Shown here: positions 1 to 64,000 of the stretch, piece by piece
Layout: every line of letters begins with the position of its first letter
Position numbering within the stretch: the stretch's first letter is position 1
DNA from: Mesorhizobium sp. SARCC-RB16n
Lineage (GTDB): Bacteria; Pseudomonadota; Alphaproteobacteria; Rhizobiales; Rhizobiaceae
Assembly (NCBI RefSeq): GCF_008520305.1
Contig: NZ_ML703296.1
Coordinates: 75,770 to 139,769 of the forward strand
Direction: 5' to 3'
Length of the DNA stretch: 64,000 nt
Notes under the pieces: generated by a model
Database searches by the model: none
What the model was told of the DNA's origin: nothing
The model's input: the letters and a program-made list of their open reading frames with translations, nothing else
Made by a program: the position numbers and the translations under genes

Positions 1-773
1 TCCAGACGCTGAAGCGGCTTTGCGGCGTAGACGAGGAAGACTTGCTCGACATGCTGGCCGAGATCCGGGCGCTCGACCCGCGGCCGGGCATGGCGTTTTC
101 GGGGGGCGCCAGCGACGCGATCGTCGCCGATGTCGAGGTGCGGGCCGCCAATGACGGCAGCTGGACCGTCGAACTCAATGCCGAAACGCTGCCGCGCGTG
201 CTGGTCGATCATATCTATTTTGCCCAGGTGTCGCCGCACGCGAAGAACCAGGCGGAGAAGGACTTCCTGGCCGAGTGCCTGCAGAACGCCAACTGGCTGA
301 CACGCAGCCTCGACCAGCGGGCAAAGACGATCCTCAAAGTGGCTTCGGAAATCGTGCGCCAGCAGGACGCCTTCCTCGTCCATGGCGTACGTCATCTGAA
401 ACCGCTCAACCTGCGCACGGTGGCCGACGCCATCGGCATGCACGAATCGACGGTCAGCCGGGTCACCGCGAACAAATACATGCTCACCCCGCGCGGCGTG
501 TTCGAGCTGCGCTATTTCTTCACCGCCTCGATCGCGGCATCGGGCGGTGGCGACGCGCATTCCTCGGAAGCGGTGCGTGATCGCATCAAGCAAATGATCG
601 ACGAGGAGAAGCCCGTCGATGTGCTGTCGGACGATGCCATCGTCGACATGCTGAAGGAAAGTGGCGTCGATATCGCCCGGCGCACGGTCGCCAAGTACCG
701 GGAAGGCATGAATATTCCCTCGTCGGTGCAGCGCCGGCGCGAGAAGCGGGCGCTCGCCAGCGCCGGCCGCTAG
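1..773 (+). CDS. rpoN: RNA polymerase sigma-54 factor, C-terminal part (5' end outside window)
   Basis: The reading frame is open from the left edge (first complete codon at base 3, reading QTLKRLCGVDEEDL) to a TAG at 771-773, so this is the C-terminal ~256 residues of a protein that starts upstream. It holds the core-binding region, the helix-turn-helix (HESTVSRVTANKYM) and, near the end, the diagnostic RpoN box ARRTVAKYRE that contacts the -24 promoter element. Sigma-54 directs RNA polymerase to promoters of nitrogen, transport and symbiosis genes and needs AAA+ activators to open them. The neighbours hpf and ptsN are the usual companions of rpoN in proteobacteria. Identification is secure; only the start is missing. 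Confidence 0.97.
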   Translation, partial: QTLKRLCGVDEEDLLDMLAEIRALDPRPGMAFSGGASDAIVADVEVRAANDGSWTVELNAETLPRVLVDHIYFAQVSPHAKNQAEKDFLAECLQNANWLTRSLDQRAKTILKVASEIVRQQDAFLVHGVRHLKPLNLRTVADAIGMHESTVSRVTANKYMLTPRGVFELRYFFTASIAASGGGDAHSSEAVRDRIKQMIDEEKPVDVLSDDAIVDMLKESGVDIARRTVAKYREGMNIPSSVQRRREKRALASAGR

Positions 774-807
774 GCATTCTGCGATTTTCCACAGCTTTCG
801 AGCTTCA

Positions 808-836
808 TTGACAAGCCACGGTGAAGTGGCTAGAAG
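808..836 (+). promoter_or_regulatory. Putative sigma-70-type promoter upstream of hpf
   Basis: TTGACA (808-813) is followed after 17 bases by TAGAAG (831-836), in the 266-base gap between rpoN and hpf. The spacer carries a short inverted repeat (GCCAC/GTGGC). This would give hpf its own transcript with a leader of about 200 bases. Only the sequence match supports it. Confidence 0.45.
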
Positions 837-1039
837 CCCGCCCGCATGAGATGGGCTTGATGCCCGCTAGCGGATGGTCCGTCACGACAATGACCCGGGA
901 CGGTCAAGAAGGCGGCTTGTGATCAACCGGAAAGTTCGGATTTAAATCGGCGCGAGTGACGCCGCAAAGCTTGTGCGCACGGATCACGAGTATAAACTCG
1001 GGCCAGTTTGAAGCCTGAGCAAGGAAGGTCAGTTTTCAG

Positions 1040-1624
1040 ATGAATCTGCGCATTTCGGGAAAGCACATGGATATCGGCGATGCGTTCCGCACACGCATCA
1101 ACGATCGTGTCGGTGAAGCCATCGGCAAATATTTCGATCGCGGCTTCGCGGGACACGTCACCGTCATCAAATCGGGCTCGCGCTATTCGGCGGATTGCAT
1201 GATCCGGCTGGATTCCGGCGCTTCGCTGCAGGCCACCGGCGATGCCCAGGATCCGACGCTCGCCTTCGAGGCCGCCGCCGATCGGCTGGAGACCCGGCTT
1301 CGGCGCTACAAGCGCCGTCTGAAATCGCACAATTCGGGCAATGGCAATGGCGAGTTGACCGACATTGCCTATACCGTGATGGCGCCGCTTGCCGATGACG
1401 ATGAGGAAATCCCGGAGGATTTCGCACCGGCCATCGTCGCCGAATCGACCATGACGCTGAAGACCATGTCGGTGGCCTCAGCCGTCATCGAGCTCGATAC
1501 CAAGGACAGTCCGGTGGTTGTTTTCCGCAATGCCGGAACCGACCATCTCAACATCGTCTATCGCCGGCCCGACGGAAACATCGGCTGGATCGATCCGTCC
1601 ACGACCAAAGTCGCACAGGGATAA
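1040..1624 (+). CDS. hpf: Long-form ribosome hibernation promoting factor
   Basis: 194 residues, the length of the long HPF family rather than the short gammaproteobacterial form. Residues 1-100 are the HPF/RaiA ribosome-binding domain (MNLRISGKHMDIGDAFRTRI start, basic RLRRYKRRLKSH strip). After a linker, residues ~140-190 form the conserved C-terminal dimerisation domain (SPVVVFRNAGTDHLNIVYRR). Long HPF binds the decoding site of stationary-phase ribosomes and pairs them into inactive 100S dimers. An AAGGAAGG Shine-Dalgarno sequence lies 12 bases before the ATG. In proteobacteria the gene lies between rpoN and ptsN, as here, and was formerly called a sigma-54 modulation protein. Confidence 0.95.
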   Translation: MNLRISGKHMDIGDAFRTRINDRVGEAIGKYFDRGFAGHVTVIKSGSRYSADCMIRLDSGASLQATGDAQDPTLAFEAAADRLETRLRRYKRRLKSHNSGNGNGELTDIAYTVMAPLADDDEEIPEDFAPAIVAESTMTLKTMSVASAVIELDTKDSPVVVFRNAGTDHLNIVYRRPDGNIGWIDPSTTKVAQG

Positions 1625-1681
1625 AAGCTGGCCGCACGAGGGGTGGGGACTGGCGCGGCAGGCGAACAAGGATTTTCAAGC

Positions 1682-2146
1682 ATGGATCTGAGCGATCTTA
1701 TCAGCGTTCCGGCGATTTTGCCGGCGTTGAAGGCGAACTCCAAGAAGCAGCTTCTGCAATTGCTGTCCGAGCGGGCAGCGGCGATTTCGGGCATTCCGGA
1801 ACGGGAGGTGTTCGACACCATCCTGCAGCGCGAGCGCCTGGGTTCGACCGGCGTCGGCAACGGCATCGCCATCCCGCACGGCAAGCTCGCTGGCGTGAAG
1901 CGCATCGCCGGCGTTTTCGCCCGGCTGGAAACGCCGGTCGATTTCGAATCGCTGGATGACCAACCGGTCGATCTGGTGTTTCTGCTGCTGGCGCCTGAGG
2001 GGGCCGGTGCCGATCACCTCAAGGCACTGTCGCGCATCGCGCGCGTGCTGCGCGACGCCGACACGGTGGCCAAGATCAGGGGAACGCGGGATGCCACGGC
2101 GATCCACGCGCTTTTGTCGGACACGCAGGCCTCGCACGCGGCTTGA
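1682..2146 (+). CDS. ptsN: Nitrogen-PTS enzyme IIA-Ntr
   Basis: 154 residues from the ATG at 1682 (MDLSDLISVPAILPAL), which matches the family N-terminus; an in-frame upstream GTG would add 13 unconserved residues. It is a PTS EIIA type 2 domain. The phosphorylated histidine is His66 in GIAIPHGK, followed by the typical core PVDLVFLLLAPEGAGADHLK. EIIA-Ntr ends the PtsP-PtsO-PtsN phosphorelay, which in rhizobia adjusts potassium transport, ABC transporter activity and nitrogen metabolism instead of importing sugar. It is co-directional with hpf (57-base gap) and is followed by a terminator. The kdp potassium operon elsewhere in this window is a possible target, but that link is inferred from other bacteria. 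Confidence 0.96.
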   Translation: MDLSDLISVPAILPALKANSKKQLLQLLSERAAAISGIPEREVFDTILQRERLGSTGVGNGIAIPHGKLAGVKRIAGVFARLETPVDFESLDDQPVDLVFLLLAPEGAGADHLKALSRIARVLRDADTVAKIRGTRDATAIHALLSDTQASHAA

Positions 2147-2171
2147 AGCCATCTTTTTAAGATTTCACCCC

Positions 2172-2194
2172 AAGGGCCGCCGTGAGCGGCCCTT
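2172..2194. terminator. Hairpin terminator between ptsN and the DUF1150 gene
   Basis: A perfect 9-bp stem (AAGGGCCGC / GCGGCCCTT) with loop CGTGA, followed by TTCGTCT. It sits between the convergent ends of ptsN and the DUF1150 gene and may serve both. Confidence 0.75.
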
Positions 2195-2216
2195 TCGTCT
2201 CGGCCAACCGGTCGCC

Positions 2217-2474
2217 TTAATGAATGGCGACGGTGGTCAGGTCGTTTTCCATGGCACCGGCCAGCGCGCGGTCACGCGCATCGGAAAGCAGGATCGGCTG
2301 GCCATTGGCGGCAAACAGGGCCCACAGCTCCAGGCCGGGCGCAATTTCGCCGATGTTGGGGAAGCGGCCGAGCAGTTCATCGCTCGAGACCTTGCGCAGA
2401 TAGGCGACCGAGCCTTCGCCGAGATGGGCGAATTCGCCGTTGGTCATGGTGATGGTTTCGTCAGTTCTGGTCAT
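2217..2474 (-). CDS. DUF1150 family protein
   Basis: 85 residues beginning MTRTDETITMTNGEF. The start is fixed by an AAGGAGG Shine-Dalgarno six bases before the ATG at 2474; an upstream in-frame start at 2513 lacks one. The core (GEGSVAYLRKV, ELLGRFPNIGEIAPGLELWALF, ANGQPILLSD) matches the small DUF1150 family, which is known from alphaproteobacteria and often lies beside hsp20 genes. No enzymatic motif or signal peptide is visible and the function is unknown. It lies 64 bases downstream of the small heat-shock gene on the same strand, so co-transcription and a proteostasis role are plausible inferences. Confidence 0.85.
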   Translation of the reverse strand: MTRTDETITMTNGEFAHLGEGSVAYLRKVSSDELLGRFPNIGEIAPGLELWALFAANGQPILLSDARDRALAGAMENDLTTVAIH

Positions 2475-2538
2475 TTCAAGCCTCCTTGGCGCGAGGACGC
2501 CGCTCAAGGCCATCCCGCATGAGAGCCATCGGTAAAGA

Positions 2539-2964
2539 TCAGTCTTTCACCGAAATATTTATTTTCCGTACCAGTCGTTCGGACTCCGGCCGATCGAGGT
2601 CGATCGACAAAAGGCCGTTCTTCAGCTCTGCCGCGATCACCCGCATGCCGTCGGCCAGCACGAAGCAGCGCTGGAACTGGCGCGCGGCAATGCCGCGATG
2701 AAGGAATTCGCGCTCGGTGTCGTCGCTTTGACGGCCGCGCACGACCAACTGGTTTTCCTCGGTTGTCACATCGAGATCGCTTTCAGCGAAACCGGCGACG
2801 GCCAGCGTAATGCGCAGCCTTTCGGCCTTGCCGTCGGCACCGCTCAGGCGCTCGATGTTGTAGGGAGGGTAGCTGTCACCGGACTTCGCCAGACGCTCCA
2901 AGGTCTTTTCCATGGCGTCGAAACCCAGGAGAAGCGGGCTGGAGAAAGGCGTCATTCGGCTCAT
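2539..2964 (-). CDS. Small heat-shock protein, Hsp20/IbpA family
   Basis: 141 residues from the ATG at 2964 (MSRMTPFSSPLLLGFDAMEK), with a GAGGA Shine-Dalgarno 8-12 bases upstream. The alpha-crystallin domain spans about residues 38-130 (PPYNIERL start, LRITLAVAGF, LVVRGRQ) and contains the signature AELKNGLLSIDL. The C-terminal KINISV supplies the I-x-I/V oligomerisation motif. These ATP-independent holdases bind unfolding proteins in the cytoplasm during heat stress and pass them to DnaK/ClpB. Rhizobia carry several, often under ROSE thermometers, and the leader of this gene has that architecture (next entry). The family is certain; the exact paralogue name is not. Confidence 0.93.
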   Translation of the reverse strand: MSRMTPFSSPLLLGFDAMEKTLERLAKSGDSYPPYNIERLSGADGKAERLRITLAVAGFAESDLDVTTEENQLVVRGRQSDDTEREFLHRGIAARQFQRCFVLADGMRVIAAELKNGLLSIDLDRPESERLVRKINISVKD

Positions 2965-3055
2965 ATTACACTGTCCTCTCAAGAGCGACATAAACTGGAA
3001 AAACCCGGATGGCATTTTTCCCGATGGTCTTGATATGGTCCGCCCCGCGACCAAG
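2965..3055 (-). promoter_or_regulatory. Candidate ROSE-type RNA thermometer in the hsp20 leader
   Basis: Read on the minus strand, the last hairpin before the start codon (2973-2989) is GTCGCTCT-TGA-GAGGAC. The UCGCU segment pairs with the Shine-Dalgarno AGGA, leaving one G bulged between paired bases. That is the UYGCU/SD arrangement that defines ROSE elements. Two more hairpins lie upstream: 2997-3021 (GGAAAAA/TTTTTCC) and 3036-3053 (TGGTC/GACCA), matching the chain-of-hairpins layout of ROSE leaders. ROSE elements mask the ribosome site at low temperature and melt on heat shock. This rests on manual pairing only. Confidence 0.6.
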
Positions 3056-3076
3056 TTCAAGCCACCAAAAGACCCG

Positions 3077-3145
3077 CCCAAAGAGACCAGGTCGCGGACC
3101 CACAGGAATAGCCCAAAGGATCAGGTCGTGGACTCACAGGAATGA
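3077..3145. repeat. Two tandem copies of a ~35-base repeat
   Basis: Unit 1 (3077-3111) and unit 2 (3112-3145) both begin CCCAAAG and share AGGTCG-GGAC-CACAGGAAT, differing by a few substitutions and a one-base gap. They are directly adjacent, with no spacer, between the divergent hsp20 and nucleoside hydrolase genes. No open reading frame explains them. They could be a duplicated regulator site or a small intergenic repeat. Confidence 0.7.
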
Positions 3146-3299
3146 TCGACATGGCGCTTGAAAAGGCGCGCGGATGCAAGGAGAAGCGCGCAGGCCGGGA
3201 CCGTGCCCCGTCAAGCGGTTCGGCAGCTTGCATCGGTGGGCGTCTTTCGGGCGCAGAATCGGCCCAGTGAACTGATGGCCAGCCAAACAAGGAATTGAA

Positions 3300-4241
3300 A
3301 TGCCCCAACCACGCAAGATCATCATCGATACCGATCCCGGCCAAGACGATGCCGTCGCCATTCTGCTGGCGCTCGGCAGCAGCGAACTGGAGATCGTCGG
3401 CATTACTGCCGTTGCCGGCAACGTGCCGCTGAGACTGACCGAAAAGAATGCCCGCAAGATCTGCGAACTGGCTGGCCGGCCCGACATCAAGGTCTTTGCC
3501 GGCGCCATCCGCCCGTTGGCGCGCGAATTGGTCACCGCCGAGGAAGTGCATGGCAAGACCGGTCTCAACGGGCCGCAATTGCCCGAACCGGCGATGAAGC
3601 TGCAGGAGCAGTATGCCGTCGATTTCATCGTCGAGACGCTGATGGAGGAAGAGAGCGGCACCATCACGCTTTGCCCGCTCGGGCCGCTCACCAACATAGC
3701 GCTGGCATTGATCCGCGAACCGCGCATTGCACCGCGCATCAAGGAAATCGTGCTGATGGGCGGCGGCTTCTTCGAGGGCGGCAATGTAACGCCGACCGCC
3801 GAATTCAACATCTATGTCGATCCACAGGCCGCCGATCTGGTGTTCAAGTCCGGCATCCCGATCGTGATGATGCCGCTCGACGTCACCCACAAGGCGCTGA
3901 CCACGTCCAAGCGCATCGAGGCCTTCCGCAAGCTTGGCAGCAAGGTCGGCATCGCCACGGCAGACATGCTCGAATTCTTCGAGCGTTACGACGAGGAGAA
4001 GTACGGCACCGATGGCGGGCCGCTGCACGACCCCTGCGTCATCGCCTACCTGTTGAAGCCGGAGCTGTTCAAGGGCCGCAACTGCAACGTCAGCATCGAA
4101 ACCGCCTCGGAACTGACCATGGGCATGACCGTGATCGACTGGTGGGGCGTGACCAAGCGGGCAAAGAACGCCATGGTGATGCGCGACATCGACCATGACG
4201 GGTTTTTCGCGCTGCTGGTGGAGAGATTGGGGCGGCTTTAG
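3300..4241 (+). CDS. Inosine/uridine-preferring nucleoside hydrolase family protein
   Basis: 313 residues starting MPQPRKIIIDTDPGQDDAVA, with an AAGGA ribosome site just upstream. DTDPGQDDA (residues 10-18) is the calcium- and ribose-binding signature of the IUNH family. CPLGPLTNIALAL, VLMGGGFFEGGNVTPTAEFNIYVDPQAA and the late Asp in GGPLHDPCVIAYLL complete the active site. Family members hydrolyse the N-glycosidic bond of nucleosides to base and ribose in the cytoplasm. Substrate preference cannot be read reliably. It stands alone, but ribokinase (6889-7794), which would phosphorylate the released ribose, is about 3 kb away. Confidence 0.93.
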   Translation: MPQPRKIIIDTDPGQDDAVAILLALGSSELEIVGITAVAGNVPLRLTEKNARKICELAGRPDIKVFAGAIRPLARELVTAEEVHGKTGLNGPQLPEPAMKLQEQYAVDFIVETLMEEESGTITLCPLGPLTNIALALIREPRIAPRIKEIVLMGGGFFEGGNVTPTAEFNIYVDPQAADLVFKSGIPIVMMPLDVTHKALTTSKRIEAFRKLGSKVGIATADMLEFFERYDEEKYGTDGGPLHDPCVIAYLLKPELFKGRNCNVSIETASELTMGMTVIDWWGVTKRAKNAMVMRDIDHDGFFALLVERLGRL

Positions 4242-4312
4242 AGCCCCATTCTCGCCGATTGAGCAATCTGATCTGGTAGTTCATGGCGTGTCGGCACACG
4301 ACGAACAGCTCC

Positions 4313-4639
4313 TCAATCGAAAAACCGGTAGAAGACGGAGCCGTTGTCGCGGGTAACGCGCTCAATTTTTTTGACACGGGAGCCAATCAGGCGGGGTCGA
4401 TCGTCGTCAACGAAAACCAGAGCATTGTTCTCTAGGAACAATCCATATTGAGACGTGCTGGTCCGGTGCCAGTAGACGCCTTCGATCGTAGCGTTGATCG
4501 GGTCAATTGATCGAATCGGCGTTGCGTCATTCTTCCATTTACTTTGGGCCAATATGAACATTATCGCAAAAAAACCGGCGAAGAAGACCACGCTAGGCGC
4601 GTTCCTCTTCAAACCCTCATAAGTCGACGGTGCACGCAT
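4313..4639 (-). CDS. Hypothetical small membrane-anchored protein
   Basis: 108 residues starting MRAPSTYEGLKRN, with one transmembrane helix at about residues 15-31 (PSVVFFAGFFAIMFILAQ) and a soluble C-terminal domain (~75 residues, many aromatic and charged). I do not recognise the family. Base composition and codon use are clearly more AT-rich than in the flanking genes, which suggests recent acquisition or weak selection. It lies between the convergent nucleoside hydrolase and LysE-type genes. It could also be a spurious reading frame, but the coherent membrane-anchor-plus-domain layout favours a real gene. Confidence 0.55.
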   Translation of the reverse strand: MRAPSTYEGLKRNAPSVVFFAGFFAIMFILAQSKWKNDATPIRSIDPINATIEGVYWHRTSTSQYGLFLENNALVFVDDDRPRLIGSRVKKIERVTRDNGSVFYRFFD

Positions 4640-4732
4640 GAATCCCTCAATGTCGATTCATGTGGTAGCTGGAAAGTTGACTTTCAATCAGCCGCCGACG
4701 CAGCTTTAACGCGGCGCCGGCCTCGGCTGCCG

Positions 4733-5347
4733 TTACTTCGACCGCGAAAACGCCAGCCACAAGCCGCCGCCGACCATGAAGCTGCCGCTGATCCTGGAGA
4801 GGAGCTTGACGCGGCTGGCCGACAGCAGGCGACCGGCGCGGCCGGCGGCGAGCGCATAGGTCGAATCCGACATGGCAGCGAAGATCATGGCGGTTAGGCC
4901 CATGACGACGATCTGCAGCGAGTAATTGCCCTGCGGCGCAATGAACTGCGGGAAGAAGGCGCCGAAGAAGATCAGCGTCTTTGGATTGCTGAGCGCCACC
5001 AGCAAGCCCTGCAGGAAGAAGCCGCCACGCGGCTTCCTGGCGGTGCCATCCGCATTCAGCGTGCCCTTGGAGCGGAACATCTGCACGCCCATCCAGATCA
5101 GATAGGCGGCGCCGATCAACCTGACCCACTCGAACCAGTGGCCCATGCCCGAGATCAGCGTGTTGAGACCGATGCCGACGATGGCGATCATGACGGCGAG
5201 GCCGGCCTGGGTGCCGGCGACATTGGCGAGACCGGCACGAGTTCCGTGGCGGATGCTGTTGGCGATGATCAGCGTGACCGTCGGACCGGGCACCAGGATG
5301 ATGACGATGCAGGCAAGAACATAGGCGGCGTAGAGTTCCAGCGACAT
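4733..5347 (-). CDS. LysE/RhtB family amino-acid exporter
   Basis: 204 residues from the ATG at 5347 (MSLELYAAYVLACIVIILVPGP), which has a GAGGGA ribosome site. The N-terminal VPGPTVTLIIANSIRHGTRAGLANVAGTQAG is the LysE/RhtB signature, and LSNPKTLIFFGAFFPQF is the second conserved block. About six hydrophobic helices span the protein. These inner-membrane exporters expel amino acids such as homoserine, threonine or lysine; the substrate cannot be told from sequence. The gene ends 91 bases after the amidase end on the same strand and is probably transcribed separately. Confidence 0.92.
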   Translation of the reverse strand: MSLELYAAYVLACIVIILVPGPTVTLIIANSIRHGTRAGLANVAGTQAGLAVMIAIVGIGLNTLISGMGHWFEWVRLIGAAYLIWMGVQMFRSKGTLNADGTARKPRGGFFLQGLLVALSNPKTLIFFGAFFPQFIAPQGNYSLQIVVMGLTAMIFAAMSDSTYALAAGRAGRLLSASRVKLLSRISGSFMVGGGLWLAFSRSK

Positions 5348-5441
5348 GATTATCCCTCGCAATGCCGCTGTCGCGGCCTGTCAGGCGACAATCAATGCAT
5401 GGCGGTCAGGACGACGCAAGCCGGCGCGAGGCGGGCCTGGC

Positions 5442-6887
5442 TCAGGCGCCGGCCGACCAGGGCAACGTCGTCTCATAGGCGGCCGCGGCTTTCAGCACGG
5501 CGAGATCGCCGCGTGGCCGGCCGATCAGCTGCATGCCCATTGGCCGGCCCCTGTCGTCGAAGCCGACCGGCACATTGACCGCCGGGCAACCGCCCAGTGT
5601 GGCGAAGGCTGAAACCTGCATCCAGCGATGATAGCTGTCCATTGCCTGTCCCGCGACCTCGTGGGGCCAATGGGTGCCGACCTCGAAGGGAAAGACCTGC
5701 GCGGTCGGCAGCGCGATGAGGTCGAAGCGATCGAAGATCGACAGCAGCGCCCGGTGCCAGGAGGTGCGCACGACCGAGGCTGCGCGAATCTGCGGCGCCG
5801 TCAGCCGCGTGGCGTTCTCCACTTCCCAGATGGCTTCCGGCTTCAGCAGGCCGCGTTTGGAAGGGTCGTCATAGTGCACTTTCAGGGCGCAGCCGCTGCT
5901 GGCCTGGCGCAGCGTCACGAAGGCCTGCCATAGCGCCTCGAAATCGAAATCCGGTCGCAAGGGCTCGGTCACAAAGGATACATCCGTGAACCGGGCGAGT
6001 GCGGCCTCGCACAGATCGAGGATGCCGGGCTCGATCGGCAGATGGCCGCCGAGATCGCCGAGCCAGGCGATGCGACCACCGGTCGTCGCCGTCGCGAGCC
6101 CTTCGAGGAATGAGCCTTGCTTCTCATAGGAGAGAGGCGCTTGCGGATGGTAACCGGCCTGCACATCGAGCAGCAGCGCCATGTCGGCGACGTTGCGGCC
6201 CATCGGCCCCTCGACGCCCATCTGCGCGTGGAAAACCTCGATGTCGGGACCGCCGGGCACGAGCCCCTGCGATGGCCGAAAGCCGTAGACATTGTTCCAG
6301 GCAGCCGGGTTGCGCAGCGAGCCGCCGAAATCGCTGCCGTCGGCGACGGGCACCATGTCCAGCGCCAGCGCCACCGCCGCACCGCCGCTCGAGCCGCCGG
6401 CGGTGAGCGCCGGATCGAAAGCGTTCAGCGTCGGCCCGAACACGTTGTTGTAGGTGTTGGAGCCCAGCCCGAATTCGGGAACGTTGGTCTTGCCGATGAT
6501 GATGGCGCCGGCGTCGCGGATGCGTTCGACGAAGAAATCGTCTTCTTGCGGCACGAAATCGGCGAAGATTGGCGAGCCGAACGAGGTCCTGAGGCCGGTG
6601 GTCGAGGCAAGGTCCTTGATGGCGATGGGAAGGCCAAAAAGGGAGCCTGTTCCGTCCGTCCGCCTGACATCGGCGGCGTCGGCCTCGCGCAGGATGTCGG
6701 CGCGGTCTCGCAACGAAACGATGGCGTTGACCAGCGGGTTGACCGCATCGATGCGATCGAGGAACGCCGTCACCACCTCGCGCACGGAGAGCTTCTTTCG
6801 GCGGATCGCGTCGGTGAGTTCGACGGCCGACAGGCGGCAGATGTCGCTGGCCGCGGGTACGGCATGTCTCGTGCGCGGGCGCATCAT
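5442..6887 (-). CDS. Amidase signature family hydrolase
   Basis: 481 residues from the ATG at 6887, one base after the ribokinase stop, so the two genes are an operon. The amidase catalytic triad is visible: Lys in LPIAIKDLAS, cis-Ser in AGGSSGGAAVALA and nucleophile Ser in DGSDFGGSLRNPAAW. The C-terminal part (CPAVNVPVGFDDRGRPMGMQLIGRP) is typical of the GatA-like amidase fold. It hydrolyses an amide, but its substrate is unknown. The absence of gatB/gatC neighbours and its divergence argue against the tRNA amidotransferase subunit. Longer in-frame starts exist upstream but would overlap ribokinase by about 100 bases. Confidence 0.9.
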   Translation of the reverse strand: MMRPRTRHAVPAASDICRLSAVELTDAIRRKKLSVREVVTAFLDRIDAVNPLVNAIVSLRDRADILREADAADVRRTDGTGSLFGLPIAIKDLASTTGLRTSFGSPIFADFVPQEDDFFVERIRDAGAIIIGKTNVPEFGLGSNTYNNVFGPTLNAFDPALTAGGSSGGAAVALALDMVPVADGSDFGGSLRNPAAWNNVYGFRPSQGLVPGGPDIEVFHAQMGVEGPMGRNVADMALLLDVQAGYHPQAPLSYEKQGSFLEGLATATTGGRIAWLGDLGGHLPIEPGILDLCEAALARFTDVSFVTEPLRPDFDFEALWQAFVTLRQASSGCALKVHYDDPSKRGLLKPEAIWEVENATRLTAPQIRAASVVRTSWHRALLSIFDRFDLIALPTAQVFPFEVGTHWPHEVAGQAMDSYHRWMQVSAFATLGGCPAVNVPVGFDDRGRPMGMQLIGRPRGDLAVLKAAAAYETTLPWSAGA

Positions 6888-6888
6888 C

Positions 6889-7794
6889 TCAACGGGTTTC
6901 CTGCAAGGCCTGGTCGACATCCCGGGCCAGCGGGATTGCCGGCTGGGCGCCAGGCTTGAGGCAAGCCAGTGAGCCGGCGGCACCGGCACGCGCCAGCGCC
7001 TGTTCGAGCGTGAGGCCCGACGACAGGCAGGCGGCGAAATAGCCGCAGAAGGTGTCGCCGGCGCCGACCGTGTCGACCGGCGTGATCTTCAACGCGGGAA
7101 CGGTCAGGAAATCGCTCGGCGTCGCCGCCATGACACCTTCGCCGCCAAGTGTGACGACGATGGCGCGTCCGGTTTTCCCCGCAAAATCGCGCATGCGCGC
7201 CGCCCGATCGCGGCCGCTGAGCGCCAGGGCCTCGCCATAGAGGTCGAACTCGGTTTCGTTGGCGACGACGTAATCAGCCTTGCCGAGGAAGCCGGCCGCT
7301 TTGGCGTGGAACGGAGCCGTGTTGAGCACCGTGACCGCGCCGGCCGCCCTTGCCTGGTCGAGCGCCGCATCGACCGTCGCGAGAGGAATTTCATGCTGCA
7401 GCAGCACGACGTCGCCCTTTTTCAGAAAAGCCTTGGAGAGGTCGCCGGGCACCACGGAAGCATTGGCGCCGGCAACCACGGCGATGATGTTCTCGCCGTC
7501 GTCGCCGACCATGATCAATGCCGTGCCGGTCGAGGCAAAGGTTTCTCCGACGCCTGAGAGGTCGACCTTGGCCTCGCGCAGCAACGCCAGTGCTTCGGGT
7601 GCGAAATTATCCTTGCCGACGGCGCCGACCATGCGCACCGGGGCACCGGCGCGTGCGGCGGCGAGCGCCTGGTTGGCGCCTTTGCCGCCGGGCGCCGTCG
7701 AGAAACCGGAACCGCTCACTGTTTCACCGGGGCTCGGCAAGCGGTCGACATTGGCGATTAGGTCGAGGTTGATCGAGCCGACTACGATAATCAA
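6889..7794 (-). CDS. rbsK: Ribokinase, PfkB family
   Basis: 301 residues starting from TTG at 7794 (MIIVVGSINLDLIANVDRLP). A perfect AGGAGG six bases upstream sets this start; the only upstream ATG lies in unconserved sequence. PfkB motifs are present: the sugar-binding GGKGANQA near residue 40, NETEFDLYG, and the catalytic anion-hole DTVGAGDTFCGYF. It phosphorylates D-ribose to ribose-5-phosphate in the cytoplasm. The amidase follows after a single base. With the nearby nucleoside hydrolase and the nucleoside salvage genes it would recover ribose from nucleosides, although no ribose transporter lies next to it. Confidence 0.9.
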   Translation of the reverse strand: MIIVVGSINLDLIANVDRLPSPGETVSGSGFSTAPGGKGANQALAAARAGAPVRMVGAVGKDNFAPEALALLREAKVDLSGVGETFASTGTALIMVGDDGENIIAVVAGANASVVPGDLSKAFLKKGDVVLLQHEIPLATVDAALDQARAAGAVTVLNTAPFHAKAAGFLGKADYVVANETEFDLYGEALALSGRDRAARMRDFAGKTGRAIVVTLGGEGVMAATPSDFLTVPALKITPVDTVGAGDTFCGYFAACLSSGLTLEQALARAGAAGSLACLKPGAQPAIPLARDVDQALQETR

Positions 7795-7881
7795 GAAATG
7801 CCTCCTGCTGAATGCACGGAAGCTATCCTGCCGGGCCGTTCGATGCCAGACCACGCGAATGGTCCAGCGCGATTTGCCGCC

Positions 7882-8361
7882 TCACTCACATAGCACTGTG
7901 ACCATGCCCTGATAGTTGCCGGCGGGAAAGATACCGCTCGACTTTGTGGCGGTGAGGTCGACCTGAACGGTATGGGTGCCGTTGACGAGCTTCTGCGTCG
8001 TGCTTCCCGCCGTGCTGACACCGGAGTCAAGACGATACGTCGTGGCGAAGGTGACATTGGTGCCGCCGCCGCTCGGTGAAGAGGTGAATGCAGCGGGTGC
8101 TGGCGCAGATACCGAATAGCAGTCCAGCAAGTTGAGCAAGGAGCACAGCGCGGAGCTTGCCACCACGGTCGCGTTGGCGCTCGATCCGCCTGCCTGCTTG
8201 GAGCTCAGTATGCCGATGGCCGGATTTGCGGTCATCGTTCCCGATGCCCCCACCATGATGGTGCAGGTGCCGATGATCGCCCCCTGCGCCGGAAGGCAGA
8301 AGCCAGCGAGCGCGGCCATCGCAAGCAGCGCGCGGCTATTTCTTCTTCTTTTTCTTGCCAT
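7882..8361 (-). CDS. Secreted spore-coat-U domain protein (second copy)
   Basis: 159 residues from the ATG at 8361 (MARKRRRNSRALLAMAALAG): a basic signal peptide ending near LPAQGA, then one SCPU domain. Family hallmarks are the opening GTCTIMVGASGTMTANP, a Ser/Thr/Gly-rich beta-strand body and the terminal PAGNYQGMVTVLCE, whose last cysteine pairs with the first. SCPU proteins are secreted, pilin-like beta-sandwich subunits of chaperone-usher (Csu-type) fimbriae or surface coats. This is the last gene of the four-gene operon, and its first 26 bases overlap the end of the preceding gene, so translation is probably coupled. No usher gene is present. Confidence 0.85.
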   Translation of the reverse strand: MARKRRRNSRALLAMAALAGFCLPAQGAIIGTCTIMVGASGTMTANPAIGILSSKQAGGSSANATVVASSALCSLLNLLDCYSVSAPAPAAFTSSPSGGGTNVTFATTYRLDSGVSTAGSTTQKLVNGTHTVQVDLTATKSSGIFPAGNYQGMVTVLCE

Positions 8362-8857
8362 CGCTGCTTCCGGTCCTGATGCTCCAGCCTTCATTGGCCC
8401 ATCCCGGTGATGCGGCCACGGGAGCGGGAGCGCCGGCGGTCACGCTCGCAGTCTGGCCGTCACCGCCCACGCCCATCTTGAGCAATTTCAGTTCCAGTTG
8501 CAGGCGCTCGACCTCGAGCTCGTAGAGGCGGCTGCAATCGACGCGCTTCGGCGTACGCCCGATCGGGATCACCACGCGGCCATAGGTGGCGACGCCATTG
8601 TTCGTCTGGTTGTTGCCCCTGATAACGCCGAGGTCGAGATAGGCGCCGCTGCCGGAGACCGCCGAGCGGCAGGTCGTGCCGTCGGAAGCGTGCACCTCGT
8701 CCTGGCCTTGGGGCAAGGTCACGCCGGGCAGATTGAAGCCGTTCTCATTCTGATTGAGATTGTAAATCTGTTCCTGAGCCGCGGTTGGAGCCGTGCTTGC
8801 CGCGGCAATCGCAAACGCGACCGTCAGGACTTGCGGTGCCCAAAAAACTTTCCGCAT
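8336..8857 (-). CDS. Hypothetical secreted protein with poly-lysine tail
   Basis: 173 residues: a signal peptide (MRKVFWAPQVLTVAFAIAAA, cleavage near TAAQ), an Asn/Gln-rich stretch (YNLNQNENGFNLPGV), a middle domain with three Cys, a helical segment (LYELEVERLQLELKLLKMG) and a C-terminus of six lysines. I do not recognise the family. It overlaps the PapD-like gene upstream by 34 bases and the second SCPU gene downstream by 26. That makes it an integral operon member, presumably exported with them. It may be a periplasmic or surface partner of the SCPU subunits; that role is inferred from position only. Confidence 0.75.
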   Translation of the reverse strand: MRKVFWAPQVLTVAFAIAAASTAPTAAQEQIYNLNQNENGFNLPGVTLPQGQDEVHASDGTTCRSAVSGSGAYLDLGVIRGNNQTNNGVATYGRVVIPIGRTPKRVDCSRLYELEVERLQLELKLLKMGVGGDGQTASVTAGAPAPVAASPGWANEGWSIRTGSSDGKKKKKK

Positions 8858-9216
8858 ATCTGTGCCCTTATCTGCGTCTGTTGATTGGGGAAGGGGATGC
8901 TCTCGGTACAGATACGCACTTTACGCTCGGCAGCGCCGCCGAAAGGCACGACCACAAGGACAGGACGGGAAGCCTGCGAGCCCAGTTGGAAGACGCTCGG
9001 AGAGATTTTGGCGTCGACCGGCTGAAAATCCTGATCATAGACGTGGATTTCGACCTTGATCTTCTGGTCGTAGGGATTGGCCGGAAAAACGCGGACCGCG
9101 AAGGCGTCGGTGAAACTGTTGACCTCACCTCGCATCGGCGACATCGACTGGGCGCCGGCGGCAATGGGCATCAGTCCAACGGCCAGCGCCGTCGCCAGGT
9201 TCAGAATATGTTTCAA
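8824..9216 (-). CDS. Short PapD-like periplasmic chaperone domain protein
   Basis: About 130 residues from TTG at 9216 (MKHILNLATALAVGLMPIAA), chosen because AAGGAGGGAG lies just upstream. An in-frame ATG at 9243, overlapping the previous stop as ATGA, would put an unlikely arginine-rich stretch before the signal peptide. The mature part resembles only the N-terminal immunoglobulin-like domain of fimbrial chaperones: RGEVNSFTDAFAVRVFPANP, a FQLGSQASRPVLVVVPFGG strand pair and a final IRAQICGKFF strand. The second chaperone domain is absent. In Csu-type systems such chaperones donate a strand to SCPU subunits in the periplasm, and the two SCPU genes flanking it fit that role. Moderate confidence in the fold, lower in activity. 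Confidence 0.7.
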   Translation of the reverse strand: MKHILNLATALAVGLMPIAAGAQSMSPMRGEVNSFTDAFAVRVFPANPYDQKIKVEIHVYDQDFQPVDAKISPSVFQLGSQASRPVLVVVPFGGAAERKVRICTESIPFPNQQTQIRAQICGKFFGHRKS

Positions 9217-9239
9217 GGACTCCCTCCTTCGCGGCGACG

Positions 9240-9710
9240 TCATTCGCAGCGCAGCGTCACCGTTGCCTGATAGTTGCCGTTCGCGAAGCGGTTGCTGCCG
9301 CTCTTGGTACCGGCGAGGTTGACCGAGACGAGGTCGGCGCCGGGGACAGTCAGGGCGGTGGAAGATGCCGTTTCCGCGATCGCGTGGGCGCCGCTGGCCG
9401 AATAGGTCGGCGTCCAGGTGGTGGCCGTGCTGTCGGCGGCCGGCACGGTGGTGGTGGTCACCGGATCGACGCTGAGAGAAACACCTCCGGTGGTGGTGAG
9501 CGTGACTGTTCCAGCCGAACCGCCGCTGTTGTGCGAGCTCAGCGACTGGAGGTCGGGGCTCACCGTCATCGTGCCGTTGGAGCCGACAACGAGCGTGCAG
9601 GTCGCGGTGACCGTACCATTGAAGATGACGTTCTGCGTTGTGGCCATCGCGGCGTGGTCCAGGCACGCGACCAGCAAGGCTGCACCAAAAGCGGTGCGGA
9701 ACAACGTCAT
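9240..9710 (-). CDS. Secreted spore-coat-U domain protein (first copy)
   Basis: 156 residues from the ATG at 9710, preceded by AGGAGGG. A signal peptide (MTLFRTAFGAALLVACLDHA, cleaved near AMA) leads into one SCPU domain with first cysteine in TVTATCTLVVGSNGTMTVSP, a Thr/Ser/Ala-rich core and the closing FANGNYQATVTLRCE. It is the promoter-proximal gene of the operon and shares domain layout, but only modest identity, with the second copy at 7882-8361. By analogy with Csu pili it would be an exported structural subunit. A 220-base AT-rich region upstream must hold the promoter. Confidence 0.87.
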   Translation of the reverse strand: MTLFRTAFGAALLVACLDHAAMATTQNVIFNGTVTATCTLVVGSNGTMTVSPDLQSLSSHNSGGSAGTVTLTTTGGVSLSVDPVTTTTVPAADSTATTWTPTYSASGAHAIAETASSTALTVPGADLVSVNLAGTKSGSNRFANGNYQATVTLRCE

Positions 9711-9933
9711 CAAGACCCTCCTATTAAATCGGATTGCCCGAATTAATATGGGTCATCATCGCTTTATCACGGTTAATTTAGTGTAAACTTAAATAAATTA
9801 CCGAAATAACAGCCATGAAAAAACCGATGGTTGTCCTCGGTTGTATCCAGAAATCTCGAAAAGAAATCGTACTAATACTTAGGAGCGCGAATATTCATAT
9901 ATTTCCTGGAACCGAAATTAGAAAATCGACATT
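9711..9933. promoter_or_regulatory. AT-rich intergenic region carrying the SCPU operon promoter
   Basis: About 220 bases between the SCPU operon start and the end of the Ada-like gene are far richer in A and T than their surroundings (for example ATTTAGTGTAAACTTAAATA around 9776-9795). No reading frame or hairpin terminator stands out. The composition is typical of a promoter region bound by nucleoid proteins or of an acquired operon. I could not choose a specific promoter. Confidence 0.4.
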
Positions 9934-10812
9934 TTAGGACGAAATCTGCCCCGCCTCCCAGCCCAGGATGGCACGCTTGCGGGTCAGGCCCCAGTGATAG
10001 CCGGTGAGATCGCCTGATTTGCCGATGGCGCGGTGACAAGGCACCACGAAAGAGAGCGGGTTGGCGCCATTGGCGGCGCCGACCGCACGGCTGGCGCTCG
10101 GCGCGCCGATGCTGGCGGCGATCGAAGAATAAGTGCGGGCCTTGCCCATCGGGATCTGCAGCAAGGCTTCCCAGACGCGGACCTGGAAGTCGGTGCCGAT
10201 CATGACGACGTGCAGCGGCTGGTCGGCGCGCCAGAACGTCGGCTCGAAGATGCGCGCGGCATAGGGGCCTGTCGCTTCCCTGTCCTCGACATAGAGGGCG
10301 TTGGGCCAGCGGCCGGACATGTCGGCGAAGGCAGTGCGCTCCTCGCCGGCGTCGCAGAAGGCGAGGCCGGCAAGCCCGCGGTCCGTGGCCATGATCAGGG
10401 CGGTGCCGAACGGCGAGGGGTGATAGCCGTAGCGGATGGTGAGGCCAGCGCCGCGCGTCTTGTAGTCGCCCGGCGACATCGCCTCATGGGTGACGAACAG
10501 GTCGTGCAGCCGGCCAGGACCGGACATGCCCAGCTCGAATGAGGTTTCGAGCAGCGGCATGCCGGAATCGAGCAGCTTGCGCGCATGGTCCAGCGTTACC
10601 GCCTGCAGGAAGGCCTTGGGCGACAGGCCGGCCCAGCGGGTGAAGAGTTTTTGCAAGCCGGTCGGCGTCTCGCCGACTTCTTCGGCGAGTTCCTCCAGCG
10701 ATGGCTGGTCGCGATAGTCGAGGCTGATCTTCTCGATGGCGCGGCGCACGATTTCGTAGTCGCTGCCTTCGGGCGTGATGTCCTTCTTGAGGACTGCCGT
10801 GTGTGTGCTCAT
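9934..10812 (-). CDS. Ada-like regulator/O6-alkylguanine-DNA alkyltransferase
   Basis: 292 residues from the ATG at 10812 (MSTHTAVLKKDITPEGSDYE), with GGAGA upstream. Residues ~20-115 are an AraC-type helix-turn-helix domain (PSLEELAEEVGETPTGLQKLF; GMSGPGRLHDLF). Residues ~125-290 are the alkyltransferase, with acceptor Cys259 in FVVPCHRAIG and the downstream TGYHWGLTRKRAIL. It lacks the N-terminal zinc-binding methylphosphotriester domain of E. coli Ada. It should therefore repair O6-methylguanine irreversibly, but cannot be switched on by phosphotriester methylation in the Ada manner. It is a single gene, divergent from the methyltransferase at 10928. Confidence 0.9.
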   Translation of the reverse strand: MSTHTAVLKKDITPEGSDYEIVRRAIEKISLDYRDQPSLEELAEEVGETPTGLQKLFTRWAGLSPKAFLQAVTLDHARKLLDSGMPLLETSFELGMSGPGRLHDLFVTHEAMSPGDYKTRGAGLTIRYGYHPSPFGTALIMATDRGLAGLAFCDAGEERTAFADMSGRWPNALYVEDREATGPYAARIFEPTFWRADQPLHVVMIGTDFQVRVWEALLQIPMGKARTYSSIAASIGAPSASRAVGAANGANPLSFVVPCHRAIGKSGDLTGYHWGLTRKRAILGWEAGQISS

Positions 10813-10927
10813 GGACCTGTCTCCTTGGGCTGGAATATCGCCCCTAGGGGCGCCGATCGCCACCCGAAACTTGCCTTCTTGCCGCGCATGTCCAGATAGA
10901 CTCGGGATTCGAGCCTGGGAGCCGCTC

Positions 10928-11743
10928 ATGGCTGGCGAAAAAGTACATCTGACGGGGGCAAAGGAGACCTTGCTCATGACGCTCTACGGCAAGGCGCTGG
11001 AGAGCCGGATGCTGGATTCGCTGCTTGGAGATCATTTCGCGGACGCGGCGCTGCGCAAGATCGACTATGATTTCTCCAGGCTGAAAGTCGACGAAAATCT
11101 CGGCATCGGCCTGGCGATCCGGGCCAAGACGTTGGACGTCCGTGTCGAGGATTTCCTGGCCAGAAATCCTGGCGCCATCGTGCTGCATCTGGGTTGCGGG
11201 CTGGATACCCGCATCTTCCGGGCCGATCCCCCACCCGAGGTGGACTGGTTCGATCTCGACTATCCCGAAGTGATCGAACTCAGGCGCAAGCTCTACCCGT
11301 CGCGCGACCATTACCACCTCATCGCTTCGTCGGTGACCGAACCCGGCTGTTTGGCTGACGTACCCAGCAACCGCCCGGCCATCGTGGTGGCGGAGGGATT
11401 GACGCCATATCTGCCCGCGGACGAAGGGCTGCGCCTGCTTTCACGGCTTGTCTCGCATCTTGCCAGCGGCGAACTGATGTTCGATGCCTACAGCCGTTTC
11501 GGCCTGACGCTGCTTCGCCTCAGTCCGACCATCAAGGCGACGGGCGCCGAGGTCCACTGGGCAATCGACGACCCGCACGAGCTTGAACTGGCGGTTCCGA
11601 AGCTGCGGTTCATCGAGGACATCTCGGCCTACAAACCTGAGCACGCTGCCCGCATGGGCTGGTCCGCCAAGCTGTTCGTCCGCCTTTGGAAACACATTCC
11701 GGCGCTGCGCAAGGTCGGCAGGCTGTTGCGGTATCGCTTCTGA
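10928..11743 (+). CDS. Class I SAM methyltransferase, TcmP/LCMT-like family
   Basis: 271 residues from the ATG at 10928 (MAGEKVHLTGAKETLLMTLY). The start LTGAKETLLMTLYGKALES and the SAM-binding motif IVLHLGCGLDTRIFR, followed by VDWFDLDYPEVIELRR and VVAEGLTPYLP, identify the leucine carboxyl/polyketide O-methyltransferase (PPM1/TcmP) group. Members methylate carboxyl or hydroxyl groups of small molecules or protein termini, and no substrate can be predicted here. It is a single gene divergent from the Ada-like gene, with the spacing of separate promoters. It ends just before an intergenic palindromic repeat. Confidence 0.88.
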   Translation: MAGEKVHLTGAKETLLMTLYGKALESRMLDSLLGDHFADAALRKIDYDFSRLKVDENLGIGLAIRAKTLDVRVEDFLARNPGAIVLHLGCGLDTRIFRADPPPEVDWFDLDYPEVIELRRKLYPSRDHYHLIASSVTEPGCLADVPSNRPAIVVAEGLTPYLPADEGLRLLSRLVSHLASGELMFDAYSRFGLTLLRLSPTIKATGAEVHWAIDDPHELELAVPKLRFIEDISAYKPEHAARMGWSAKLFVRLWKHIPALRKVGRLLRYRF

Positions 11744-11758
11744 GTCTCATTGGTTGCC

Positions 11759-11800
11759 GCAATTCCGGACGGAAAACCCTTCACAGTTTCCTGGAATTGC
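11759..11800. repeat. Intergenic palindromic repeat, copy 1
   Basis: A 42-base element with ends GCAATTCC and GGAATTGC in inverted orientation and an internal CCGGACGGAAAACC. A second copy lies at 25847-25890. Both are in short gaps at the 3' ends of convergent genes. The motif resembles small palindromic repeats dispersed in rhizobial genomes and could act as a bidirectional terminator. Confidence 0.75.
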
Positions 11801-11802
11801 TT

Positions 11803-12297
11803 CTAGCGCGCTTTGGCGGTCGCCAGCGCGCGCGAGAAGGCGGTGGCAAAGCTCTCGCGGGAATCGGGGTCGAGAAAGCCGCCGATCGGCACGTTCTGGC
11901 CCTGTGCTTCCACGGTCATTCTGGTGATGCCGATCTCGGCGTGCCGGGCGACCGAAAACCGTGCCCAGAACGGATTGAAGCGATGCGCTTCCGACTTTCC
12001 CGAGGGCGCCGTCTTGCGGATGTCGAGGCTGGTGCGCGAGACCGACACTTCCTCGCGGGCGCGGGCAGCCCGATAGTTGACGCGGAAGGCGATATAGACG
12101 GCAACCACGTCGAGACCGAAGAAGCCGAACACCGGCCAGGCGCCGCGCGACAGGAAAAACGCACCCGTCACCAGCCAGCCGAACATCAGCGCGCCCATCA
12201 GGATCAGGAAGCCCGTCCTGCCCAGCGACCGGTGTGGGGTCAGCAATGCGTGAAAGAAGGGCTCGTCGGCCTGAAACGAGGCGTTTGTGTCGCTCAT
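11803..12297 (-). CDS. DUF2244 family membrane protein
   Basis: 164 residues beginning MSDTNASFQADEPFFHALLT. It has a short cytoplasmic N-terminus with PHRSLGRTGF, two adjacent transmembrane helices (~28-48 and ~53-72) and a soluble C-terminal half (FNPFWARFSV, IGGFLDPDSRESFA), the DUF2244 layout. Function is unknown. It is divergent from nth, with only 22 bases between the start codons. A minus-strand TATAAT about 8 bases before the ATG suggests a leaderless or very short-leader transcript. This gene pair is common in alphaproteobacteria. Confidence 0.85.
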   Translation of the reverse strand: MSDTNASFQADEPFFHALLTPHRSLGRTGFLILMGALMFGWLVTGAFFLSRGAWPVFGFFGLDVVAVYIAFRVNYRAARAREEVSVSRTSLDIRKTAPSGKSEAHRFNPFWARFSVARHAEIGITRMTVEAQGQNVPIGGFLDPDSRESFATAFSRALATAKAR

Positions 12298-12319
12298 GAC
12301 AGACTATTATAGGAGGGAA

Positions 12320-13126
12320 ATGGCCAGCCCCAAGTCCCAAGAGTCTTCCATGCCCGAAAAAGAGCCGCCGCCCGGACGGCGCGACGGCGCCAACGCCAAG
12401 CCGCGTCCACGACCCGCGCGGCGGACTTCGCGCTACAGCCCGGCCGAAGTGCATGAAATCTTCCGGCGCTTTTCGGTGCAGCGTCCGGAGCCGAAGGGCG
12501 AGCTCGAACATGTCAACGCCTTCACGCTGCTGGTGGCTGTGGTGCTTTCGGCGCAAGCGACCGATGCGGGCGTGAACAAGGCGACGCGGGCTTTGTTCAA
12601 GGCCGCCGATACCCCGCAAAAGATGCTGGCTCTGGGTGAAGCCAAGGTCGGCGACTATATCAGGACCATCGGGCTCTGGCGCAACAAGGCCAAGAACGTC
12701 ATCGCACTATCGGAGGCGCTGATCCGCGACCATGGCGGCGAGGTGCCCGATGACCGCGACGAGTTGGTCAAGCTGCCCGGTGTCGGGCGCAAGACCGCCA
12801 ATGTCGTGCTCAACATGGCCTTCGGCCAGCATACGATGGCGGTCGACACCCATATTCTGCGCATCGGCAACCGGCTTGGTCTGGCGCCCGGCAAGACCCC
12901 TGAACAGGTCGAGCAGGGATTGCTGAAGATCATCCCGGCCGAATATATGCGTCACGCGCATCACTGGCTGATCCTGCATGGCCGCTATGTCTGCAAGGCG
13001 CGCAAGCCGGATTGCCCGGCTTGCGTCATCGCCGATATCTGCAAGGCAGAGGTGAAGACCACCAGCATTCCGGCTCCCCTGGTGCCGATCGCTCCGCTTG
13101 AAACGGTTGGCGCTGACGATCAGTAG
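12320..13126 (+). CDS. nth: Endonuclease III
   Basis: 268 residues from the ATG at 12320, preceded by AGGAGG; a second ATG at 12350 is possible, and the first ~35 residues are an unconserved basic extension. The helix-hairpin-helix is LVKLPGVGRKTANVVLNMAF, with catalytic Lys in GRKTA and catalytic Asp in AVDTHILRIGNRLG. A 4Fe-4S cluster site C-x6-C-x2-C-x5-C is complete in CKARKPDCPACVIADIC. The enzyme removes oxidised pyrimidines and nicks the abasic site in base-excision repair. It runs divergently from the DUF2244 gene and its last 7 bases overlap the convergent DUF2214 gene. Confidence 0.95.
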   Translation: MASPKSQESSMPEKEPPPGRRDGANAKPRPRPARRTSRYSPAEVHEIFRRFSVQRPEPKGELEHVNAFTLLVAVVLSAQATDAGVNKATRALFKAADTPQKMLALGEAKVGDYIRTIGLWRNKAKNVIALSEALIRDHGGEVPDDRDELVKLPGVGRKTANVVLNMAFGQHTMAVDTHILRIGNRLGLAPGKTPEQVEQGLLKIIPAEYMRHAHHWLILHGRYVCKARKPDCPACVIADICKAEVKTTSIPAPLVPIAPLETVGADDQ

Positions 13127-13575
13127 CCGTAGCCACGCGCCATCGCCGCCGCGAAGACCGGTATCAGCAGGAAGACGAACGCTTCGGCGCGGATAAAGGT
13201 CTTCACCGAGGCCAGTTCGCTCGGGGGCACGGCGAAGGAAGGATTGGCGCTCGCCTGCCTCTTCCAGGCGACAAAACGGACGGTCGGGACGATCGACAGC
13301 AAGCCGACGATGCCGAACGCCGCCATCTTGGCCCAGAACACCCAGTTGTGGACGTAGAACTCCCACCCCTTGAGGCCCCAGACGACACGGCCGATGCCGA
13401 CGATGATGATGAGCGCGGCGATGATGCCGTAGTGGCGGTCGATGCCTGCGAGCCGCTTGAGCGTCGCGGCCGGCAAGTCGCCACGGATCAGCACGAATTC
13501 GGCGCCGATGATCCCGGCCAGCGAGAACACCAGCAGATGGTGGATGATGGCAAGCACGAGGTCGGTGGTGTCCAT
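13120..13575 (-). CDS. DUF2214 family membrane protein
   Basis: 151 residues from the ATG at 13575 (MDTTDLVLAIIHHLLVFSLA). Four hydrophobic helices are predicted by eye at ~6-28, ~48-68, ~78-98 and ~128-148. The conserved HHLLVF, DRHYGIIAALIIIVGIGRV and FWAKMAAFGIVGLLS blocks match DUF2214, an integral membrane family of unknown function whose paired histidines hint at metal or haem ligation (inference). Its end overlaps the nth stop by 7 bases in convergent orientation. No partner gene is on its strand. Confidence 0.85.
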   Translation of the reverse strand: MDTTDLVLAIIHHLLVFSLAGIIGAEFVLIRGDLPAATLKRLAGIDRHYGIIAALIIIVGIGRVVWGLKGWEFYVHNWVFWAKMAAFGIVGLLSIVPTVRFVAWKRQASANPSFAVPPSELASVKTFIRAEAFVFLLIPVFAAAMARGYGY

Positions 13576-13804
13576 GCGGGTTTCCTTGGATCGTCGGCAC
13601 CGGCAGGCGCCAGAAAGATTGGGACGTGCTGAATCAGCCCGCGTCGAAAATAACACCGCCGCGCGAGAATCCCATAGCGCGGCCCGGATGTCGTGAAGGC
13701 TGCCGGACGTTGCGGCTTCGTCCTGGATGACGGTCCTAGGTTCCCTGGCTCTTGCACCCCGCCTACGATTTGCTAACCGCAGGCCGTAACGCGAGGCAAA
13801 TCCA

Positions 13805-14344
13805 ATGAACACGACGCAAGCGATCATCGCCCCGGTCATCGAGACGCCGCGAACCATCCTGAGGGCACACCGGCTCGGCGACTTCGATGCCTATACGGCG
13901 ATGTGGGCCGATCCGGTCGTCACTCGTTTCATCGGCGGCAAGCCGCGCACACGCGAAGAAAGCTGGATGCGCTTCCTGCGTCACGCCGGCCTGTGGTCGC
14001 TGCTGGGCTACGGGTTCTGGGCCATAGAAGAGAAGGCCACCGGCCATTTTATCGGCGAGGCCGGGTTCCACGATCTGAAGCGCGACATGGAGCCGTCGAT
14101 CGAAGGCATTCCGGAGGCCGGATGGGCGCTGGCGCCGGCCGTGCACGGAGCGGGTCTTGCCTCCGAGGTCGTCGGCCGCGTCCTGGCATGGGGCGAAGAG
14201 ACGTTCGGGCGTGCCAGAACCGTCTGCATCATCGATCCCGAGAATACTGCCTCGTTGAACGTCGCAATGAAATGCGGCTACCGGGAAGTGGTGCGAACCA
14301 TCTATCACGACGCCCCGACAATCCTGCTGGAGCGCCTATCCTGA
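13805..14344 (+). CDS. GNAT family N-acetyltransferase (RimJ/RimL-like)
   Basis: 179 residues with GAGG eight bases upstream of the ATG. The start IIAPVIETPRTILRAHRLGDFDAYTAMWADPVV, the GYGFWAIEEKATGHFIGEAGFHDLKR core and the acetyl-CoA loop AVHGAGLASEVVGRVLAWGEE followed by DPENTASLNVAMKCGYRE match the GNAT_3 (RimJ/RimL) subgroup. The usual Q/R-x-x-G-x-G/A loop appears as HGAGLA. The acceptor, whether a protein N-terminus or a small amine, is unknown. It is a single gene with a 4-base gap to the convergent GGDEF/EAL gene. Confidence 0.9.
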   Translation: MNTTQAIIAPVIETPRTILRAHRLGDFDAYTAMWADPVVTRFIGGKPRTREESWMRFLRHAGLWSLLGYGFWAIEEKATGHFIGEAGFHDLKRDMEPSIEGIPEAGWALAPAVHGAGLASEVVGRVLAWGEETFGRARTVCIIDPENTASLNVAMKCGYREVVRTIYHDAPTILLERLS

Positions 14345-14348
14345 AAAT

Positions 14349-16841
14349 CTAGCTGGCTTTGCGGCGCAGCTTCCTGGCCACATCGGCCCATGGATCCGCG
14401 ACGGTCCGCGCGGCAGGCGCAATGGTTTGGCAGAGCAGCATCGTCGAGGCATCGAAGGGTTGCGGCCTGGCAATCCCATAGCCCTGGGCGTAGTCGACGC
14501 CGATCGTCTTCAAGGCGGTGGCGATGTCGTCACTTTCGACGAACTCGGCGATCGTGCGCTTGCCCATGACCTTGCCGATGTGATGGATCATCTCGACCAT
14601 GGCGCGGTCGATGCGGTCGTCCAGCATGTCCTTGACGAAGCCGCCGTCGATCTTGAGGTAGTCGACCGGCAGGTGCTTCAGATAGGTGAAGGACGACATG
14701 CCGGAGCCGAAATCGTCGAGCGCGAAGCGGCAGCCCAACCCGCGCAGGTCGGCCATGAAGCGCATGGCACTGGTAAGATTGGCGATGGCGCTGGTTTCGG
14801 TGATTTCCAGGCAGATCATAGCCGGCGAAATACCATGGACGAGGAACTGCTCGCGTAGGAAGCCGAGGAATGTCTCGTCGCCGAACGTCGCTCCGGAAAG
14901 ATTGATTGCGCATGTGGCGATTGGCAGCATGCGCTGATCGGCTTGCCGCGCGGCCAGGATACGGAACGTATTGCGCACCACCCAACGGTCGATCGACGGC
15001 ATCAGGCCATAGCGCTCCGCGGCGGGAATGAAGCTTTGCGGGGTGACGAAGCTGCCGTCTTCGTCGGTCAGCCGCAACAGGATCTCGATATGCGCTCCAG
15101 CCTCGGCGACATCGTCGTTGAGCGGCCAGATTTCCTGGGCATGAAGCCTGAAGCGATCTTCTTCGAGTGCGGCGTGCAGGCGTTGCACCCAGGCCATCTC
15201 GCCGAAGCGCTCGCGCAAGGCCATGTCGCCGTCGCTATGGATCTGGACCCGGTTGCGGCCTTTCTCCTTGGCCATGTAGCAGGCGACATCAGCGGCGCGC
15301 AGTGCCTCCTCGATCGTCACATGCGCATTGGCGATCTGTACCATGCCGACACTGACGCTGGTGTTGAAAGGCCTGCCGTCCCAGGCGAAATGCAGCTCCT
15401 GCACGGCGGCGCGCAGCCGTTCGGCGATGTCGGCCGCTTTGTCCGCCTCGCAATCGATCAGCAATACGCCGAATTCGTCGCCACCCAACCTGGCCAGTAC
15501 ATCGCCCGGCCGCAATTCGTTGGCCAGCAGCGCGGAAATCTGGCGCAGCAACTGGTCGCCAGCGGCGTGGCCGCACGTATCGTTGACCAGCTTGAACTGG
15601 TCGAGATCGAGATACATCAGCGCATGCTGCCGGGACCTGTCCTGCAATTCGACAATGGTCCGTTCCAGCCGGCTCTCGAAATCGCGACGGTTGGCAAGAC
15701 CGGTCAGCGCATCATGCGAAGCCTGCCATGAGAGCCGCTCGATGTAATCCTCTTCGCGGGTCATGTCGTGGAAGGCGAGCACGGCGCCGACGATTTCACC
15801 CGACACGAGCAGCGGCGCGCCGGTCAGCGCGACCGGGACAACGGAGCCGTCCGGCCGCTGCAGCAGCTGTGGACGGGCGCTGGAACGACGTGGCTCACCG
15901 CCCAGGAGGCGTTCAATCAATTGGGGCTCTTCAATGCTGGTGTCCTTGTCCACCAGGCGGAACAGCGACACCAGCGGCTTGCCTCTGGCAGTGCCGAACG
16001 GGCATGCCAGCAATTTCTCGGCAACCGCGTTCATGTATTCCAGCCGCCCGTCAGGGCCGGTGCTGATGACGGCCTGGCCGATCGAAGCCAGGGTGACCTG
16101 GGCGCGCTCGCGCTCGGCATTGAGCGCGAGCTGGAAGGCTTGGCGCTGCGCCAGCAGCTTGCGCGTGCGCCAGACGGCAAGCAATATCAACAGGGCGGCG
16201 GTGACGAGATTGGCTGATGTGAGCAGCATCTTGATGAAGCGCGATCCTTCGCCAAGGCTATCCGAGAAGGCCTTGGAAAGCGGGCCGATCTGTCGATCGA
16301 GCAGATGGATTTGCGCCTTCCAGGCACTGGTCCGGGCCGCTGATGCCGGGGCCTTGCTCAGTTGGTCATGCATCGTGTCGCCGAGCTGCTGGATGGCGAG
16401 GATCATGATGTCGGCCGCGGTCCAGTGCCGCACGGCGGCGTCGAGGTAACTGAAGCTACGAAAATTCTGGAACAGCCAGATCATTCCGGCGACGTCGTCC
16501 GGGTGGTTTCTGCCCTCCAGAAAGCCTGCACGGGCAGCCTCGGTATCGGGCTCGGATTGCTCGAGGGCCAGGCGGGCCGCGCGATCGGCCAGTGGAACGG
16601 CGATTGCCGTACGGTACTCGCTGAAGAACTCCTCATTGCCGGTGTCAGCATAGAGGCTCAGAAAATAGGTGGCGTGTTTTTGCCCCTTGGACCACTGGCT
16701 CTCGCCGCCGACATAGGCGCGAACCGCCGAAAGCGTGTAGAGGCTCAGGGTGGCGACCAGCGCCTGGATGAGGACGACAGCAACGAACGGCCACACAAGC
16801 CCGAGAAGACGGGGGCTGGCGTGCATCGATGATAGCTTCAT
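14349..16841 (-). CDS. Membrane GGDEF/EAL c-di-GMP protein with PAS domain
   Basis: 830 residues. An N-terminal transmembrane helix (~14-36), a ~165-residue helical periplasmic sensor and a second helix (~205-222) are followed by a PAS domain (~240-365). The GGDEF domain (~375-535) has intact ARLGGDEFGVLL and an RPGD inhibitory I-site five residues before it. The EAL domain (~560-800) reads IEILLR where EAL is usual, so the metal-binding Glu is kept, and INLSG, LEITET, DDFGSG and YLKIDGGF are present. Both cyclase and phosphodiesterase activities look possible. It probably tunes motility or biofilm in response to a periplasmic signal. It is transcribed alone. Confidence 0.93.
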   Translation of the reverse strand: MKLSSMHASPRLLGLVWPFVAVVLIQALVATLSLYTLSAVRAYVGGESQWSKGQKHATYFLSLYADTGNEEFFSEYRTAIAVPLADRAARLALEQSEPDTEAARAGFLEGRNHPDDVAGMIWLFQNFRSFSYLDAAVRHWTAADIMILAIQQLGDTMHDQLSKAPASAARTSAWKAQIHLLDRQIGPLSKAFSDSLGEGSRFIKMLLTSANLVTAALLILLAVWRTRKLLAQRQAFQLALNAERERAQVTLASIGQAVISTGPDGRLEYMNAVAEKLLACPFGTARGKPLVSLFRLVDKDTSIEEPQLIERLLGGEPRRSSARPQLLQRPDGSVVPVALTGAPLLVSGEIVGAVLAFHDMTREEDYIERLSWQASHDALTGLANRRDFESRLERTIVELQDRSRQHALMYLDLDQFKLVNDTCGHAAGDQLLRQISALLANELRPGDVLARLGGDEFGVLLIDCEADKAADIAERLRAAVQELHFAWDGRPFNTSVSVGMVQIANAHVTIEEALRAADVACYMAKEKGRNRVQIHSDGDMALRERFGEMAWVQRLHAALEEDRFRLHAQEIWPLNDDVAEAGAHIEILLRLTDEDGSFVTPQSFIPAAERYGLMPSIDRWVVRNTFRILAARQADQRMLPIATCAINLSGATFGDETFLGFLREQFLVHGISPAMICLEITETSAIANLTSAMRFMADLRGLGCRFALDDFGSGMSSFTYLKHLPVDYLKIDGGFVKDMLDDRIDRAMVEMIHHIGKVMGKRTIAEFVESDDIATALKTIGVDYAQGYGIARPQPFDASTMLLCQTIAPAARTVADPWADVARKLRRKAS

Positions 16842-17140
16842 CGAATCTTCATGGGCTTGCCATGATCCTGTCAGAGCGTCTGTCCGGCTGCTTCACCCGC
16901 CGGTTGAGACGATGTTCTTTCCCTCATGTCGCTCCGATGGCGACAACAGTCCGGTTATCACGACGGGCTTAACAGCAAATAAATTGGCCTGTTTCCAAGA
17001 GGTCATTTCTTGCCGAGGCGGCCGAATATTACGCAACGTCAAGCGGCTGCTTAAAGTTGAATTGGTTTATATTCAAGATTTAGCGGCCTTTCGGGAGCTA
17101 AGGCAGCGCCTCCGCCGCGAGGCTCGCCTGCTCCAGCAAC
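16842..17140. other. Non-coding region upstream of the GGDEF/EAL gene
   Basis: About 300 bases with no convincing reading frame. The part from 16960 to 17090 is AT-rich (AACAGCAAATAAATTGG, TTGGTTTATATTCAAG) and probably carries the promoter of the GGDEF/EAL gene on the minus strand. The right end runs into the CoA-transferase relic. Confidence 0.4.
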
Positions 17141-17305
17141 GGCGCCGGTATGGGCGTCTCGTTCTTGGCGCAGAACGCCGGCAAACGATCCGTCATGATC
17201 GACCTCAAGAAGGGGACAGATCGCGAGCGCTTCCTCGACCTTGTCGCCAGCGCCGATGCGCTGGTCGAGAATTTCGTCCGGCCCGCCGGCACGGCCGTTT
17301 CCTGA
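17141..17305 (+). pseudogene. Relic of a family III CoA-transferase (CaiB/BaiF)
   Basis: A 54-codon plus-strand frame ending in TGA at 17303-17305 reads GAGMGVSFLAQNAGKRSVMI then DLKKGTDRERFLDLVASADA and LVENF. Together these match the conserved N-terminal segment of CaiB/BaiF family III CoA-transferases (FLAQNAGKRS, DLK, ADVLVENFRPG). There is no start codon in a proper context, homology stops right after VENF-RP, and the remaining ~350 residues of such an enzyme are absent. It is therefore a small degraded fragment left by deletion or rearrangement. Confidence 0.65.
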
Positions 17306-17330
17306 AGATGAGGGTACGGAGAATTGAGGT

Positions 17331-17807
17331 TTATGCCTGCTCGAGTGGCGCGGGCTCGGGCAGCCTCAAGGTCCTCACCAGCGTCGAGAGGTCGGGCTCG
17401 TCGATGAGCATCGCGGCGTCGGCCGGCGCCAGCCAGGCCCGCTGCCGCCGTTTGGCTTCCTGCCAGTTGGCAAGCTCTTCCGTCACTTCCAGCAGAAATA
17501 CGATGACGTCGACGCGGACGAAGCGGTTGGCCAAGCGTTTCCAGTAGGAATAGGTGCCCGCCGGCTGCTTCAGCGTCTTGCCGAGTACGCCGGCTTCCTC
17601 CAGTGCCTCGATGGTGGCTGCCTTGCGTCCGCTCTTGCCTTTCATCGGCCACCCCTTGGGTACGATGAAGCGTCTCGTCGTTCTCGAGGTGACCAGCATC
17701 ACCTCAATGTCACCGTTAACGTTCAGCCGAAAGGGAATCGCCGCCACCTGGCGGATCCTTTCGCCTTTCTTGGCCTGGCGTACGGCCTTTTTCTTGGTGG
17801 CTGCCAT
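17331..17807 (-). CDS. NUDIX hydrolase
   Basis: 158 residues from the ATG at 17807 (MAATKKKAVRQAKKGERIRQ), with a lysine-rich head. The Nudix box lies around residues 55-80: KGWPMKGKSGRKAATIEALEEAGVLG keeps the catalytic EALEEAGV core, though the usual Arg of REUxEE is Glu here. The protein resembles the small DIPP-like Nudix group (PFRLNVNGDIEVMLVTSRTTRRFIVPKGWP) that cleaves diadenosine or diphosphoinositol polyphosphates. The true substrate is unknown. It is a single gene. The 26 bases between it and the CoA-transferase relic suggest a rearrangement junction close to its 3' end. Confidence 0.88.
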   Translation of the reverse strand: MAATKKKAVRQAKKGERIRQVAAIPFRLNVNGDIEVMLVTSRTTRRFIVPKGWPMKGKSGRKAATIEALEEAGVLGKTLKQPAGTYSYWKRLANRFVRVDVIVFLLEVTEELANWQEAKRRQRAWLAPADAAMLIDEPDLSTLVRTLRLPEPAPLEQA

Positions 17808-17932
17808 CTTAATAATCCAGTCGCTGCAATGCCCCTTAGCGTGATGCGACGCCTTTGCAAAATCCAAACTACCGCAAGGGCACCTAAGTGCCCCTATCAT
17901 GTAAGTCGGCTAAATAAAAGCAGGTGCGCTTG

Positions 17933-18241
17933 TCAGCGGCAGGTGCTGACGGCGGTGTTGCCGATTATCTGCGTCTGGCAGCTCGGCCTGACCTGCGGAA
18001 CGATAGGCGGCGGCTGCTGGACGATGACTCGATCCTGGGCACGATCCTGCTGTTGTTGCTGCTGAAATTGCTGCCGCTGCACCCGGTTCTGCAAGGCTTG
18101 CAGATCGTTCTGCTGGATGAGCACATTATTTCCGGCCCCAGGATTGAGCACTTGCGCGGAAGCGGGCGAGGCAAAGCCAGCAGAAATCGCTCCAGCCAGC
18201 ACTGCCAATGCGAAAATCATAGATGAACGACGCGTGTACAT
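17933..18241 (-). CDS. Small secreted glutamine-rich protein
   Basis: 102 residues: signal peptide (MYTRRSSMIFALAVLAGAIS, cleavage near ASA), then a mature region with LQALQNRVQRQQ followed by FQQQQQQDRAQDR. It ends in a small disulfide-capable motif (SCQTQIIGNTAVSTC). AGGA lies 9 bases before the ATG. I do not recognise a named family; similar short Gln-rich periplasmic proteins occur in rhizobia. The two cysteines at the end probably form a loop in the periplasm. It is transcribed alone. Confidence 0.75.
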   Translation of the reverse strand: MYTRRSSMIFALAVLAGAISAGFASPASAQVLNPGAGNNVLIQQNDLQALQNRVQRQQFQQQQQQDRAQDRVIVQQPPPIVPQVRPSCQTQIIGNTAVSTCR

Positions 18242-18296
18242 CCGCCTATTCCTGCAAAAAACTCATCTCTCAGACATATAGGGTGTTTGTCCGCCG

Positions 18297-18560
18297 ATGC
18301 TATGGCGGGAATTGATCGCCGGGGTCGAGTTTTCCACCAAGCAGTGGGAAATCGAAGGCCGTTTCGCCGCGGCGGAGAATCTGCCCGGCAACCCGGCATT
18401 GCACTTGACGGAAGCGATCGATTCGCCGCTCTATCGGGTCGGCGCCGGCCTCGAGTTGAATGGCGTCAATGGCGTCGGCATGTCCGTCAGGTATAATGGC
18501 GCCTTCGGGGAAACGGTCAAACAGAATGCAGTCAGCGCGTCTCTCAAGGTCAGGTTCTAG
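18297..18560 (+). pseudogene. C-terminal fragment of an autotransporter/porin-like beta-barrel
   Basis: The 87-codon frame reads as the last strands of an outer-membrane beta-barrel: alternating hydrophobic strands (LYRVGAGLELNGVNGVGMSV, RYNGAFG) and a terminal ASLKVRF with the C-terminal Phe recognised by the BAM complex. It begins without a ribosome site or signal peptide, and an in-frame TAG lies 18 bases before the ATG. The barrel start and any passenger domain are missing. It is best read as a relic of an autotransporter or porin gene, although a short expressed fragment cannot be excluded. Confidence 0.6.
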
Positions 18561-18596
18561 GCTGGCTCGAGGCGGAATCGGGCGGGAGAGATCTTG

Positions 18597-19178
18597 ATGA
18601 GGAAATACGCGTATTTGATTGCGATGCTGGGTGCTGTCTGTATCACCGGCTTGCCGGCCATGGCGGCGCAAACCAAGGGCGATAAGGTGGCGGCAACGCC
18701 GCCCGCCGCGGCTGATGCGCCGCAGCTGCCCGGTGGCGCATCGGCCTTGTCCGAAACCCATGGCGACTGGACGGTCAATTGCCAGATATCAGGCGCCAAC
18801 AAGGTCTGCAGCCTGTCGCATCAGCAGTTCAACAAGCAAAGCAACCAGCGGCTGCTGGCGATCGAGCTGTCGAGCAAGACCGGCGAGGATGCGACCGGAA
18901 CTCTTGCCCTGCCGTTCGGCCTGGCGCTTGCCAAGGGTGTCGCGCTGACCATAGACGACCAGAAGCTCAACGGCAGCCTGCCGTTCAATACCTGCCAGGT
19001 GGTCGGCTGCCTGGTGCCGGTGGCGTTCGATGCCAATGTCACGCCGCTGCTGAAGAACGGCACCACCCTCAAGATCGACGCGATCGCGGCCGATACGGGG
19101 CAAGTCGTAAGCTTTTCCATTCCTCTCAATGGCTTTGGCGGGGCGCTTGCTCGCACGGCAGAGCTTTTGAACAACTGA
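18597..19178 (+). CDS. ialB: Invasion-associated locus B family protein
   Basis: 193 residues from the ATG at 18597 with a GGGAGAG ribosome site. The signal peptide is MRKYAYLIAMLGAVCITGLP with cleavage near AMAA. The IalB domain (~50-190) has the family pattern ETHGDWTVNCQISGANKVCSLSHQQFNK, a central NTCQVVGCLVPV cysteine pair and DTGQVVSFSIPLNGFGGAL. IalB was named in Bartonella for erythrocyte invasion, but it is widespread in free-living alphaproteobacteria as a periplasmic protein of unknown activity. Four cysteines suggest two disulfides. It lies downstream of the beta-barrel relic, convergent with coaBC, and is followed by a strong terminator. Confidence 0.9.
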   Translation: MRKYAYLIAMLGAVCITGLPAMAAQTKGDKVAATPPAAADAPQLPGGASALSETHGDWTVNCQISGANKVCSLSHQQFNKQSNQRLLAIELSSKTGEDATGTLALPFGLALAKGVALTIDDQKLNGSLPFNTCQVVGCLVPVAFDANVTPLLKNGTTLKIDAIAADTGQVVSFSIPLNGFGGALARTAELLNN

Positions 19179-19201
19179 CGGCTTGGCTCGCCGCAAGCGA
19201 C

Positions 19202-19228
19202 AGGTGTTGGCGGTTTCAGCCAACACCT
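19202..19228. terminator. Bidirectional terminator between ialB and coaBC
   Basis: A perfect 10-bp stem AGGTGTTGGC / GCCAACACCT with loop GGTTTCA fills the gap between the convergent ends of ialB and coaBC. There is no long T-run on either side. Confidence 0.75.
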
Positions 19229-19229
19229 C

Positions 19230-20702
19230 TCAGACAACGATCGTTTTCAACCGTTCGGCGATGAGCGCGGCGAGCCGCGCCGCCACCTCGTCCTTGGTCA
19301 TCTCGGGCCATTCCTCGACGCCAGCCTTCGATACGATCCGGACCCGGTTGCGATCGCCGCCCATCACGCCTGAAGGACCGATGCCGCTTTCGTGCGACAC
19401 ATCGTTGGCGACGATGAGATCGGCGCCTTTCTTCCCGAGCTTGGCCTCGGCGTTGCGCAAGAGATCCTGCGTCTCGGCGGCAAAGCCGACGACTAGGCCT
19501 GGTCGCTGCTTGTGGTGGCCGATGCCAGCCAGGATGTCGGGGTTCTCGACCATGCGCAGCATCGGCGGGCCTTCGCCTGCCACCTTCTTGATCTTCTCAC
19601 CGGCTGAATTCTCGGTGCGCCAGTCGGCAACGGCGGCGACAAACACCGCGGCGTCGGCGGGCAAAAGCTGTTCCACCGCGTCGCGCATCTCCTGCGCCCG
19701 TTCGACATGGACGGTCTTCACCCCGGCCGGATCGGCGATGGCGACGGGGCCGGTGACGAGGCGCACGTCGGCGCCGAGCCTTGCCAATACCGCGGCAATG
19801 GCGTGGCCCTGCTTGCCGGACGACCGGTTGGCGATATAGCGCACGGGATCGATCGGCTCGTGCGTCGGGCCTGACGTGACGATGATCTTGCGCCCCGCCA
19901 GCGGCTTGGGCTTGGCATCGAGCAGCGCCTCGATCGCGGCGACGATCTCCAGCGGTTCGGCCATGCGGCCTTCGCCCGCTTCGTTGCTCTCGGCCATCTC
20001 GCCCTTGGCGGGGCCGACGAAGGTGATGCCGTCCTTGCCCAATGTCGCGCGGCTGCGGCGGGTGGCGGGATGCGACCACATCTTCGGGTTCATCGCCGGA
20101 GCCATCAGCACCGGCTTGTCGGTGGCGATGAGCACGGTCGAAGCCAGATCGTTGGCATGGCCATTGGCGAGCTTGGCCATCAGGTCGGCAGTGGCGGGCG
20201 CCACCACCAGGAGGTCCGCCTCGCGCGACAGTCTGATGTGGCCGACGTCGTGTTCATCGTTGCGGTCGAACAATTCGGTGAAGACATGGTCGGCGGAGAG
20301 CGCGCCGACCGACAGCGTCGTCACGAATTCCTGCGCCGCCGAGGTCATGACCACCCGCACCGCCGCACCACGCTCGCGCAACCGGCGGATCAGGTCGAGC
20401 GCCTTGTAGGCGGCGATGCCGCCGCCGATGATGAGCAGGATGCGTTTGTTGGAAAGTGTGCCTCGCGGCAAGCTCTTGCCTGCCAAGGCTGACGCCGGGG
20501 GCGGGGTGCCTCGCGAACTGGCCAGTTCGTGAAGGGCTCTCTCGATCTGGTCGAGACGGCCAACCGGACCGACCTGGCCGTCGACAGCGGCCCGGATCAT
20601 CACCCGCGCCTGTTCTTCCATGGAGCGATCGTTTTCCGCCGCCAGCCGGCGCAGCAGTTCCTTGACCTCATCGTCAAGGTTGCGGATCGTGATGCTGGCC
20701 AT
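19230..20702 (-). CDS. coaBC: CoaBC with N-terminal ribbon-helix-helix domain
   Basis: 490 residues from the ATG at 20702, with GGGGAG eight bases upstream. Residues 1-45 (MASITIRNLDDEVKELLRRL; SMEEQARVMIRAAV) form a FitA/Arc-type ribbon-helix-helix as in VapB/FitA antitoxins. After a ~40-residue linker comes CoaC, the flavin-dependent phosphopantothenoylcysteine decarboxylase (RILLIIGGGIAAYKALDLIR, APAMNPKMWSHPA). CoaB, the phosphopantothenate-cysteine ligase, follows (IIVTSGPTHEPIDPVRYIAN; GFAAETQDLL; IVANDVSHESGIG). The two enzymes make 4'-phosphopantetheine for coenzyme A. No start codon with a ribosome site precedes the CoaC part, so the fusion looks genuine. It may be autoregulated through the repeats upstream. 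No toxin gene is adjacent. Confidence 0.92.
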   Translation of the reverse strand: MASITIRNLDDEVKELLRRLAAENDRSMEEQARVMIRAAVDGQVGPVGRLDQIERALHELASSRGTPPPASALAGKSLPRGTLSNKRILLIIGGGIAAYKALDLIRRLRERGAAVRVVMTSAAQEFVTTLSVGALSADHVFTELFDRNDEHDVGHIRLSREADLLVVAPATADLMAKLANGHANDLASTVLIATDKPVLMAPAMNPKMWSHPATRRSRATLGKDGITFVGPAKGEMAESNEAGEGRMAEPLEIVAAIEALLDAKPKPLAGRKIIVTSGPTHEPIDPVRYIANRSSGKQGHAIAAVLARLGADVRLVTGPVAIADPAGVKTVHVERAQEMRDAVEQLLPADAAVFVAAVADWRTENSAGEKIKKVAGEGPPMLRMVENPDILAGIGHHKQRPGLVVGFAAETQDLLRNAEAKLGKKGADLIVANDVSHESGIGPSGVMGGDRNRVRIVSKAGVEEWPEMTKDEVAARLAALIAERLKTIVV

Positions 20703-20704
20703 AT

Positions 20705-20749
20705 GATTGCACTCCCCTATCTTGCCTGATAGCGATGATAGCAATGCAA
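20705..20749 (-). promoter_or_regulatory. Repeated TGATAGC boxes upstream of the RHH-CoaBC gene
   Basis: The gap between coaBC and ubiB contains TGATAGCGA (20727-20735) and TGATAGCAA (20736-20744) in tandem, and an inverted CTATC/GATAG pair (20717-20721 / 20728-20732). The outer ends ATTGCA and TGCAAT are also inverted. TGATAGCA-type half sites resemble, from memory, the operator bound by FitA antitoxins. Because the gene downstream encodes a FitA-like domain, autoregulation is an attractive inference. Confidence 0.45.
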
Positions 20750-20790
20750 TCAAATTGCCGCAAGCTGCCGGCCTCGCCGTGAAGGCAGGC

Positions 20791-22365
20791 CTAAAGCAGC
20801 TTCCAGGCGATATAGACCAGCGTCAGCGCAATCACCCAAAGCGCCACACGGCCGGATCGGCTGTAGCGCGCCTCGGCTTTGCCGATGGCGCGGGCGGTCG
20901 TCTCGTCAAAGCGCAACCCATGCTCGGCCATGAGGTCGATCTCGCGCGAGAGCCGGTCGGTGCGTGCCGCCAGCTCCGGAGCCTGGCGGGCGAGCGTCAG
21001 CAACGCCTTGGCGCCGTCGCGCGCGTCGACCATCATGCCACGCGGCCCGAGGTTTCCCGCGATCCAGCCGCCGACGACCGGTTCTGCCGTCTTCCACATG
21101 TTGAAGGCGGGGTCGAGCGTGCGCGCCACGCCCTCGACCACCACCATGGTCTTCTGCAGCAGGATCAATTCAGGCCGCGTCGCCATGTCGAAAAGTTCGG
21201 TCACCTCGAACAGCAGCGTCAAAAGCTTGGCCATCGAAATGGTTTCGGCCGGCTGGCCGTGGATCGGCTCACCGATGGCTCGGATCGCTTGTGCGAAGGC
21301 TGAGACGTTGTGTTGGCGCGGCACATAGCCGGCCTCGAAATGCACCTCGGCGACGCGCAGATAATCGCGTGTGATGAAGCCGTAGAGGATCTCGGCGAGG
21401 AAGCGCCGTTCCTTCTTGCCGAGGCGCCCGGCAATGCCGAGATCGACGGCGACGATGGTGCCGTTTGCCTCGACGAACAAATTGCCCGGATGCATGTCGG
21501 CGTGGAAGAAGCCATCGCGCAGCGTATGGCGCAGGAAGGACTGGATGAGGTTGGCGGCGATCGCCTTCAGGTCATGGCCGGCGGCTTCGAGGCCGGCGAT
21601 GTTGTTCATCTTGATGCCGTCGACCCATTCCATGGTCAGCACGTCGCGGCCGGTGCGCTCCCAGTCGACGGTTGGGACACGAAAGCCAGGGTCATCCCTG
21701 GTGTTCTCGCCGAGTTCGGAGAGTGCCGCCGCCTCGAGGCGCAGGTCCATCTCGATCTTGGTGGTCTGGGCCAGCGTTTCGGTCACCTCGACCGGCCGCA
21801 GCCGGCGCGAGGAAGGGATGTATTTCTCCTGCAGACGAGCGGCGAGAAAATAGCTTTCGAGATCGTGGAAGAAGCGGCGGCGAACGCCCGGCCGGATCAC
21901 CTTCACCGCCACTTGGGTTGCCACGCCGTTATGCATGGTGTCGGCGGTATGCACCTGGGCGATGGAGGCAGCCGCGACGGGATCGCCGAACTGCGCATAG
22001 AGATCGCCCACCTTGCGCCCGAGCGAGGCCTCGATGGCCGCGATCGCTTCGGCCTTCGGGAAGGTGTGCATCTTGTCCTGCAGCATGGCGAGATCGAGCG
22101 CCATGTCGTTGCCGACGACATCTGGCCGCGTCGCCAGGAACTGGCCAAGCTTGACATAGGACGGGCCGAGCCGGACCACCGCCTTGGCCAACCGGTCGCT
22201 GCGCTCATAGGCGAGCGCGCGGCGACGGGTGAACAGCCGCGCCAGCCGCCAGCCGAATTTGGGCAGGCCGGACAGTTCCTCGCCGGGCAAGGCAGTGACG
22301 ACGCCCTCGCGCACCAGCACCCAACCGGCCCGTACGAGCCGGAACCCCGCGCTGACGGTGCTCAT
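20791..22365 (-). CDS. ubiB: UbiB family protein required for ubiquinone biosynthesis
   Basis: 524 residues starting MSTVSAGFRLVRAGWVLVRE. It is an atypical kinase-like fold of the ABC1/ADCK/UbiB family. KLGQFLATRPDVVG is the KxGQ motif, followed by AAASIAQVHTA (Ala-rich loop), VAVKVIRPGVRRRFFHDLE, HADMHPGNLFVEANG and VDLGIAGRLGK. One C-terminal transmembrane helix (YSRSGRVALWVIALTLVYIA) anchors it in the inner membrane. UbiB proteins have ATPase activity and support ubiquinone assembly; they are not hydroxylases. It follows ubiE by 70 bases in the same direction, and coaBC lies downstream, a conserved rhizobial order. Confidence 0.95.
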   Translation of the reverse strand: MSTVSAGFRLVRAGWVLVREGVVTALPGEELSGLPKFGWRLARLFTRRRALAYERSDRLAKAVVRLGPSYVKLGQFLATRPDVVGNDMALDLAMLQDKMHTFPKAEAIAAIEASLGRKVGDLYAQFGDPVAAASIAQVHTADTMHNGVATQVAVKVIRPGVRRRFFHDLESYFLAARLQEKYIPSSRRLRPVEVTETLAQTTKIEMDLRLEAAALSELGENTRDDPGFRVPTVDWERTGRDVLTMEWVDGIKMNNIAGLEAAGHDLKAIAANLIQSFLRHTLRDGFFHADMHPGNLFVEANGTIVAVDLGIAGRLGKKERRFLAEILYGFITRDYLRVAEVHFEAGYVPRQHNVSAFAQAIRAIGEPIHGQPAETISMAKLLTLLFEVTELFDMATRPELILLQKTMVVVEGVARTLDPAFNMWKTAEPVVGGWIAGNLGPRGMMVDARDGAKALLTLARQAPELAARTDRLSREIDLMAEHGLRFDETTARAIGKAEARYSRSGRVALWVIALTLVYIAWKLL

Positions 22366-22435
22366 GGCCGCGTCCGCCCCACCGGTTCATCGAACTGGTG
22401 CAAGGCGCGTCGCGTGCAGGAGATGGGCGACGGCT

Positions 22436-23212
22436 TCAAAGCTTCCAGCCCGAATGCAGGGCCGCTATGCCGCCGGAATAGTTGCGGAAGGAGACGCGGT
22501 CGAAGCCGGCGCGGGAAATCATCGCCGCGAAGTTTTGCTGGTTGGGGAATTTCGCGATCGATTCGACCAGATAGGAATAGGGCTCGCCGTCGCCGGTGAC
22601 CAACTTGCCGATCTTGGGAATGGCATTGAACGACCAGGCTTCGTAGACCTTGTCGAGCAGCGGCATCTCGACCTCGGAAAACTCCAGGCACAGGAGGCGG
22701 CCGCCGGGCTTCAGCACGCGGAACGCCTCGCCCAGGGCCACGTCGATATGCGGGACGTTGCGAATGCCGAACGCGATGGTATAGGCGTCGAAACTGGCGC
22801 CAGGGAAGGGCAGTTCCTCGGCGTTGGCCTCGACGAAATCGGTGTTGGCGGACAATCCCTTCTTTTCGGCCCTGTCGCGGCCGACAGCGAGCATCGAGCC
22901 GTTGATGTCGAGTACGGTGGCATGAGCATGGCCATGGCTGGCATCGACGATGCGGAAGGCGATGTCACCGGTACCGCCGGCAACATCGAGCACGCGCCAG
23001 CCCGCGCGCTTGGGCGGATTGAGCCAGGCGACCATGGCATCCTTCCACAACCGGTGCAGGCCTGCGGACATCAGGTCGTTCATCAGGTCGTACCGGTTGG
23101 CGACCTTGTGGAAAACATCGTTGACCAGGGACTGCTTCTCGCCTTCCCCTACACGCTTGAAACCATAGGAGGTTTCCATGCCGCCGGCGGCCGTGGTTCT
23201 CTCAACTGACAT
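22436..23212 (-). CDS. ubiE: Ubiquinone/menaquinone methyltransferase UbiE
   Basis: 258 residues. The UbiE signatures [33 protein letters not shown] (SAM motif I), [24 protein letters not shown] and [17 protein letters not shown] are all intact, and the length fits the family. It C-methylates 2-methoxy-6-polyprenyl-1,4-benzoquinol in the ubiquinone pathway. It is the first gene of a ubiE-ubiB unit and is divergent from add across a 134-base gap that contains two short hairpins (GCGCGG/CCGCGC and CCAGGT/ACCTGG). A later in-frame ATG (residue 12) could also serve as start. Confidence 0.96.
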
Positions 23213-23346
23213 TTTTTTGATCCGTCATAAAACCGGCGGGACCATAGCCGATCGATGATGCGGGCGCTATTGTTTAAGGCGCGGTGTTCAGCCGCGCTTC
23301 CAGGTGGTGGGTTTTCAAGACCTGGACTGACCGACGGGATGTTTGA

Positions 23347-24321
23347 ATGCCTTTGAAAGCGGAACTGCACTGCCACATCGAAGGGGCAGCGGCGCCCGAT
23401 CTCGTCATCCGCCAGGCGCAGAAATACGGCAAGGATACCTCGCCCTATATCCAGGACGGGTCCTTCGTCTGGCACGATTTCACCTCCTTTCTCGCGGCTT
23501 ACGACTTTTCTGCCGACCTGTTCCGGACCGAGGAGGATTATGCGCGGCTGGCCGACCACTATCTGACCAGCCTTGCCCGCGACGGGGCGATCTACTCCGA
23601 GGTGTTCACTTCGCCGGACCACGCGACGAAAGCCGGGCTGTCGCCCAAGGCCTACACCGATGCGCTCGGCGAAGGCATGCTGCGCGCCAAGGCCAAGACC
23701 GGCATCGAGGGGCGTATGATCGTCACCGGCGTGCGCCATGTCGGTGTGGAATCGATCGAGCGGGCGGCACGCTTCGCGGCGCGCTGCGGCCATCCGCTGG
23801 TCACCGGCTTCGGCGTGGCCGGCGACGAGCGCATGGGCGACATGGAAGACTATGTCAGGGCCTTCGAGATCGCGCGCGAGGCGGGGCTCGGCATCACCGT
23901 CCATGCGGGCGAACTGACGGGCTGGGAGACTGTCCAGGCGGCACTCGACCATATCCGCCCGTCGCGCATCGGCCATGGCGTGCGCGCCATCGAGAATCGC
24001 GACCTTGTCCGGCGCATCGCCGACGAGGGCGTCGTGCTGGAGTGCTGCCCCGGTTCCAACATCGCGCTGAAGGTTTTCGACAGCTTTGCCGACCATCCGT
24101 TCCCGGCCCTGCAGGCGGCCGGCTGCAAGGTGACGCTCAACTCCGACGACCCGCCCTATTTCTGGACTTCGCTGAAGCGCGAATACGACATTGCGGCGGA
24201 GCATTTCGCAATGAATGAGAAAGCGCTCGCCAAGGTCACCCAGACGGCCATCGAGGCGGCTTTCGTCGACCGCAAGACCAAGGCGGCGCTTCTTGCCCGG
24301 CTGAACAGCGCCGCTCGCTGA
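23347..24321 (+). CDS. add: Adenosine deaminase family protein
   Basis: 324 residues starting MPLKAELHCHIEGAAAPDLV. The zinc ligands are in HCH (residues 8 and 10), in VHAGELTGWETV and in NSDDPPYF; SRIGHGVRAI provides the catalytic His/Glu region. The fold is the metal-dependent TIM barrel that deaminates adenosine or deoxyadenosine to inosine. Some members with the DDPxYF variant act on adenine or other 6-aminopurines instead, so specificity is not certain. It is co-directional with upp (148-base gap holding a GGCCAAG/CTTGGCC hairpin at 24351-24370) and convergent with the nucleoside operon. Confidence 0.88.
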   Translation: MPLKAELHCHIEGAAAPDLVIRQAQKYGKDTSPYIQDGSFVWHDFTSFLAAYDFSADLFRTEEDYARLADHYLTSLARDGAIYSEVFTSPDHATKAGLSPKAYTDALGEGMLRAKAKTGIEGRMIVTGVRHVGVESIERAARFAARCGHPLVTGFGVAGDERMGDMEDYVRAFEIAREAGLGITVHAGELTGWETVQAALDHIRPSRIGHGVRAIENRDLVRRIADEGVVLECCPGSNIALKVFDSFADHPFPALQAAGCKVTLNSDDPPYFWTSLKREYDIAAEHFAMNEKALAKVTQTAIEAAFVDRKTKAALLARLNSAAR

Positions 24322-24469
24322 TTTCTTCCGACAAAGCTGTGGTCGATACGGGCCAAGCGGTTCCTTGGCCGGTCCAATATCGCTAGGGTTCGCCCAAGCA
24401 GCCTGAAGCGCGTCTCGTCCGAAAGGATCCACGCACGCGGTTTCGGGCGACACGCATCAGGAGAAGATC

Positions 24470-25099
24470 ATGAAGGGCGTCACTGTCGTCGACCATCCGC
24501 TTGTCCAGCACAAGCTGACCATCATGCGCAAGAAGGAGACCTCGACGGCCGGATTCCGGCGGCTGCTGCGCGAGATATCGCTGCTGCTCGGCTATGAGGT
24601 CACCCGCAATCTCGAACTGACGACGACAACGATCGAAACGCCCATGGAGACGATGGAGGCTCCGACGCTGGAAGGCAAGAAGCTGGTCTTCGCTTCGGTG
24701 CTGCGCGCCGGCAACGGCTTGCTCGAAGGCCTGCTCGACCTGGTGCCGGCGGCCCGCGTCGCCCATGTCGGCCTCTACCGCGATCACGAGACGCTGGAGG
24801 CTGTCGAGTATTTCTTCAAGGCACCGAGCGACCTCGCCGACCGGCTGGTCATCGTCGTCGACCCGATGCTGGCGACAGCCAATTCGGCGATCGCGGCGAT
24901 CGACAAGTTGAAAGAGCGCGGCGCCACCAATATCCGCTTCCTGTGCCTGCTGGCGGCGCCCGAAGGCATCGACCGCTTTACCAAGGCGCATCCCGACGTT
25001 CCGGTCTTCACCGCGTCCATCGATCGGCAGCTCAACGAGAAGGGCTACATCATGCCCGGTCTTGGCGACGCCGGCGACCGCATGTACGGGACAAAGTAA
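24470..25099 (+). CDS. upp: Uracil phosphoribosyltransferase
   Basis: 209 residues starting [20 protein letters not shown], the typical Upp N-terminus, with AGGAGA upstream. [31 protein letters not shown] is the uracil and flexible-loop region, [21 protein letters not shown] is the PRPP-binding motif, and the C-terminal [16 protein letters not shown] closes the pyrimidine pocket. It converts uracil and PRPP to UMP in the cytoplasm. With thymidine phosphorylase and cytidine deaminase on the opposite strand it forms the pyrimidine salvage route. A weak hairpin (GCTTGG/CCAAGC, 25113-25133) follows the stop. Confidence 0.96.
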
Positions 25100-25219
25100 T
25101 ACCAGGCAAAGTGCTTGGCAGGATTTACCAAGCGTTTACGCAAAGACATGGTTTCGGCGCACGTTAAAGCGGCAAATACCATACGGGGCTAAAGGATCGG
25201 CAGTCACAAAGGCCGATCC

Positions 25220-25783
25220 ATGCTGCGCAAGCTTCTTATTCTCAGCGTCTTTGCCGGTGCATCGGCATCGATCCCGGTTGTCTACCAGTCGAATCCGGGA
25301 ATACTCGAAAACCTGCTGAAATCGGCGGTGATTGCCAAGCCCGGGGCCGGGGCGCAACCCGAGGTCAGCCTGGCGTCCGTTCCCGACAAGCTGGTGGCGC
25401 CGCTGCCGACCGGCCGCAAGGTCGTGGTTGCGGCTGACGGGCGCGGGCACTTCTCATCCACCTTCAAACTCAACGGCCGTCAGGTCGACGGCATGATCGA
25501 CACCGGTGCGACGCTGGTGGCGGTCAATACGTCGACGGCACGCCGGATCGGGCTGTCGCTCAATCCCGCCGATTTCAGCCACGAGGTTAACACCGCCAAC
25601 GGCACCATCAAGGCAGCCGTGGTGATGATCGACCGCCTGCAGATCGGCAGCATCAGCGTCGACGGTGTGCAGGCGATCGTGCTCGACGACAAGGCACTGC
25701 GCACCAATCTGATCGGCATGAGTTTTCTCAGCCGGCTCGGCAAATACCAGGCCGAGAACGGCACATTGCTGCTGGTTCAGTAG
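25220..25783 (+). CDS. Retropepsin-like aspartic protease, TIGR02281 family
   Basis: 187 residues. A hydrophobic N-terminal segment (LLILSVFAGASASIPVVYQS) serves as signal anchor. The single retroviral-type aspartyl protease domain runs from ~70 to 187, with catalytic Asp94 in GMIDTGATLVAVN, the flap region HEVNTANGTIKAAVVMIDRL and the second hydrophobic-Gly motif NLIGMSFLSRLG. Such clan AA proteases work as homodimers, in the periplasm or at the membrane, and are common in alphaproteobacteria with unknown substrates. It lies 120 bases after upp with no obvious functional link and is followed by the repeat at 25801-25890. Confidence 0.88.
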   Translation: MLRKLLILSVFAGASASIPVVYQSNPGILENLLKSAVIAKPGAGAQPEVSLASVPDKLVAPLPTGRKVVVAADGRGHFSSTFKLNGRQVDGMIDTGATLVAVNTSTARRIGLSLNPADFSHEVNTANGTIKAAVVMIDRLQIGSISVDGVQAIVLDDKALRTNLIGMSFLSRLGKYQAENGTLLLVQ

Positions 25784-25800
25784 GGTGCCGTGAGAGCGTT

Positions 25801-25890
25801 CAGCGTTTGATAGAAACGCTGATCCGCTCCAACGCTTTGTTTTTACGCAACTCCGGACGGAAAACCGTTACACACTTTTCCTGGAATTGC
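25801..25890. repeat. Intergenic palindromic repeat, copy 2, with an adjoining hairpin
   Basis: Bases 25847-25890 repeat the element at 11759-11800 (shared CCGGACGGAAAACC and TTTCCTGGAATTGC; GCAACTCC end instead of GCAATTCC). Immediately before it, 25801-25821 forms the inverted repeat CAGCGTTT/AAACGCTG. The block fills the gap between convergent aspartic protease and deoA genes, one base from the deoA stop, so it probably acts as terminator for both. Confidence 0.7.
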
Positions 25891-25891
25891 T

Positions 25892-27211
25892 CTAGCCGCG
25901 CGGCAGGATTCGCCGGATGACCGACTTGTCGGCGACCGGCTTCGAAGCACCGATCGCATAGGCTGAAAGCACGGCCGCGGCGGCCGCCTCGGCATCGGAC
26001 GGCGAGCGGGCGTGGATCAGCGCCAGCGCATCTCCGGCGTTTACTTCCGCGCCTATGGGCAGCAGCCTGGTGATGCCGACCGCGGGATCGATCTTGTCGT
26101 CGGGTCGGGAGCGCCCGCCGCCCAGCCCGACCACCGCGAGGCCGATGTCGCGGGTGGCGATATTGGTGACGAAACCCTCTGTCGTCGCCTCGACCGCGAA
26201 TTCCGTTGCCGCCTTGGGCAGGTATTTTTCCGGCTTCTCGATGAAATCGGCCGGGCCGCCAAGCACAGTCACCATGCGCGAGAAGGTGGCTGCGGCGCGG
26301 CCGCTGGCGAGCGTCTCGGTGGCGCGGCGCATGCCGTCCTGATTGGACGACACCAATCCCGCCGACTGCAGCATTTCGGCGGCAAGCGCCAGCGTCACGT
26401 CCTCCAGTCGCCGGTCGCGCAAGCGGCCGGTCAGGAAATCGACGGCATTGCGCACCTCCACAGCATTGCCGGCGGCCGAGGCCAGCGGTTCGTTCATGCC
26501 GGTGATCAGCGCCGAGACCTTCAGCCCGGCGCCGCCGGCGACCTCGACCAGACTGTTGGCAAGCGCGGTCGCATCGCGCGATTTCTCCATGAAGGCGCCA
26601 TTGCCGAGCTTAACGTCGAGCACCAGGGATTGCAGCCCTGCCGCGAGCTTCTTCGACAGGATCGATGCGGTGATCAGCGGCACCGACTCCACGGTTCCGG
26701 TCACATCGCGGATGGCGTAGAGCCGGCGATCGGCAGGTGCCAGATCAGCGGTCTGGCCGATGATGGCGCAGCCGGTTTCCAGCACCGCCTTGCGGAACAG
26801 CGCGATATCGGGCTGGCTGGTGTAGCCGGGAATGGCATCCATCTTGTCCAGCGTGCCGCCGGTATGGCCGAGACCGCGGCCCGAGATCATCGGCACATAG
26901 GCACCGCAGGCGGCGACGATCGGCGCCAGCATCAGCGAGACATTGTCGCCGACACCGCCCGTCGAATGCTTGTCCGTGACAGGGCCTGGCAAATCCGACC
27001 AGTCGAGCACGTCGCCGGAATCGCGCATGGCGAGCGTCATCGCCACGGCCTCGTCGCGGTTCATGCCGTTGAAGAACACCGCCATGGCGAACGCCGCGAC
27101 CTGGCCATCGGTAACGGTGCCCGACGTCACGCCGTCGATGAAGGCTGCGATCTCGTGAGGCGCCAGCCTGTGGCCGTCGCGCTTGTGACGGATGATTTCC
27201 TGCGGAAGCAT
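25892..27211 (-). CDS. deoA: Thymidine phosphorylase
   Basis: 439 residues starting MLPQEIIRHKRDGHRLAPHE. The pyrimidine phosphorylase signature SGRGLGHTGGTLDKMDAIPG is complete; DKHSTGGVGDNVSLMLAP binds phosphate, and the C-terminal alpha/beta domain (GLGGGRSRPDDKIDPAVG) is present. It splits thymidine or deoxyuridine with phosphate into base and deoxyribose-1-phosphate. It is the last gene of the nucleoside operon; its ATG shares one base with the punA stop (TGATG), implying coupled translation. Deoxyribose-1-phosphate would need DeoB/DeoC, which are not in the window. Confidence 0.96.
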   Translation of the reverse strand: MLPQEIIRHKRDGHRLAPHEIAAFIDGVTSGTVTDGQVAAFAMAVFFNGMNRDEAVAMTLAMRDSGDVLDWSDLPGPVTDKHSTGGVGDNVSLMLAPIVAACGAYVPMISGRGLGHTGGTLDKMDAIPGYTSQPDIALFRKAVLETGCAIIGQTADLAPADRRLYAIRDVTGTVESVPLITASILSKKLAAGLQSLVLDVKLGNGAFMEKSRDATALANSLVEVAGGAGLKVSALITGMNEPLASAAGNAVEVRNAVDFLTGRLRDRRLEDVTLALAAEMLQSAGLVSSNQDGMRRATETLASGRAAATFSRMVTVLGGPADFIEKPEKYLPKAATEFAVEATTEGFVTNIATRDIGLAVVGLGGGRSRPDDKIDPAVGITRLLPIGAEVNAGDALALIHARSPSDAEAAAAAVLSAYAIGASKPVADKSVIRRILPRG

Positions 27212-28020
27212 CAGCTCTCCAGAAGCCCGTCACGGAACACGCGCTGCAGTACCGTTGCCAGCCGGGATCCGCCAACCGGCGCCATGTCCTTGGTTTCCTG
27301 GTGCGAAAGCTCGGCTCCGGTCATGCCGGCGGCCAGGTTGGTGATGACCGAGCAGGCGGCGACGCGCAGGCCGAGAAAACGGGCGATAATGACTTCCGGC
27401 ACGGTCGACATGCCGACTGCGTTGGCGCCCATGATGCGCGCCATGCGGATTTCGGCCGGCGTCTCGAAGCAAGGGCCCGAGAACCACATATAGACGCCCT
27501 TGTGCAGCGCTGTGCCGGTCGCCTGCGCCGCGCGTTCGATCGCGTGGCGGATGCCGGCATCGTAGGCTTCGGTCAGGCCGACGAAACGGCGGTCGCTCGG
27601 CTCGCCGATCAGCGGATTGGTGCCGGAGAAGTTGATGTGATCGGTGAGCAGCATCACCGAGCCCGGCGGCATATCCGGATCGACCGAGCCGGCTGCGTTG
27701 GTGAGGATCAGTTTCGTGATGCCGATGCCGGCAAGCACTTCCAGCACCGGCCGCATCGCCGCGGCATTGCCATGCTCATAGTAGTGGGCGCGGCCGGACA
27801 GCATCAGCACCGGAACGCCGGCAAACAGTCCGGCCACCACTTCGCCGGCATGGCCGCTGACACCGCTCCGGGGAAAGCCGGGCAGGTCGGCATAGGAGAC
27901 GCGGATCGGATTCTGGATCCGGTCGACCAGGCCGCCCAGGCCCGAACCCAGCACCAGCGCGGTCGACGGCGCCAGGCCGTCCAGCCTTTCGATAAGATGG
28001 TCCAGCGCCTTTTCCGTCAT
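27211..28020 (-). CDS. punA: Purine nucleoside phosphorylase
   Basis: 269 residues, the size of the trimeric (PNP/MTAP-like) family and larger than hexameric DeoD. GSGLGGLVDRI is the phosphate loop, GRAHYYEHGNAAAMRPVLEV the phosphate/ribose region, LTNAAGSVDPDMPPGSVMLL the base pocket and VGMSTVPEVIIARFLGLRV the family signature. It phosphorolyses inosine, guanosine and deoxy forms to base plus (deoxy)ribose-1-phosphate. It lies between cdd (30 bases upstream) and deoA (1-base overlap) in the nucleoside import operon. Confidence 0.94.
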   Translation of the reverse strand: MTEKALDHLIERLDGLAPSTALVLGSGLGGLVDRIQNPIRVSYADLPGFPRSGVSGHAGEVVAGLFAGVPVLMLSGRAHYYEHGNAAAMRPVLEVLAGIGITKLILTNAAGSVDPDMPPGSVMLLTDHINFSGTNPLIGEPSDRRFVGLTEAYDAGIRHAIERAAQATGTALHKGVYMWFSGPCFETPAEIRMARIMGANAVGMSTVPEVIIARFLGLRVAACSVITNLAAGMTGAELSHQETKDMAPVGGSRLATVLQRVFRDGLLES

Positions 28021-28050
28021 CTCAGCCAGCCCGTCATTTCCGCCAACGCT

Positions 28051-28443
28051 TCATTTCAAAATGTCCGCCCGGAAGCCGTAGGGCAGCATGTCGCCCATGG
28101 TGACCGTTTCTGTGACGCCTGTATTATCGCAGAGATAGAGTTTCGTTTCCGGGCGGCAGAATTCGGCCAGCCGCTGACGGCAGCCGCCACAAGGCGAACA
28201 CTTGGCCATGCGTTCGGCAACGACGGCGATTTCCACGATCTTGCCGCCGCCGGCCATGATGTAGTGACCAAGCGCGGTCGTCTCGGCGCACCAGCCCTCG
28301 GGATAGGAGGCGACCTCGATGTTGGCGCCGGTGAAGACGCGTCCGTCCTCGGTGCGCAAGGCGGCACCGACCGGGAACTTGGAATAGGGCGCATAGGCCT
28401 TGGCCATGGCGGCCTTGGCCGCTTCGAACAGATCATGCGACAT
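28051..28443 (-). CDS. cdd: Cytidine deaminase
   Basis: 130 residues, the short homotetrameric form. The zinc site is C-A-E in EGWCAETTALGHYI plus PCGGC in AKCSPCGGCRQRLAEF, with substrate-binding FPVGAALRTEDGRVFTGANIEVA. It deaminates cytidine and deoxycytidine to uridine and deoxyuridine, feeding phosphorylases encoded downstream. It begins 66 bases after the second permease gene on the same strand, so it is the first salvage gene of the transport operon. Confidence 0.96.
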   Translation of the reverse strand: MSHDLFEAAKAAMAKAYAPYSKFPVGAALRTEDGRVFTGANIEVASYPEGWCAETTALGHYIMAGGGKIVEIAVVAERMAKCSPCGGCRQRLAEFCRPETKLYLCDNTGVTETVTMGDMLPYGFRADILK

Positions 28444-28509
28444 TCAGTTGCTCATCTCCGATGACCGTGTCCAAAACCCGGCGCTTCGTCCGCGTCGAAC
28501 TGTCGACCG

Positions 28510-29481
28510 TTAGCGTTCCTTGACATAGGGCACGCCGCCGGCGCGCGGCGGGATGGCCTTGCCGATGAAGCCGGCGAGCAGGATGACGGTGAGCACATAA
28601 GGCAGGGCCTGCATGAACTGTACCGACACCTTGCCGACAATGGGCAGCGGTGTCCCCTGCAGGCGGATCGACGCCGCGTCGAGGAAGCCGAACAGCAGGC
28701 AGGCGAACATGGCGTTGACCGGCTTCCATTTGGCGAAGATCAGCGCGGCCAGCGCGATGTAGCCCTTGCCCGCTGTCATGTCCTTCACGAAGCCGCCATT
28801 CTGCACCATCGAAAGATAGGCTCCGGCGAATCCGGTCAGGATGCCGGTGCAGATCAGCGCGCGATAGCGCAGCCAGGCGACCGAGATGCCGGCCGTGTCG
28901 ACCGCGGCCGGGTTTTCGCCGACCGCGCGCAGCCGGAGGCCGAAGCGCGTGCGAAACAGCACCCACCAGGTGAACGGCACCATCGCAAAGGCGAAATAGA
29001 CGAGGATCGAATGGCCGGAGAGCAGTTCGGCATAGATTGGACCGATGATCGGCACGTCCCTGATTGCGTCGGCGCCGGGCCAGGTGATCGCCTCGAACCG
29101 CTCGCCCGGTTGCAGCGCCGGCGTGCGGCCACCCTGCTGGAACCAGGCCTGGCCAAGGATGATGGTCGATCCGGCGGCGATGAAGTTGATCGCCACGCCC
29201 GAAACGATCTGGTTGCCGCGATGGGTGATCGAGGCAAAGCCGTGCACCAGTGCGAAGGCGACGGAGATCAGGATCGCCATGCCGAGACCGATAAGCGCCG
29301 AATGGAACACGGAAGCCGCGGCAGCACCCGCGAAGGCGCCGACCAGCATCTTGCCTTCGAGGCCGATGTCGAAAATGCCGGCTCGCTCCGAATAGAGGCC
29401 GGCGAGGCAGGCAAGCAGCAGCGGCACCGACAGGCGGATGGTCGAGTCCAGCACCTGGATGATTGCGTTGAAGATATCCAT
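28510..29481 (-). CDS. Nucleoside ABC transporter permease 2
   Basis: 323 residues from the ATG at 29481 (MDIFNAIIQVLDSTIRLSVP), one base after the stop of the first permease gene. Eight to nine hydrophobic helices and the motifs RAGIFDIGLEGKMLVGAFAG and GLRLRAVGENPAAVDTAGI identify the BPD_transp_2 permeases of BMP-family nucleoside importers (NupQ/YufQ-like). It forms the inner-membrane channel together with the preceding permease. It sits directly upstream of cdd, which supports a nucleoside rather than a simple-sugar substrate. Confidence 0.93.
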   Translation of the reverse strand: MDIFNAIIQVLDSTIRLSVPLLLACLAGLYSERAGIFDIGLEGKMLVGAFAGAAAASVFHSALIGLGMAILISVAFALVHGFASITHRGNQIVSGVAINFIAAGSTIILGQAWFQQGGRTPALQPGERFEAITWPGADAIRDVPIIGPIYAELLSGHSILVYFAFAMVPFTWWVLFRTRFGLRLRAVGENPAAVDTAGISVAWLRYRALICTGILTGFAGAYLSMVQNGGFVKDMTAGKGYIALAALIFAKWKPVNAMFACLLFGFLDAASIRLQGTPLPIVGKVSVQFMQALPYVLTVILLAGFIGKAIPPRAGGVPYVKER

Positions 29482-29482
29482 C

Positions 29483-30622
29483 TCAGGCGCCCTTTCCGTT
29501 GATCGCCTGCATGCCCACCGATTTCGGGCTGAACGAGGCGAACAGAGCCTGGATATAGGGCCTGAACATGTGCTCCAGCGCGCCGGCGAAGAGGATGACC
29601 AACCCTTGAATGATGACAATCATGTCGCGGCTGATCGCCGGCATCTCGAAGGCGAGTTCGGCGCCGCCCTGGTAGAGCATGCCGAACAGGATCGCTGCCA
29701 GCACGATGCCGACCGGATGCAGGCGGCCCATCAGCGCCACGGCGATGCCGACGAAGCCGGCGCCCGAAACGAAGTCGATCGCGACATTATGCTGGTCACC
29801 CATCACCGGGTTGAGCGCCATCATGCCGGCCAGCGCGCCCGAGATCATCATCGCGGTGATGATGATGCGGGTTTCCGAAATGCCGGCATAGCGGGCCGCC
29901 TTCGGGCTGTGGCCATAGGTGCGCATCTCGTAGCCGAGCTTGGTGCGCCAGATCAGCAGCCAGACCAGGAAGGCCATCACCAGCGCCAGCAGGAAGCAGA
30001 TGTTGAGCGGGGCCGAGCGGATCTTGGCGCCGAACAGTTCGATGATCCAGTTAAGCTTCGGCAGTTCCGCGCCGGCGAGGAAGTTGCGCGTCTGCGGCGC
30101 CTGCGACCCGGCCGGCTTCAGCGGACCGACCAGCAGATAGACCATGATCGATGCGGCGATGAAGTTGAACATGATCGTCGTGATGACGATGTGCGAGCCG
30201 CGCTTGGCCTGCAGGTAAGCGGGGATCAACGCCCACAATGCGCCCACAAGCGCCGAGGCCACGATGGCCAGCGGAAATGTCAGCCACCAAGGCAGCGTGC
30301 TGTCGAAGGAAAGACAGACGATGGCGATGCCGAGGCCGGCGATGTAGGCCTGTCCCTCGGTGCCGATGTTGAACAGGCCGCAATGCGCCGCCACCGCCAC
30401 CGAAAGTCCGGTGAATATGAAGGTCGTGGCATAGAACAGGGTGAAGGCGATGCCTGTTCCCTTGCCGAAGGCGCCTTCGACCAGGATGACGGCGGCGCGG
30501 AACGGGTTTTCGCCGACCAGCATGACGACGAAGCCGGCGACGATGAAGGCGACCGACAGGTTGATCAGCGGGATCAGTCCGTAGTCGGCCCAGGCCGGCA
30601 ATTTGGCATAAGGCGTGCTCAC
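29483..30622 (-). CDS. Nucleoside ABC transporter permease 1
   Basis: 379 residues with about nine to ten transmembrane helices, longer than its partner because of an extra loop (~165-200). HCGLFNIGTEGQAYIAGLGI and GYEMRTYGHSPKAARYAGIS are the conserved EAA-like coupling motifs of BMP-type (NupP/YufP) permeases. It overlaps the ATPase gene end by 4 bases and is followed at 1 base by permease 2, so all three are translated as a unit. It imports nucleosides delivered by the periplasmic binding protein encoded at 33060-34049. Confidence 0.93.
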   Translation of the reverse strand: MSTPYAKLPAWADYGLIPLINLSVAFIVAGFVVMLVGENPFRAAVILVEGAFGKGTGIAFTLFYATTFIFTGLSVAVAAHCGLFNIGTEGQAYIAGLGIAIVCLSFDSTLPWWLTFPLAIVASALVGALWALIPAYLQAKRGSHIVITTIMFNFIAASIMVYLLVGPLKPAGSQAPQTRNFLAGAELPKLNWIIELFGAKIRSAPLNICFLLALVMAFLVWLLIWRTKLGYEMRTYGHSPKAARYAGISETRIIITAMMISGALAGMMALNPVMGDQHNVAIDFVSGAGFVGIAVALMGRLHPVGIVLAAILFGMLYQGGAELAFEMPAISRDMIVIIQGLVILFAGALEHMFRPYIQALFASFSPKSVGMQAINGKGA

Positions 30623-32151
30623 TGCGCGGCCTCCTGATGCTCGACACCGGCCATCAGCAGGCCAAGCTCGCCTTCGGTCGCCTCGGGGCCGCGCTCGCCG
30701 ACGATTCGGCCGGCAAACATCACCAGGATACGGTCGGAGAGCGAACGGATCTCGTCGAGCTCGACCGAAACCACCAGCACCGCCTTGCCCTGGTCGCGCA
30801 TGGCGATCAGGCGCTTGTGGATGAATTCGATGGCGCCGACATCGACGCCGCGCGTCGGCTGACCGACGATCAGCACGCCGGGGTCCTGTTCGATCTCGCG
30901 CGCCAGTACGATCTTCTGCTGGTTGCCGCCAGAAAAATTGGCCGTCTTCAGGCGCGGATTGCCGGGACGGATGTCGTATTTCTCGATCTTGTCCCTGGCA
31001 TCGGCCATGATGGCGTCGATGTTGAGGAACGGTCCCCTGAGGTAACGGGGATCGTCGTGGTAACCGAGGATGGAATTCTCGTTCTCCTCGAAAGCCAGCA
31101 CCAGCCCGACATGGTGGCGGTCTTCCGGCACGTGGGCGAGGCCGCGGTCGCGCAATTCGCCGGGATCGGCCTTGCCGGTGAGATCGATCGGCTTGCCCTC
31201 GAGCATCACGGAACCGGAAACGGCGTGCCTGATGCCGGAAATCGCCTCGAGCAATTCGGATTGGCCGTTGCCGGCGACGCCGGCAATGCCGACGATCTCG
31301 CCGGCGCGCAAATCGAAGGAGACGTCGTCGACCATGGTGACGCCGCGGGAATCCCTGACCGTCAGGTTCTTGACCGCGAGCTTGACGGCACCGGCCTCGG
31401 CCTCGCCCTTTTCGACCCGGAGCAGCACACGGCGCCCGACCATCAGTTCGGCCAGTTCCTCTACAGTGGTTTTCCTGGTCTCCCGGGTCGCCACCATCGT
31501 GCCCTGACGCATGACCGACACCGTGTCGGTGATGGCCATGATCTCGCGCAGCTTGTGGGTGATCAGCACCACCGTCTTTCCCTGTTCCTTCAACTGTCTG
31601 AGAATGCGGAACAGATGGTCGGCCTCGGCCGGAGTGAGAACACCGGTCGGCTCGTCGAGGATCAGGATTTCGGCGCCGCGATAAAGCGCCTTGAGGATTT
31701 CGACGCGCTGCTGCAGGCCGACCGGCAGTTCCTCGATGATCGCGTCGGGATCGACTTCCAGCCCGTATTCGCGTTCCAGCCGGTCAAGCTCGGAGCGCGC
31801 CTTGGCGATGCTGCTCTTCAGAAGCGCATCGGTTTCGGCGCCGAGGATGATGTTCTCCAGCACCGAGAAATTGTCGACCAGCATGAAATGCTGGTGCACC
31901 ATGCCGATGCCGAGCGCGATCGCGTCGTTGGGTGTCTTGATCGATGCCGGCTTGCCGCCGACACGGATCTCGCCGCTGTCGGCCTGGTAGAAACCGTAGA
32001 GGATCGACATCAGCGTCGACTTGCCGGCGCCGTTCTCGCCGACGATGCCGTGGATGGTGCCGCGCGCGATCTCCAGATTGATGTCGCGGTTGGCGCGCAC
32101 CGCGCCAAAACTCTTGTTGATGCCGATCAGTTCGATTGCGGCTTGCGCCAT
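30619..32151 (-). CDS. Nucleoside ABC transporter double ATPase
   Basis: 510 residues with two fused ABC domains. Domain 1 (~1-240) has Walker [10 protein letters not shown], a [19 protein letters not shown]-loop, a signature-like [15 protein letters not shown] and Walker B ILILDEPT. Domain 2 (~255-500) has the degenerate Walker [10 protein letters not shown] usual for this family, signature [14 protein letters not shown] and [14 protein letters not shown]. This arrangement is typical of the RbsA/NupO group, where ATP hydrolysis is concentrated in one site. It is the first gene of the operon; the 215-base gap to divergent slyX should contain the promoter. Confidence 0.95.
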
Positions 32152-32366
32152 GCAGCCCGTCCCACTCTTATTTTTTTATCGCTTGGTCAAAATGCCTAGC
32201 ATGACGCTCCGCCCATGCCAATTGTCCGGAGCAGCGTCCACTCTCGACAAATCCCCGCGCGCTTGTCAATTTCGAACGTGGCCGAAGCTCTCACATTCGC
32301 TAATATGAAGACGTCGAAATTCGCATCAGGATGCAAGGTATTGCGGTGCAAGATCAGGGATTGCGA

Positions 32367-32576
32367 ATGACCATGCCCACCGACCGGCTGACGACGCTGG
32401 AAATCCGTGCCGCCGAGCAGGAGAAGACCATCGAGGAACTGTCGGGCCAGATCGCCGATCAGTGGAAGGTGATCGAGCGCATGCAGCGCAAGCTCGATGC
32501 GTTGACCGACCGCTTCCTGGCTCTTGAAGAGCAGGCGGCGCCGGATGTGCCGGTGACCAAGCCGCCACATTGGTAA
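32367..32576 (+). CDS. slyX: SlyX family protein
   Basis: 69 residues from the ATG at 32367 (MTMPTDRLTTLEIRAAEQEK). The protein is almost all coiled coil (EELSGQIADQWKVIERMQRK heptads) and ends in the family's PPHW tail. SlyX is a small cytoplasmic protein of unknown function. An upstream in-frame start would add 12 unconserved residues. The anti-sigma-like gene follows after 22 bases, so they may be co-transcribed. The pair is inserted, on the opposite strand, between the nucleoside ATPase and its binding protein gene. Confidence 0.9.
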   Translation: MTMPTDRLTTLEIRAAEQEKTIEELSGQIADQWKVIERMQRKLDALTDRFLALEEQAAPDVPVTKPPHW

Positions 32577-32598
32577 GGAAAAGGGGAGGGCCCTGGCC

Positions 32599-32997
32599 AT
32601 GGCCGGTGAAAGCGACCGCATCGCAAGTGCCGGCGATTACGTGCTGGGGCTGATGAACGATGCCGAGCGCGAGCGGGCCGAGCGCGATCTCGAGATCGAT
32701 CCTGCCTTCCGCGACGCGGTGGTGCAACTCGCCGAACGCATGCATGTCTTCGACCGCGCCGAAAAACCGGCCGGCGCCAATCATTGGGCGCTGGTCACGC
32801 AACGCCTCGCCGAATTGCCGCAAATGCGCGGCGTTGGCCTGGGCGGCAACGATGCCAAGTCACAGACAATGATCCGGAGCCTGTCGCGGCCGCCATACGG
32901 CGTTGGCGTGCACGCGCTTGGCGGTCGGCGTGGGCTTTTCGTTGCCATCGGGCTGATAGCGGCCTTTGCGCTGGGTTATCTGGCGGGCAAACTATAG
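32599..32997 (+). CDS. Anti-sigma-factor-like single-pass membrane protein
   Basis: 132 residues. The N-terminal ~75 residues (AGDYVLGLMNDAERERAERD, VVQLAERMHVFD, NHWALVTQRLAEL) resemble the sigma-binding helical domain of RskA/ChrR-type anti-sigma factors but lack zinc-binding His/Cys ligands. A linker leads to a C-terminal helix (GLFVAIGLIAAFALGYLAG) that would insert in the inner membrane with almost no periplasmic part. No ECF sigma gene is adjacent, which is unusual for this class. Either the partner lies elsewhere or the protein has another role. GGGGAGGG precedes the ATG. Confidence 0.65.
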   Translation: MAGESDRIASAGDYVLGLMNDAERERAERDLEIDPAFRDAVVQLAERMHVFDRAEKPAGANHWALVTQRLAELPQMRGVGLGGNDAKSQTMIRSLSRPPYGVGVHALGGRRGLFVAIGLIAAFALGYLAGKL

Positions 32998-33007
32998 GCC
33001 GATGCAA

Positions 33008-33033
33008 AACCGCCGGGCTTTCGCCCGGCGGTT
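33008..33033 (-). terminator. Terminator between the anti-sigma-like and BMP genes
   Basis: A perfect 11-bp GC-rich stem (AACCGCCGGGC / GCCCGGCGGTT) with loop TTTC. On the minus strand it is followed by a TTTT run, so it best terminates the BMP gene; the plus-strand gene ends 11 bases before it and may share it. Confidence 0.85.
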
Positions 33034-33059
33034 CCAATCTTGCCGTATGGTGCCGCCGA

Positions 33060-34049
33060 TCAATACGGGCAGGCGTTGTCGGCGGTGTAGTCGTGCACCT
33101 TGACCGTGCCGGCGATGATGTCGGCCTTGGCCTTTTCGACGGCCGCCTTCATCGCGTCGGTTACCAGCGCCTTGTTGTTGTCGTCCATGGCGTAGTCGAC
33201 GCCGCCTTCCTTGAGGCCGAGATTCTCGACGCCACCCTTGAAGGTGCCGTTCTTGCCGTCCATGAAGGCGGTGTAGACGGCAACGTCGACGCGCTTCAGC
33301 ATCGAGGTCAGCACCTTACCTGGCTGCAGGCCGTTCTGGTTGGAATCGACGCCGATGCCGAGCTTGCCGGCATCCGCCGCTGCCTGCAGCACACCAACGC
33401 CGGTGCCGCCGGCCGCCGCGTAGACCACGTCGGCGCCCTGGTCGATCTGCGTCTTGGCGATCTCGCCACCCTTGGCCGGATCGTTCCACGCCGCCGGTGT
33501 GTCACCAGTCATGTTCTGGATGACGTCGGTGGCACCCGCCGACTTGGCGCCGCCGACATAGCCGCATTCGAACTTGCGGATCAGCGGGATGTCCATGCCG
33601 CCGACAAAGGCAACCTTCTTCGACTTCGATGCCATCGCCGCCATTATGCCGACGAGATAGGAGCCTTCGTTCTCCTTGAATACCAGCGAGCGGACATTGG
33701 GCAGGTCGACGGCATCGTCGATGATCGCGAACTTGAGATCGGGATATTCGGCCGCGACCTTCTTCAGCGCATCCTCCCAGGCAAAGCCGGCCATGACGAT
33801 CGGGTTGTGGCCGTCCTCGGCGAAGCGGCGCAGCGCCTGCTCGCGCTGCGAGGCGTTCGACACTTCGAACTCGACATAGGGGACGCCGGTCTCGGTCTTA
33901 AACTTCTCGGCGCCGTGATAGGCAGCCTCGTTGAAGGATTTGTCGAACTTGCCGCCCAGGTCATAGAGGATGGCCGGCTGGACATCCGCGGCGAAAGCCG
34001 GAAGAACCATTGCGGTTGCGGCCAGAAGGCCGAGAACGATACGTTTCAT
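33060..34049 (-). CDS. BMP family nucleoside-binding periplasmic protein
   Basis: 329 residues from the ATG at 34049 (MKRIVLGLLAATAMVLPAFA, Sec signal peptide cleaved after AFA). The mature protein has the basic-membrane-protein fold: ILYDLGGKFDKSFNEAAYHG at the start, NPIVMAGFAWEDALKKVA, FVGGMDIPLIRKFECGYVGG and GADVVYAAAGGTGVGVLQAA. Such proteins bind purine or pyrimidine nucleosides in the periplasm and deliver them to NupOPQ-type transporters. Unlike many Gram-positive relatives it has no lipobox. It is on the same strand as the transporter operon but separated from it by slyX and the anti-sigma-like gene, and it has its own terminator. Confidence 0.93.
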   Translation of the reverse strand: MKRIVLGLLAATAMVLPAFAADVQPAILYDLGGKFDKSFNEAAYHGAEKFKTETGVPYVEFEVSNASQREQALRRFAEDGHNPIVMAGFAWEDALKKVAAEYPDLKFAIIDDAVDLPNVRSLVFKENEGSYLVGIMAAMASKSKKVAFVGGMDIPLIRKFECGYVGGAKSAGATDVIQNMTGDTPAAWNDPAKGGEIAKTQIDQGADVVYAAAGGTGVGVLQAAADAGKLGIGVDSNQNGLQPGKVLTSMLKRVDVAVYTAFMDGKNGTFKGGVENLGLKEGGVDYAMDDNNKALVTDAMKAAVEKAKADIIAGTVKVHDYTADNACPY

Positions 34050-34293
34050 GTGATCCACACCCTGTCGGTTATTTTTTCCGTTACGCACCGCCTGCCTGCC
34101 CGGTTCTCCGGCCGGCAAACGACGTCAGCCAGGAGTGTATTCCCCTCCCGCTCCCGGGCAATCTGGCACGGCCCGAAACAAAATTCACGCGGAATTTTGA
34201 CCTTTTGGAAAAGCGTGCCATGGGCACGCTGCGCCGCGGTCCGATCCTTGCGCGCAAGCCGTCGGAGCCGGCCGGAATGGCGATGCCGACGGC

Positions 34294-34617
34294 TCAGTTC
34301 GTGGCGAACTGTCCCGCGCGTCGCTGCCGCCGGTAGCCGATGGCGTAAAGCAGGAAGGCCAGCACCGCGAAGACGGCAAAGCCGGGCTGGTTGAGCACCC
34401 AGGCGATGGCGCCGTCCCACAGCAGGGGACTGGCCTTGGCGCGGACATAGGTTTCGAAGGCCGCCCGCGTGTCCGGCGAGACGGCCAACCAGCTCGCGTT
34501 GAGCGGGGTCAGCACAAGGGCCGAAGCCGCCACCGTGCGCGTCGTGTCGAGCACCGCCATGATGACGGAAACCGACAGCGCGACCATGGCCGCAAGACGA
34601 AAGACGAAGCGAAACAT
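34294..34617 (-). CDS. Hypothetical two-helix membrane protein
   Basis: 107 residues from the ATG at 34617 (MFRFVFRLAAMVALSVSVIM), with GGGGGAGAG seven bases upstream. There is an N-terminal transmembrane helix (~8-22) and a C-terminal helix (~80-95, FAVFAVLAFLLYAIGY) followed by a basic tail (RRQRRAG). The loop between (LNASWLAVSPDTRAAFETYV) would be periplasmic. I do not recognise the family. It stands alone between the BMP gene and a second membrane protein gene, 131 bases downstream of the latter. Confidence 0.7.
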   Translation of the reverse strand: MFRFVFRLAAMVALSVSVIMAVLDTTRTVAASALVLTPLNASWLAVSPDTRAAFETYVRAKASPLLWDGAIAWVLNQPGFAVFAVLAFLLYAIGYRRQRRAGQFATN

Positions 34618-34748
34618 CAAAGCTCTCCCCCGGTTTATCCTGGACACTGACCAGGAGCCTCCGGCACATATCCCGAACCAGGAATAGAATGCGTGCGGTT
34701 TGTCCGCAATCGCGATACGCGAATTTGAAGGCTGGCGCTTTCCGGACC

Positions 34749-35468
34749 CTATGCGACCGGCTTGCGCCCACGACGGTGGACCAGCCAGACGGCAAGAATG
34801 CCTCCGGCGATGGCGCCGACCACCAGCCCGGCCAGTCCGATGAAGGCGGCAAAGTAGCCGCAGCCGCCCTCGAAGCAACTGACCTCGGCGACATCGGCGA
34901 TCACCGAGCCAGCCACGAAGCCGCCAACCGCGCCGATGACCGCGCCCAGGATGATGCCGAGCAAGGCAGCGACGATGGAAACGAAGACCGGCGGCGCTTC
35001 GCTTTGCGGTTTGGCGTAGACGGTCTCGGCGCCGGAGCCGCGACGCAAAAGGTAGATGCAAAGCAGGCCGGCGCTGATCTCGATGGCGGTGATGCTCAAG
35101 CTCCTGGCGGAGAATGCGAAATCGGGTACCGTAAGCACATAGGCCTGCCTTGCCAGCAGCCAAACGATAGTGGCGATCTGCCAGACGATGAACTGGCGGG
35201 GAAAGCGCCCCGAGCGGCCAAAGGCGAGGCCGAGCAGGTAGAGCCCCCACAGGATGGTGACGACATTGGCGATGAGGCCGCCGAGCAGGAAATTGAAAAC
35301 CTTGTCCGGCAGGCCGGAATTCCCGACCAGCCACCAGGCCGATGCCAGGCCATAGACCGACCATGCCATGACGAAGATGAGCCAGCCCACCGGGACGTAG
35401 GACAGGTCGCTGCCCGGATAGCCGCCCGGCACCTGCCCACCGCCCGGTTTTTCACTGCTTGATGTCAT
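34749..35468 (-). CDS. Hypothetical multi-spanning membrane protein
   Basis: 239 residues from the ATG at 35468 (MTSSSEKPGGGQVPGGYPGS). After a Gly/Pro-rich cytoplasmic head come four helices (~29-48, ~58-83, ~92-110, ~118-138), a short loop, and two Gly/Ala-rich helices (IVAALLGIILGAVIGAVGGF; AAFIGLAGLVVGAIAGGILA) with a CFEGGC motif between them. The tail is basic (VHRRGRKP). The first half recalls DUF2569-like proteins, but I am not certain. No transport or enzyme motif is visible. Confidence 0.65.
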   Translation of the reverse strand: MTSSSEKPGGGQVPGGYPGSDLSYVPVGWLIFVMAWSVYGLASAWWLVGNSGLPDKVFNFLLGGLIANVVTILWGLYLLGLAFGRSGRFPRQFIVWQIATIVWLLARQAYVLTVPDFAFSARSLSITAIEISAGLLCIYLLRRGSGAETVYAKPQSEAPPVFVSIVAALLGIILGAVIGAVGGFVAGSVIADVAEVSCFEGGCGYFAAFIGLAGLVVGAIAGGILAVWLVHRRGRKPVA

Positions 35469-35837
35469 GTCCGGACGATGCCCCCACAAAGCCTTACCTT
35501 CACTCGACAGGTGCCCCGCGGCGAAGTCAAGCGCGGCCAGCCTTATGGTCCTGGCTGTGCACATCGTTCGGGCGGCGGCTTGAAAACGGATGCGATGGCG
35601 CCCTGGCGGAACGGTGTGTGGCCGGCAAAGCGAATAGACTGCCGTTATGGCTTGGCATTCGGCGCGGGATCGACTAGATGAGCCCCGCGCCTGTTGCTTC
35701 GACGGCTCAGGTGCGAAGGGAAGGTGTTTGCTGGTTGGCGGCACCACGGTGCTGATATCGCGTACCGGCCTCCCTGAAGGGACTGCATTGTCCCCAACCC
35801 GCGCGGCAAAACCGGCCATCGCGAAAAATGCAAGGAC
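35469..35837. other. Non-coding region between a membrane protein gene and tRNA-Ser
   Basis: About 370 bases with short reading frames on both strands, none with a ribosome site, a recognisable domain or neighbours in step with it. The right part must hold the tRNA promoter. I see no repeat or hairpin terminator. Confidence 0.4.
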
Positions 35838-35927
35838 GGAGAGGTGGCCGAGTGGTTGAAGGCGCACGCCTGGAAAGTGTGTTTACGGGAGACCGTAACG
35901 CGGGTTCGAATCCCGCTCTCTCCGCCA
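35838..35927 (+). tRNA. tRNA-Ser (anticodon GGA)
   Basis: Ninety bases including an encoded CCA. The acceptor stem is GGAGAGG with TCTCTCC and G73. The D-loop reads GGCCGAGTGGTTGAAGGCG. The anticodon arm is CACGC-CTGGAAA-GTGTG with GGA in the loop, followed by a long variable arm (ACGGGAGACCGT) typical of class II serine tRNAs. The T-arm is GCGGGTTCGAATCCCGC. It reads UCC/UCU codons. The adjoining downstream DNA is a low-GC insert. Confidence 0.97.
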
Positions 35928-36018
35928 CCACATCTCGATAACCATTGATTTGTAACGACTTTTCGGAACAGCAGACCGCCACCAGTTCTCTGCTCTCAAG
36001 CAAAAAGGCGTATCATCA

Positions 36019-37893
36019 TCACGGCGCTTTTTTGCGTACCCAGACGCACCCCTTACGCCGCCTCCGGTTCCATGAGGGCAAATCCATGCGCTTTGAGCTC
36101 GGCGTTGATCCACTTTCGTGCAGTCGTGATACTCTGACGATAGTCATCTGCCGCGACTCCGGGGAGGTCGCCCTTTCGAGATCCTCAAGTGACCATCCAT
36201 CAACCAACCGTTTACTGATCGCGTAGCAAGTGGCTTTGCCCACGCGAAATGCCATAGATCGCTGTGCCGCCCTCAGGACGATGCTACGAAGCACCTCTCC
36301 TTCTACCTGTCCTGCGAAGTGTACTTCCAGCTCCGCGGTCATCCTGTCGACTGCGGAATAAAGGCCATTGATGAAGAGCGTCTGCGCATCCTTATAAAAG
36401 CGGCCGGCACGTCCCTTCATCTGCTTCCCCTCGACCTCGGCAGGATCGTCCAGTATCTCGATCGTAGGGACGCGCTCAAGTGCCTTCGCTTCCTTGGAAA
36501 GCTTCGCGCCCTCTGGGGCCTTTCGGATTTTCTTCTCCGTCGCCCTCGAACCGGAATTCCGTTCGCCGCGAAGGAAGCGATCCTCTTCCTCGTCGTCTAT
36601 CGAATCGGCGTCAGCCGAGCGGGCCTCGTCGAGACCGACATCACTATCCTCGGTTCGCTGGGGCATTTTGAGCGACTTCACGTAGGTCGAAGTCGGCAAG
36701 CGGAACTCATCAAGTAACTTCTGAAGGTCGTTTTGCAGATCGTCGAGGTTTTCGTCTCTCGGAGGATGAGCCTTTCTGATGACCTCTTTCACCCATTCGG
36801 GCATTAGTTCGCGGACCTTCACGGCGTAGTCGTCGGTTGTGATCGGATTGCGCTCCTCGACAGTGGTGAGGGCGTCACGATACTGGTTTGGAAGAGCTGC
36901 GTTCTCCGGTAGGTAGATCTCGACTGTAAGGATGGTGGAGCCGAAAGGTATCCCATAATTTGGGGCGATAGCTGACCACTTGGGTCCGGTGCGGTAGTCG
37001 TATCGCTCGCCCTTATGGACCAGTGCACAGAACGATGTCGATGATGTCGCCGGGTTGTTGAGCGCGCTGATAGAGTGGCTATAATTGGCGTGTTTCGGGT
37101 CGTGTACGTACTGAATTCTCACGCCTGTCTCGGGACAGATGACAGTCTCTGCGTTCGGAAGTTGCGGTATCACGTCTTGCAGCGTTTTGAGGGTGCGAGT
37201 CCTTCCTGTTTCATCTCGCCCGCCTCCTTTCGTCATGGCGACATCCAAAATCACTTTGACACCCGGACGAAACTCTGCGAACCGCCGAAAGATCTGTGTT
37301 GCGACGTAGCTGCGGTCGACACGGATTCCCCTGCCGATCGGTTCCGATACCGTGTCATGGAGGTCGGCCTCACCCATGAGCACGACTTCCGTCCAGTCGT
37401 ATGAGAGATCGGCCGTCTTCCGCACCGCCTCGGTGACATCGAAAACGGTCTCCTGCCGCCCCTCGACATCGAAGGCAAATCGAACAAACGTATCCGCTTC
37501 GTCGTCGAATCCTATTGTAACCTCGTGAACCAAGCCGGCCTTGCAGGAGCGATAGCGGATCCCTGCGGGCGAGGCGGTCAGGCCGGAGACCTTGGCGCCT
37601 ATGCCGAAATTTTCGTTAAGCGACAGCTGTTTGTTGATTGAGGAAGAGATGTTCGTTGCCGTTCGAAGCTCCCCGGAATCCATTCCCGGTCCGGTATTCC
37701 AGAACGTTAGCTTTCGAATGTCTCCGATCAAAGACGGGTAGACCCGCACAGTTCGGTGGCCCACGGGTGCCAGTGCGGCACATTCCTGTGCGTTCATGAA
37801 GAACTCCCGGGCAAGTGTATGTCGCGGCGCTTGGCCGATTAGCCGGTTGATCAGAAACTTATCGTCCTGGATTGTCAGGCGTTCGAAGCTCAT
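36019..37893 (-). CDS. GHKL-type ATPase of unknown function (HSP90/MORC-like N-terminal domain)
   Basis: 624 residues starting MSFERLTIQDDKFLINRLIG. The Bergerat ATP fold is visible: N-box REFFMNAQE (E30, N34), G1 box NTGPGM (66-71, Asn replacing the usual Asp) and G2 box NFGIGAK (95-101). The middle (~200-400) may be a transducer-like domain; residues ~410-480 are charged and low-complexity (SIDDEEEDRFLRGE). The last ~40 residues look wrong: from about base 36170 another frame reads ADDYRQSITTARKWINAELK and ends at TAA 36053-36055, so one lost base near the GGG at 36171-36173 probably shifted the tail. Local GC is near 50% in the lines counted. The 73-aa gene lies 10 bases upstream. I know no named system with this pair. 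Confidence 0.85.
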   Translation of the reverse strand: MSFERLTIQDDKFLINRLIGQAPRHTLAREFFMNAQECAALAPVGHRTVRVYPSLIGDIRKLTFWNTGPGMDSGELRTATNISSSINKQLSLNENFGIGAKVSGLTASPAGIRYRSCKAGLVHEVTIGFDDEADTFVRFAFDVEGRQETVFDVTEAVRKTADLSYDWTEVVLMGEADLHDTVSEPIGRGIRVDRSYVATQIFRRFAEFRPGVKVILDVAMTKGGGRDETGRTRTLKTLQDVIPQLPNAETVICPETGVRIQYVHDPKHANYSHSISALNNPATSSTSFCALVHKGERYDYRTGPKWSAIAPNYGIPFGSTILTVEIYLPENAALPNQYRDALTTVEERNPITTDDYAVKVRELMPEWVKEVIRKAHPPRDENLDDLQNDLQKLLDEFRLPTSTYVKSLKMPQRTEDSDVGLDEARSADADSIDDEEEDRFLRGERNSGSRATEKKIRKAPEGAKLSKEAKALERVPTIEILDDPAEVEGKQMKGRAGRFYKDAQTLFINGLYSAVDRMTAELEVHFAGQVEGEVLRSIVLRAAQRSMAFRVGKATCYAISKRLVDGWSLEDLERATSPESRQMTIVRVSRLHESGSTPSSKRMDLPSWNRRRRKGCVWVRKKAP

Positions 37894-37903
37894 CGCACAG
37901 ACC

Positions 37904-38125
37904 CTATAGCTTGAAGACGTCCTTCTCAGCTGCCGACGTAGATCCGAACTTCCGCTCTAGATCTGACGTTGCATCACGAAGCGCCTTGGCAATTTTCTTC
38001 ACGTCGCTCTCGTCAAATTCGTAGGCTCTCCGGTTCGAAAGATTTCCGATTTTTCGGATGGCCTCCAGAGCCGCCTGAGTTCTTCCCTCGGCAAGCTTTA
38101 CGAATTTCTCCCTTTTTTCTGACAT
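37904..38125 (-). CDS. Small helical protein partnered with the GHKL ATPase
   Basis: 73 residues from the ATG at 38125 (MSEKREKFVKLAEGRTQAAL), with GGGAG eight bases upstream. The sequence is helical and charged, with the conspicuous stretch IRKIGNLSNRRAYEFDESDV followed by KKIAKALRDATSDLERKF. From memory, proteins with this GNLSNR-x-Y-x-DV-KI pattern recur in mobile regions of many bacteria, but I cannot name a function. It has no signal peptide or cysteine. Ten bases separate it from the ATPase gene, so the two form an operon with the small protein first. It could be a regulator, adaptor or antitoxin-like partner (inference). Confidence 0.8.
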   Translation of the reverse strand: MSEKREKFVKLAEGRTQAALEAIRKIGNLSNRRAYEFDESDVKKIAKALRDATSDLERKFGSTSAAEKDVFKL

Positions 38126-38638
38126 ACCTGCACTCCCGCGCGTGAAAGAGTAGTGATTCAACGACACGCAAAAAATGTCAATGTCCAGAGAATATTCTGA
38201 TGAATTTCGTTGCACATTTCAGAATCCGGGGGCGCCAACCGTTGATCTGGTCGAGCCCCCAGCGCGGTAAAGGTGCAGAGACGGCTCGGATCAGTCGTGA
38301 CAAGGGGCGATGAGTGCTGGGGCTGACGGTCCGCTCTCGAGAAAAGCAGGCACGAACCAAAGCTGCCTGGCAATCGGTGCCACCTTCAAACCGTGGCTCG
38401 CCGGCAATCGTCGAAGGCGACCTCCTCGCCGGCGGTTCGCCGCCCGCCTCAAAACCTTTATAAAATTCCTATTTCTTTCCCATCCGTCCCGTCTCGAACC
38501 TTTATGGCGATCGGGTCCATATTGCACGCCGACAGAAGCTTTGAATGTCGTCGCCATCAAGGCGACGAGCAAGTGCGAGCGGTTTTTGGCCTCTTCGATT
38601 GTGGCCGAAAGACACAAGTGAAAGCAAGGAACGCAATC
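38126..38638. other. Non-coding region between the GHKL cassette and kdp
   Basis: About 510 bases. The left part (38140-38220) is AT-rich (AAAAAATGTCAATGTCC, AGAATATTCTGATGAATTTC) and should contain the promoter of the two-gene GHKL cassette, including an AGAATATTCT palindrome. GC content rises again from about 38225, which probably marks the end of the acquired segment. The right part belongs to kdp. No convincing gene was found on either strand. Confidence 0.5.
38453..38509 (+). promoter_or_regulatory. Possible KdpE-responsive promoter region of the kdp operon
   Basis: AACCTTTATAAAATTCCTAT (from 38453) followed by a T/C-rich stretch, and a second AACCTTTAT at 38497-38505, lie 130-190 bases before the first kdp reading frame. 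E. coli KdpE binds a TTTATA...TTTACA T-rich site, which the first block loosely resembles. The duplication of AACCTTTAT 44 bases apart is seen directly; the KdpE assignment is a guess. Confidence 0.3.
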
Positions 38639-38719
38639 ATGGATGTCATTGTTGTCGGGATCGGGGTTTTGTTCTTCGCCCTGTCCATCGTCTACGTCAA
38701 AGCCTGCAACAGAATCTGA
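38639..38719 (+). CDS. 26-residue membrane peptide preceding kdpF
   Basis: An ATG with AAGGA ten bases upstream opens a 26-codon frame: MDVIVVGIGVLFFALSIVYV then KACNRI. It is one transmembrane helix with a Cys-Asn-Arg end. From memory, similar ~26-residue peptides ending in C(D/E/N)R(L/I) are seen ahead of kdpF in other bacteria. It lies 16 bases before kdpF and would be made with the pump. It could be a second small subunit or stabiliser of KdpFABC (inference). Confidence 0.65.
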   Translation: MDVIVVGIGVLFFALSIVYVKACNRI

Positions 38720-38735
38720 GCGGAAGGATCGAACC

Positions 38736-38825
38736 ATGATTTTCGACTACGTCCTTGGTGGTGGCGTGACCTTGTTCCTGCTCGCCTACCTGACCTATGG
38801 CCTCATTCGCCCAGAGCGTTTCTAG
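38736..38825 (+). CDS. kdpF: Potassium-transporting ATPase subunit KdpF
   Basis: 29 residues, one transmembrane helix: [20 protein letters not shown] and then YGLIRPERF. The Y-x-L-x-x-PE-x-F ending is the KdpF signature. The subunit stabilises the KdpABC complex in the inner membrane. A GGAAGG ribosome site lies upstream, and kdpA starts 25 bases after the stop. Confidence 0.92.
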
Positions 38826-38850
38826 TCCACCGGCGCACGGAAGCTACATC

Positions 38851-40554
38851 ATGACCATAAACGGATGGATACAGATCCTCCTCTATTGCGGGATCCTCGT
38901 CTTGCTGGTGAAGCCGCTTGGCTTCTACATGCACCGCGTCTTCAAAGGCGATCGCACGCCGCTCTCGCCGGTCTTGCGCCCGCTCGAGCGGGGGCTCTAC
39001 CGCATTTGCGGAACCAGCGAGCGCGAGGAACAGCACTGGACCACCTATGCGGTGGCCATGCTGCTGTTCAACCTGGCGGGCTTTCTGGTGCTCTATTTCC
39101 TGCAGCGCCTGCAAGGCAGTCTGCCCTACAATCCGGCCGGCATGAGCGCGGTCGACCCGGCGCTCGCCTTCAACACCGCCGCCAGTTTCATGACCAACAC
39201 CAACTGGCAGAACTACGGCGGCGAAAGCACGATGTCCTATCTCGTGCAGATGGCCGGCCTGGCGGTCCAGAATTTCGTCTCCGCCGCCACCGGCATCGCC
39301 ATTGCGATTGCGCTGATCCGCGGATTTGCCCGCGCTTCCGGAAAATCGATCGGTAGTTTCTGGGTCGATATGACGCGCGCCACGCTCTATGTGCTTTTGC
39401 CGCTCTGCATCGTGCTCACCCTGGTCTATGTCTGGCTCGGCATGCCGCAGACGCTCGGGCCTTACGCGGATGCCACGACGCTGGAGGGCGCCAAGCAGAC
39501 GATCGCGCTCGGCCCGGTCGCCTCGCAGGTCGCCATCAAGATGCTCGGCACCAATGGCGGCGGTTTCTTCAATGCCAATGCGGCGCATCCCTTCGAGAAT
39601 CCCGACGCCATCTCCAACCTGATCCAGATGCTGTCGATCTTCGTCATCGGCGCTGCCTTGACCAACGTCTTCGGACGCATGGTCGGCAACCAGCGTCAGG
39701 GCTGGGCTATACTGGCCTCGATGGGCGTGCTGTTCATCGCCGGCGTCGCCGTCTGCTACTGGGCGGAAGCCGCGGGAAATCCGCTGGTCCATGCGCTCGG
39801 CATCGACGGCGGCAACATGGAAGGCAAGGAGACCCGTTTCGGCATCGCGCTCTCGGCGTTGTTCGCGGTCATCACCACCGCCGCCTCCTGCGGCGCGGTC
39901 AACGCCATGCATGACAGCTTCACCGCGCTCGGCGGTATGATTCCGCTCATCAACATGCAGCTCGGCGAGGTCATCGTCGGCGGCGTCGGCGCCGGTTTCT
40001 ACGGCATGCTGATGTTCATTCTGATCGCCGTCTTCGTTGCCGGACTGATGGTCGGCCGAACGCCCGAATATCTCGGCAAGAAGATCGAGGCCAAGGAGGT
40101 CAAGATGGCGATGCTGGCCATTCTGTGCCTGCCGCTGGCGATGCTGATCTTCACGGCCATCGCGGTGGTGCTGCCGAGCGCGGTCGCGTCGATCGCCAAT
40201 GGTGGGCCGCACGGCTTCTCCGAAATCCTCTACGCCTACACCTCGGCGGCGGCGAACAACGGTTCGGCCTTCGGCGGCCTCAACGGCAACACGCCCTGGT
40301 ACAACATCACGCTCGGTATCGGCATGCTGATGGGCCGTTTCCTGGTCATCATCCCGGCGCTCGCCATCGCCGGCGCGCTGGCCGCGAAGAAGACCGTGCC
40401 CGCCTCGGCCGGCACTTTCCCGACCGACAGTGCGCTGTTCGTCGGGCTGCTGGTCGGCGTCATCGTCATCGTCGGCGGCCTGACCTTCTTCCCGGCGCTT
40501 GTCGTCGGACCTGTTGTCGAGCACCTGGCGATGATCCATGGACAGACATTCTGA
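38851..40554 (+). CDS. kdpA: Potassium-transporting ATPase subunit KdpA
   Basis: 567 residues from the ATG at 38851 ([20 protein letters not shown]). It is a polytopic channel-like subunit of the superfamily of K+ transporters, with four pore repeats. Selectivity-filter glycine motifs appear in [55 protein letters not shown] and [20 protein letters not shown]. It binds K+ from the periplasm with high affinity and passes it toward KdpB. The length fits the family. The small gene at 40562 follows after 7 bases. Confidence 0.97.
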
Positions 40555-40561
40555 GGCAGAC

Positions 40562-40777
40562 ATGTCCTGGCTCACCAACAAGCGCCGCAATGTCAGGCAT
40601 CGGGCCGATCCTGGGAAGGAGGGGCTGCCGCCTCCCTTCCCAACCATGTCGACGTTTCTTGGGCTTGCCGCCGCGATGATCGCACTCTGGCTGCTGGCCT
40701 ACGGGCTTCCACACCTTTTTTCGGCACACGAGCAAACGGTGCCGTCCATCAACACTGAAGCCGGAGCTTCAAAATGA
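40562..40777 (+). CDS. Unusual 71-residue membrane protein between kdpA and kdpB
   Basis: 71 residues: a basic cytoplasmic head ([20 protein letters not shown]), a transmembrane helix ([20 protein letters not shown]) and a short acidic tail ([20 protein letters not shown]). It begins 7 bases after the kdpA stop, and its TGA overlaps the kdpB ATG as ATGA, so its translation is coupled to the pump genes. Standard kdp operons have no gene at this position. I do not recognise the family. It may be an accessory subunit, a membrane anchor, or a translational spacer that sets the KdpA:KdpB ratio. Confidence 0.75.
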
Positions 40778-42867
40778 GCCAGTCGAAGTCAGCCAGCATC
40801 ATGGATGCCGGTATCCTGTGGCCCGCCATCGGCGGCGCCTTCCGCAAACTCGATCCGCGCACGCTAGCCCGCAATCCGGTGATGTTCGTCGTCGCCGTCG
40901 TCTCGGCGCTGACATCGGTGCTGTTCGTCAAGGACCTCGTCACCGGTGGCGGCGACCTGCGCTTCACGCTGCAGATCATCATCTGGTTGTGGTTCACCGT
41001 GTTGTTCGCCAACTTCGCCGAAGCCGTCGCCGAAGGGCGCGGCAAGGCGCAGGCGGATTCGCTGCGCAAGGCGCGCACCGAAACCCAGGCCAAGCTTTTG
41101 GCCAGCGAGGACCGGACGAAATTCAAGCTGGTGCCCGGCACCGGCCTGAAGGTCGGCGACATCGTTCTCGTCGAGGCCGGCGACATCATCCCGTCCGACG
41201 GCGAGGTGGTGGAAGGCGTCGCCTCGGTCAACGAAGCGGCGATCACCGGCGAGTCCGCGCCGGTGATCCGCGAATCCGGCGGCGACCGCTCGGCGGTGAC
41301 CGGCGGCACGCAGGTGCTCTCCGACTGGATCCGCGTGCGTATCACCGCCGCCGCCGGCCACACGTTCCTCGACCGCATGATCTCGCTGGTCGAAGGCGCA
41401 GAGCGCCAGAAGACGCCGAACGAGATCGCGCTCAACATCCTGCTCGTCGGCATGACGCTGATCTTCGTGCTGGCCACCGCGACCATCCCGAGCTTTGCCT
41501 CCTATTCCGGCGGCTATATCTCGGTGACCGTGCTCGTCGCCCTGTTCGTGACGCTCATCCCGACCACGATCGGCGCGTTGCTGTCGGCCATCGGCATTGC
41601 CGGCATGGACCGCCTGGTGCGCTTCAATGTGCTGGCCATGTCGGGCCGCGCCGTGGAGGCCGCCGGCGACGTCGACACGCTGCTGCTCGACAAGACCGGC
41701 ACGATCACGCTCGGCAATCGCCAGGCGACGGAATTCCGCCCGGTCAAGGGCGTCAGCGAGCAGGAGCTGGCCGACGCGGCACAGCTTGCCTCGCTCGCAG
41801 ACGAGACGCCGGAAGGCCGCTCGATCGTGGTGCTGGCCAAGGAGAAATATGCCATCCGAGCCCGCGACATGGCAACGTTGCATGCTACCTTCGTGCCCTT
41901 CACCGCGCAGACCCGCATGAGCGGCGTCGACGTAGACGGCTCCTCGGTGCGCAAGGGCGCGGTCGATTCGATCCTGACCTATGTCAGCCAGCCGACATCA
42001 GCCACGCATGGCACACGGCCCGGAAGCGAAACTGTGCGCGACCTGCAGGCGATCGCCGACGAGGTCGCCAAATCGGGCGGTACGCCGCTGGCGGTCGAGC
42101 GGGACGGACGGCTGCTCGGCGTCGTCCACCTGAAGGACATCGTCAAGGGGGGCATCCGCGAGCGCTTCGCTGAGCTGCGCAGCATGGGCATCCGCACGGT
42201 GATGATCACCGGCGACAATCCGATGACGGCGGCAGCCATCGCCGCGGAAGCCGGCGTCGACGACTTCCTCGCCCAGGCAACGCCCGAGGACAAGCTGAAG
42301 CTGATCCGCGACGAGCAGGCCAAGGGCAAGCTGGTCGCCATGTGCGGCGACGGCACCAACGATGCGCCAGCCCTTGCACAGGCCGATGTCGGCGTCGCCA
42401 TGAATACTGGCACGGTCGCCGCCCGCGAGGCCGGCAACATGGTCGACCTCGACAGCGATCCGACCAAGCTGATCGAGATCGTCGAAATCGGCAAGGCGCT
42501 GTTGATGACGCGCGGTTCGCTGACCACCTTCTCGATCGCCAATGACGTCGCCAAGTACTTCGCCATCATCCCGGCCATGTTCGCCGTCTTCTACGTCGCG
42601 CCCGGCCAGACGACCGGCCCGTTGCAGGCGCTCAACATCATGCACCTGGCGACACCGCAGAGCGCCATCCTGTCGGCCATCATCTTCAACGCGCTGATCA
42701 TCATCGCGCTGATCCCGCTGTCGCTGCGCGGCGTGAAGTACCGGGCGATCGGCGCCGGTGCGCTGCTCAGCCGCAACCTTCTCGTCTACGGCCTCGGCGG
42801 CATCGTCGTGCCGTTCGTCGGCATCAAGATAATCGACATGGCCGTCACGGCCCTCGGCCTCGCGTAA
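40774..42867 (+). CDS. kdpB: Potassium-transporting P-type ATPase subunit KdpB
   Basis: 697 residues. It is a P-type ATPase with phosphorylated Asp306 in [11 protein letters not shown], actuator-domain [16 protein letters not shown], nucleotide-domain KGAVDSI, and hinge motif [20 protein letters not shown]. There are seven transmembrane helices, including [20 protein letters not shown], which contains the proline kink of the transport site. It hydrolyses ATP to drive K+ uptake through KdpA at micromolar external K+. Its start overlaps the 71-residue gene and kdpC follows 11 bases after its stop. Confidence 0.98.
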
Positions 42868-42878
42868 GGATCGTTCCG

Positions 42879-43442
42879 ATGCTCAAGCAAATCAGCCCCG
42901 CGATCATCATGATCGTCTTCTTCACCGTGTTGACCGGCCTGGTCTATCCCCTGGGCATGACCGGCATCGCGCAGGCGCTGTTCCCGCGCCAGGCCAATGG
43001 CAGCCTGATCGAGAAGGACGGCAAGGTGATCGGCTCCGAACTGATCGGCCAGGCCTTCGCCAGCGACAAGTATTTCCACGGACGGCCTTCGGCCGCGGGC
43101 AATGGCTATGATGCCGGCGCCTCAGGCGGTTCCAATCTCGGCCCGACCAACCCGAAGCTGATCGAACGCATCAAGGGCGATGCCGAGAAACTGAAAGCGG
43201 AGAACCCGAACCAGCCGGTGCCGATGGACCTGGTGACGACATCCGGCAGTGGCCTCGACCCTCAGATCAGCCCGCAGGCCGCTTATTTCCAGGTCCCTCG
43301 CGTGGCCAAGGCCAGGGGGATCGACGAAGCCAAGGTCAAGGCGCTCGTCGACAGCCAGGTCGAGGATCGGAAATTGGGCGTGCTCGGAGAGCCGGCGGTC
43401 AATGTGCTGGCTCTCAACCTGGCGCTGGATGCCGCGAAATAG
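42879..43442 (+). CDS. kdpC: Potassium-transporting ATPase subunit KdpC
   Basis: 187 residues: one N-terminal transmembrane helix ([20 protein letters not shown]) and a periplasmic domain with [31 protein letters not shown] and the highly conserved [28 protein letters not shown]-type region ([17 protein letters not shown]). KdpC is the small essential subunit that helps assemble KdpA with KdpB. It is the last structural gene; a strong hairpin separates it from kdpD. Confidence 0.97.
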
Positions 43443-43452
43443 TTGGATGGCC

Positions 43453-43483
43453 GGCGCCGGGGATCGACACGGTCCCCGGCGCC
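43453..43483 (+). terminator. GC-rich hairpin between kdpC and kdpD
   Basis: A perfect 11-bp stem GGCGCCGGGGA / TCCCCGGCGCC with a 9-base loop lies 11 bases after the kdpC stop and 17 bases before the kdpD start. With no T-run it may be a partial terminator or an mRNA-stabilising 3' structure, lowering kdpDE output relative to kdpFABC. Confidence 0.6.
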
Positions 43484-43500
43484 ATTCATGATCGGACCCG

Positions 43501-46236
43501 ATGCCGGACGACAGAAGCAACGTCGAAAACAGACCTTCCCCCGACGCGCTGCTAGAGCATGCCGAGCGGGAAGGGCGCGGCCGTCTGCGCATATTCCTAG
43601 GCGCGGCACCTGGTGTCGGCAAGACCTACGAGATGCTGATGTCGGGCCGTGCTAGGCTGGCCGACGGCGTCGACGTGGTGATCGGCGTGGTCGAGACGCA
43701 TGGCCGCAAGGAAACCCAGGCCCTGGTCGAGGGGTATGAAGTCATTGCCCGCCGCAAGGTCGACTACAAGGGGCGTGTCCTCGACGAGATGGACATCGAC
43801 GCCATCCTTGCGCGGCGCCCGGCGCTGGTCCTGGTCGATGAACTCGCCCATACCAACGCGCCCGGCAGCCGCCACCCAAAGCGCTATCTCGACGTCCAGG
43901 AAATCCTGGCGCGGGGCATCGACGTCTATACGACGCTCAACATCCAGCATGTCGAAAGCCTGAATGACGTCGTCGCCCAGATCACCCGGGTCAGGGTGCG
44001 CGAGACGGTGCCCGATTCCATCATCGACCAGGCCGACGATGTCGAAATCATCGATCTGACGCCTGACGACCTGATCAAGCGGCTGGAGGAGGGGAAGGTC
44101 TATTTCCCCAACACGGCGCAGCGTGCCGTCGAGAACTATTTTTCGCCGGGAAATCTGACGGCGCTGCGGGAACTGGCGCTGCGCCGTACCGCCCAGCGCG
44201 TCGACGAGCAGTTGCTCAATCACATGCAGTCCCACGCCATCCAGGGGCCGTGGGCTGCCGGGGAACGAGTTCTCGTCTGCGTCGATGCGCGTCCGGGCGG
44301 GGCAGCCCGCATTCGCTACGCACGCAGGCTGGCCGACAGGCTTCGTGCGCCATGGACGGCGCTCCACGTCGACACGCCTCGCTCGGCCGGCATGTCCGAG
44401 GACGACAAGGACAGGCTCGCCACACTCCTGCGCCTTGCCGAGCAGCTCGGCGCCGAGGTGACGACCATTCCGGGGCAGAACCTGGCGCAGGATATCGTTC
44501 GCCACGCGACGGCCAACAATTTTACCCACATCGTGGTCGGCAGGCCGACCCGGTCGCGCTGGCGCGAACTGATCGAGGGGTCGCTCACCTATGATCTGAT
44601 CCGCAATGCCGGCGACATCAGTGTCCATGTGATCTCCGGAACGGCGCGGGACACCGAGACGCCTTCCAGGAGGGTGAGCGCGGCAGCCGAGCAGAGGCAG
44701 TTCCAGGTCAAGCCCTATTTGCTCGCCACGGCTTACGTTGCCGGATCATTGGCCGTCAGCACCGCCCTCGACCAGTTTCTCGACGTTCGCAACCTGGCGA
44801 TCGTCTTCCTGCTCTCCGTGCTGACATCGGCGGTGGCCGGCGGTCTCTGGCCGGCGCTTTACGCCTGTTTCCTCAGTACCCTTGCCTTCAACTATTTTTT
44901 CCTCGAGCCGCGCTACACGCTGACGATCCGGGATCCCGAGAGCATCGTCGCGATAGCCGTCTTCGTCGCGGTTGCCGTCATCGCCAGCAACCTGACGGCG
45001 CGCGTGCAGCGTCAGGCGGCTGCCGCCCGCTCGCGAGCGCGGGCAACCGAGGACATCTATCTGTTCTCCAAGAAGCTCGCCGGCGCCGGCACGCTCGATG
45101 ACGTGCTCTGGGCCACCGCCTTCCAGATCGCCTCGATGCTGAAGCTGCGCGTGGTGCTGCTGCTGCCTGAAGACGGCACGATCACCGTCAAGGCCGGCTA
45201 TCCGCCCGACGATACGCTGGCCGAGGCCGACATCGCCGCCGCCCGCTGGGCCTGGGAGCACAACCGCGCCGCCGGACGCGGCGCCGACACGCTGCCCGGG
45301 GCCAAGCGCCTCTATCTTCCCTTGCGCACGGGACGCACGGCAATCGGCGTCGTCGGCCTCGACAATGACAAGCAGGGTCCGCTTTTGACGCCCGAGCAAC
45401 AGCGGCTGCTCGACGCGCTGGCCGACCAGGCGGCAGTGGCGATCGAACGTGTCCAGCTCGTCGCCGATGTCGACCGCGCCAAGCTCGCGGCCGAAGCCGA
45501 CCGGCTGCGCTCGGCGCTGCTGACCTCGATTTCACATGACCTGAAAACGCCGCTCTCGGCCATTATGGGGGCGGCCGGCACACTCAAGGAATTCGCGCCC
45601 GACCTGCCCGAGCAGGACAGGGCTGAGCTTCTGTCGACGGTGATCGACGAATCGGAGCGGCTGAACCGCTTCATCGCCAATCTGCTCGACATGACCAAGA
45701 TCGAGTCCGGTGCGATGGAGCCCAACTACGCCCTTCATTATGTCGGCGATATCGTCGGCACCGCACTCGACCGTGCCCGCAAGATCACCGGCGAACACAA
45801 GATCGAGGTCGATATTCCGCCCGACCTGCCGATGCTGAGGCTCGATCCCGTGCTGTTCGAGCAGGTCCTGTTCAACCTTCTCGACAATGCCTCGAAATAT
45901 TCGCCGCCCGGCTCGACGATCCGCGTCCAGGGGTGGGCCGACAATGGGTGTGTCGTCGTGCAGATCATGGACGAGGGGCCGGGCATTCCGGCGCAGGACC
46001 TGGACCGCGTATTCGACACCTTCTACCGTGTACGCAAGGGCGATCAGGTGCGCGCCGGCACCGGGCTCGGCCTGTCGATCTGCCGTGGCTTCGTCGAGGC
46101 GATGGGCGGCACGATCGCTGCCGCCAACCGGACCGACCGCCCCGGTGCCGCCTTCACCATCAGGATGCCGGTGCCGGCGCAAGCGCCCGGTATCGGCAAC
46201 GGCAGCGACGAGCCCGCGGTGGACCAGCCCCGATGA
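43501..46236 (+). CDS. kdpD: Potassium sensor histidine kinase KdpD
   Basis: 911 residues. The order is the KdpD N-terminal domain (~28-240) with Walker A GAAPGVGKTYEM (K41) and LVLVDELAHTNAPGSRHPKR; a universal-stress-protein domain (~255-380); four transmembrane helices (~405-500); a GAF domain (~525-650); a HisKA domain with phosphorylated His679 in SISHDLKTPLSAIMG; and an HATPase with NLLDNASKYSPPGS and GTGLGLSICRGF. It senses low K+ or cell-envelope cues and phosphorylates KdpE. Its stop overlaps the kdpE start (ATGA). Confidence 0.97.
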   Translation: MPDDRSNVENRPSPDALLEHAEREGRGRLRIFLGAAPGVGKTYEMLMSGRARLADGVDVVIGVVETHGRKETQALVEGYEVIARRKVDYKGRVLDEMDIDAILARRPALVLVDELAHTNAPGSRHPKRYLDVQEILARGIDVYTTLNIQHVESLNDVVAQITRVRVRETVPDSIIDQADDVEIIDLTPDDLIKRLEEGKVYFPNTAQRAVENYFSPGNLTALRELALRRTAQRVDEQLLNHMQSHAIQGPWAAGERVLVCVDARPGGAARIRYARRLADRLRAPWTALHVDTPRSAGMSEDDKDRLATLLRLAEQLGAEVTTIPGQNLAQDIVRHATANNFTHIVVGRPTRSRWRELIEGSLTYDLIRNAGDISVHVISGTARDTETPSRRVSAAAEQRQFQVKPYLLATAYVAGSLAVSTALDQFLDVRNLAIVFLLSVLTSAVAGGLWPALYACFLSTLAFNYFFLEPRYTLTIRDPESIVAIAVFVAVAVIASNLTARVQRQAAAARSRARATEDIYLFSKKLAGAGTLDDVLWATAFQIASMLKLRVVLLLPEDGTITVKAGYPPDDTLAEADIAAARWAWEHNRAAGRGADTLPGAKRLYLPLRTGRTAIGVVGLDNDKQGPLLTPEQQRLLDALADQAAVAIERVQLVADVDRAKLAAEADRLRSALLTSISHDLKTPLSAIMGAAGTLKEFAPDLPEQDRAELLSTVIDESERLNRFIANLLDMTKIESGAMEPNYALHYVGDIVGTALDRARKITGEHKIEVDIPPDLPMLRLDPVLFEQVLFNLLDNASKYSPPGSTIRVQGWADNGCVVVQIMDEGPGIPAQDLDRVFDTFYRVRKGDQVRAGTGLGLSICRGFVEAMGGTIAAANRTDRPGAAFTIRMPVPAQAPGIGNGSDEPAVDQPR

Positions 46237-46922
46237 CCAATTCGAATGTCAGGATACTGGTTGTCGATGACGAGCCGCCGATCCGCAAGCTGCTGCGGGT
46301 CGGCCTTGCCAGTCAGGGCTACGCGGTCAGCGAGGCGCCGAACGCCAAGGTGGCGATCGAGCTGATGGAACAGGAAAAGCACGACCTGGTGTTGCTCGAT
46401 CTCGGCCTGCCCGGCATGGGAGGCCATGACCTCTTGCGCAAATGGCGTGACGAGGGCATCGACGTTCCCGTCGTCATTCTCTCCAGCCGCACCGACGAGG
46501 CCGGCATCGTCAGCGCGCTCGAACTCGGCGCCGACGACTATGTCACCAAGCCCTTCGGCATGAACGAACTGGTGGCGCGCATCCGCGTGGCGCTGCGGCA
46601 CAAGTTCCAGCAACAGGGCGAGAGACCGGTTTTCCAGAGCGGCGACCTCAGCGTCGATCTGGTCAAGCGCATCGTCAAGGTCGAGGACAGGGAGGTGAAG
46701 CTCTCGCCGAAGGAGTACGACATACTGCGCATCCTGGTGCAGCATGCCGGCAAGGTGCTCACCCACCACTTCATCCTGAAGCAGATTTGGGACGATTCGA
46801 CCGACGTGCAGTATCTGAGGGTCTATGTGCGCCAACTCAGGCAGAAGATCGAAAAAACCCCCGACCAGCCTCGCTACATCACCACCGAGACCGGTGTCGG
46901 CTACCGCCTGCGCGTCGAGTGA
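46233..46922 (+). CDS. kdpE: Response regulator KdpE
   Basis: 229 residues from the ATG overlapping the kdpD stop. The receiver domain (1-~118) has the acidic pair in VVDDEP, phosphorylated Asp56 in LVLLDLGLPG and Lys in YVTKPFGMNE. An OmpR/PhoB winged helix follows (~130-229: LSPKEYDILRILVQHAGKVL; LRVYVRQLRQKIE; TTETGVGYRLRV). Phosphorylated KdpE activates kdpFABC transcription; a possible target lies upstream of the 26-residue peptide gene. It is the last gene of the kdp cluster, facing the convergent MFS gene. Confidence 0.97.
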   Translation: MTNSNVRILVVDDEPPIRKLLRVGLASQGYAVSEAPNAKVAIELMEQEKHDLVLLDLGLPGMGGHDLLRKWRDEGIDVPVVILSSRTDEAGIVSALELGADDYVTKPFGMNELVARIRVALRHKFQQQGERPVFQSGDLSVDLVKRIVKVEDREVKLSPKEYDILRILVQHAGKVLTHHFILKQIWDDSTDVQYLRVYVRQLRQKIEKTPDQPRYITTETGVGYRLRVE

Positions 46923-46947
46923 ATAACCCGTCCGATAGAAACTTGCG

Positions 46948-48384
46948 TCAGCCGACGGCTGCGAGCGGCCGATTTGCCGCTGCCGATGTTCGCAAGGCGG
47001 CGAGACAGCCGAGAATGCCGAGCGGCACGAAGGCAAGGAACAGCCAGCTCGCGACATTGGCCGCCGCGTCATGGTTCAGGCCTTGCGAAAAGCCGCTGGC
47101 ATTGGCGACGATGCCGGCAAGGGCAGCACCCACGGCATAGCCGATGCGCTGCATGGTCGGCACCGCGGCCGAAGCGATGGTCTGCTCGTCGTCTGGGGCG
47201 GAGGCGACGATAACGCGGGTCAGGAACGGCCAGGCAACGCCGAAACCGCCGCCTTGCAGCAGGGCGCAGATCAGGATCAGCGGGATCGAGCCCAGCGGTA
47301 TCGTGTAGGCGAAGCCGGCGATGCCCGCCGCGATCATCAGTGCGCCGCAGACGATGATCAGCCGTTCGCGCCGCGGCGGCGCGTTGGCGACGAGGATCGA
47401 CAGGATCGACCAGGCGATCGATTCGGCGGCGATGATGTAGCCGGTGGTCAGAAGCGGAATGTCGTGCAGGCTGGTCAGCAGCAGCGGCCCGTAGACGCCG
47501 AAGGAGCAGGTCGCGACGGAAAAGGCTGCGACCATGGTCATGCCGGCGCCCACCGGCGTGCGCCAGGAGAACAGCCGCGCCGGGAAAAGCCGGGAGCGCG
47601 GCTTCAGCGCGTCGATATGGAAGAACAGCGCAAGGCCTGCCAGACCGAGGATGATCAGCAGCGAGGAACGCAACAGGGCGATGTCGACGCCGGCAGAGGC
47701 GATCAGCACCACGGCAATGGCAAGGCAGCCAAGCGCCATGAACGGGAAGGGCGGCGCCGTGCCCGCGCTCGTGCTGGGCCTTGTCGCCTCCGGCGTGTCG
47801 AGCACGAGGAAGCTTGCCAGCGCCATGGCGGTGCCGCCGAGAGTGAAGACGCCGAAGGCCCAGCGCCATGACAGCAATTCGGTCATAACAGCACCCAGTA
47901 GCGGGCCGCTGAACGCCGCGACGCCCCAGATCGCCGACATGATGCCGAAAAGCTGAGGCCAGATGGCACGCGAAAACAGCCGTTCGACCGAGACGAAGGC
48001 CAACGACACCAGTGCGCCGCCGCCGAGACCCTCGATCAGCCGGCCGGCCAGGAACAATTGCATCGAAGGCGAGGTGGCGCAGATCAGCGCCCCAGCCGCG
48101 TAGAGCAGGGCCGCGACCACCATGTTGGTGCGCAGCGCCACATAGCTCACCAGCCGTCCGGCCGCGGCCCCGGCGACGATGGCGCCGAGTTCATAGATCG
48201 CCAGCGACCAGCCGACGAGCTGCACGCCGGCAAGTTCACCGACCATGGCCGGCATGACGGTCGCTACCATAGTCTCATTGGTGGCATGAAGCAGGATGCC
48301 GAGGCTGATGAAGCAGAAACGCGCCAGGTCGCCGCTCGCCCACAATGCTCGCCAGTCGACCCTGTTTGTGCTGATTTCGCTCAT
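46948..48384 (-). CDS. Major facilitator superfamily transporter
   Basis: 478 residues from the ATG at 48384 (MSEISTNRVDWRALWASGDL) with GGGGATGG upstream. About 13-14 hydrophobic helices suggest the DHA2-type drug:proton antiporter group: NETMVATVMPAMVGELAGVQ is the helix-1 motif, GRLIEGLGGGALVSLAFVSV resembles motif C surroundings, and LLSWRWAFGVFTLGG precedes helix 6. The substrate is unknown and a multidrug or metabolite exporter is likely. No regulator gene is beside it. It is convergent with kdpE across 25 bases. Confidence 0.9.
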   Translation of the reverse strand: MSEISTNRVDWRALWASGDLARFCFISLGILLHATNETMVATVMPAMVGELAGVQLVGWSLAIYELGAIVAGAAAGRLVSYVALRTNMVVAALLYAAGALICATSPSMQLFLAGRLIEGLGGGALVSLAFVSVERLFSRAIWPQLFGIMSAIWGVAAFSGPLLGAVMTELLSWRWAFGVFTLGGTAMALASFLVLDTPEATRPSTSAGTAPPFPFMALGCLAIAVVLIASAGVDIALLRSSLLIILGLAGLALFFHIDALKPRSRLFPARLFSWRTPVGAGMTMVAAFSVATCSFGVYGPLLLTSLHDIPLLTTGYIIAAESIAWSILSILVANAPPRRERLIIVCGALMIAAGIAGFAYTIPLGSIPLILICALLQGGGFGVAWPFLTRVIVASAPDDEQTIASAAVPTMQRIGYAVGAALAGIVANASGFSQGLNHDAAANVASWLFLAFVPLGILGCLAALRTSAAANRPLAAVG

Positions 48385-48550
48385 TCCATCCCCTTGCTCT
48401 GCATATCTCGATGCCGGCGCATGGCACCAGAAGCCAGCAAGGGTTTCCGGCAGGACCATGAGCACTGTTTCAGTCGGGGCAGGCTTGTAAGACCTCAACC
48501 GCGATTGAGCTCAAGCGAAATTTTCGAGATATTCGCCCGCTGCCGAAGCC

Positions 48551-49033
48551 TCAATTCTCGGTGCTGCGCAACTGGAATTGGCTGACGCCGATGGCGAGAT
48601 TGATGCCGGTCTGCGTCTGCAGGCTGAGCGGCTGCAGGGTGAAGGCCTGCGAGGAGCCGCCGACCAGCAGATTGGCGCCGGCGCCGACGGCGGCGGTCAC
48701 TTCGGCGCTGGGGCCGATATAGTCACCCGCCAGTGCGCCCGGTGCGTAGATGTTCTTCAGCGGCGTCAGCACCAGCCAGCGCATCACCGCCTGCTTGGTC
48801 GTGCCGATGTCGAGGCCGTATTTGTTGACGGCGCCGAAATAGGCTTCAGGCGCGAAGGTCTTGTCAGCCGGGGTGAAAGTGCAGCTCAGATCCTTGCTCG
48901 AGCCGAAGATGAAGCCGGTGCCGCCTGATATGGCGCATTCAAGCGTGCCGAGCTCTATGCCCTGGTCCTGCGCTCGTGCGGTGCCGGCAAGCATGGTTGC
49001 GATCATGGCAGCGGCGATGGCTGTCCTCGGCAT
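48551..49033 (-). CDS. DUF992 family secreted protein (copy A)
   Basis: 160 residues: signal peptide MPRTAIAAAMIATMLAGTAR cleaved near AQA/Q, then a DUF992 domain. Family features are LGTLECAISGGTGFIFGSSK, a second cysteine in DLSCTFTPADKTFAPEAYFG and the closing AVGAGANLLVGGSSQAFTLQ. DUF992 proteins are periplasmic, about 160 residues long, restricted mainly to Hyphomicrobiales, and have no known function. The second copy lies immediately upstream on the same strand beyond a terminator, a probable tandem duplication. The two cysteines probably form a disulfide. Confidence 0.88.
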   Translation of the reverse strand: MPRTAIAAAMIATMLAGTARAQDQGIELGTLECAISGGTGFIFGSSKDLSCTFTPADKTFAPEAYFGAVNKYGLDIGTTKQAVMRWLVLTPLKNIYAPGALAGDYIGPSAEVTAAVGAGANLLVGGSSQAFTLQPLSLQTQTGINLAIGVSQFQLRSTEN

Positions 49034-49053
49034 GGCGTCCCCCCGAAATCAAA

Positions 49054-49086
49054 CGGCGCGGAACCATCCTATCCGGTTCCGCGCCG
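49054..49086 (-). terminator. Rho-independent terminator between the two DUF992 genes
   Basis: A perfect 12-bp stem CGGCGCGGAACC / GGTTCCGCGCCG with a 9-base loop. On the minus strand it is followed by TTTGATTT. It ends transcription of the upstream DUF992 gene, so the downstream copy needs its own promoter. Confidence 0.85.
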
Positions 49087-49122
49087 CAGAGTGAAGGGCC
49101 TGGGGCCGAGGCTCCAAACCGC

Positions 49123-49599
49123 CTATTTGAGCGAGTGGATCAGCTCCAGCGAAGTCACCGCCACGGCGAGATTGACGCCGGTCTGTGCCTGGACGCTGAG
49201 GGGCTCCAGCATGAAGGCGCTGTCGAAGCCACCGACCAGCAGGTTGGCGCCGCCGCCGGTCACGACGCTCGCCTCGGCATTGACGCCGTAGTAGCTGCCG
49301 GCAAGGTCGCCCGCGTCACGGTCGCGGGTCGCGGCAAAAACCGCCCAGATCAGCTGGCCCTGGTGCGTCTTGCCGACATCGACACCGAGCTTCGAGATGA
49401 CGCCTGTGTAAATTTCAGACGGCCCGTGATGATGGGGCCGGAAGACGCAGGACACGCCCTTGTTGGAGGCCACGATATAGCCGGTGCCGCCATCGATGGT
49501 GCAGTCGAGCGTGCCGAGTTGCAACTTGCCAGCGCTGGCCGGGGCGGCAGCGAAGACGGTCGTTGCAAGAGCAGCGGCGCAGACGAGTTTCTTGATCAT
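49123..49599 (-). CDS. DUF992 family secreted protein (copy B)
   Basis: 158 residues with AAGGA nine bases before the ATG. The signal peptide is MIKKLVCAAALATTVFAAAP with cleavage near ASA. The mature domain follows copy A closely: LGTLDCTIDGGTGYIVASNK, VSCVFRPHHHGPSEIYTG, GGGANLLVGGFDSAFMLEPL and VQAQTGVNLAVAVTSLEL. It differs by an HHH run that could bind metal. Function is unknown. It has a 210-base upstream gap for its promoter and its own terminator. Confidence 0.88.
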   Translation of the reverse strand: MIKKLVCAAALATTVFAAAPASAGKLQLGTLDCTIDGGTGYIVASNKGVSCVFRPHHHGPSEIYTGVISKLGVDVGKTHQGQLIWAVFAATRDRDAGDLAGSYYGVNAEASVVTGGGANLLVGGFDSAFMLEPLSVQAQTGVNLAVAVTSLELIHSLK

Positions 49600-49809
49600 G
49601 GGGAGGGTCCTTTCGCAAATCGCTTCGTGATAACGGCTTGAATGCTCAGACCGTTCCGCCGAAAACTTGGCGCGAACAAGGCAAGGGCTGACAGCTTGCC
49701 GCGGGGGTTAACACAGGGTTGCCGGATTGGCGGCGATCGTCAGCGCCGCGTGTCCTTTCGGACACGCACACGATGCAGAGGGCGCTTGACGGACCTGCGG
49801 AAGCCGATG

Positions 49810-50652
49810 TCAGCTGACGCGGGCGAGGCCGTCCTTGGCCGGCTGGTAGCTGGGGTTGAGACGCACGGCCTCGCGATAGGCCTTAGCCGCCTTTGCCTTG
49901 TCGCCGCGCCGTTCGTAGATCAGCGCCTGGTTGGCCCAGGCCTCGGCGTTCTGGCCGTCGAGCTTGATGGCCATATTGAAGTCGGAGAAGGCATTGTCCT
50001 CGTCTCCGGTCGCCAGATAGGAGAGGCCACGGCCGTTGTAGGGCTCGGCGGCGTCCGGGGCCAGCGAGATGGCGGTCGAGAAATCCTCGATGGCGAACTT
50101 GTGCTGGCCCTGGCTCTGATAGATCAGGCCGCGATTGTGGTAGGCGCGGGCGTCCGTGGTGTCGAGCTGGATCGCCTTCTGGAAGTCGTTGAAGGCATCC
50201 TGGGTGCGGCCGGCCTTGCGGTAGAGATTGCCGCGGCCGATATAGGCGGCGTCATAGTTGCCGTTGATCTGGATCGAGCGGTTGTAGTCGGCGAGCGCGG
50301 CCTCCTGGTTGCCGAGGAAACGCTGGATGAGGGCCCGGTTCGAATAGGCCTGGAAGAAATTCGGATTGAGCTGGATCGCCTGGTTGAAGTCCTTGAGCGC
50401 CTGCTGGTACTGGCCTCCGCGGCCATAGGCCGAACCGCGCACATTGTAGCCTTCGGGATCCTGGGGATTGCGCTGGATGACCGCCGACAGCGAGGAGATG
50501 TTCTCGCTCGACCCTTGCGCCTTGTCGATGTTGTTGAACTCGCCGGCCGGACCCGATGTCTGGCAGCCGGCAAGCACCAGTCCGGAAAGCAGGGCCGCTG
50601 TCAGGGCGAAACCACGCAATGCGGTCCCGCGCTCCACGCTTGTTGCGTTCAT
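49810..50652 (-). CDS. TPR-repeat lipoprotein
   Basis: 280 residues. A signal peptide with lipobox LVLAGC (Cys ~30) predicts a lipid-anchored envelope protein. Six tandem tetratricopeptide repeats follow (~60-270), seen as recurring NP-x-x-x-x-x-YxNRG/A-x-x-Y patterns such as NPQDPEGYNVRGSAYGRGGQ and NPNFFQAYSNRALIQRFLGN. TPR arrays scaffold protein complexes; NlpI-like lipoproteins with this layout bring peptidoglycan enzymes together, but that role is only suggested here. It is transcribed alone, downstream of rpsU and beyond that gene's terminator. Confidence 0.9.
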   Translation of the reverse strand: MNATSVERGTALRGFALTAALLSGLVLAGCQTSGPAGEFNNIDKAQGSSENISSLSAVIQRNPQDPEGYNVRGSAYGRGGQYQQALKDFNQAIQLNPNFFQAYSNRALIQRFLGNQEAALADYNRSIQINGNYDAAYIGRGNLYRKAGRTQDAFNDFQKAIQLDTTDARAYHNRGLIYQSQGQHKFAIEDFSTAISLAPDAAEPYNGRGLSYLATGDEDNAFSDFNMAIKLDGQNAEAWANQALIYERRGDKAKAAKAYREAVRLNPSYQPAKDGLARVS

Positions 50653-50725
50653 GTCTGCCCTGTCCTCACTTGCGCCGTCGTTCAGGTCCGGTTCCCCCTC
50701 CGGGCCGGGTCACAATCAAAATAAA

Positions 50726-50757
50726 AGGGTGGCGGCGATTCCGCATCGCGCCACCCT
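50726..50757 (-). terminator. Rho-independent terminator of rpsU
   Basis: A 9-bp stem AGGGTGGCG / CGCCACCCT. On the minus strand, downstream of rpsU, it is followed by TTTTATTTTGATTG, a strong U-tract. It separates rpsU from the TPR lipoprotein gene. Confidence 0.9.
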
Positions 50758-50792
50758 GGTATCCTTCGAAAAGGACGAAATATTGGCGATAA

Positions 50793-51059
50793 TCAGCGCG
50801 GCGGACGCGCTGCACCGGCGGCGCCGCCAGCGGCAACCGGACGCGGGGTCATCGGCAGCAGGCCTTCGCGCTGTGCGCGCTTGCGGGCCAGCTTGCGGGC
50901 GCGGCGAACGGCTTCGGCCTTTTCACGGGCGCGTTTCTCGGAAGGCTTCTCGTAGTGGCCGCGCATCTTCATTTCGCGGAAAATGCCTTCGCGCTGCATC
51001 TTTTTCTTCAGCGCGCGAAGCGCCTGATCAACGTTATTGTCGCGGACGAGTACCTGCAC
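50793..51059 (-). CDS. rpsU: 30S ribosomal protein S21
   Basis: 88 residues, from a GTG at 51059 with AGGA six bases upstream; a TTG two codons earlier abuts the AGGA and is unlikely. [20 protein letters not shown] and [20 protein letters not shown] are the S21 core. The C-terminus carries an alphaproteobacterial extension, basic then Ala/Gly/Pro-rich. S21 joins the small subunit late and assists initiation by supporting Shine-Dalgarno pairing. A strong terminator follows. Confidence 0.95.
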
Positions 51060-51236
51060 GGGCAATCCTGTCTTTCGGGTTTGATATCAACAGGCAAGTA
51101 GCCATAGCCACAAGCCTCCGCGGCGCTCGACACCACGAATTGTGGCGGCTGATAGCAGAATCAAGCCTCGCTGTCCACAGTCGAAATGATGGACGACAGC
51201 CAAATTGCCACGGTCACCTGGAGATAATGTGCCCCG

Positions 51237-51623
51237 TTACGCCGTGGCTAGGTGCAGCCGCTCGAAATCCTCGAAGAACTCACCGTAATCGCAGGTGATC
51301 TCCTCGCCGACGGCGATATCCCGGGTCGCTGTCGCGCCGCCATATTGCGAAAAATCGGTGTTCGGCGTCACCGAATGGTTCATGAAGCGGCCATTGTCGA
51401 CCTCGTAGACCATGAAACCGGGCTTGTCCGGGCTCGGATAGGCATAACGGTCGAGCAATTCCTTCAGCGGCTGCGGCGCCGTCTCGTATCTGTCCATCGG
51501 GATCAGCCGGTCGAAATCCGGGTCGAGGCGCCAGATCGAGGCGCCTTTCCGGATCGGTTCGGCGGCGAACATGCCGACGCCTTCGATTGCGCTCTGGGCG
51601 ACATAGGTTCGGATCAGCATCAT
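51237..51623 (-). CDS. SET domain protein
   Basis: 128 residues from the ATG at 51623 (a second ATG follows directly). The compact SET fold is recognisable: IEGVGMFAAEPIRKGASIWR at the start, NGRFMNHSVTPNTDFSQYG (the NHS-x-x-PN motif) and GEEITCDYGEFFEDFE (the E-x-T-x-DY motif). SET domains methylate lysine side chains with SAM. Stand-alone bacterial versions exist with unknown targets, perhaps ribosomal proteins or ribulose-bisphosphate carboxylase-like proteins. No post-SET cysteines are present. It is a single gene. Confidence 0.88.
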   Translation of the reverse strand: MMLIRTYVAQSAIEGVGMFAAEPIRKGASIWRLDPDFDRLIPMDRYETAPQPLKELLDRYAYPSPDKPGFMVYEVDNGRFMNHSVTPNTDFSQYGGATATRDIAVGEEITCDYGEFFEDFERLHLATA

Positions 51624-51752
51624 GGTTTCAAGACCCGTCTGGCAAGAAGACCCGTTTCGACAGGAAACGGAATCGCCAAATCGCGCCGAAAAAGCAAGAC
51701 CGGCGGCCTGCGTCACAACGACGAACAGGCCTGTTCGCCCGCAAAAAATCCT

Positions 51753-52511
51753 TCACGTCCGGTTGATCGACACGCCGCCATCGGCAAACAGCGCCGTTCC
51801 CGTGGTGAAGCTCGACGCGTCGGAGGCAAGGTAGAGCGCGGAGCGGGCGATCTCTTGCGGTTGCGCTATGCGCTTCAGGGCATGGAGGCCCTCGACGAAG
51901 GCGCGGGCCTCGGGCGTAGTCGTCGTCGCGCCGGGTGTGTCGGTTCCGCCCGGCAGCAGCGCGTTGACGCGCAGTCCCTTCGGTCCGTATTCGGCGGCCA
52001 GCACCTGCGTCAACCCGATCAGGCCTGCCTTGGCAGCGGCGTAGGCGGCCATGCCAGGCATGCCGGCGGTGTAGCCGACGAAGCTCGACGTGAAAATCAG
52101 CGAGCCGCCACCCCGCTCCAGCATGGCCGGTATCTGGTACTTGGCACCGAGAAAGGCGCTGGTCAGGTTGGTGTCCATCGTCCCGTGCCATGTCTGTGCC
52201 GACATGTCGGGGACTGGCCCCATCGGTCCGACGGAGCCGGCATTGTTCAACGCGATGTCGAGTCCACCGAAGCTGCCGACCGCCAGTTCGACAAGGGCTT
52301 TCGCGTAGCTCTCGTCCGTGACATCCCCCGCGAGGGCGACGGCCGTGCCCCCGGCTTCCTCGATTTCGAGGGCGAGTGCATCAAGTTCCGTTTGGCGGCG
52401 GGCGGAAATGACGAGCCTGGCACCTTCCTCCGCGAACAGTTTGGCGGTGGCGCGGCCGATGCCGGAACTGGCACCGGTGACGATGGCGATCTTGTTGGAA
52501 AGTGCGAACAT
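51753..52511 (-). CDS. Short-chain dehydrogenase/reductase
   Basis: 252 residues from the ATG at 52511; an earlier in-frame ATG at 52520 abuts the AGGG ribosome site and is less likely. It is a classical SDR: NAD(P)-binding TGASSGIG, NNAGS, catalytic Ser in SSFVGYTAG, and YAAAKAG (Tyr/Lys). ISARRQ after beta-2 (Arg pair) favours NADPH. The end SSFTTGTALFADGGVSI is typical. It oxidises or reduces an unknown alcohol or ketone, resembling glucose dehydrogenase-like and cyclopentanol dehydrogenase-like groups. It is a single gene. Confidence 0.9.
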   Translation of the reverse strand: MFALSNKIAIVTGASSGIGRATAKLFAEEGARLVISARRQTELDALALEIEEAGGTAVALAGDVTDESYAKALVELAVGSFGGLDIALNNAGSVGPMGPVPDMSAQTWHGTMDTNLTSAFLGAKYQIPAMLERGGGSLIFTSSFVGYTAGMPGMAAYAAAKAGLIGLTQVLAAEYGPKGLRVNALLPGGTDTPGATTTTPEARAFVEGLHALKRIAQPQEIARSALYLASDASSFTTGTALFADGGVSINRT

Positions 52512-52614
52512 ATTTGGCATCCCTGTCTTTCGCGCCAGCCTTGCGGACGATCGGATGCTTGGTCGCAAATCGGCAGGATGGCAGCCACCCGAAAGCTGCG
52601 GAGGCTCGCACCAG

Positions 52615-52983
52615 CTATTGCCGCAGCAGCCATGCGAGACGGTCTAGCGAGAACGCGTAGCTGATGACGATCAGCGCGGCCATGATGATGCCCGTGGCGG
52701 CATGGCCCGCCACATGGAAACCCGCCGCGCCGCCGAACAGGACGACGAATTCCAACGCCAGCCTGACAGCGCCCGGCACAGGCACCGGTGCGCTCCCCGA
52801 GCGGCTCGGATCGCCGGGCACGGCGAAAATCCCCCACAACGCTGCGGCAATGAGTGGAAAGGCAAGGGCCGGGATCCAGTGCTGCCAGCCTTCGAAGAGG
52901 CTCCAGCCTGCCATGCCGAGGCCAAGCAAGGCGGCAAGCTCCAGCAGGAAGCGCAATGTGAGATTCCACCAGGCGTTGCCCAT
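52615..52983 (-). CDS. YrdB/DUF2568-like membrane protein
   Basis: 122 residues. Three consecutive ATG codons follow GGAGG directly; the third (52983) has the best spacing. Four hydrophobic helices are seen (~8-28, ~36-53, ~72-92, ~95-113), with WGIFAVPGDPSRSGSAPVPV between helices 2 and 3. This WG-x-F-x-x-PGDPSR-SG motif is characteristic of the DUF2568/YrdB family of unknown function. No partner gene is adjacent; the SDR downstream is 104 bases away. Confidence 0.85.
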   Translation of the reverse strand: MGNAWWNLTLRFLLELAALLGLGMAGWSLFEGWQHWIPALAFPLIAAALWGIFAVPGDPSRSGSAPVPVPGAVRLALEFVVLFGGAAGFHVAGHAATGIIMAALIVISYAFSLDRLAWLLRQ

Positions 52984-53188
52984 CATCATCCTCCGAATCC
53001 CCAGCAGCGAGAAATGTGACTGAAGGCAATCACCGAGGCCAGACCGGATACCTCTTTTTCGCCACGGCGCAAAACGGCAAGCGCCGTCGCAAACAGCGCA
53101 AGGATGGCAGCGCCGTTTCGCTAGTGATACACCTCGCGCGCCGGGGCTTGATGATGAATGCCTGGCTGCCATTTGCGAGGCTGGAACG

Positions 53189-54442
53189 TTGAAAAAATAT
53201 TCGGTATTCGCCATCGCCCGCGAGGCCATGCGCGGCCACAAGGGCTGGGAGGAACAATGGTCCTCGCCGGAGCCCAAGAAGGAATACGACGTCATCATCG
53301 TCGGCGCCGGCGGCCATGGACTGGCCACCGCCTATTACCTCGCGACCGTGCACGGCATCACCAATGTCGCGGTGCTGGAAAAGGGCTGGCTGGGCGGCGG
53401 CAATACCGGGCGCAACACCACCATCATCCGTTCCAATTATCTCTATGACGAGAGCGCCGGCATCTACGACCATGCGCTGAAGCTGTGGGATGGGCTCTCC
53501 CAGGAGCTCAACTACAACGTCATGTATTCGGCGCGCGGCGTCATGATGCTCGCCCACAATGTCCACGACATCCAGGTGCTGAAGCGCCATGTCCACGCCA
53601 ATCGGCTCAACGGTATCGACAATGAGTGGCTGACGCCCGAGCAGGCGAAGGAATTCTGCCCGCCGCTCAATACCTCGAAAGACGCGCGCTATCCGGTCGT
53701 CGGTGCCGCCTTGCAGCGCCGTGGCGGCACCGCGCGCCACGACGCGGTCGCCTGGGGCTATGCACGCGGCGCTTCGTCGCGCGGCGTGCACATCATCCAG
53801 AATTGCGAGGTCACAGGCGTCAAGCGGGCTGCCAACGGCGCGGTCACCGGCGTTGACACGACACGCGGCTTCATCGGCGCCAAGAAGGTCGGCGTCGTCG
53901 CCGCCGGCCACTCGTCGGTCATCATGAACATGGCCGGCGTGCGCATGCCGCTGGAGAGCTATCCGCTGCAGGCGTTGGTGTCGGAGCCGATCAAGCCGGT
54001 CGTGCCTTGCGTCGTGATGTCGAACACCGTGCATGCCTATATCTCGCAGTCCGACAAGGGGGAGCTGGTGATCGGTGCCGGCACCGACCAGTATGTCTCC
54101 TATTCGCAGACCGGCGGCCTGCACATTCTTCAGCATACGCTGGACGCCATCTGCGAAATGTTCCCGATCTTCACGCGCATGAAGATGCTGCGCTCGTGGG
54201 GCGGCATCGTCGACGTGACGCCGGATCGCTCGCCGATCCTGGCCAAGACGCCGGTGTCGGGCCTCTATGTCAATTGCGGCTGGGGCACGGGCGGCTTCAA
54301 GGCGACACCTGGTTCAGGCCATGTCTTTGCCCACACCATCGCCAAGGACGATCCGCACCCGATCAACGCGCCCTTCACCATCGAACGCTTCCGCACCGGC
54401 CGCCTCATCGACGAGGCTGCGGCGGCGGCGGTGGCGCACTGA
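53189..54442 (+). CDS. soxB: Sarcosine oxidase subunit beta
   Basis: 417 residues from a TTG start at 53189 ([20 protein letters not shown]), with GAGG eight bases upstream; the family N-terminus begins exactly here. [19 protein letters not shown] is the FAD-binding Rossmann motif, [17 protein letters not shown] surrounds the covalent-flavin region, and [12 protein letters not shown] and [15 protein letters not shown] complete the DAO fold. As part of the alpha-beta-gamma-delta enzyme it oxidises sarcosine to glycine with O2, forming H2O2 and 5,10-methylene-tetrahydrofolate. The next gene overlaps its stop by one base. Confidence 0.96.
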
Positions 54443-54864
54443 TGATGGCGCAGATGGCTGTCGCGATGCCGCTGATGCTGGCGGGTGAACAAGGCATGTT
54501 TCATTTTCCTTCGGTGGACGAGGTCCGCACGCAGCCGATCAGCCGCGCCGGGAACGAGGCCGAATGGCCGTTTTCCGTCGACGACGGTGTGCTCGCCTGT
54601 GTGTGGAGCGGCGGCCAGAAGGTGGTCACGTTCCTGGAGAACAGGCCTTCCGACCTGGACGAGGATGAACCGTTCCAGCCGCGTTACGTCATCGTCACGA
54701 CCGATCCGATGCAACTCACCATCGGCAATATGGCTTATCGCGACCTGTTTCGCCCGGCTGCAAGCGTGGAGGAGCGCATCAGGCTCGTCGCGCCTTTTGC
54801 GGCCATGGGCCAAAAGCTTTGCGATCAACCCGCCGGCGCCCGCGTCGGCCACGGCGAATTGTAG
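54442..54864 (+). CDS. Conserved hypothetical protein within the sox operon
   Basis: 140 residues starting at the ATG that shares one base with the soxB stop (TGATG); a second ATG follows at once. The sequence begins hydrophobic ([20 protein letters not shown]) and continues with FHFPSVDEVRTQPISRAGNE, DDGVLACVWSGGQKVVTFLE, ITIG-like QLTIGNMAYRDLFRP and an ERIRLVAPFAAMGQKLCDQP helix. I recognise no family. It lies between soxB and soxD, 11 bases before the latter, where classical sox operons have nothing, so it is likely co-translated. It may assist cofactor insertion or assembly (inference). Confidence 0.75.
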   Translation: MMAQMAVAMPLMLAGEQGMFHFPSVDEVRTQPISRAGNEAEWPFSVDDGVLACVWSGGQKVVTFLENRPSDLDEDEPFQPRYVIVTTDPMQLTIGNMAYRDLFRPAASVEERIRLVAPFAAMGQKLCDQPAGARVGHGEL

Positions 54865-54875
54865 GATCAAACACG

Positions 54876-55172
54876 ATGCTTCTCATCCGCTGCCCCTATT
54901 GCGAGGAAGAGCGTCCGGAACTCGAGTTCCGCAACGCCGGCGAGGCGCATATAGCGCGCTCGGCCAACATGGCCGGCGAGAGCGACCACGACTTCGAGAA
55001 GTTCTTCTTCATCCGCTCCAATCCCAAGGGCATCATCTATGAGCGCTGGCGGCACGTGCATGGCTGCGCGCGCTTCTTCAATGCGGTGCGCGACACAGTC
55101 ACCGACAAGTTCGTCATGACCTATAAGGCCGGCGAGCCGAAACCTTCCAAGCTTCCGGGAGTAACGAAATGA
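54876..55172 (+). CDS. soxD: Sarcosine oxidase subunit delta
   Basis: 98 residues from the ATG at 54876. The start MLLIRCPYCEEERPELEFRN and IYERWRHVHGCARFFNAVRD supply the Cys-x2-Cys and His/Cys zinc ligands of SoxD. It caps the heterotetrameric enzyme and helps hold the alpha and beta subunits. Its TGA overlaps the soxA ATG (ATGA). Confidence 0.95.
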   Translation: MLLIRCPYCEEERPELEFRNAGEAHIARSANMAGESDHDFEKFFFIRSNPKGIIYERWRHVHGCARFFNAVRDTVTDKFVMTYKAGEPKPSKLPGVTK

Positions 55173-58154
55173 GCGGCGCGTTGCGCATTTCCGGCGCCGG
55201 ACGCCTCAGCCAGGCCAAGACCGCCCGCTTCAGCTTCGATGGCCAGTCCTATACCGGTATCGAGGGCGACACGCTGGCCTCGGCGCTTCTGGCCAATGGC
55301 GTGCATCTGGTCGGCCGTTCGTTCAAGTACCACCGCCCGCGCGGCATCCTCTCGGCCGGCGCGGAAGAGCCCAACGCACTGGTGCAGATCGTGCGTGATG
55401 ACGCGCGCAAGACGCCGAACGTGCGCGCCACTGTACAGGAACTCTATGACGGGCTTGCCGCCAACTCGCAGAACCGCTGGCCGTCGCTGTCCTTCGACGT
55501 CGGCGCGGTCAACGACCTGGCATCGCCGCTGTTTTCGGCCGGCTTCTACTACAAGACATTCATGTGGCCGAAGGCTGCCTGGAAGAGCCTCTACGAACCC
55601 AAGATTCGCGAAGCCGCCGGCCTTGGCATTTCCCCCGACAGGCCGGATCCCGACCATTATTCGTCGCGCTACGCGCATTGCGACGTGCTGGTGCTGGGCG
55701 GCGGCGCGGCCGGCATCGCGGCGGCGTTGGCCGCGGCCGAGACCGGCGTACGCGTCATTCTCGCCGACGAGCAGGCCGAGTTCGGCGGCAGCCTGCGCTT
55801 CGAGTCCGGTGCGAAGATCGACGGCAAGGACGGCTTTACCTGGGCGCAAGCGGCGATCGCCAGGCTGAGTGCGATGGACAATGTGCGCGTGCTGCCGCGC
55901 ACGACGGCGTTCGGCTATTACGCGCAGAATTTCGTCGGCCTGGTCGAGCGCGTCAGTGATCACCTGAAGGCCCCCGGCCACGACCAGCCGCGCGAGCGGC
56001 TCTGGCAGGTCCGTGCCAAGCGCGTGGTGCTGGCCTCCGGCGCCATCGAGCGCCATATGGTGTTCGCCAACAACGACCGGCCGGGCGTCATGCTGGCGGG
56101 CGCGGCGCGCACGTTCCTCAACCACTATGGTGTCGCGGTCGGACGGAACGTCGGCGTCTACACCGCCAATGACTCGGCCTATGGCGCCGCGATCGACCTG
56201 AAGAAGGCCGGCGTCAACGTGGCGGCGATCGTCGATTTGCGCGACAACCCGACCGGCCCAGTGATCGACGAGGCGAGGGCGCTCGGCATCGAGATCAATT
56301 TCGGCCGTGCCGTGATCCGCGCCGGCGGTAAGTTACGCGTGTCGTCGATGACGGTGCAGCCGAAGAATGGCGGCGGCGAACGCACCATCGCGGTCGATGC
56401 GATCCTGATGTCGGCCGGCTGGACGCCGTCGGTGCATCTGTTCTCGCAATCGCGCGGCAAGGTCGCCTTCAACGACGAAACCAAGCGTTTCGTGCCCGGC
56501 ACCTATGCGCAGGACTGCGTCTCGGTTGGCGCCTGCAGCGGCACTGACGGCCTGTCGGCAACGGTCGACGAGGCCTATGTGGCGGGCGCCAAGGCGGCCA
56601 GGGATGCTGGCGCCAAGGCCGCCAAGGGGACCAAGCCGAAGGTGGACGCCTCGGAGAGTTGGTCGCGCGGCATGCTGGGTGCTGCACCCGGCGCCGGGCC
56701 GGACACGACGGTGAAAGCCTTCGTCGATTTCCAGAACGACGTCACCGCCAAGGATATCCGCCAGGCGGTGCATGAAGGCATGCGCTCGATCGAGCACGTC
56801 AAGCGCTTCACCACCAACGGCATGGCGACCGACCAGGGCAAGACCTCCAACATGCACGGACTGGCGATCGCCGCCGAGACGCTGGGCAAACCGATCCCGG
56901 AAGTCGGCCTGACCACGTTCCGGGCGCCCTATACGCCTGTCACCTTCGGCGCGATCGTCAGCCATGCGCGAGGGCCATTGTTCGACCCGACCCGCAGAAC
57001 CGCGATTCATCCCTGGGCCGAGGCGCAAGGCGCGGTGTTCGAGGATGTCGGCCAGTGGAAGCGCGCCTGGCATTTCCCGAAAGCCGGCGAGGACATGCAT
57101 GCCGCTGTCGACCGCGAATGCGTCGCCGTCCGCAACCAGGCTGGCCTGTTCGATGCCTCGACGCTGGGCAAGATCGAAGTGGTCGGCCCCGACGCGGCCA
57201 AGTTCATGGAATTGCTCTACACCAATCCGTGGGAGAAGCTGGAGCCAGGCCGCTGCCGCTATGGCATCATGCTGCGCGAGGACGGCTTCATCTATGATGA
57301 CGGTGTTGTCGGCAGGCTGGCGTCGGACCGCTTCCATGTGACGACGACGACGGGCGGCGCGCCGCGCGTCATGAACCACATGGAGGATTACCTCCAGACC
57401 GAGTTCCCGCATCTCAATGTCTGGCTGACCTCGATCACCGAGCAATGGGCGGTCATCGCCGTGCAGGGTCCGAAATCCCGCGACATCATCGAGCCGCTGG
57501 TCGAAGGGATCGACATGTCCGATGAAGCGCTGCCGCATATGTCGGTGCGCGAAGGCAAGATCTGTGGCGTGCCGACACGGCTGTTCCGCATGTCGTTCAC
57601 AGGCGAGCGCGGCTTCGAGGTCAATGTGCCGGCCGACTATGGCCAGGCGGTCTGGGAAGCCTTGTGGGCCGAGGGCCAGAAGCATGGCGCCACCGCCTAC
57701 GGCACCGAGGCGATGCACGTGCTGCGCGCCGAGAAGGGCTACATCATCGTCGGCCAGGATACGGACGGTACGGTCACGCCAAACGATGCCGGTCTCGACT
57801 GGGCGGTCGGCAAGAAGAAGGCCGACTTCGTCGGCATTCGAGGCCTGACGCGGCCCGATCTGGTGGCGAAGGGCCGCAAGCAACTGGTCGGCCTCAAGAC
57901 CAAGGACCCCAAGGTGGTGCTGGAAGAAGGCGCCCAGATCGTCGAGGACCCGAAGCAGGCGATTCCGATGAAGATGATCGGCCACGTCACATCGAGCTAT
58001 TGGTCGCAAAATTGCGGCCGTTCGATCGCGCTCGCGCTGGTCGCCGGCGGGCGTGACCGGATGGGCGATACGCTCTACGTGCCGATGCCGAACGGGGTGA
58101 TCGAAGTGGAGGTTACCGGCATGGTGTTCTTCGACGAAACGGGAGGGCGCCTCA

Positions 58155-58162
<8 letters not shown>
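55169..58162 (+). CDS. soxA: Sarcosine oxidase subunit alpha
   Basis: 997 residues, the expected size. An N-terminal ferredoxin-like domain (~15-95, SYTGIEGDTLASALLANGVH, no cluster cysteines) precedes a NAD-binding domain (VLVLGGGAAGIAAALAAAET; LASGAIERHMVFANNDRPGV). The C-terminal half (~600-990) is a GcvT-like tetrahydrofolate-binding aminomethyltransferase (FMELLYTNPWEKLEPGRCRY; RMSFTGERGFEVNVPADYGQ). It passes the sarcosine methyl group from the beta subunit active site to folate. It overlaps soxD by 4 and soxG by 8 bases. Confidence 0.97.
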
Positions 58163-59020
<858 letters not shown>

Positions 59021-59095
59021 TTTCAGAAATTTGGCCGAAGGCATCTTCCCAAGGCCTCGGCGGATGCGATATTCAAAGCGCTTTGGAGAGGAAAG

Positions 59096-59881
59096 ATGCC
59101 TGTTAAAGCCGTTGTCTGGGGCGAGAACGTCCATGAACAGACCAATGCCGCCGTGCGCGACCTCTATCCGCTGGGCATGCACGGCACGATTGCCGCCGCG
59201 CTCAACCAGGACAGGAGCATCGAAGCGACCACCGCCACCTTGCAGGAACCCCAGCATGGCTTGAGCGAAACGCGCCTGGCAGCCGCCGACGTGCTTCTAT
59301 GGTGGGGGCATGCGGCGCATGGCGAGGTCAAGGACGAGGTCGTCGAGCGGGTGCAGAAGCGGGTCTGGGAAGGCATGGGGCTGATCGTGCTCCATTCCGG
59401 CCACTACTCGAAGATTTTCAAGCGGCTGATGGGTACGCCCTGTTCGCTGAAATGGCGCGAGGCGGGCGAGCGCGAGCGCGTCTGGGCGATCAACCGTGGC
59501 CACCCGATCGCGCAAGGCATCGGCGAGTGCCTGGAGATCGGCGAGACGGAAATGTATGGCGAGCCGTTCGCGGTGCCGGAGCCGCTGGAGACGGTATTTA
59601 TCTCCTGGTACGAGGGCGGCGAGGTGTTCCGGTCCGGGCTGACCTACCAGCGCGGCGCGGGAAAAATCTTTTACTTCTCGCCGGGCCACGAGACCTATCC
59701 GATCTATCACAATGAGGGCGTTCAGCAGGTGCTGCGCAACGCCGTGCATTGGGCACACAATCCCGCGCCCGCATGGTCCGGCATCACCAACGCGCCGAAT
59801 GTGCCGACGGACAAGGCCAAGGAGAAGATCGTCCAGAAAGGTCTGCGCCTGCATGCCGACGGCGATAAGGGGTTGAGCTGA
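59096..59881 (+). CDS. thuA: ThuA-domain (trehalose utilisation) protein
   Basis: 261 residues. The class I glutamine-amidotransferase-like ThuA fold shows in [60 protein letters not shown] (Ser/His near the usual nucleophile, no Cys) and [20 protein letters not shown]. In Sinorhizobium ThuA acts with ThuB in catabolism of trehalose and related disaccharides through 3-keto sugars. The thuB-like gene overlaps the stop by one base. No thuEFGK transporter is nearby, so the sugar handled here may differ from trehalose. Confidence 0.9.
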
Positions 59882-60930
59882 TGCATCGCCTGCTTTTGCT
59901 AGGCACCGGCTGGATCGCGGCGCATCATATCGAGGAGTTCGGTCAGGTTCCCGGTTGCGCCATCGTCGCTTGCGTCGATCACCTGCCGGGCCGCGCGGCG
60001 GCGTTCGCCGCCGCCAACAAGATAGGCAATTTCTTCGAGAGCCTCGAAGCGGCGATCGCCTGGGGCGGGTTCGATGCCGCCATCAACGCGACGCCGGACG
60101 GCGTCCACAAGGCGACGACGCTCGCCCTGCTTGCCGCCGGGAAACATGTGTTCTGCGAAAAGCCGCTGGCGCCGAACCATGCCGATGCGCTTGCCATGAC
60201 CGAAGCCGCCGAAGCGGCCGGCGTCGTCAACATGGTCAACCTCACCTATCGCAACTCGCCTGTGATCCACGAGGCGCGGCGCATGGTGCAGGCCGGCGAA
60301 GTCGGCGAACTGCGCCATGTCGAGGCCAGCTACCGGCAAAGCTGGCTGGTCAGCAAGTCCTGGGGCGACTGGCGGGTCGAGGACAAATGGCTGTGGCGCC
60401 TGTCGAGCCGGCACGGTTCGACAGGCGTGCTGGGGGATGTCGGCATCCATATCCTCGACTTCGCCACCTATGGGGCGGCCCAGGATATTGTCGGTCTGCA
60501 TGCCGACCTGGTGACGTTTCCGAAAGCGGAGGGCGATCGCATCGGCGACTATGTGCTCGACGCCAATGACAGCATGGCGATGACGGCGCGGCTGAAGTCC
60601 GGGGCGCTGGCCACGATCATGGCCAGCCGCTACACGACAGGTCACGGCAACGATCTGTCGCTGGCCTTGCATGGCACCAAGGGCGCGATCAAGGTCGAGA
60701 CCGACGGCAAGGTTTCGCACCTGTCCGCCTCCCTTGGCGACGATGTCGACCACCAGCGCTGGCGGACGCTGACGCCGCCCGAAGTCAAGCGCAACGCCCG
60801 GCGCTTTGCCGATGCGCTCGATACCGGACAGAACGGCGATCCGTCGTTCCGGCGGGCCGCCGATATGCAAAAGCTGATCGACGCGGCCTTCGAGAGTTCA
60901 GCGACCAGGCTGCCGGTCTCGGTTGCCTGA
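59881..60930 (+). CDS. Gfo/Idh/MocA family oxidoreductase, ThuB-like
   Basis: 349 residues. The NAD(P)-binding Rossmann start LLLLGTGWIAAHHIEEFGQV, the conserved EKP in GKHVFCEKPLAPNHADALAM and the C-terminal beta-sheet domain (DVGIHILDFATYGAAQDIVG) define the Gfo/Idh/MocA family. Its TGATG junction with thuA marks a two-gene unit, like the thuAB pair of Sinorhizobium in which ThuB oxidises the sugar ring. The symbol thuB is plausible but not assured. A strong hairpin follows the stop. Confidence 0.9.
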   Translation: MHRLLLLGTGWIAAHHIEEFGQVPGCAIVACVDHLPGRAAAFAAANKIGNFFESLEAAIAWGGFDAAINATPDGVHKATTLALLAAGKHVFCEKPLAPNHADALAMTEAAEAAGVVNMVNLTYRNSPVIHEARRMVQAGEVGELRHVEASYRQSWLVSKSWGDWRVEDKWLWRLSSRHGSTGVLGDVGIHILDFATYGAAQDIVGLHADLVTFPKAEGDRIGDYVLDANDSMAMTARLKSGALATIMASRYTTGHGNDLSLALHGTKGAIKVETDGKVSHLSASLGDDVDHQRWRTLTPPEVKRNARRFADALDTGQNGDPSFRRAADMQKLIDAAFESSATRLPVSVA

Positions 60931-60939
60931 AGTCACCAT

Positions 60940-60960
60940 CTGGCCGGCTGAGCCGGCCAG
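60940..60960. terminator. Terminator after the thuAB-like unit
   Basis: A perfect 9-bp stem CTGGCCGGC / GCCGGCCAG with loop TGA lies 9 bases after the stop of the ThuB-like gene and 20 bases from the convergent small secreted protein gene. It probably works for both directions. Confidence 0.75.
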
Positions 60961-60979
60961 AACCGAATTTCTCAAAATC

Positions 60980-61228
60980 TCAGTAGGCGCTCGGCATGAT
61001 CCACGGGTTCACCGTGATGCCGAGCCTGGGGCCCTTGCCGTCGGTCGTGGCTTCCGTGGAAGCCTTCTTGTCGACGGAGCCGGTCGATGCACAATCGAGC
61101 TTCACATTAGTCTTGGTGTCGACGCAGGTCGCGGCAACCGGGTGCTTGACCGGGTGAGCGGAGCCGGCGGCAAAAGCCGAGCCCGAAAGTGCCAGCACGG
61201 CGGCGAGGGTGAGAAGTGTCTTTTTCAT
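60980..61228 (-). CDS. Small secreted protein of unknown function
   Basis: 82 residues: signal peptide MKKTLLTLAAVLALSGSAFA with an AFA cleavage site, then a mature region with two cysteines (ATCVDTKTNVKLDCAS), a Thr/Lys-rich linker and the tail RLGITVNPWIMPSAY. The style recalls the short DUF680-type periplasmic proteins abundant in Mesorhizobium, but the match is not certain. Its promoter region contains three CGTACNNGTACG-type boxes and lies downstream of a TetR gene, so it is likely under that regulator. Confidence 0.75.
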   Translation of the reverse strand: MKKTLLTLAAVLALSGSAFAAGSAHPVKHPVAATCVDTKTNVKLDCASTGSVDKKASTEATTDGKGPRLGITVNPWIMPSAY

Positions 61229-61261
61229 TGTCGGTCTCCGTTTTCGACGGCAAATTCATTC

Positions 61262-61332
61262 CGTACATGTACGTTACTTCGTACAAATACGTCCGCCGAT
61301 CGCGAAGTTCAAGGGAGAATCGTACACGTACG
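61262..61332 (-). promoter_or_regulatory. Three CGTACNNGTACG palindromes upstream of the small secreted gene
   Basis: CGTACATGTACG (61262-61273) is a perfect 12-base palindrome. CGTACAAATACG (61280-61291) has one mismatch, and CGTACACGTACG (61321-61332) has perfect arms around a two-base centre. A related CGTACAGCGTAT lies upstream of the tetR start (62101-62112, minus strand). Such repeated palindromes are typical TetR-dimer operators, and the adjacent TetR gene is the natural candidate. Confidence 0.55.
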
Positions 61333-61416
61333 GTAGATTTTTGTTAACCAAGAAATACGCCTCCGGTTGGCTGCGAGAGGCGCAGAGGAAATCTAGGAGA
61401 ACGAAGGAGCTGGCGT

Positions 61417-62061
61417 TCAGCAGTTGACCGGTGTTTCGGTCAGCGGCGGCACATCTTGGGTGCTGAGCGTGGCAAGCGTGAAGTCGCACATGCGTTTGAC
61501 GAACGCCTGCGGGTCACCGAACGGATAGAAGGGGAAGGTGATCAACAGCGAGATCGTGCCATGGCCGACCGCCCACAGCATGGTGGCGATGGCGCGCGGA
61601 TCGCCATGCAACTTGCCGGCGGCGACACAGGCCTCGACCCTGCTGATCAGCACTTTCATCGCCGGGTTGCTTTCCTCCATGTTTTCATAGCTCCTGCCCT
61701 GCGGCAGTTTGGTCTTTTCGGTCATGAAGACCGTGCGGTATTCATTGGGATTGCCGAGCCCGAAGGCGGCATATTCGGTCATCACTGCCTGCAAGGCCTC
61801 GATCGGGTCGTCGGACGGGTGCTCCTCGATGCGCCGGGCAAGCGTTTCGAAGGCGTCCTCGGCCAGCGCGAACAGGATGTCCTGCTTGTCGGCGAAGTAG
61901 GAATAGACGGACATCGGTGCATAGCCGACCCGCTTGGCCAGCTTGCGGATGGTCAGGCCGTCATAGCCTTCTTCCTGGACGAGCTTGTGCGCGGCCTCGA
62001 CAAGCTCCGAGCGCAGCTCGGCCTTTTGTTTCTCGCGGCGGTTCTGGACGCTCAGCGGCAA
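61417..62061 (-). CDS. TetR/AcrR family transcriptional regulator
   Basis: 214 residues. The N-terminal helix-turn-helix is classic: ELVEAAHKLVQEEGYDGLTI, RKLAKRVGYAPMSVYSYFAD and KQDILFALAEDAFETLARRI. The C-terminal ligand domain (~80-205; WAVGHGTISLLITFPFYPFG) matches TetR C-terminal domains of the WHG type. A repressor of its own gene, the small secreted gene and possibly the SDR operon is likely, given CGTAC-type sites upstream of both itself and the secreted gene. The ligand is unknown. Confidence 0.92.
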   Translation of the reverse strand: MPLSVQNRREKQKAELRSELVEAAHKLVQEEGYDGLTIRKLAKRVGYAPMSVYSYFADKQDILFALAEDAFETLARRIEEHPSDDPIEALQAVMTEYAAFGLGNPNEYRTVFMTEKTKLPQGRSYENMEESNPAMKVLISRVEACVAAGKLHGDPRAIATMLWAVGHGTISLLITFPFYPFGDPQAFVKRMCDFTLATLSTQDVPPLTETPVNC

Positions 62062-62153
62062 GTCCGTTGCCCTTGTCTGGTTGGTTCCTGGCTAAATTAT
62101 ATACGCTGTACGGAAACGAACAAGGGCGCGGCGAGGTTCCCAAGCGGCAGGCG

Positions 62154-62930
62154 TCAGATGGCGCCGACGCCGCCATCGACGGCCAGCGCATGGCCGGTCA
62201 TAAACGAGTTGGCCGGGTCCGCGGCGAACAGGATAGCGGTGGTGATCTCGTCGACTTCGGCCACGCGCTTCATCGGTACGCCACGGGTCAGCTCGGCCAG
62301 GGCCTCCGCTTCCGGCGCGCCGGAGACGCGCACGAAGCTGTCCACCATCGCCGTTCTGGTGTGGGCGGGGCAGATGGCGTTGATGCGCAGGCCCTTGCTA
62401 GCATATTCGACTGCCGCAGAGCGGGTCAGGCCGACGACGCCGTGCTTGGCGGCGGCATAGATCGAAAGCTTCGGCGCGCCCGAGAGGCCGGCGACCGAGG
62501 CGATGTTGACGATGGCGCCGCCCCTGGCCGTAGCCTTGAACTGCCGCTCCATTTGCGGGATCTGGTGCTTCATGGCGTAGAAGACGCCGAGCAGGTCGAC
62601 CTCGAGTACCCGGCGGGCTTCGTCCGATGGGACCTGCGGCAGGCGCACGAAACTCTGGACGATCCCGGCATTGTTGACGGCGACATCCAGGCGGCCAAAT
62701 TTTCCGACCGCCAGCCCGACCAGGTCCTCTGACAATTTTTCTTCCGCAATGTTGCCGGCGAGAATGGCTGTTTCGGCCTGTAGTGTGCCGGCCAGATCAG
62801 CCAGCGCCGTCTCGTCGATGTCAGACAGAACCAGCCGCGCACCTTCGGCGGCAAAGCCTTTCGCGGCGCCCCGGCCAAGGCCGCCGGCCGCACCCGTGAT
62901 CAGCACCGTTGCGCCGTCGAAGCGACCCAT
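62154..62930 (-). CDS. Short-chain dehydrogenase/reductase (3-oxoacyl reductase-like)
   Basis: 258 residues with GGGAGGA upstream. VLITGAAGGLGRGAAKGFAA binds the cofactor; LSDIDE (Asp after beta-2) favours NAD. NNAGI, catalytic Ser in NIASVAGLSG, and YAAAKHG (Tyr/Lys) are intact, and FMTGHALAVDGGVGA ends the fold. It starts 12 bases after the phosphotransferase stop on the same strand, so both belong to one operon. That company suggests a hydroxyacyl-CoA or hydroxysteroid-type substrate in lipid breakdown (inference). Confidence 0.9.
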   Translation of the reverse strand: MGRFDGATVLITGAAGGLGRGAAKGFAAEGARLVLSDIDETALADLAGTLQAETAILAGNIAEEKLSEDLVGLAVGKFGRLDVAVNNAGIVQSFVRLPQVPSDEARRVLEVDLLGVFYAMKHQIPQMERQFKATARGGAIVNIASVAGLSGAPKLSIYAAAKHGVVGLTRSAAVEYASKGLRINAICPAHTRTAMVDSFVRVSGAPEAEALAELTRGVPMKRVAEVDEITTAILFAADPANSFMTGHALAVDGGVGAI

Positions 62931-62942
62931 CCCGTCCTCCCT

Positions 62943-63977
62943 TTACGCCTGCTTGTCGATCATTTTGGCGGCGAGGTGCGAGAGCAATTTCACCGCCTCG
63001 CCGTAGGTTTTGGCCTTCTCCGGATTGGAAGCGTTGCCATCGAGCGCCCGCTTGTAGACACCCTGGCAAATTGCCGCCAGCCGGAAGAAGGAGAAGGCGA
63101 GGAAGAACGCCCAGTCGCCGATACCGGTGAGCCCGCGCCGCTGGCAATAGGCGGCGACATACTCTTCCTCGCCGGGCAGGCCGAGTGCCGAGCGATCGAT
63201 ACCGCCCAGGCCCCGAAAGCCGGAAGCATGCGGCAGGCGCCATTGCATGCACTGATAGGCGATGTCGGCGAAGGGGTGGCCAAGCGTCGACAATTCCCAG
63301 TCGAGCACCGCCAGCACCTTTGGTTGGTCCGGGGCGAAGATCAGATTGTCCAGCCGGTAGTCGCCATGCACCAGCGATATCAGGCCGTCATCGGCGGGCA
63401 TGTGCGTTTCCAGCCATGCGATCAGCCGGTCCATGTCGGCGATCGCGCTGGTTTCCGAGGCGCGGTACTGGCTGGTCCAGCGTGCCAACTGCCGCTCGAA
63501 GTAATTGCCGGGGTGGCCGAAATCGCCGAGACCCACGGCCTCGACATCGACATCGTGCAGGGCGGCCAGCGTGGCGTTCATGGCGTCGTAGATCGCGGCG
63601 CGCTCGCCATTGTCACGCGCCTCGGGTAGCGCCGGATCCCAGAAGATGCGGCCGTCGAGGAATTCCATGACGTAGAACATGCGGCCGATCGGCGAATCCT
63701 CGGCCGACAGATGCAGCATTTCGGGAACAGGCACGGCGGTGCCGGCAAGCGCTTTCATCACGCGGAATTCGCGGTCGACCTGATGCGCCGATTTCAGCAG
63801 CTGGCCTGGCGGCTTGGCGCGCAGCACGTAACGGCCGCTTGCCGCCGTCAGAAGATAGGTCGGGTTGGATTGGCCGGATTTGAATTTTTCGATTGCCGCG
63901 AGCCCGGAAAAGTCCGGGATTTGCGCCTCGAGGTAAGGCGCAAGCGCCGCCTGGTCGAGCGTGTTCGGGTCGCTCAT
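62943..63977 (-). CDS. Aminoglycoside-phosphotransferase-fold kinase, ACAD10-like
   Basis: 344 residues. The kinase-like APH fold shows KSGQSNPTYLLTAASGRYVL (nucleotide loop), LRAKPPG (Lys), FYVMEFLDGRIFWDP (hinge), SLVHGDYRLDNLIFAP (catalytic Asp with Asn) and AVLDWELSTLGHPFADIAYQ (metal Asp). This group, similar to the ACAD10/11 N-terminal domain, phosphorylates hydroxyl groups on hydroxyacyl-CoA-type substrates and is normally found with acyl-CoA dehydrogenases. It heads the visible operon; an upstream gene overlaps its start by one base. Confidence 0.9.
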   Translation of the reverse strand: MSDPNTLDQAALAPYLEAQIPDFSGLAAIEKFKSGQSNPTYLLTAASGRYVLRAKPPGQLLKSAHQVDREFRVMKALAGTAVPVPEMLHLSAEDSPIGRMFYVMEFLDGRIFWDPALPEARDNGERAAIYDAMNATLAALHDVDVEAVGLGDFGHPGNYFERQLARWTSQYRASETSAIADMDRLIAWLETHMPADDGLISLVHGDYRLDNLIFAPDQPKVLAVLDWELSTLGHPFADIAYQCMQWRLPHASGFRGLGGIDRSALGLPGEEEYVAAYCQRRGLTGIGDWAFFLAFSFFRLAAICQGVYKRALDGNASNPEKAKTYGEAVKLLSHLAAKMIDKQA

Positions 63978-64000
63978 CAGGCAACCTCACGATTGCGTTG
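63977..64000 (-). CDS. Last codons of an upstream gene running off the window
   Basis: On the minus strand the window edge reads QRNREVA followed by TGA, which shares one base with the ATG of the phosphotransferase gene. The overlap pattern matches the tight operon downstream, and acyl-CoA dehydrogenase genes usually occupy this place. With only seven codons visible the identity cannot be established. Confidence 0.35.
   Translation of the reverse strand, partial: QRNREVA

Follow-up and report, generated by a model that had tools for sequence, protein, structure and literature searches.

In the window, as we call the whole 64,000-nucleotide stretch of Mesorhizobium sp. SARCC-RB16n DNA analysed here, a tRNA-Ser gene is followed by a two-gene cassette that, judged from sequence comparison, has been transferred as a unit among bacteria. 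The cassette encodes a 73-residue protein and a predicted GHKL+S5-type ATPase. The same comparisons show that the adjacent pair is conserved and that the small protein also occurs beside other GHKL-like genes, and the small protein is the more general part of the pair. On our best reading, the pair is a conflict module that plasmids, ICEs and islands carry, driven by ATP and directed at DNA, in which the small protein would be a shared adaptor. The whole explanation, in which a mobile two-gene unit made of an ATPase clamp and a small adaptor acts against incoming DNA, is in our judgement evenly poised between right and wrong.

The cassette and its insertion site

An earlier note on this DNA had claimed a gene pair, and the pair is real: on the minus strand the 73-aa ORF is followed, after 10 bases, by an ATPase ORF of 624 aa (Table 1). 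The note's description of the stretch as about half G+C holds for single lines and for the small gene (50%) and fails for the whole stretch, since 36050-38222 has 55.3% G+C against 63.2% in the whole window; none of the 1144 other segments of that length is as G+C-poor (minimum 58.5%). Two of its line counts (30/60 and 29/60) are correct, and the third line has 41/60, not 40. The tRNA-Ser(GGA) gene is the sole tRNA called by ARAGORN in the whole window.

Table 1. Positions of the cassette and its surroundings within the window
Feature	Position	Strand	Basis
tRNA-Ser (GGA)	35838..35927	+	ARAGORN
Variable interval from tRNA-Ser to kdp operon, site of the acquired cassette	35928..38443	.	Homology to related genomes
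Transferred unit: two genes and about 97 bases before the small gene	36050..38222	-	Homology to other copies of the pair
GHKL+S5-type ATPase ORF, 624 aa	36019..37893	-	Residues 1-583 family-homologous; 584-624 out-of-frame tail
Junction 36154/36155, 10 bases of relatives missing	36150..36159	-	Comparison with relatives
Small gene, 73 aa, predicted two-helix hairpin	37904..38125	-	ORF list, alignment, model

At the DNA level, the window is 88.7% identical to locus L039 over 36050-38221 and 87.3% identical to L040 over 36054-38223, and within 30001-45000 nothing outside those spans matches either. Four related genomes that lack the pair here (L116, L123, L141, L153) are homologous up to 35927 and again from 38444-38453; one of these genomes, G034, aligns 9 bases past the tRNA end under other scoring. 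Signs of an integrase-type insertion were sought: the tRNA 3' end is present in a single copy, and the flanks showed no convincing direct repeat.

At E up to 0.001, 59 of 61 genomes in the genus matched the start of kdpA, three of them through short, chance-like matches. A tRNA-Ser gene lies within 1.5 kb of kdpA in 2 of 30 kdpA loci examined; 13 of the other 28 were viewed over about 19 kb each, with tRNA-Ser upstream in 9 and not in 4, and the tRNA was found in 11/15 opened genomes, 0.8-17 kb from kdp. In genome G039, the junction (L144:14611-16374) is filled by a 588-aa OLD/GajA-like ATPase, whose best PADLOC match is GajA (E 7e-22), so that the tRNA-Ser-kdp junction may be a defence hotspot. 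Read by eye, the junction holds AbiE-like genes and transposases in G038, and an integrase and recombinases in G057.

The tRNA neighbourhood, to which the earlier note had pointed, is not a general home of the pair. A tRNA lies within 2.5 kb of 6/57 pair loci (L033, L037, L043, L066, L067, L074), a lower bound since several loci stop at contig ends, and a fixed tRNA home was rejected on this count. Descent at one locus was likewise rejected in view of G026, in which the pair lies on contig C177 and the genome's own tRNA-Ser-kdp junction, 0.8 kb long and empty of the pair, lies on C188.

Spread and mobility of the pair

That the two genes form an acquired module, as the note had proposed, is borne out by sharp homology edges, patchy occurrence, near-identical copies across orders and settings on plasmids or among conjugation genes. 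ATPase matches, all four nearly full-length, were found in 4/101 relatives; among 297 genomes of the order three have full-length matches, and at E up to 0.001 there are six matches, of which three are partial. Movement is seen most directly in L017 (Maricaulis) and L020 (Pseudooceanicola), with 2428 bases in common at 96.2% identity, which on the L017 side run from 9441 to 11866, with the small gene starting at 9758 and the ATPase stop codon ending at 11866; beyond this stretch, their sole other match is 49 bases long. L017 and L018 share the pair with versus without a 3.3-kb stretch, which in L017 holds Gabija-like genes.

In a tree of 83 ATPase rows, built by a quick method and without L045 (broken ATPase frame), L010, L091 and the duplicate or cut loci L001-L005 and L011, 25 changes of order label are required, compared with a minimum of 10 and a mean of 46.4 after shuffling. 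This suggests a family that is clustered by order yet far from strictly vertical, a lead rather than proof of transfer. The clustering, together with the Hsp90-like core of the protein and with TPR-like repeats that are fused or adjacent in some members of the clade without the small gene, could be read as the mark of a housekeeping protein, a chaperone or repair ATPase inherited vertically, as Hsp90 co-chaperones have TPR repeats. We give this reading hardly any weight, in view of the patchy presence among relatives and within the order, order-label changes far above the minimum (alone no proof of transfer), near-identical pairs across orders with unlike flanks, and sites that differ even among near relatives. 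For the small-gene clade, a vertical housekeeping role is already contradicted.

Among 58 loci, Gabija-like gene pairs lie near the pair in 7, coupling-protein (TraG/VirD4) genes in 7 and phage-type integrases in 6, counts that are approximate because gene calls were longest ORFs and near-duplicate loci were left uncollapsed. PADLOC confirmation of these calls is confined to L007, and Pfam confirmed the integrase for L022. The small gene begins 139 bases (L055) or 137 bases (L056) beyond a VirB11/TrbB-like gene, a call that Pfam supports for L056. More conjugation genes follow; those downstream include TrbL in L055 and, in L052, a TrbE-like gene. These transfer genes, the coupling-protein genes and the occurrence of the pair on plasmids would agree with service to the mobile carrier, in plasmid or ICE transfer, persistence or shielding from host defence, rather than with host defence. 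We consider such service rather unlikely, as Gabija-like genes are among the neighbours and as the pair also sits away from transfer genes, at the kdp junction of the window and in L039, L040 and L034, where by eye no transfer gene was recognised among the ORFs listed within about 5 kb.

The ATPase family

The N-box and G2 box had been called intact in the earlier note, and both are indeed family-wide: the N-box residues R29, E30, N34 and E37 and the G2 box NFG[IM]GAKV are present in 54/54 aligned members, the window ATPase included. The G1 box of such ATPases usually has the form D-x-G-x-G. Here G68 and G70 are again present in 54/54, and the first position is Asn (N66) in 54/54; 82 of 94 scanned ORFs (duplicates included) have the G1 pattern, with Asn in 81 and Asp in L010. 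Asn in place of the usual Asp may alter nucleotide specificity.

Residues 1-378 are predicted to form a GHKL+S5 core like that of Hsp90, MORC, MutL and Topo VI-B, with a Bergerat-type ATPase fold and a following S5-like domain, as in the GHKL superfamily; the rest is predicted as a disordered linker leading to a C-terminal domain that is mostly helical. Foldseek TM-scores by query length are 0.27-0.37 among the matches listed, whose rows barely cover the C-terminal domain, for which the structure search is uninformative. The window ATPase has no match in Pfam (up to E 1), PADLOC, NCBIfam or PHROGs, and PDB profiles gave nothing useful for either window protein.

The closest described relatives in architecture are the paraMORC and MORC GHKL+S5 ATPases of restriction-modification operons (Iyer, Abhiman and Aravind 2008; PMC2292703), which, in the available text of that account, are proposed to loop DNA between recognition and cleavage sites. 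As described there, they have in common with the window family the N-terminal GHKL and S5-like module, lateral mobility and hotspots, and their Dcm and Vsr neighbours resemble those of other small-gene systems; the available text mentions no small partner. In contrast to them, the window family has Asn at G1 and lacks the MORC S5 motif, a conserved His and ExK, and no methylase or helicase was recognised beside the window pair. The MORC motif GhXhhpXXRhl was found in the S5 domain of 0/54 members. For the ExxxH of paraMORC2 in the S5 domain and the HxH of paraMORC5 in the C-terminal domain, no column has His in at least 70% of the rows (54 for the former). The nuclease of paraMORC3/Shedu type I-D (PD-(D/E)xK, DUF4263) finds no counterpart, with no ExK at 70% and no Pfam match to E 1, and neither does the TIR domain of paraMORC4, the ATPase having no Pfam match and the small protein three weak non-TIR matches. 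paraMORC1 is described as a GHKL+S5 protein of MORC/RM operons with a C-terminal extension of its own; against that description, the window ATPase has an extension, and no RM gene was recognised beside the window pair. No nuclease motif was recognised in the family, and we take the pair to be a new variant among paraMORC-like GHKL systems.

The window copy has an altered C-terminus. Relative to L001, L006 and L007, 10 bases are missing at 36154/36155, because of which the conserved SPESLSLAADDY block is gone and the last 41 codons, from residue 584, are out of frame; the annotated end of the ATPase (36019) lies about 30 bases beyond the end of homology at 36050-36054. Since relatives possess intact copies, the missing bases, the frame shift and the lost block could mean decay in this genome, the deletion having inactivated the ATPase, so that all that survives here is a relic of an otherwise conserved system. 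Up to codon 580, dN/dS of the ATPase is 0.106 and 0.100 for the window against L039 and L040, and 0.106 for L039 against L040; the small gene has 0.046 and 0.034 for the window against the same two loci. The ATPase values, as low as between the relatives, indicate that the deletion is recent or a sequencing error, and the entire ATPase core is retained, so that we see decay as a serious possibility that falls a little short of even.

The small protein and its pairing with the ATPase

The model of the small protein has helices at 3-30 and 39-61 and a low-confidence tail ending F-K-L (pLDDT 88.7, pTM 0.67). Four residues are invariant in 20 diverse small proteins, namely F9, R16, Y36 and F72 (L102 numbering), F72 being the F of the C-terminal F-K-L-like tail. 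Across Pfam, NCBIfam and PHROGs the window small protein has at most weak, unconvincing matches, and it matches 0 PADLOC families to E 1.

Conserved pairing was upheld in part: the small gene lies beside 54/80 ATPase loci and is absent beside 26/80, the 80 being those kept of 124 found after 44 weaker relatives were dropped. Twenty of the 26 fall in one clade of 21 rows, whose remaining row is plasmid L009; five lie elsewhere (L060, L064, L068, L073, L093), and L091 lies outside the tree, on which presence of the small gene needs 5 changes. No small-gene remnant was found in 13 loci searched. The loci without the small gene, together with the dropped relatives, indicate that the ATPase can function in its absence.

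The clade without the small gene is a sister clade of the ATPase, mostly from Acetobacterales. By eye, TPR-like repeats are fused to the ATPase there in L084, L087, L092, L094 and L095, and a TPR-like gene is adjacent in L009 (annotated), L078 and L080 (by eye). DndB-type genes lie upstream of two ATPases without the small gene (L060:8355-9866, Pfam E 1e-27; L064:8385-9887, by likeness), and one is annotated on a plasmid that carries the small gene alone (L100:1932-3005).

In the window, L006, L007 and L008 the small gene precedes the ATPase by 10-12 bases, and the small protein is more conserved than the ATPase when both are compared over one set of seven loci. An abortive-infection or toxin-antitoxin-like arrangement, in which an ATPase harmful when released is held inactive by the small protein until infection, could have both properties. 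It is distinctly unlikely in our view, since the small protein is missing beside about a third of the ATPases; in plasmid locus L101 a shortened small gene persists with an IS3 transposase after it and no ATPase adjoining, and the window keeps an altered ATPase, so that no strict co-dependence is apparent.

The small protein beside other GHKL-like families

Searches with the small protein recovered GHKL-like neighbours of several kinds. Within the phylum, 5/299 genomes matched, and in 5/5 the small gene adjoins a GHKL-like gene, in one case across a Vsr gene. Within the class, 20/385 genomes gave 25 matched rows, corresponding to 5 weak places and, with a split gene taken as one, 19 strong places at E below 1e-11; G172 and G233 count in both searches. 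A GHKL-like gene adjoins the small gene in 17/19 strong places, found without using the ATPase, although with a profile built largely from small proteins already seen beside GHKL-like genes. The partners at these 17 are of the window family (1), the PDC-M33A type (5), a type of 820-850 aa (9) and a 558-aa type (2); the partner frame is broken in G780 and G729, and one small gene is split in G888. The 558-aa type (G738, G820; L223:1612-4189, L225), one sequence found twice, has the order small gene, 219-aa ORF, ATPase, and matches Pfam HATPase_c_3 (E 3e-12). Two strong places, G642 and G862, have no GHKL-like neighbour. In G642 (L219), a 534-aa protein read as DUF262 (GmrS-like) lies about 160 bases after the small gene. 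The weak matches (G741, G620, G910, G834, G669) stand outside the 17/19, and in the three opened (all except G910 and G834) no GHKL-like gene was recognised.

Among plasmids, 15 records match and 12 were opened, 8 with the small gene beside a GHKL-like gene (3 of the window family, 4 of PDC-M33 type, 1 of an 800-aa type) and 4 not, L101 among the latter. Nine of 14 viral-contig loci have a GHKL-like neighbour, which in L181 comes after a methylase gene; four have none and one is at a contig end. Of four matching phage records two were opened, 0/2 with a GHKL-like neighbour. NZ_CP097546, NZ_CP123850, NZ_CP118719, a second place in NZ_CP140867, MT837361 and OQ587940 stand outside the opened plasmid and phage sets. 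A small-family gene without a GHKL-like neighbour occurs in the Synechococcus phages S-CRES3 and S-CRES1 (L108:5001-5249, L109:4986-5261), possibly as a decoy or counter-defence protein. Hosts of the opened small-gene records are Pseudomonadota, Bacillota, Deinococcota and Actinomycetota.

Motif reading, based on N-box and glycine-box patterns, is the ground for calling three types GHKL-like, namely PDC-M33A, 820-850 aa and 800 aa; Pfam and PDB profiles gave no support for GHKL membership of these three. A common origin of the partner ATPases was tried as well: the window-family HMM matched 0/16 partner proteins, three partner HMMs (PDC-M33A, 820-850 aa and 558-aa types) matched their own members only, and hhalign of the window family gave a short alignment at the G2 box alone with the PDC-M33A type (E 0.027) and a meaningless one with a second partner alignment (E 0.2). 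Without cross-matches among its partner families, the small protein was either recruited repeatedly, or the families are ancient and diverged with the partner still recognisable.

Comparison with known systems

According to the earlier note, the pair matches no named system, which is true of both window proteins and not of the small gene's relatives, as these sit in the PADLOC candidate PDC-M33. In L103:7992-11742, the small gene is followed by three genes whose best-fitting models are PDC-M33A, B and C (E 1e-209, 1e-81 and 2e-94). PDC-M33 comprises the GHKL-like M33A, M33B and M33C/DUF6339, and differs from the window pair in having an ATPase of a different family, two further genes and Dcm, Vsr or endonuclease genes close by; neither window protein matches its models (up to E 1). 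Among the three loci scanned, a small-family gene lies directly upstream of M33A in L103 and L096 and upstream with a Vsr gene intervening in L098, and L104, L105 and L106 are arranged like other PDC-M33 small-gene loci. PADLOC has no match for the two small proteins scanned (window, L096), and PDC-M33 appears to have a fourth, unmodelled gene in the small gene upstream of M33A. Dcm, Vsr or restriction genes are nearby in L098 (Pfam), in L103, L104, L105 and L106 (annotated) and in L096 and L184 (by eye).

VcSduA, a Shedu protein with a GHKL N-terminus that was formerly paraMORC3, resembles the window ATPase in being a GHKL ATPase, and the available text of PMC12137116 describes it in phage defence and as a proposed dimer clamp; it has its own DUF4263 nuclease, whereas the window ATPase has none by Pfam and has a separate small partner. 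CapK and CapS are likewise a GHKL protein and a smaller partner, on immune loci; they are given in the available part of PMC13373217 as an HTH-STAS-GHKL kinase and a STAS-wHTH repressor, and neither layout was found here, as neither window protein has a Pfam match to STAS or HTH and the small protein is predicted as two helices. Gabija (GajA/GajB) is a separate system that neighbours the pair in several genomes. The available part of PMC8011034 deals with other GHKL-type genes near Vsr and methylases.

Proposed mechanism

Nucleotide binding would probably drive the ATPase into a dimer that closes as a clamp, and the small protein would most likely be its dedicated partner, an adaptor linking the clamp with DNA or an effector. 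The most likely target would be incoming DNA, of a phage or a rival element. MORC proteins are known to entrap or silence DNA. As no nuclease motif was recognised, we favour an ATP-gated clamp, and the window version would probably entrap or silence DNA or else pass it to nucleases in trans; hand-over to neighbours such as Gabija is possible. Antiphage action is what we infer from genomic context, and co-transcription, the clamp, partner contact, the target and defence are all part of this putative scheme. Several observations weigh against the scheme: no methylase gene was recognised beside the window pair, unlike several other families; 26/80 ATPase loci have no small gene; three partner families are GHKL-like by motif reading; the Foldseek scores are low; the search profile drew largely on small proteins already seen beside GHKL-like genes; the C-terminus of the window copy is frameshifted; and the small gene occurs without a GHKL-like neighbour in 2/19 strong places, 4/12 plasmids, 4/14 viral contigs and 2/2 phages.

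Implications

Relatives of the small protein lie next to several dissimilar ATPases, often within restriction clusters, so that it may be a widespread component of bacterial immunity that has escaped notice. Tentatively, and with slightly more doubt than belief, we suggest that the F-K-L protein is a general adaptor of GHKL-ATPase immunity, serving up to five ATPase families in four phyla, and that the window family is a new nuclease-free, possibly MORC-like branch that entraps or silences DNA and has a nucleotide pocket altered by Asn. Within the scope of our literature search (bioRxiv and most subscription papers lay outside it), no description of the small gene was found, nor any paper explaining how most restriction-linked GHKL ATPases act. 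A common partner of 73 residues, easily cloned, gives a handle on several GHKL families simultaneously, so that one interaction assay and one structure could inform all partner families, and the small gene could be used as a probe for unlisted systems in defence-finding tools. Should the window branch act with no nuclease involved, it would offer a bacterial counterpart to the way MORC proteins silence foreign DNA.
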